A DNA stretch of 24,131 nt. Origin: Spirogloea muscicola. Taxonomy: Eukaryota; Streptophyta; Zygnematophyceae; Spirogloeales; Spirogloeaceae. Below are positions 1 through 24,131 of this stretch, piece by piece. Location of the stretch: contig WELB01000137.1 in NCBI GenBank assembly GCA_009602725.1, positions 104,959 to 129,089 of the forward strand, read 5' to 3'. Every line of letters starts with the position of its first letter. The stretch's first letter is position 1. The position numbers and the translations under genes are program-made. Under the pieces are notes generated by a model that saw only the letters and a program-made list of their open reading frames with translations, was not told the DNA's origin and searched no databases.

Positions 1-1606
1 CCGGGCTTCGCGGCGGCCTTCGCGCCGCGGAGCGCGCTGTCGACCGGCGCGGGCGAGCCGGCGGCAGCGGACCTGCCGGACTGCGCCGCCAGCGACGCCG
101 GTGGTAAACTTCGAGCCTGCCCGACCGACGAAGACCTATAGCTCGATGGTGTTGCAGTGGAACCAGTAGACCATCGTCATTGACGACATACTGAAGGTCC
201 GGTCTCTGCTGTGCCGTCTTCTGCTGCCGTTTGGCAGGTGCTGTGGAGGGCGCTGCCCCTGCGGCAGCTGCCAATGCGACGGCGACGGCGGCGGCGGAGG
301 AGGATCCGCTGGCACCGTCGCCCACCAAGGCGGCGCGAGTCGTGGCGCGGCTGCACAACGTGCCCAAGTACGCGCTGCGGGGCGAGGTGGCGGCGCTGCT
401 GGCCGCGGCGGGCGTGCGGCCCCAGGACTGCGCCACCGTCGTCGACGACCGCTACTCCTTCCGCCACTGGTCAGTGCTGCGCCCGCGCTCCGGGCAGCCG
501 CCGCCAGCGATGCGTTGGCTTTGGGGTGTCATTTGGGCTTCAAGTTTGAGGCATTCGTTTCTGGAAGGCACTCGATGATGGGTCTTGCGCCGCTGCCGGC
601 CCTTTCTAAGGTTTTGGGTTTGGGGACGTGCTAACGACTTTTGCTGCGCCTGCCCCACTGAGCACCCCAGGCGGCTGACGCTGGCGTCGGAGCAGCAGTT
701 CAACAAGGTGCAGGCCATCGTCAACGCCCGCAAGCGCATCGGCACGCGCGTTGTCAAGCTCAGCCTGGTGAGGCTGCCACTCTCGCCGACGCAGTGGGGG
801 CAGTCTGCTGGCAAGAGGCAGCAGGAGGACGTCGAGCCCCTCCTTCACCTCGCCGTGACCGGCTGCTTGCCGGCTGCTTGTGACTGGCAGGAGGACGAGG
901 AGCAGCTGAGGCAGGAGGAGGAGAATCACAAGCATCCCAATCGGATTGCCGACGAGTTCCGCATGCACTCGGTACGAAGCGCGACGCATGCCAACCTGGC
1001 TCTAGGGAGGGGTAGCAAGTCGGTCTGATCGAGCAAAGCGTGGACTCTGCAACTTGTGCACCTGCAGGTGGTGATGGGAAATTTGCCGGACGAGCTCAAC
1101 ACGGACCAAGTGGAGCGTTTCTTTCACGGCTTCCAGATCCCGCCGTCTGGCATCAAGCATGTCAAGCTGTGAGTGATTGCTTGCCCATTGCAAGGCCCGT
1201 CATAAGGGGCTGTCTTGGTAGCATCAGAAGGCGCGGCCAGATTGACTGGTGGCTGTGAGAGGCCAGCCAAAAGGAATGGACAAGGTAGCATCTCACTCGC
1301 TTGCTGCAACGTGCAGCGTCCAGTGTTCCAAGCGAGCAAAAATGGCACTCAGCACGAGCATGAGCAGACGGACTTGCTGACGACATTGTGGAGCTTTCGT
1401 GTTCATCACTGTCTCGCAGTGAGTACAAGGACATTCGAACGCCACTGCACAAGCGCCTGAAAGGAGAGCGGCGCAAGACCATCGACGCCATTCAGCGCCG
1501 GGTGCTCGTGAAGTTCAGAAATGAGCTGGAGGCCATGCGAGCCATCAGGGAGAGGCAGGGGGCATTTCTGGACGAGATGGCTGTGGAGCTCAGTCTGCTG
1601 CAATAG
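1..1606 (+). CDS. Two-RRM RNA-binding protein (5' end missing)
   Basis: Six exons can be joined in phase: <1-100, 238-469, 671-767, 891-971, 1068-1168 and 1420-1606 (stop TAG). All introns are GT..AG. The first exon continues off the left edge, so the start is unseen. The product has an Ala/Pro-rich N-terminal part and then a first RRM-like fold, from VARLHNVPKYALRGEVAALL to a strand ending VVKLSLV. A charged linker (EDEEQLRQEEENHKH) follows, then a second RRM that starts VVMGNLPDELNTDQVERFF and ends RVLVKFRNELEAMRAI..MAVELSLLQ. An intron splits each RRM. RRM proteins bind single-stranded RNA and act in RNA processing, but no motif here identifies the target or compartment. The RNP1 aromatic residues are weak, so RNA binding is inferred from the fold pattern. 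I do not recognise a named orthologue. Confidence 0.72.
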
Positions 1607-2037
1607 CTGCTCATGCTCGCGGGACAACGTGATTGTGGCTGTGGCACTCAACCGCTTTGGGGACACGCAGCTAGATGAGAGCCATCTTTAATTTTATTCT
1701 GCAGCATTTGGCACTTTCATCCATGCTTGGAAGGGGCTCGCCGCTACCTTCTTTGCAGGTGGGCATCTTGAAATCCTTGCTTGCTGAGTCGTGCTCGCTG
1801 ATCTCTATATCTGTGAGGCTCCTTCTTAATCTGATCCAACAGGAGTGCTCTAGCACATGTTGGAGTGAAAGCACAAGCTGACAAACTCGTCGCCTCACAA
1901 TGCCACCAATCTAATGGCGACTGGACATTCACACATGCCCACTGCATCCTGGCAGTTGCGTGCTGGCAGATCCAAGCAGGCCATGCTGGCCCTTGCAGTA
2001 TGTGGGATTGCATGTGTGCGTAGAGGGCACAGGGAGG
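1607..2037. other. Spacer between convergent genes
   Basis: This stretch lies between the stop codons of the RRM gene (+) and the carrier gene (-), so it should hold both 3' UTRs. It is richer in A/T than the flanking exons. The short open frames in it have no coding-like codon use and I see no RNA gene or repeat. Confidence 0.6.
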
Positions 2038-4894
2038 CTAGAGAGAAGGGCTTTTCTCCTGCGGACGTGGAACCAAGTGCTGCAGCTCCACACCAAGCGC
2101 CGTCTCCCGCTGCATGTGGCCCTCTCTGCTGCTTTTGGCGCTGAGCAAGCCCTTCTCAGAGAGTGGGTGATGGCTTTTGGAAGACTCCAGCTCGGGGCTT
2201 GCTCCTAAGCTATACTTGTGCAACAGCTCCAGAGCCAGGAACGTGAAGGCCGAGGCAGGGACAAACCACGTGAGCCTCGCCTGGTAGCCTTTAAGGAGGC
2301 CCCTCATACCCTCCTCTCTTGCAATGGTTGCAAACGCATCCAACCAACCTTTGTACCTGCATAAGTTTTTTTGCAGCAACAAGTCCAAGTCATGGCCCTC
2401 GCACGTTTTCTTGAGATGTCTCCTCACGACTGGAACCATTGAGCCGTGTCTTGCATCTGTTGAAGTAGAGGCTGGGCAACCCGCAAGCTATCAAGGAATT
2501 ATCCACATTAGTCAAAGGGTGCAAAGGATCTCTAGCACTCAAGTAAGATGGATTGCTCAGTACTCACTTGGGTGGAGAACCTTGCACCTGCAATCTCGTC
2601 TTGACAACGTCCAGGGGCGTTGTGACGACGGCGCTGATCCCTGAGTCAAACAAGACAACAGCAACAATTGAAGCCCTCCCTCCAAACAAATTGCACAATG
2701 TGAAGTAGGAGGTCATATGTCCCCAATGGTAGCAGAGCAGCTAGACCAACTACTTATTGCGCCTGCATGTGTAACTTCCAAACGCCATGCATCTTACCTC
2801 CTGCAGTACCGCCAATGACAAATTCCTTCACTAGGCTGGACTTTGAGCCCAGCCAGCGCCCATAACCCTCATTGCGCGCATGGAGGCCTTTAAAGACCTC
2901 ATACAGCATGATCTGAGAGGAACAGAAACACAGACGCGTGAGGCTGCTGAGAAGTGGGAGCCAAGACATGACAACGAAGGTAAGTCAATCAATCAGCAAC
3001 CTGACCTGCTAATCTCAAGTTGTTGTCAAGTATACCTGCAGACCCGCAAATGGCACATCTCGAGCAAGTGTGGAAAAGTAACTGCAGACAGGCCCGCATA
3101 CACACAAGCTCCAGGTCAGATTCAATACTGAGATCTGGATGAACTGTCAAGACTAGGCTGTGAGATTATTTGTTGCCTCTGACTAACACGTAACCTCCTC
3201 TGAGTCGACTCAGAGCCATATCTCCGAAGAAGCCGGCTAGCCACCGTGGTGCCATTGATGCATGGTACGTGAACTCACCCTGCAAATAGGCCATGGATGC
3301 CCTCTTGCCTCGCAATGGTTGTGAAGGCATGCCACGTGCTCCGGTAGTAAGGGTAAGTCTTGTTCAGCGAGGTCAGCGTCGCCTGCTCCCACCCATGGTG
3401 GCTCCCTTGCAGCTGCATCCTCTGCTTCACGACCTCACAGGGCACGAAGACCAACGAGCTCAACGTCTCGCCTGCATAAGCACAAGATTGCCACAATGAG
3501 AACACCTTATGCCAACACGAGACAATGTCTGGGTACCATCAGAAGCACCGGACCAGACTCCACTGGCTCACAAGTCCGGTCAATGAATTGACAAGGAAAG
3601 ATACTACGTGGGAAGACATTGACGAGGGCTAAGGTTAAGTGACCCTTGGGGCGCCAGATATGCACCTGTAGCACCTGCTGCAAAGTGGGACAGCGGCCCC
3701 ATGAGCGGCTGGTGCGCCCCAGCCAGCATCTCCCGGCTTATGTCAATGAAGCCAAAGTAGAAGGCCCCTGTAACAAGAGAGCCCGTCAGGGCAGGCCCAA
3801 CGCCTCGGTATAGACCTGCAAGACATCCGCACCTCTCAGGTCCTCTGCAATATCTGTAGGACGTGCTGGCAAGAGGCCAGCTTCAGACCTCCCACAGCTG
3901 AAAGACAATTAAAACGCTGTGGAGGCCAGATGAATTCATGGCAAGTGACTCACTATAGCAGAGCGATCGTGCATCAAACAGTCTGACAACAAGTCGAGTG
4001 GTCATGGCAGCGGTAGGCGCATTGCATGCAGGATGCTCCGGCTCACGGCAGCTGCAGTCCTGTTACCTCTGATTCCATCAACCGCTTGCACAGCTTTGAA
4101 GGCCTCAAAAAGCTGTCCGCGCGGCTGCACCGATTCGGGAAGGCGACGATGTGAGGCAGTTAGCTTTCAGACGTGCTGACCTGAATAGACTGACTCCTTA
4201 CCATACTGGCACCCAGAGCTTGCATTCATTCCATGATCCAGACTCCATTTCTGGCATGAGCAACCTTGGCGAAGATCGACTTGAACGAGCTTGCCACAGA
4301 CATGGCTTGTTGCCTCTGACTGCGACCATCAGCACCCCGCTGTCGCAACAAGCGAGCTATGCAAAGGAGCGCAAGTCACCAGGCGCGAGCCGCCCGTCTG
4401 GATGCGGGTCTTGAGGGTGTCCACGGGGTGCATGATGGTCTCGCCAAAGGCCCCCGCCAGCGCGCCCCGCCAGAACTCCCCAAAGTCTGGCCCGTCAAGA
4501 CACCATGAGAACGCTGGTAAGACTGAGTTGCCGCAAGGTCCTCACTGCAAGTCGCTCGCTCCATCTAAGCGATGCTCACAAAGCCACCAACGATGATGCA
4601 ACGGACGTCTGAACGACAGCGTTCAGCATTACGCCTGACCGAGACAACTTGGACTTTAAATAAGACATAATGGTCGCAGTCCTCCACCGTGAGGACGTGC
4701 TCAATCCAGGCCGAGCAGTCGAATGTGGTACCATGGGCCAGACCTGGAGGGCTGCCGCCGGCCTTGGGCCCAAGCGGTCCGCTGCTGCGGCGGCAGCCCT
4801 CGTCTGCGGCAATGCGCTCGGCCTTGCCCCGGGCCATGAGCTCCGCCGACGCCGAGCACACCCGCTGCAGCGCCTCGCGGCTCTGCACCTCCAT
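2038..4894 (-). CDS. Mitochondrial carrier family protein, MME1/mcfE/SAM-carrier type
   Basis: Nine exons on the minus strand join in phase: 4894-4744, 4486-4380, 4124-4067, 3815-3666, 3471-3279, 3081-3036, 2912-2798, 2640-2568 and 2356-2038 (stop TAG), giving 403 residues. The three carrier repeats are clear from their P-x-[D/E]-x-x-K signatures: HPVDTLKTR (about 70-78), VPCEVVKQR (165-173) and TPLDVVKTR (281-289). These are followed by second-half motifs such as GLYRGVGPALTGS and GLFAGYFSTLARDVPFAGLQ. The VPCEVVKQRMQLQG and ARDVP..GLQ pattern resembles the yeast Mme1 (magnesium exporter), Dictyostelium mcfE and SAM-carrier branch of SLC25. Substrate is therefore a guess; inner-membrane transport is well supported. 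The start is the first ATG in frame (4894). The frame stays open upstream to about 5000 without another ATG, so an upstream exon is possible. A polar tail of about 60 residues follows the last repeat. Confidence 0.88.
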
Positions 4895-5686
4895 GCCCGC
4901 CCGCCCGCCGCCGCGCTCGGCGGCGGGGCCCTCGGTGGCGAGGCTTTCAGCGAGCACCGGGCGCCATGTACGTCGCGGCTTCGGCCGTTCCTCTCAGTCC
5001 CGTCAGCGATGATAGAGGCCCGTAAGGTGTCCCGTTTCCGCAGGGAAAGCGGCGCGGCGGCGGCGGCGGCGGCGGCAGTCATATCCTGAAGTCGGTGCCG
5101 GTGTTGCCGCCCGGGTGAGCGGCGGCCCCGCGCTGCGGCAGCTCGGCGGGCATCTCGCCGCGCGGGCGCGGACGCGGCGCGGGCGCGTCGAGGCGAAGCG
5201 GCGGCAGGGGGGCGCGCCCTGGGGCCCGCCTGTGGCTCCAGAATGTGGGAGTGTTCTTTGAGCGATGGAGGGCCTCCTGAGTGGCCAAGTAACGTAGGCA
5301 AGCCACGCGGCTTCGCGTTGAGCAGCCCCAGTCTCTGCACTACCGTTGGCCTGATCCGTCTATCGGCTGGCTTTGGCCTCAAAGGAACGGGACAAGGCCT
5401 GAAAGAGACGGCAGCCGGCGCAGCCAGTCGCGAATGGGGAGCCCGCCACTGTGGGCGCGCGTGCCGTGCCGCTGGAGCGAGCCGCCCCGAGTGCCTTTTA
5501 AGACCAGCGGGTATTACCGTCACAATCCTACCTTAGCTACCTTACCAGAAGGAGCTTCACTTCGCAGCCATCGGCCCCCTGTGGGAAATGCTTTCATCAT
5601 TTCCAGCCCACATGCGGTAACGGCCGCCGTCGGGCAGACGGCGCGGCCAACCGCCGTCATCGGGCGGGGGGGTTTCCTTCTCGGGG
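4895..5686. other. GC-rich spacer upstream of the carrier gene, unassigned
   Basis: This is very GC-rich DNA just upstream of the carrier start and probably holds its promoter and 5' UTR. A CGG triplet tract lies at about 5051-5076. A minus-strand open frame at about 5233-5079, after a plausible acceptor (GAGCCACAG), has G/C-rich third positions and ends ..HPGGNTGTDFRI-stop. It could be the last exon of an unrecognised gene. The plus strand is equally open there, so I do not call a gene. A 33-base minus-strand segment bounded by CCCACAG and GTAAGG lies near 5580-5545, also unassigned. Confidence 0.3.
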
Positions 5687-7098
5687 ATGTCGCCTGCAGT
5701 TGCGCCGGGGTGCATGGCCGCCCTCCCGCCACTCGTCCCCGCCGCCAGCGGCCCGGCGCCGGCCGCTGCGACGAGGGCCGCCGCCATAGCCCGCCTGCCG
5801 CGACTCGTCGTGCCTCGCAGCCGTGCCGGTCCGCGCCGCTGCCTGGCCTGGCGCCCCAGCGGCCTTATGGCCGACGTGTCGCGCGTGTGCGGCCTGTGGC
5901 GCCGCCTGGCCGAAGCGGCGTCACGGAGGTGTGCCTGCGGGACCGGCAGCTCTGCGTATGATCCACTGCTGCTGCCCGCGGCAGGGGTGTTCTGGCGCAG
6001 CTCGGCCCCGCGCTGGCCTCCACATCCCCGGCGTTGACGAGCCTTACCTTATTGAACATGTTCGAGGGTACGATCTCCGCCTCATGAGAGCCGTCACGAG
6101 GCTCGCAGAACTGCGAGTCGTAATAGCCACGGTGATTCGCTAGCTCGGGGACCATGATGCTGGCCCTGTGAATATCCGGCGCATGTTTCAAATGTTCCGG
6201 CGCTCTTCAACGTGCTGCGAGCGCTGTGCTTGAACAGAGACGTTTTTCCTTGAGAAAGTTGACCTTCTTCACGGCTCTGGAGAGCCTCTCATTGACCTGC
6301 CCGCGTGCTACTGGTGAGCCCTGCAACCCCCATGCCGCCAACATATACATCTCCATCGGACTGTGATCCTGCTGCCGATGTCAGCTCTGGAGTAGGCCGT
6401 TGCTCAGCGTGGTCACGCATGACTCGTGCCGATGCAGACATCCATGCCATCACTGCCAGCACATCGCAGAACTTGAGCTACTGCGATGTGCCGATCCCAG
6501 CTTGGGGTCGGATTGCCGAGAATTGCAAGCAGCTGTGCAGGTCCGTCGTGAGCACTTGCAGTTGTATGAACGATTGCGCGATCGGCCATCGGCTGCTCCA
6601 TGCTGCAAGACTTCAGCGTTGGAAGATCCAAGGCCGTCCGTAAGAGCTGCTTATGCAGTTCTCAAGGAGTGCCCCGAGCTTAGGAGGCTCGGATGCCAGC
6701 AGAGCTGGAGTGTCCAGCGCTACAGCTGCCGTATGATGGCAGCCATGACCTGTCAATACTCACCTCGTGCGGGCTCTGGAGCGGGTACTCTCATACGTAT
6801 CATCATTTTGGCGTCCTCTTGCTCACGTCTGCTTGAGCTGGATTTGGAGGGCGAAAGCACCAGACTCCACCATCGACAGGCCTCATTCATGAAGTCTTTC
6901 CCCCACACTGGCGCTTGAGAAGTTGACATCAGGAAAAACCACCATCAGCACACCACCATCAGCCTCATTCTTGCTCCAGGCCACCCGATTACAGACCTTG
7001 ACATTATGCACGATGTGGGTGCGATACCGAAGCCTCCTCTCGCGTTTGCTCTTCAGTTCCTGGAGTGCCGTGACTGCAAATTTGAGACAGGGCACGAC
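5687..7098 (+). pseudogene. Decayed F-box / leucine-rich-repeat gene (left arm of inverted duplication)
   Basis: From about 5687 the plus strand reads an Ala/Pro-rich leader and then an F-box. The box is visible only by changing frame: CRDSSCLAAV, then LAPQRLMADVSRVCGLWRRLAEA (in pieces), then GVTEVCLRDRQLCV and a stop at 5959-5961. LRR-like segments follow, for example LAQLGPALASTSPALTSLTLL (about 5993-6055), FTALESLSLTCPRAT (about 6268-6310), AENCKQLCRSVVSTC (about 6518-6560) and ATRLQTLTL (about 6978-7005). They lie in different frames with stops between. The LRR type resembles the Cys-containing repeats of AMN1/FBXL proteins, which are substrate adaptors of SCF ubiquitin ligases. No splice plan repairs the frames, so it is called a pseudogene. 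A heavily intron-broken live gene cannot be fully excluded. Confidence 0.6.
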
Positions 7099-8285
7099 CC
7101 CAGACTCCCAGAAGTCGTGCCCTGGCTCAGTCTTGCAGTCGCGGCAATGCAGGGATTGAGGAGAAAACGGGAGGGGGCTTCGGCATTGCACCGACCATCG
7201 TGCAGGATGTCAAGCTCAGGGACTGTAGTCGGGTGGCCTTGAGCAAGAATGAGGCGAATGATAATGTGCTGATGGTGGTTCCTGATGTTGTCAACTTCAC
7301 TAGCGCCAGTGTGGGAACAGACTTCCCATGGATGAGGCCTGTCGATGTTGGGGTCTGGTCCGCCTTCGACCACCAGATCCAGCTCAAGCAGACCTGAGCA
7401 AGAGCACGCCAAGATGTTCACGGCTATGAGAGCATTCGCTTCAGTAGGAATCCAGAGCCCCACTGAGGTGAGTCGTGACAGGTCATTGCTGCCATTATAT
7501 GGCAGCTGTAGCAACTGGACACTCCAGCTCTGTTGGCATCGAGCCTCCTAAGCTCGGGGCACTACTTGAGAAATGCATAAGCAGCTCTTCTGAACAGCCT
7601 TGCACATCTCCAACGCTGAAGTCTTGCAGCATGGAGCAGCCGATGGCCAAGCGCGCAATCCCGCCATCGGTGTTACTTCTGCAACCGCTTGCGACGACCC
7701 TGCGCGGCTGCTTGCAATTTTTGTCAATCGACTCCAAGCTGGAATCAGTACATCCCTGATAGTAGTGTAGCTCCGGCTGTGCGATGTGCTCGAAGCGGAA
7801 GCGATGGCATGGATGTCTGCATCTGCACGAGTCATGCGTGACCAAGCTGAGCATCCGCCTAATCCAGAGCTGACCTCGGCAGCAGGATCAATGCGTTTGA
7901 GATGTATATAAGGCCGCGTGTTGGCAGCATGGAATTTGCAGGGCCACCAGCAGCCCGCGGGCAGGTCAGTGAGAGGCTCTTTAGAGCCGTGAAGAACGTC
8001 ACCTTTGGCTAAGGATAGACGTCTCTGCCCAAGCTCAGCGCTCGCAACACGTTGGATAGCGCTTGGAGGGTTTGGAACATACGCCGGGTTCACGGGGCCG
8101 GCATCATGGTCGCCGAGCTCGAGTTTGCCAATAACTAGCCTGACTTCGCAGGTTGGCGAGCGTCATGACGGCTCTCAGGAGGTGGAGATCGTTCCCTCGA
8201 AGGTGTTCAAAGAGGAGGGTAGGGCGCGTCATGAGGTCAGCGCTGGGCCGAGCTGCGCACAGAAAGACGCGATAGTAGCATACAA
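5955..8285. repeat. Large imperfect inverted repeat, arms about 1.1 kb, 15-base spacer
   Basis: The left arm (about 5955-7098) and the reverse complement of the right arm (about 7114-8285) align along their length. Near-identical blocks include GGTCACGCATGACTCGTGC (left, about 6411-6429), the block GCAGACATCCATGCCATC just after it, GGCCATCGGCTGCTCCATGC (about 6583-6602) and CAGGGCACGAC at the centre (7088-7098). The arms differ by scattered substitutions and small indels, so the duplication is old. The outer ends are approximate: similarity is strong from GCGCAGCTCGGCCC (5995; partner 8245-8258) inward and fades outside that. The 15-base spacer is 7099-7113. Confidence 0.85.
7114..8285 (-). 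pseudogene. Inverted second copy of the LRR part (right arm)
   Basis: Read on the minus strand, this stretch repeats the left arm in the same order. It includes TFFTALKSLSLTCPRAAGG (near 8000), an uninterrupted LRR run with IDKNCKQPRRVVASGC and TDGGIARLAIGCSMLQDFSV (about 7735-7600), and ATRLQSLSLTSC (near 7230). The run SLESIDKNCKQ..TDGGIARLAIGCSML is a good Cys-type LRR of the AMN1/FBXL kind and keeps its frame better than the left arm does. Stops and shifts elsewhere break it. No F-box is seen beyond 8285, so this copy is partial. It is probably non-functional as a protein. Confidence 0.6.
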
Positions 8286-9482
8286 CGCCCGCTGAGTATC
8301 AGGATATCTTAACGTTCTTGCACGTAACAGCCCCACATGCTGTTGCTGCTCGCTTGAACATGTCCTTCCTTCTGGAAAGCATCTCTCGGCGACTGTCCCT
8401 TCTCGGCGCTTCCTTTCTGTTAACTTTCCAAGGGGTGCTCTTGGAATATGCTAATGGCCGTTAATTTCAAAGAAAATGAGTCACTTCCGCCGTGATACTG
8501 GTGTGGACGGCAAGCGACCACTCCGCTGATCAGTAACAGTTATAGAGATCGCGACATTCACTTCAACAAGTCCTGCTTAAATTTGCCACGTACCCTGGAT
8601 GCTGGACAGCCTGAGAAACTGAATGACTACGGATACACGACGGATACCTTTTTGGCCAAGTTCAATGTCGATGTTGGAGCTCAACATTGAGTCGAGGTCG
8701 ATGCAAAGCCGCAGTGCGGCATGAGTGGCCACCGTTTTGGCAGAAAGTCATTCTCAGTGGCACATTCGAGCCTCGTCCCGAAAGGTATCAAGTTGTAGTG
8801 CTATCATCCATCTACCTAACGGGCCACAACACAGCCACCTCCTCCACAATAATCAAAAGGCCGCAGACGCAAGCCAACACTAGCATGCAGGCCACCACTC
8901 GACCACAATGAGTAACAACTTCGTCCCTGAGCAAGTTGATGAGGTTTTCAAGCCCACTGCTCACCCAATTTTCTTCCCTCTCTTGTGGGTACGTTCCTTC
9001 GCTGATATAGGGGTGTGGGCAGTGGGGGCGGCTGATGATGGGGTTGAATAACTACCATGTGGAGGTTTTTAGTGGCCATCAGTGACAGCTACTTGATTTA
9101 CTGAGTAGTTTGCGAGTTCAGGCCCTTATGGTACTTGTCCGTTCAACTTAGGTTGGCCACTCACCTCCATGCCTCCACCTAGTAAGAGCTTCTCTCCCCC
9201 GCTAGGCAGCCTACTCCTAGCTCAAGGCCTTCATGACATGCAAGCATTGTTGTCCCACCTAGCCGCGCGATTGGCTGGCCTTCACAGCCGCTCTTTGACA
9301 TCAGCAAGCGCCTAAATATGTCAGCTGATGCCAGCTGCAAGCTCTCCACTCAGTCCATCTCAACATTTGATGCGTTGACTATTTATGCATAACTACTCCT
9401 GATCACCGCCAACTTGAGAGAGTTGCGTCTCCTCCTTGCTCCTTCCATACTCCTCCTCAATTGACCTTGCCACGCTACTCGC
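8286..9482. other. Long gene-poor stretch
   Basis: I see no supported gene here. A 74-codon frame at 8687-8911 and an ATG at 8908 have no coding-like codon use or family motif. The sequence is mixed in composition, with stops in all frames. It lies between the inverted repeat and the retroelement-like remnant and may be decayed repeat DNA. Confidence 0.5.
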
Positions 9483-9821
9483 TTGCCCTTAACAGGATTC
9501 AGCGTGACACGACCTCTTCTATTTGACCTGCTTTTACACCTTTGCGCCTGCCATCAGGAAGATTCTCCTGCTCATGCCTTTCTGGCATGCCCCAATGGCC
9601 TATCATCCTCTCCTGGACATGAGGGCAGCTGCCAGAGGGCTGTGTCGTCAGGCCAGATTGACAGTGTCATGCACCGAGCAATTTGGGGCTGTCGACTTGG
9701 CGTAGCCAGAAGTGCTCCTCAGGCTCATGTAGGCTCAGCTGTCTTGCAGCACACACTTTACCTCTGGTCTCCTTGGCCCGCTGATGAGCAAGGACGAATT
9801 GGGCCCATCTGTGAGCAATAA
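9483..9821 (+). mobile_element. Possible retroelement remnant (reverse-transcriptase zinc-binding-like)
   Basis: A 112-codon frame carries CACHQEDSPAHAFLACP at about 9544-9594. The spacing C-x-C..E..H....CP recalls the zinc-binding motif found after the reverse transcriptase of plant non-LTR retrotransposons. Nothing before it is recognisable as reverse transcriptase, and codon use is not gene-like. The match rests on a short pattern and could be chance. Confidence 0.22.
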
Positions 9822-9884
9822 AGTCTTGGGCCCAAGGACATTAAGGTCCTACCCACTCTGCAATAAATCAAATGTTAGACGTAC

Positions 9885-11626
9885 TCAGGTGGCGACCTCC
9901 TTCCCAACAGCATTCAGCACATCCAGCTTGTCATTGTGCGAGTGCGTGAAGCCCCTGCGGCGCTCCTCCTCCACAGTCTCCTGGCTGCGGAATGCAATGA
10001 CCCAAGCCCGCCGCCAGCTGTCCTTGCTGTGAGTGCAGACATTGACCAATCTGATGTAAGAGGATGCGATACAGCTCATAGCAGCCTTTCTATCACAGTA
10101 TCAATGTAATGCTCTGGATGCCTCTTACACCAAAAGTGCAAGCTGCTCTCATGCGTCAGTGACTACTTCGAGGCTATAATACCTCCAGGCACTCAATGGC
10201 CTGACCTGCAGATTTTCATCACATCATTCACTGCTTGGTGCATCATTGGCAGTGAGTACAGATATTTCTGCCAGTGTGAAAAGGCACCGAGGCATTCTCA
10301 TACTTCTGAGGCCATACCTGTTATTTCCTCCGGAGCCATGGAGCAGCCGCTCGTGGTGGACGGTGACATCGCCGGGCTGAATCTCCATGGGCTTGGTTTT
10401 GTCCCCCTCTGTCAGCTTAGCTGCCAGGGTGTGAGACTTGTCCCGATCTCCGTGCAGAGGTCCGTGATGACGCAAGTGCTTCTCCTGATGGGAGCCAGGA
10501 ACGAATTGCAAGCAGCCATTCTCGATGGAGGAGTTGTCGATGGCAAGCCAAAAGGATGCTGTCCTCGTGTCATTGGTTACCGGCCAGTATGCTAGGTCTT
10601 GGTGCCTGGAGAAGGAGTTTAAGTTGCAGGTCGTTACCAAAGCAAAGGAAATAACCCCCTATATCATGCAAACAGGGCATACATTCAAGAGGGATATACT
10701 AGTTCCTTGCTAAAGAGAAGAGAAAGTGCAGATACTGTCAACTTCCTGCAAGTGCTATGCAAGGACTCTTTGAAGTCCATGGCGAGCCCAAACATACCAC
10801 ATGAATACACCATCCGGCCTGTGGGGCGGCTTGGCAAGGAGCTGGTCGTAGTCCGGCACCATATCTGGTCCACACAATTGTTTGGCAATTGATGCGGCAC
10901 GCTTCTCATATAAATTACCCTTCAATTTGGGATTGTATCTGGGAAGGCAATAGATTGCAGTCAAATGCTGTCACTGCTGCTGTCATATGCCTGTCATATA
11001 CGATTCCATCGTCTCATCAACTCTCTGAAGACGACAGAAGCAGAAGCAAATCAGTACGAAAAAAGCAAGGCTGACATTCTGCCCGCACTCTTTGGATATA
11101 GCAATGCACGAATGTGGGTCAGGCAGACAAATAGTACTATCTCAGGTAATGCAAGCTGGGCTGCAAGCATACTTGGAGGGCAGCATGATGTTGATGATGG
11201 AGAACTCCTCGAGGGGCTTGGAATAATCTCCAGACATATCGCAGAAGTCGCGGCCTTCCACATTGATCTCCCTGTTGATGAAGCGCATGTACTCGCGCTC
11301 GAGCACCTGCAGCTCTTCCTCCGAAAGGACGCCCTGTTGTAGAAAGCAGCAATCAACCGCATCAGTCTACATGCACTTATGAATGTAGATTGCAGCAAGG
11401 CCTTGCACTGTCACTGATGCACACGCAAGCGCCGGCACGGTATCCCTGATGGAAGTGACATTCTCTAGAAAAGCAAGCCCGTCGTCATGCAGCCTTGCCT
11501 CGAGCATGGGCAAGGACGAGAGGAGAGACCCACCTGCAGGTGCACATACCCGTCCCGCCGGAAGCCCTCTTTCTCCTCCTCCGTCACGAGGTAGCCGTCC
11601 CCTTGCCGCCGCTCCGCGGCGCCCAT
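9885..11626 (-). CDS. Phytanoyl-CoA dioxygenase (PhyH) family oxygenase
   Basis: Five minus-strand exons join in phase: 11626-11534, 11333-11173, 10938-10798, 10605-10318 and 10026-9885 (stop TGA), giving 274 residues. PhyH proteins are non-haem Fe(II)/2-oxoglutarate oxygenases. The iron-binding triad is visible: H133-x-D135 in MWHQDLAYWP and H221 in ERLLHGSGGN. R233/R234 in SWRRAWVIAFR fits the 2-oxoglutarate arginine, 12-13 residues after the distal His. The block ENGCLQFVPGSHQEKH (about 160-175) and the PGDVTVHHE strand are also typical. The N-terminal YLVTEEEKEGFRRDGYVHLQ is the usual start of the fold. Length matches compact family members. There is no C-terminal SKL, and the N-terminus is not an obvious PTS2, so a peroxisomal site is not supported. 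The substrate cannot be read from sequence. It faces away from the S26 gene across about 0.7 kb. Confidence 0.9.
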
Positions 11627-12343
11627 CGGCACACGGGCGCGCCGCCGCCACGGCTCACGGCGCGCCTCAGCCGCAGCGGCCCAAGTGGGGCTGGCGGCCG
11701 CCGGCTTCCCACGCGCCCTGCAGCCCGTGCTACAGCACGGGCACGCTTCTCGACCCGCCGCCGCCGCCGCCTCGGGGCTCGGGCTCACGCCATGAGGGCC
11801 GGGCGCTGGTGCAGGGCCGGCTGGCTGCCGGGTCGGGGACGACGGGTGGGCTCTTTCTTGCTGACGGTGGGTCAAGCACCGGCACGTCTCCAGATGGTCA
11901 GGCCGTGCCGCTCCCACCAATTGGTAGCCGCACCGGCCCACGGCGCCCGCCTCGTTGGGGAAAGGCGTCACGAGACGGGAGAAGAGCGCTGAAGCACAGC
12001 CACCCAGCGAACACCTCCCGCGCCCCCCCCCCCCGCCGCCGCGTCGCCATCCCCGCCCTCCTCCCCGCGCGCCCGCGCCGCTAGCTGCTTCTGCTGGCCG
12101 CCCCGTAGCGGCGCCGCGGCTTGCGCTCCGTCTCCGGGCGGCGGCGGGAGCCATTCCAGACCGTCTGTCCCGCTGAGCCGGCGGTGCCCTCCCAAAGACG
12201 ATATCAGCGCTGGCGCCGTGTTCGGCTCATGGCAATCTGAGCGCTCATTACAATCTGAGCGCTAGAGCTTCGCCGAGAGCGTAGAAGCTTCTGGGAAAGG
12301 AGGCCGTGCAAGTGGTGCTGGTGCGGAGGCAGGCGGCCTCATC
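11627..12343. promoter_or_regulatory. Divergent promoter region of the PhyH and S26-fold genes
   Basis: These bases separate two start codons that point away from each other, so both promoters and 5' UTRs should lie here. The segment is extremely GC-rich, with CCG runs near 11756-11772 and a run of twelve C at about 12023-12034. A perfect 9-base hairpin (GCCCGTGCT, AC, AGCACGGGC) lies at 11723-11742. Open frames across it are low-complexity and unsupported. No TATA box stands out. Confidence 0.45.
12233..12263. repeat. 13-base direct repeat with AGCGCT cores
   Basis: CAATCTGAGCGCT occurs at 12233-12245 and again at 12251-12263. Each copy contains the palindrome AGCGCT, and a third AGCGCT lies just upstream at about 12206-12211 (TATCAGCGCTGG). 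The pair lies 81 bases before the S26-fold start codon, where a cis-element would be expected. A binding role is inference only. Confidence 0.5.
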
Positions 12344-14096
12344 ATGGCGACGTTCTTCACGTTCCTGCGGTACTTGCGGTTGCGGGCAGAGGCCTCCGTG
12401 CACCTGACCCGCGCCATGATGAAGGTGATGCGAACCTTCTGCAGCTCGTTTACTAAGACATCCGCACTCGAGAGGCAGCCACCTCGAGCTTGTACGCAGT
12501 TGAAGGCTCCCCGACAGTCAATAGTGATGTGGGGTTTGCTTCCTGATTGCCTCCATCCGGAGCTTCACTGGTCGGTAAGCGACTGACTCAGCGCTGTCAC
12601 TGTGCTTGTCGCAGAGCCACGACCACAAGCCAAGCTACTCTCAAACACTGACCAAGATGTACGACAACTTCCGCAACCACCCTCTCACCTTCATGGAGTC
12701 CATCAAGGGCGACGAGATGGCCCCCACCTTCACTGGGAAGCAGGGCGAGACACTCCTCCTCAGATGGCTGCCTCAATTGTTTCCCAGGTCAGCTGACAGC
12801 GAAGCCGCACAAAACCCTCAGACCCCTCAAGGCAATGGCAGCCGGCATCTCAGCTGCCTGACATTCTGCAGCCAGTTTGTTTGTGGTGCCTGAGTTATTG
12901 GGGCATCAATCACTGAGGCTCTGCCAGAAGTTATGCAGAGAAGTAGCACATCAGGTTGCAGCCTCGACATGCTCCTATGCAACAAGACTTCCAATCTGAC
13001 TGCTTGCCGAGCTTCCCTCCGTTTTTGAAGGGTGAACGTTGGGGATGTTGTTTGCATCCTAAACCCTGTGGATGATGCCACCAAGTTGGTGAGGAGAGTA
13101 GCTGCCTTGGAAGGAGACGAAATGGTCTCCAGCAAGGAGCAAGATGAGGCATTCGACATACCAGTTGGCCACTGCTGGCTACTCTGTGACAACGAGCTCA
13201 AGAAGCCTCCGGTGAAGATCCAGGGTGACATTGCTTGTTGTGAAGTGCTGCTGTCGCTTGAATGCATTGCCTGCATGCTCTCTGCTTGCAACACCTTTAG
13301 ATGGACTGCCAGCTAGTGGCCATGTATGCCTGTGATATGAGTAGTATTGTACCTCCAGGCTACAGCAACCTGTGGCTTGTGCCTCTAGGCTAGTTAGTAT
13401 GCAATCACAAGCAGAGCTGGGCTCACTCGTGTAAGACTACGTGTAGAGTCTGCTAGAAGCAGGTTCTGGTTTTCAGAAGATTGTTTTGGGCATTGGCTTA
13501 CTGACATCTTGTTGCTGTATAGGAAGTTGTTGACAGTCGGGTGTTTGGACCAGTTCAACTCAACCGTGTCATTGGAAGAGTGATATACTGCAGTCGCTCT
13601 CTGGTCGACCACGCCCAGGTCGTGAACAGGTATACTCCTTGGAGCTTTGAGAATAACATTGTTGGTTCACATGTACAGATGTTCTTTCAAATCTTCGACG
13701 ATTGGGGAGGTGTAATGGCTTACATGTCTGCTAATCGTTGTGTTCTTACTAGCAAGTTAGAGTATGTCATGAGCAGAGTCGTGAATCTGCGTAGTGTGTA
13801 CTTGTCTGCTAATGTTGGAGGTCCTGTGATTGAGTCTTCATTGGCTGGCCTCAAGATTGGGGCAGTTGCTCAAGCTTCTCTTGTATACATGCATCGAAAA
13901 GTTTCTGTGATTATAGAACTTAAGTATACTCAAATTGACTTTATTCATGGTGCTCAAGGGAGTCTCAATCATCGCTGAAGCCTTATAAGCTTGGTCCTCT
14001 GTGGTCCTCTTATCTAGCCCCGAGTCAATGGAGGAGGATGCCCCTGTGTTGGCTTGTGAGCTCAACATCGAGGATATGAACAAGACGTCCTCATGA
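12344..14096 (+). CDS. S24/S26 signal-peptidase-fold protein lacking the catalytic dyad
   Basis: Five exons join in phase: 12344-12424, 12615-12787, 13031-13211, 13523-13629 and 14018-14096 (stop TGA), giving 206 residues. The family holds type I signal peptidases and the mitochondrial inner-membrane proteases (IMP). The Ser box is present as KGDEMAPTF (58-66), but the catalytic Ser of the usual S-M-x-P is Glu61. The Lys box reads LVRRVAALEGDEM (104-116), with Arg106 where the general-base Lys sits. The later SRVFGP and GRVIYC strands are intact, as is the tail SPESMEEDAPVLACEL. From memory, the plant protein annotated as peptidase S24/S26A/S26B/S26C (Arabidopsis At1g06200 type) has the same GDEMAPT box and a similar acidic tail, which supports the last exon. 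Function is unknown; it is probably not a protease. Confidence 0.85.
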
Positions 14097-15537
14097 TTCG
14101 AGCCTGCGTAGCTCTGGGCTGCCAATCATGCAGCTTTGAATATGCAAGGCAACAACCACCCCCTCTGAAGGTGCCACTTTGGATTGGAACCTACTGTATT
14201 ATGGAGTAGTGCAGAACCTCAGCTCTGTAGAAGGAGCGTATTAGCTTGATAGTATAATCACATAGATTATCATTCTTTGTTCAGTATGCGCCTGTACCCC
14301 GTCCGCACTAAAGTGCTCCTTACTGAACTGCTCCTTTCAGGGTACTTTGACTTTCTGAAGACGAGCTTGATCTGTTCAGCTGGCGGGCTGACTAGTCTGT
14401 ACTCTCAAGGAGCCATTATCTTGCATTCCCGTGGGAGCTTATGCCCACCTTTGATTGCTACACCCTCGCTGTTGCACTAGACGAGGGGCACGGCTATGTG
14501 TTGAGCAAGAATTTGTAATAGTAAAGCGTAGTGTGTTATCTCAAGTAAAGTAGAGAGAAGACTCTCCTTCAATAGAACATTGTGGAGGAAGGAAAGAGAG
14601 ACACCCAAGTTGATTACTGGCACCACTGTTTATAGACTCACTGCCATGATACATTCGACCCTTTCTGTCCCTTGCTAACCCTTTTCCAATGTTCTGATTC
14701 TGCAAGGGTGGGCAGTTGACCTTGAAGTCCCTGCAGAACAGGTTGTGTTAGAAAGTCTTAGTTGACGAAGCACCTCTGCAGCAGTTTTCGTGGCACGGCT
14801 GCAACAGTACTGTCGCTGAAGTCGCCGCAGGATAAGTTAATGGTTTCGTGATTGTTACTCATCCCAGAGGCCCAGAGCATAAGTCCAATCACTACATTCA
14901 AGACGTTCTAAAATTGCCTCACTAGCCTGAGGTGGCTGCCCAGGAGTATGACCAAGCTCCGCCATGCATTCGAAGATCAATCCGGCAAGATCTAGCTGCT
15001 AGACCAACTCACATCCTAGACCAGAAGGTAGCTGTCATGACTGCAGCCACGTTGTGGCACACTCAAGAGCAAGCATGTAGGGCTGGCATTGGCCTGCAAT
15101 CCACCAGCAAGGGTTGCACGCGAAGCCAAGCCCAGCTTCTTTCTAGCACCAGGATACCACTCTCGACTTTTACCTGGAAACTGTAGCTCAAGCCCTCAGG
15201 CGGCCTTCAGGTGCATTCATAGAAAGTTTTATTCATTGCAGTAGTGTCTTAGAGGTTACGATTCGACTAGCACACTGCCGACATACCTTCAGATCTGGTC
15301 ACCTTAGCATATGAAGGAGAACATGGTTGTCGTATTTCGTCAAGTCGATTGAGGAAGAGAGAGAATTCAATCATAGATTGAACTTGCTCGTGTACAAGGA
15401 CGCTTCACTTCTTCAGTTTGATTCGCTGTGATTGTCAAGGATATATCTACCTTATACCCGATAGAAGAGGTTCGCTGCCAAACACGGTATCTGCACGTTG
15501 TCTGACAACATATGGCGGCTCCTAATGAAGACAGTCC
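14097..15537. other. Spacer between convergent genes, no gene seen
   Basis: This 1.4 kb stretch lies between the 3' ends of the S26-fold gene (+) and the AS8-like gene (-). It is A/T-richer than the exons. Frames at 14277-14480 and 14932-15186 are short, begin at alternative starts or lack context, and have no coding-like codon use. I found no tRNA-like cloverleaf, terminal repeat or transposase motif. Confidence 0.5.
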
Positions 15538-16106
15538 CTAGCTCGGAGTGTCAAGCCAGGTGCTGAAACCATGGGTGGAAACGGCACCAGTCTCGAAGGC
15601 GCAGGCTGACGTGCGGCCCTTGCGACAAGTCCTATCCAGGCCCATGGCAGCCTGCTGACCTGCTACTCCACCCAACGCGCCCTGCCACATGACCAGCAAA
15701 TGCGGACGCAGCGCAGAGCTTGCGCAGCGGGCCAGGCTCCTGCTCAGGAACACGGCGGCTGCACAGGAGAATGCGAGTGGGACGACCCACCATGGCCGTC
15801 GGTGACAGAAGCTCAGACGGTGAGGCGCGCAGTAGCAGCCAATGGTAGGAAGGACGACAAGGGGCGGACAGGGCGGTCACCGTCGCAGGGGGCCGCGGCC
15901 AGGCCCCTGGTGGGCAGGCCGACGCCGAGGCCGGCCAGGACCACGCCGACGGCGAGGCCGGCGCCGCAACCGGCGCCCACGTAGCCGATGGCGGCGGGCC
16001 CGAAGCCGGGGCCCCAGCCCACGCCGCAGCCGAGGCCCAGGCCGAAGCCCCAGAAGGCCCCCGCCGTGGGGTGCACGGGGTTCCAGGCGCGGTACCGCCG
16101 CAGCAT
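15538..16106 (-). CDS. Cadmium-induced protein AS8-like glycine-rich membrane protein
   Basis: Two minus-strand exons, 16106-15881 and 15758-15538 (stop TAG), join in phase to give 148 residues. The N-terminus MLRRYRAWNPVHPTAGAFWG, then GCGVGWGPGFGP and IGYVGAGCG, is the conserved part of the plant family named after Arabidopsis cadmium-induced protein AS8. Residues about 16-60 form one or two glycine-zipper hydrophobic segments, which fits a small membrane protein. The biochemical role is unknown. The second exon, from AVFLSRSLARC to STWLDTPS, is poorly conserved and rests mainly on phase and the acceptor (CTGTGCAG). Its codon use is less biased, so the C-terminus is less certain than the first exon. 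Confidence 0.75.
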
Positions 16107-16259
16107 GGCGGCTGGGCTTCCCCACGCCGGCAGCGTGGCTGCGTCGCCAGCGGGGTCGGGCCCGCCGGGAGCGAGGCGCTCAGCTCTACACCGCCATGGC
16201 TGGGAAGGCCTGGCGAGCCTCGATGACGAGCGGGCTCCGGCGAGCTCGGCCACGGCGCT

Positions 16260-16530
16260 GCAGCGCGAGCGGCGGCGGCGGCGGCGCAGGCGGGGGAGGG
16301 CCAAGCCGTCCCCTGCCTTCCTCAGCCCGTTTGCCTATCCCTGCCGTTCCCGCCGCCGCCGCCGCCGCCGCCGCCGCTTGCTGACCGACGACTGGCGGCG
16401 GTCCAGGTACGGCGTGAACCTGCCGATCATGTACGCCACCGAGACTGACAGCAAGCAGTTCAAGGAGTTCAACTGCGTCCAGGTGCGCCGCTTCCGCCGC
16501 CGCCGCTGCCGCCGCCGCCGCAGCCGCAGC
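16260..16530. repeat. CGG/CCG triplet tracts around the MGST3 exon
   Basis: Triplet runs occur at about 16269-16290 (CGG), 16350-16378 (CCG) and 16493-16526 (CGC, interrupted). They read as poly-Arg, poly-Ala or poly-Gly in different frames, which creates long false open frames on both strands. They flank the single recognisable MGST3 exon and probably lie in its introns. Confidence 0.75.
16407..16482 (+). CDS. Microsomal glutathione S-transferase 3-like (MAPEG), one exon only
   Basis: A 76-base exon between GGTCCAG and GTGCGCC reads YGVNLPIMYATETDSK, then QFKEFNCVQ. This matches the MAPEG/MGST3 segment after the first membrane helix, typically RKKYxVxYPxMY..FNCIQ. In this family the next residues are RAHQN/RGHQN with the glutathione-site residues. 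MGST3 proteins are trimeric membrane enzymes with glutathione transferase or peroxidase activity. The first exon (first helix) was not found upstream, and the later exons are missing: the intron runs into the N at 16610, after which a different gene is in frame. This is therefore a fragment, either broken by assembly or a pseudogene remnant. Confidence 0.6.
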
Positions 16531-16609
16531 TGCCACCACAGTCGCATCTTGGCGCCGCCCGTCACAAGCCTGGTTCTGCCGTGGTTGTCGCTCTTTCTGA
16601 TCCGGCCCC

Positions 16610-16610
16610 N
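16610..16610. other. Ambiguous base N, probable assembly junction
   Basis: The only N in the window lies inside a CCCC-N-CGCCGCCG tract. To its left is an intron of a truncated MGST3 gene; to its right an Rxt3-domain coding frame is already open. A lost or collapsed segment at this point would explain both truncations. Confidence 0.55.
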
Positions 16611-19600
16611 CGCCGCCGCCGCGGACAGAGCGCAGCAGCCCCTTCGGGCAGCTCGCGGCGCTGTCCAGCAAGTGGGCGCCGGCGCCCCCGCGGCAGCCCG
16701 CGGAGGCCGCCGCCGCCGACGCCGAGGCTCTCGCGAGAGCGCCAGGCGGCGACGGAAGCAGAGCGGCAGCTGACGAGACTGCGGCCAAGGCGACTGACGA
16801 GGCGCCGCATGGAGGGGACGCCATTGCCGTGCCCGGCGGCGGTGGCGGCGGCGGCAAGGTGCCGAGCGGCGACAAGGAGACGGCAGTGGTGCCGCGTGTG
16901 GAGGAGAACGGGCCGGGGCCTTCTGAGCGCCGTGAGGCCGCCGCGGCGGCGGAGGCGGCGAGGCTGGGCCACGGCGGGGACGGAGGCGGCGGGCCGCGCG
17001 CTTGGGCGCAGGGCAAGGACGCCGAGGACGAGGCCTCGGAGCCCACGGCCAAGGAGGTGGCGATGGAGGACCGCGCGCTGACGGAGGCGCCGGCCAGTGG
17101 CGGCGCCGAGCCCGGCGCGAGGGCGGCGGAGCGGTCCAAGCGCATCCTCCGGCCACGGGCGGCGGGCGCCGGGCCGCCCGACCCACGGCCCAAGCGCGGC
17201 AAGGACGCCGATGGGTCAGTGCACCAACTCGAGGCCTCACCCATCACGTCGATGGAGCGATTGTGTTGCTTGAGATCTGTGATGTTGCAAGTTATGCAGC
17301 TGCTGAAGTTGGCATGATGGAATTCACTTCTGCATGCTGCTGCGCAACGGGTGTAGCCCGCCTCCTTGCGCGAGCGGCGCTGGCCATCCACTCACTGTGA
17401 GGCGCTTGTCGCCGACTGTCTTGCAGGACTGCAGGTAAGGGGGCCGCCAGCCTCCGCTGCCCGCCCAGGAGAGCTGCTGATCTATGCCGCACTCTCTCTT
17501 ACCGCTGCTTCCAACATGCGCCTCTTCTGGCGCGTCTACCCTGCTCGTCGCTCGGACTTGTGATATGCAGCAATAATCTCCTCCCAGGATGCGATACATA
17601 TCATGAGGAAGCGCAAGCAAGCGCTCTGAACCCCATCTCGAAGCCACTTACAGGGGTTATGGATATGACATTCCCGTTGCCACAGGAGCACGGGGGGAGC
17701 CAACAGTGCTGCAGTACTGTGAGGGCGAGGGCATGCCGGAGCTCGTGAAGCTGCTCCGCGACTCCAAGGGGCTTGACCTTGCGGCAGGTGCAGAGGACAA
17801 GGCCACCTTGGTGGAGATTCGTATCGCTCCAGAGGCGCTCACGACTGCCAACCGTCAGGTAGGTGCCGGTCTGATGTGACGAATCAAAGCAAGCCGTGTT
17901 TCCTCCTTCCAATACTAGCCGGGCGTTCACGCTATTGCACAAAGGACTGACAGGAGTTGCTCATGATAGCACTTCCTTGCAATCATGAGCCTCACAACTC
18001 TCGTCTCTTGTATCTAACAGCTTTGCAAGCGGTGTATGACTGAAGCAGGTCAGGGCGAGGCAGCTCTGGGGAACTGAGCTGTACACTGACGACTCTGACA
18101 TTGTAGCAGGTAATGCTGGCCTTGGCTGCCAGACTGTAGGGGTCTCCTGCTTAGTATCACTGTGGCATGAACTCGTATGCTGTGTAACACACGAGTTGAT
18201 CACTGGTGGCAGTCTTGATGCACACGGGCTACTACACGCCAGCCGCTTCCGCTCCCCCACCTTCAGTGGCAGAGCTTCGAGCTGTTGTACGAGCATGTCC
18301 ATCGCAAGAATGTAACACACCCATAGCCTACACTTGTGCCTCTCCTCCTCGGGACGTGCCCACGAACCTGTCATGAGCTCTCTGCAGACTGACATAGCGA
18401 GCAGGCAGTGACTGCTTGCAGTGCTGACTGCTTATTGCATACCTCAGGTCTTGTGGGCAGCTGTTAGCCCAGCCGACAATCTGCATCGCGTCTGCATCAT
18501 CCTGTCTGTGATATGTCATGGAGCATCGACTCTGGGCTGGTGACTGAATAGAAGTAGTGCTTTCCTTGCTCTTACTTATAACTATGGAGTGCAGATTACA
18601 AGTCGAGCGCCAGAAACGGCATTCGCTCTCGAGCCTGGGGAGCTGCCAAGGGCGGATGCAGCTTCAGCGTAGAGGCCTGCCGCATCATCAAGGCATGTGC
18701 CGCAGGATGCAACCCTCTTAGAGCTCAACAGAGTCACTCTGCCGGCCATTTCTGACCTTCACAGTGGAGCACCTTGGCAGCAGGCTGGAGGTGGCAGCAT
18801 TGAGATGAAAGCCTCTCCAACGAGGCTGCCTGCAGTGGCTCCAACTGTGGCCCCGATGGGGGTGGAGCGCACCGTGACAACGCGGGCAGCCTCTCAGGTA
18901 TGCCTCGCACGACCTGTCATTGCATCACCAGCCATGCAAGTGTTGCTCATTGTGCCTGTGAAATTGAGCCTTCCTTACACTCCTCTGTGGCCTCTTTTAA
19001 TCTGCAGAGTGCCCACCGCCGGGAGAGGTTTGTGCAGGAGGTGACTGTGCAGTACAACCTGTGCAATGAGCCATGGTAAGTATGCAAGCTTGCCTTGATT
19101 CCCTGCATGGGCAATCATCTAGCTGGGCAGCTATTCTCCAATTTCCACATCAGTCGACTTGCCCAGCGATTAAGTGCGCTATCGCGCTGGCATGCATGAC
19201 AGGCTTAAGTACAGCTTGAGCGTGGTGGCTGACCGTGGCCTGAAACAGTCCCAGTTCACATCTGCACGACTGAAGAAAGGGGATGTGCTTTATCTAGAAA
19301 GTCACTGTACTCGGTGGGTGAAGCTTTGTACTTAACGCTTTGCCAAGAACGCATCAGTTGCCAGGCAGATTGGATTGAGTTGACCACCAAGGCAGGCCTG
19401 GAGGCCTGTTTGATGAATAGGTGTACTGTACTATTTGTTTCAAGGTCAATTGACAGGTCATATTGTGGTGAACAGGTATGAGCTGGCACATCAATGCGAG
19501 TCCTCAGTCTGTGAGGATGCCTCAGGTGGTGTGCTACCAGCAATTCCGCTGAGGCGCGACAAGAATGGCGATGCAGTGAAGCCAGGAGACATTGACAAGG

Positions 19601-20178
19601 GCGCACACAAAGACGAGAAGGAAGCCACGGTTAAGCCCGGACATGCTGGTTTGAACGTTGTTCCAGACAGGAGCTTGCAGGACAGGGGAAAGCTTTGCGA
19701 TAGCAAGGACATGGAGGAAGCACCTCCCTCCACTTCGGCAGAACCGGAGAAGGCTGAGGAAGCAATTGAGAGATTCAGATTCTCAGAGTGTTTGCGACCT
19801 CTACCGCTGTTGACAATGCGGGCCAAGGGGACCCCGCTACCACCTGATGCTGTAAAGGTGACACCTTTGACTACATGATTCACAATTTGTAGCCTCTCAT
19901 GGCAAAGAGCTATGAAGATTGCACCTGCTGGCAAAGGAATGCTTACATTGGCATAAGCATGTAGCTGAGTAGCTTGCAACTTGGTGAGCTGCAGTCTGCA
20001 CGACTTTTTGCTGCTTGGCTGATGGTCAGCCCCACTCTGCAAGCAGGTGTTGGAGGAGGGGTTGCGATGGGAGGAGCTGCAGTGGGCACCAGCCGGCGTT
20101 TGGGTGCGAAACAAAAAAATTCCGCTGGCAAGGGCCCAATTCTTCCCTCGTCACCACAGTCAAAGCGTCCCGACTTAA
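16611..20178 (+). CDS. Rxt3-domain chromatin protein (Sin3/Rpd3 histone deacetylase complex type), 5' end missing
   Basis: Exons that join: <16611-17214, 17654-17858, 18049-18109, 18213-18311, 18595-18692, about 18706-18897, 19008-19075, 19203-19313, 19476-19857 and 20047-20178 (stop TAA). The N-terminal exon is acidic and Ala/Gly-rich with a basic patch (RSKRILRPR). The Rxt3 domain follows, with VRARQLWGTELYTDDSDIVA, VLMHTGYYTP, YKSSARNGIRSRAWG and VTVQYNLCNEPWLKYSLSVV. In yeast, Rxt3 is a subunit of the Rpd3L deacetylase complex, and the LWGTxxYTDDSDxVA block is its hallmark. A polar region of about 130 residues then leads to the last exon, with GLRWEELQWAPAGVWV. The frame jumps at 18693-18705: removing those 13 bases restores phase. 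The start lies before the N at 16610 and is not seen. Confidence 0.78.
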
Positions 20179-20560
20179 AGGCTTCAAGCGGCAATCGAAA
20201 TGCAAAGAGCCCGGCCTGTTTCCCTCCAGTAGCTTGTGAGAGAGGCCATTGCAAAGTGCAGTGGTGTAGGCTCCACTTGTTGCTCCAGCGCTTTTTGCCT
20301 CTTTGAAGCTTGTCCATTCTTTTCGGGCTGGTTGTTCACAGCCCTCGCCCCCTTATGGGAGAGCCACTTCTCTTTCTCCTCTAAGATGAGGTACTACCTC
20401 CTTGTCAAATTAACATCTCAGAATCACAAGCAGGAGAAGAGAATGACATTGATGGCAGGCACTTGAGGTGGAGGACAATTAGGGGCAATTTGACAGGGCA
20501 TCTGCCCACTGGGGCACCTGCCTTGCTTTCCAAAAGCTTTCAATAATGAATAAATCTGAT
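20179..20560. other. Spacer between convergent genes
   Basis: The stop codons of the Rxt3-domain gene (+) and the EGY2-like gene (-) bracket this stretch, which should hold both 3' UTRs. Nothing else is recognisable in it. Confidence 0.6.
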
Positions 20561-23500
20561 TTAGAAGAGAGGTGACCCTAACCCAATGCCGAGATCTTCT
20601 GCAAGACCCTCCCAGATGGGAAGGAGTGTAAGAATGACAAGAATGAGAACGGAGACAAACCCGGCCTGCCTTACCTTTCCAACCTCCGTCACGTCATTCA
20701 AAGCTGGCCGTTCCGGATTTCTCTGCACACGAGCAATCCTCATGTAAGCAGCCGCTGTAGCTGGCATGGTCGGCATAGCCCTAATGGGGGATTGAGAGCA
20801 GCACATTTGACAAGCAAGGCTGCACTTGATGGTCCTCAAAAGCTGTTAAATATCTTGTGCTTGTTCCAATCATAGTCTACATTTTCTTACTTGGACAATG
20901 AGGATATACAAACCCCATGGTAAAGCGAGAGTTCCTCCAAGCTGCAATAAGAACCACAATGGAAAGTGGAGTTGAGAGGAGCGCACATATCAAGGACGGG
21001 GATAGATGAGAGCCTGGAGCATGCCTCAGTATTGCGATTGTGCAGATGAGAGAGAATGTTCCTAAAAAGATATAATAAGTAGCTCCTGCTTCTGCACACT
21101 TACCACTCCAAGGCCCAGTAATAAATACGTCACTAAGCTTGACACGCTAAGAGCCACCTTCCCAAAAGCAGCCTGCCTCACCAGCACAAACCAGACCAAT
21201 GTCAACAACAACAATCGTAAGGACTGATTGATGGCAATGACAAGCTTTCCAATTCAATCAGGTGATGCTACCCTTGGCTGCTATATCTGTAGTATGCATC
21301 CATGACATCGGAAAATACCTGCATACCCCTGCCTCCATCCAAGCAGCCCACGGGCAACAGGTTGAAAGCTGTGGTGGTGAGCCCACACCTGCCAAAGTGC
21401 ACAATGATGCACAGTGCATCAGCGCAGGACACTGACCAGAATATGCTGGTGTGCTAAGGGCTCAATTGCTCAATAAAAAGAGCTGCCTGCAGACTGCACA
21501 TATGCTGGAGAACTGAGGCCAGCAGACAAGATCATCTGGAAGATACCAGCCTGCGATGACCAGTGGGTGTATAGCCACTGTTGCCGCGTGCATTACACTG
21601 TCGCGAGAGCAGGAACACAGATTGTAATGACTAAGGTGCACCATGCCGTTCACAAGCCACCTTGTCCTTGGAAAGCAATGAGGAGCATGACAAGCATGGC
21701 TAGAGATTGTGTTGTATAAAGGAGCAGAGGGCTGAGAATGTACTCGTAGCCAAATGCAGCCCTGGAGGCGAGGCCAAGAAGAAGAGAGCCCTGGAATAGG
21801 AGCGACGGCACTTGTACTAATTGCTCTGCGGCCTCTGGCGATTTTGACAGCCCAAGGCCTACGCCAAACATGGCAACCGAGAGAAGCGCTCCAGCCAGAG
21901 GCCCTGCCAGCGACACGTCAAATTTGGCAGTCCTGTCTGGGCATGTAGACTTGAACTGCAAAGCAAGCAAGGCAAGTGTGAGTATGAGACAATGCTTGCG
22001 TCTTGCAAAGGCACAATACATGCAAGCTCAGGCTTGTAGGGACATGCAGCTGATCACTTGTGCACCTGAGTTATGGCTCCGAAGCTGCCCAAGGTGATGT
22101 TTGGAATGAGGTAAGGAATGCCCATGCGAATCTTTCTGGGGGCAGCTGCCAGCCTGTGGCCAAGCTCCTGCTCAAACAAGGAAGCGGCATGCGGGGATGT
22201 TGGGCTGGAGAGGATGCAGAGTCCTTGTGACACAAATGGAGTGGGTAAGATGTGCTCAAGCACTTAAGCAGCACGTAAGCATAGAGAGACAGGAGGGAGG
22301 AGTGGATGGGGGGTCTAACGTGGAAGAGCTGGACACCAAAGATGGCGTATGCAAGGGGCAGGGCGTCCTCCACAAAGGGCAGCAAAACCTGCAGGTCTGG
22401 GGGCTCCATGCTCTCCGGATTGGGGCTCGTGAAATAAGTGACAACCTCTGGCGGTAGCCGCGAGATCTGGCATGCTCAGGTAAACAAGCGAGCAAGGACC
22501 ATGACAAGACGATCTCTCCGAAGATCTTGGCATTGAGAATCAGCCTGGCATGCCATAGGCCTCAAGAAAGAAGGAAGCAAGTACATCGCTGGCACCCGAA
22601 TCCTGACCCTCCCTCAAAGCGACTTGCCAGGCGGAACTATACGAGCTGCAACAAGTCGCCTCATACGCAGGCTGTTGACACCTGTGAGCAGCACATGTGG
22701 CTGCTGGCAAAGCCTTCTGACCAAGCAGCCGCTTTTCTCTGAGCGTTGGGCTGCAGTGCATGCCTGCCAGGGACTCCCCATACCTGCGAGGCAAGCCCCA
22801 ACTCCAGGCACGAGCCAGCGGTGAGGGCGAACAGAATAGTGGCGATGATGTACTGCCATACTCGTGTGTTGCCGGCCTGCGACACCTCCTTCCTCAGCAG
22901 CAAGAAGCTGACGCGCGGCCCCCCCCGCGAATCACGCTCCTCCGCATTCGGCTCCTCCACCATGAACAGGTCATACTTGCTGGGCATGAGCTCCTCCATG
23001 CCACGTTGCAAGTTGCTGTAGACCTCCTCGCGCTTTGCCCGCAGATTGCCCAGCAGCAGCACCCCTGGCGATGGCAGCCCGGGCTCCTGACTCAGGAACG
23101 CGGTGCGAACCTACGAGGAGGACTGGCAGCGCCAGGTCGTTTGCAACACAGTGAATTGCACATCTGGGTCCCTGATCCACAGTGCGCAGACGCGACGTTG
23201 CACGGCCCGAGGCCACTGACCTTCGCCAGAGTCCCCAAAGGGCTCCTGCCCGGTCACCCAGAACGACGTGTACCCGAATACCTTCTCCTTGAGCAGCTTC
23301 ACGTCCTCCTGGTCCACCTGCAACCCCATTGCAGTGCATCACGCGTCCGTCCGCTCAGCATTGCCGGAGAAGAGAGACAGCAGCAGGGTCTCTTCGAGGC
23401 CATTTCAATTGCACGAAAGCGGTAGCGAGCTGCTCGTGCACGGAACTGTCTTAGGTGCGCCACAGAAGCCAGCTGCTCAACCAACAGCCGTTCAAGTGGG

Positions 23501-24131
23501 GGAGGGCTGGAAGGCGCAGCGTCCAGCCGCGCGTATCATCCACGTATCTCAGGCGTGGCGGGCATCATACGTGTACAAGCGGCCGAGGAGTGGCTGGCTC
23601 TTGACTGAAGTGGCTGAATTGAAGCCAGGCAGGGGCACCAACGGTGAGCAGTAGCACACCTTTTCGGGCCCCAGGAGCTCCATGACCGAGAAGGAGTCGT
23701 ACTGCACGGGCGCGGCAGCCGGCGCGTCGCCGCCGCCGGCCTTGCCGGCGCCGCCCGGGCCGGCAGCGGCGTTGCCGGCGGCATCCTCCCGGCTGGGCTC
23801 CTCTGTGGCAGTGGTGGCCGTCGTGGACTTGCTGCTGCCGTCGCCCTTGTCCCCCTCGCCGCCATCCTCGCCTGCGCCGGCCCCGCGTGCTGCGAAGCTG
23901 AGGCACTGCAGGAGGCCCGGCAGGCAATGCCAGCGGACGTTGGGGAGCCGCTGACCGCCAGCTCACCCGAGGAGCAGCGCACGCGGGAGTGGGGCCGCGG
24001 CAGCCGGGCGGGGCGTAGGGCGCTGCTGCGCCAGGCGGAGGAGAGGGGCTGGCGGGAGGCGCAGCTGAGCTGCGCGGCGCCCGCCAGCGGCAGGCGAGGT
24101 GCGAAGCCGGTGCGCCGCTGCCGCGGCGCGG
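20561..24131 (-). CDS. EGY2: EGY2-like chloroplast site-2 metalloprotease (M50), N-terminus off edge
   Basis: Twelve minus-strand exons join in phase: 24131-23967, 23871-23660, 23317-23221, 23064-22784, 22466-22320, 22167-22066, 21955-21744, 21597-21547, 21388-21319, 21172-21104, 20941-20891 and 20722-20561 (stop TAA). That is about 539 codons. The first exon is Arg/Ser/Ala-rich like a chloroplast transit peptide, followed by an acidic Gly/Ala-rich stretch. The EGY2-type soluble domain follows (SFSVMELLGPEK, FGYTSFWVTGQEPFGD, GPRVSFLLLRKEVSQ), then several membrane helices. The zinc motif HELGH is intact, as are PYLIPNITLGSFGAITQ, MHAATVAIHPLVIAGW and LLPVGCLDGGR (third zinc ligand Asp). The C-terminus LNDVTEVGK..LTLLPIWEGLAEDLGIGL also matches EGY2. 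EGY proteins cleave within thylakoid membranes; EGY2 needs no ATP. The start codon lies beyond the right edge. Confidence 0.92.

Follow-up and report, generated by a model that had tools for sequence, protein, structure and literature searches.

Inverted duplication of an F-box/LRR-like pseudogene in Spirogloea muscicola: origin, decay and hairpin potential

In the genome of the streptophyte alga Spirogloea muscicola, two copies of one gene segment face each other across a few bases, and the question this locus raises is whether such a palindrome is a working source of small RNAs or the decaying product of a single rearrangement. The window analysed here is the whole stretch of 24,131 nt from which the locus was taken (C137:104959-129089), and the genome searched comprised 153.1 Mb in 471 contigs. 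The reading that we prefer, with a probability of roughly 0.65, is that of an old palindromic pseudogene, which probably arose in a single event of fold-back template switching and is decaying close to neutrally. That reading makes no prediction about transcription of the locus.

The palindrome and what its arms encode

Self-alignment of the window revealed one large inverted repeat, with 5990-8264 matching its own reverse complement at 77.4 % identity over 2,365 columns that include 180 gap positions. Apart from this repeat, an E value of 1e-5 yielded just two short self-matching pairs, one of 35 columns and one of 30. The innermost arm segments (7036-7098 and 7114-7176) are 15 nt apart. Hence, the original prediction was right that two LRR-coding arms lie head-on with 15 bases between them and that they differ by both substitutions and indels, and two copies of one gene segment in this arrangement, separated by a short spacer, identify an inverted gene duplication. 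The duplicated unit is larger than the palindrome, as homology to dispersed copies extends from approximately 5608-5674 to approximately 8350-8561. The features are as follows.

5608..5989, plus strand: left flank of the duplicated unit, in which the left copy has its upstream region and where its F-box-like coding part begins (based on the homology limit of 5608-5674 in dispersed copies and on alignment to the ORF at 750-1385 of L005)
5990..7098, plus strand: left arm, disabled LRR-coding copy reading inward, from the self-alignment
6265..6305, plus strand: left half of a perfect helix predicted to form with 7956-7996, at 41 bp the longest (G-U pairs allowed)
6584..6623, plus strand: left half of a perfect helix predicted to form with 7609-7648, at 40 bp the second longest (G-U pairs allowed)
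7099..7113, no strand: spacer at the palindrome centre, 15 nt, compared with single-arm relatives at the turn
7114..8264, minus strand: right arm, disabled LRR-coding copy reading inward, from the self-alignment
8265..8561, no strand: right flank of the duplicated unit, common to dispersed copies (to approximately 8350 in group C and 8561 in group B) and without homology to the left flank

The F-box/LRR name comes from relatives, all of whose best Pfam matches score below the curated cut-offs, rather than from ORFs of the arms, three of which were tested and gave no Pfam match at an E value of 1. The best matches in the relatives were LRR_At5g56370 (23.2 bits, cut-off 27), LRR_14 (19.2 bits, cut-off 40) and F-box-like (14.3 bits, cut-off 24.3). 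One relative, L010, has an open frame of 426 aa with a weak LRR match, and the frame upstream of it shows weak matches to both LRR and F-box-like. The L010 protein matched the right arm of the window piecewise and in differing frames. Compared with the L010 frame, the left arm of the window has nine frameshifting indels and one in-frame stop, the right arm has six and one, and all 14 arms of the seven copies compared have 3-11 frameshifting indels and 0-4 stops each, counts which introns or alignment error may inflate. The arm alignment omitted C181 (L009, scrambled) and the fragments L013 and L014. Judged by their frames, all 14 arms derive from the LRR part of an F-box/LRR-like gene and have been disabled, and two of the single-arm copies, with five (C95s) and four (C123s) frameshifts, are probably pseudogenes too. 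The locus had been described as an F-box/LRR pseudogene, and this holds for the LRR part; the F-box-like part appears, from alignment to L005, to lie outside the arms, to the left of the palindrome at approximately 5714-5989.

A genome search with the L010 protein gave at least 100 matches, several to a single gene, and 98 of the 168 first-look candidates were scored. Among open members of this F-box/LRR-like family, dN/dS ranges from 0.30 to 0.81 over 13 pairs (L020-L039 and L010), and the family evolves fast. Substitution between homoeologous arms is almost equal across the three codon positions. Codon-position rates were dropped as proof of neutrality, because they are fairly even in intact family members too, although frames of approximately 400 codons are kept open there. 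A known structured RNA was likewise rejected, as there were no Rfam matches in the window at gathering thresholds.

Copies, age and turn point

Searching the genome with window positions 5955-8285 revealed two further near-complete palindromes, at C223:32191-34554 (82 %) and C16:983498-985855 (80 %). Their surroundings also correspond. Window 2500-5960 matched C16 over query positions 11-3182 (84 %) and C223 over 23-2884 (86 %), beyond a gap of approximately 3.6 kb, and window 8280-12500 gave piecewise matches on both (77-89 %). Further out, window 16000-24131 matched C16 at 90 % over query positions 622-8114 and C223 over 1-376 only. The whole window region is thus found in three collinear copies sharing approximately 83-90 % identity, and on the basis of the collinear flanks we call them homoeologous segments (group A), all three of which still carry the palindrome. 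Argonaute, tandem RNase III and GRAS loci likewise occur in threes, several of the GRAS-domain genes found forming sets on three contigs; among green plants, GRAS genes are known as a mark of the Zygnematophyceae and land plants. From this threefold occurrence of the window region and of all three gene classes, we infer that the genome was triplicated by polyploidy.

The dispersed palindromic copies have only the unit from approximately 5608-5674 to 8350-8561 in common with the window. They comprise four shortened palindromes and one that is scrambled. Group B includes C103 and C51, in which the centre is missing, and the scrambled C181 (L009). Group C (C16:688-690k and C95:19.5-20.9k) lacks roughly window 6646-7597 and shares its outer right junction with group A. 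Three relatives have no inverted copy, namely L005 (C95:33-35k), L006 (C123:174-176k) and L010 (C101:275-278k).

A tree was built from 19 rows, corresponding to the 14 arms, three single-arm rows and two rows from other palindromic relatives. All seven left arms formed one clade (support 90/97, below the level that the program stars) and five right arms formed another, which is starred (97/98). Outside this right-arm clade, the remaining two right arms, both from group C, paired with each other (100/100). As the left arms group together and most of the right arms do likewise, the simplest reading is that the palindrome probably formed once and was then copied, before the homoeologues diverged. 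With events in that order, it would either predate the separation of the three segments or coincide with it.

Read in the sense of the gene, the right arm at the window turn consists of a 9-base word, a 15-base loop and then the complement of the word, perfectly matched. The single-arm relative L006 has at this position the same 9-base word, a 17-base loop and an inverted match at 8 of 9 bases, a native quasi-palindrome. In the other two relatives scanned, L005 has a weaker inverted match that overlaps the turn (loop 25) and L010 has none at the turn. The chance of such an inverted partner in upstream family sequence is approximately 0.005 (214 of 40,000 draws). The position of the turn at a native quasi-palindrome that is kept in L006, together with the perfect match seen in the window, which such a mechanism would leave, suggests that fold-back template switching made the palindrome. 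Human fold-back inverted duplications have short inverted homology at the junction of spacer and inverted copy, though the cases described are large rearrangements of the germline whose spacers measure 766-70,466 bp (PMC3907307), compared with 1.1 kb and 15 nt here.

The course of events may have been as follows. During copying of an ancestral F-box/LRR-like gene, the new strand would have folded back at the short native inverted repeat in an LRR exon and approximately 1.1 kb would have been re-copied in the opposite direction, a step for which the evidence is mainly the sequence of one relative. The palindrome, with approximately 0.1-0.4 kb on each side, is present elsewhere and was presumably copied there at the DNA level, and it would have been inherited by the homoeologous segments when polyploidy triplicated the genome. 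Later, the arms lost their reading frames and those of the window's group diverged independently, the centre was lost in groups B and C, and the arms of one group came to have patches near the centre in common. Were transcription from the retained left flank to persist at any copy, its RNA would be a Dicer substrate; selection for this is not visible.

Hairpin potential and pairing of the arms

The original prediction also held that a transcript would fold into one long imperfect hairpin, and the predicted fold agrees with this. For the sense strand of 5955-8285, the predicted MFE is -1757 kcal/mol, compared with -784 to -1021 for six window stretches of equal length, and of 984 base pairs predicted, 967 are formed between the arms and in register. 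There are 11 predicted helices of at least 19 bp, including two of 40 and 41 bp. The antisense strand gave -1699 and seven such helices.

Machinery for processing small RNAs is, from domain matches, encoded in the genome. Piwi and PAZ matches identify Argonaute at four loci, three of them alike in layout, and tandem RNase III was found at three loci, each with two matches approximately 1.3-1.5 kb apart. This agrees with the set reported for S. muscicola, namely three copies of DCL2/3/4 type, in line with genome triplication, and three AGO1/5/10 genes plus one of AGO2/3/7 type (PMC7994812). A search for RNA-dependent RNA polymerase gave no matches in the genome, and none in the control genomes either, so that this negative carries no information.

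Near-matches to possible targets are also present. Within two mismatches, 50 of 1,097 21-mers from the left arm and 36 of 1,138 from the right arm matched 21 family regions, and none matched 65 kb of other genome, a control consisting of random loci from which the seven that were all or partly N had been left out. Open F-box/LRR-like paralogues are therefore potential targets of any small RNAs derived from the arms. Homology is enough to produce such near-matches, which fall short of showing that live paralogues are targeted.

If pairing were under selection, the two arms of a copy should match each other better than they match the arm of a homoeologue. Each left arm was therefore compared with its own right arm and with that of a homoeologue, using block-bootstrap intervals. 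For group A the own-minus-swapped identity is 0.0041 (-0.0017 to 0.0097); for group C the value is -0.0031 (-0.0106 to 0.0055). In group B it is 0.025 (0.0049 to 0.0460), own arms being closer. Pooled values are 0.0091 (0.0014 to 0.0163) for A and B, and 0.0068 (-0.0027 to 0.0168) for A and C. Own arms share 11 unique states in C103, all of them in the inner alignment, and four in C51; for swapped pairs the number was almost always 0-2 and at most five. We read these as sequence exchange between the arms; compensation between them is a possible alternative.

In a coarser, pooled window count over the seven copies, own pairing reached 2206 against 1523-1858 in the listed values of 40 swaps and ranked seventh of 5,040 permutations, a result to be read knowing that swaps between groups pit arms of unequal length against each other. 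Within groups, own and swapped values were 363 (mean) and 349 in group A, where own pairing ranked second of six, 374 and 296 in group B, and 184 and 202 in group C. Of the 24-column blocks in the arms, the most conserved, near 6449-6465, is marginal: it exceeds the 95 % limit of shuffled maxima and falls short of the 99 % limit, which no short conserved block in the arms surpassed. The group to which the window belongs thus gives no sign of selection for pairing, and group B allows a little scope for it. Of the proposed inverted-duplication hairpin-RNA locus, then, the inverted duplication of an F-box/LRR-like pseudogene stands, and a maintained RNA role is left unsupported, own arms having no advantage in group A.

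Weighing the readings, and other palindromes in the family

The preferred reading of neutral decay draws on the own-arm identity of groups A and C, which is no better than that of swapped arms, on the frameshifts in all 14 arms and on the central deletions of groups B and C. Against it stand group B and the pooled A and B value, both favouring own arms, and the rank in the pooled window count. The position of the group-C right arms counts against the single origin, and the turn-point explanation is weakened by an exact quasi-palindrome in only one of the three relatives scanned. A working hairpin-siRNA or young miRNA-like locus, in which read-through from the left flank, Dicer-like cutting and repression of F-box/LRR-like paralogues would operate and imperfect pairing would mark an ageing yet active locus, is the chief rival, and we consider it unlikely while giving it real weight. 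The predicted fold with its 11 long helices, the Argonaute and tandem RNase III loci, the arm 21-mers close to family regions and to none of the 65 kb of other genome, the persistence of the palindrome in all three group-A segments and the closer own arms of group B all speak for it. It is opposed by groups A and C, in which own arms have no advantage, and by the lack of any short block past the 99 % shuffled limit, and its near-matches to paralogues are expected from homology alone. More speculative still is a version in which a hairpin-RNA locus that predates the triplication has been kept in three homoeologues, its small RNAs restraining a fast-evolving, palindrome-prone family.

Palindromic units at dispersed loci could instead have been spread by the transposition of a non-autonomous fold-back mobile element carrying a captured gene fragment. 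We find this very improbable because the copies are few and the ends of the unit vary by group (left 5608 or 5674, right approximately 8350 or 8561), so that the constant termini of fold-back or MITE-like elements are missing between copies. Terminal repeats are not evident either, nor are target-site duplications at up to five loci per side, with approximate boundaries read by eye. An assembly artefact in the second arm, one of the outcomes that the original prediction had named as fatal to it, is a general risk with palindromes and deserves practically no credence here, being excluded by the palindromes with mutations of their own on C223, C16 and the dispersed loci; the arms moreover differ by approximately 20 % with 180 gap positions.

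Pseudogenes are reportedly a possible source of small RNAs against their parent genes in rice, a source similar to the one considered here for a locus read as DNA only. Inverted duplication is a proposed origin of plant MIRNA genes, and as in that model a pseudogene has been duplicated in inverted orientation with arms homologous to a live gene family; unlike the MIRNA loci described there, this one has 1.1-kb arms, is known from DNA alone and does not visibly maintain pairing in the window's group (PMC3237417). The locus thus resembles the raw material of the model, with a hairpin potential that is predicted. Chlamydomonas miRNA precursors are fairly long hairpins, imprecisely processed, and the likeness extends to a green alga with Dicer and Argonaute, though Chlamydomonas belongs to a separate green lineage and its miRNAs were defined by sequencing AGO3-bound small RNAs (PMC5511227). 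Among the titles listed in open-licence literature on Spirogloea, on hairpin loci of algae and on F-box genes duplicated in inverted orientation, none concerned this locus.

A silent locus would be a dated record of a gene palindrome forming, spreading and decaying in an alga whose genome is triplicated, and its turn point may carry a scar. An active one would place a hairpin locus of inverted-duplication origin in the closest algal lineage to land plants, and its diverged homoeologues and dispersed copies would allow a direct test of the working lifetime of such loci. Were the hairpin-RNA reading true, the inverted-duplication route to silencing loci would operate just outside the land plants.

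Two further palindromes in the family have different turn points, L011 (C219, 1748-3171; arms approximately 712 bp, 81 %) and L012 (C123:269k, 1607-2877; arms approximately 540 bp, spacer 184, 94 %). Together with the event behind groups A, B and C, they suggest three palindrome origins, though as the two are relatives a shared origin with later reshaping is possible. Tight F-box/LRR palindromes with arms of at least 500 bp occur in nine of 33 family regions (window, L001-L012 and L020-L039), a sample biased by the use of the palindrome itself as the query for L001-L012, and in none of the 20 regions chosen by protein search (L020-L039). In L029, two family genes that are 67.5 % alike face each other as an inverted pair across 589 bp (448-5025), and L034 includes a palindrome with 232-bp arms (2662-3126). 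Among 20 random 5-kb stretches (72.7 kb readable, four being all N and three partly N), no inverted repeat with arms of 100 bp or more was found. These figures suggest that palindromes are enriched in the F-box/LRR family. Small palindromes with arms of approximately 164-298 bp also lie near family loci (L015 6729-7324, L017 9209-9646 and L007 3270-3598); in an all-against-all comparison, neither these nor that of L034 matched the F-box/LRR palindromes.

Elsewhere in the window, exons above the Pfam cut-off were found on the minus strand for a mitochondrial carrier-like protein (2038-2439) and a phytanoyl-CoA dioxygenase-like protein (10224-10640). A stretch of 266 bp at 16345-16610 (query positions 345-610) has a 100 % match on C31 and falls in the break of the C16 homoeologue, and is a probable recent insertion. 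A repeat of approximately 90 bp, at approximately 20284-20378, has matches of 83-90 % on dozens of further contigs.
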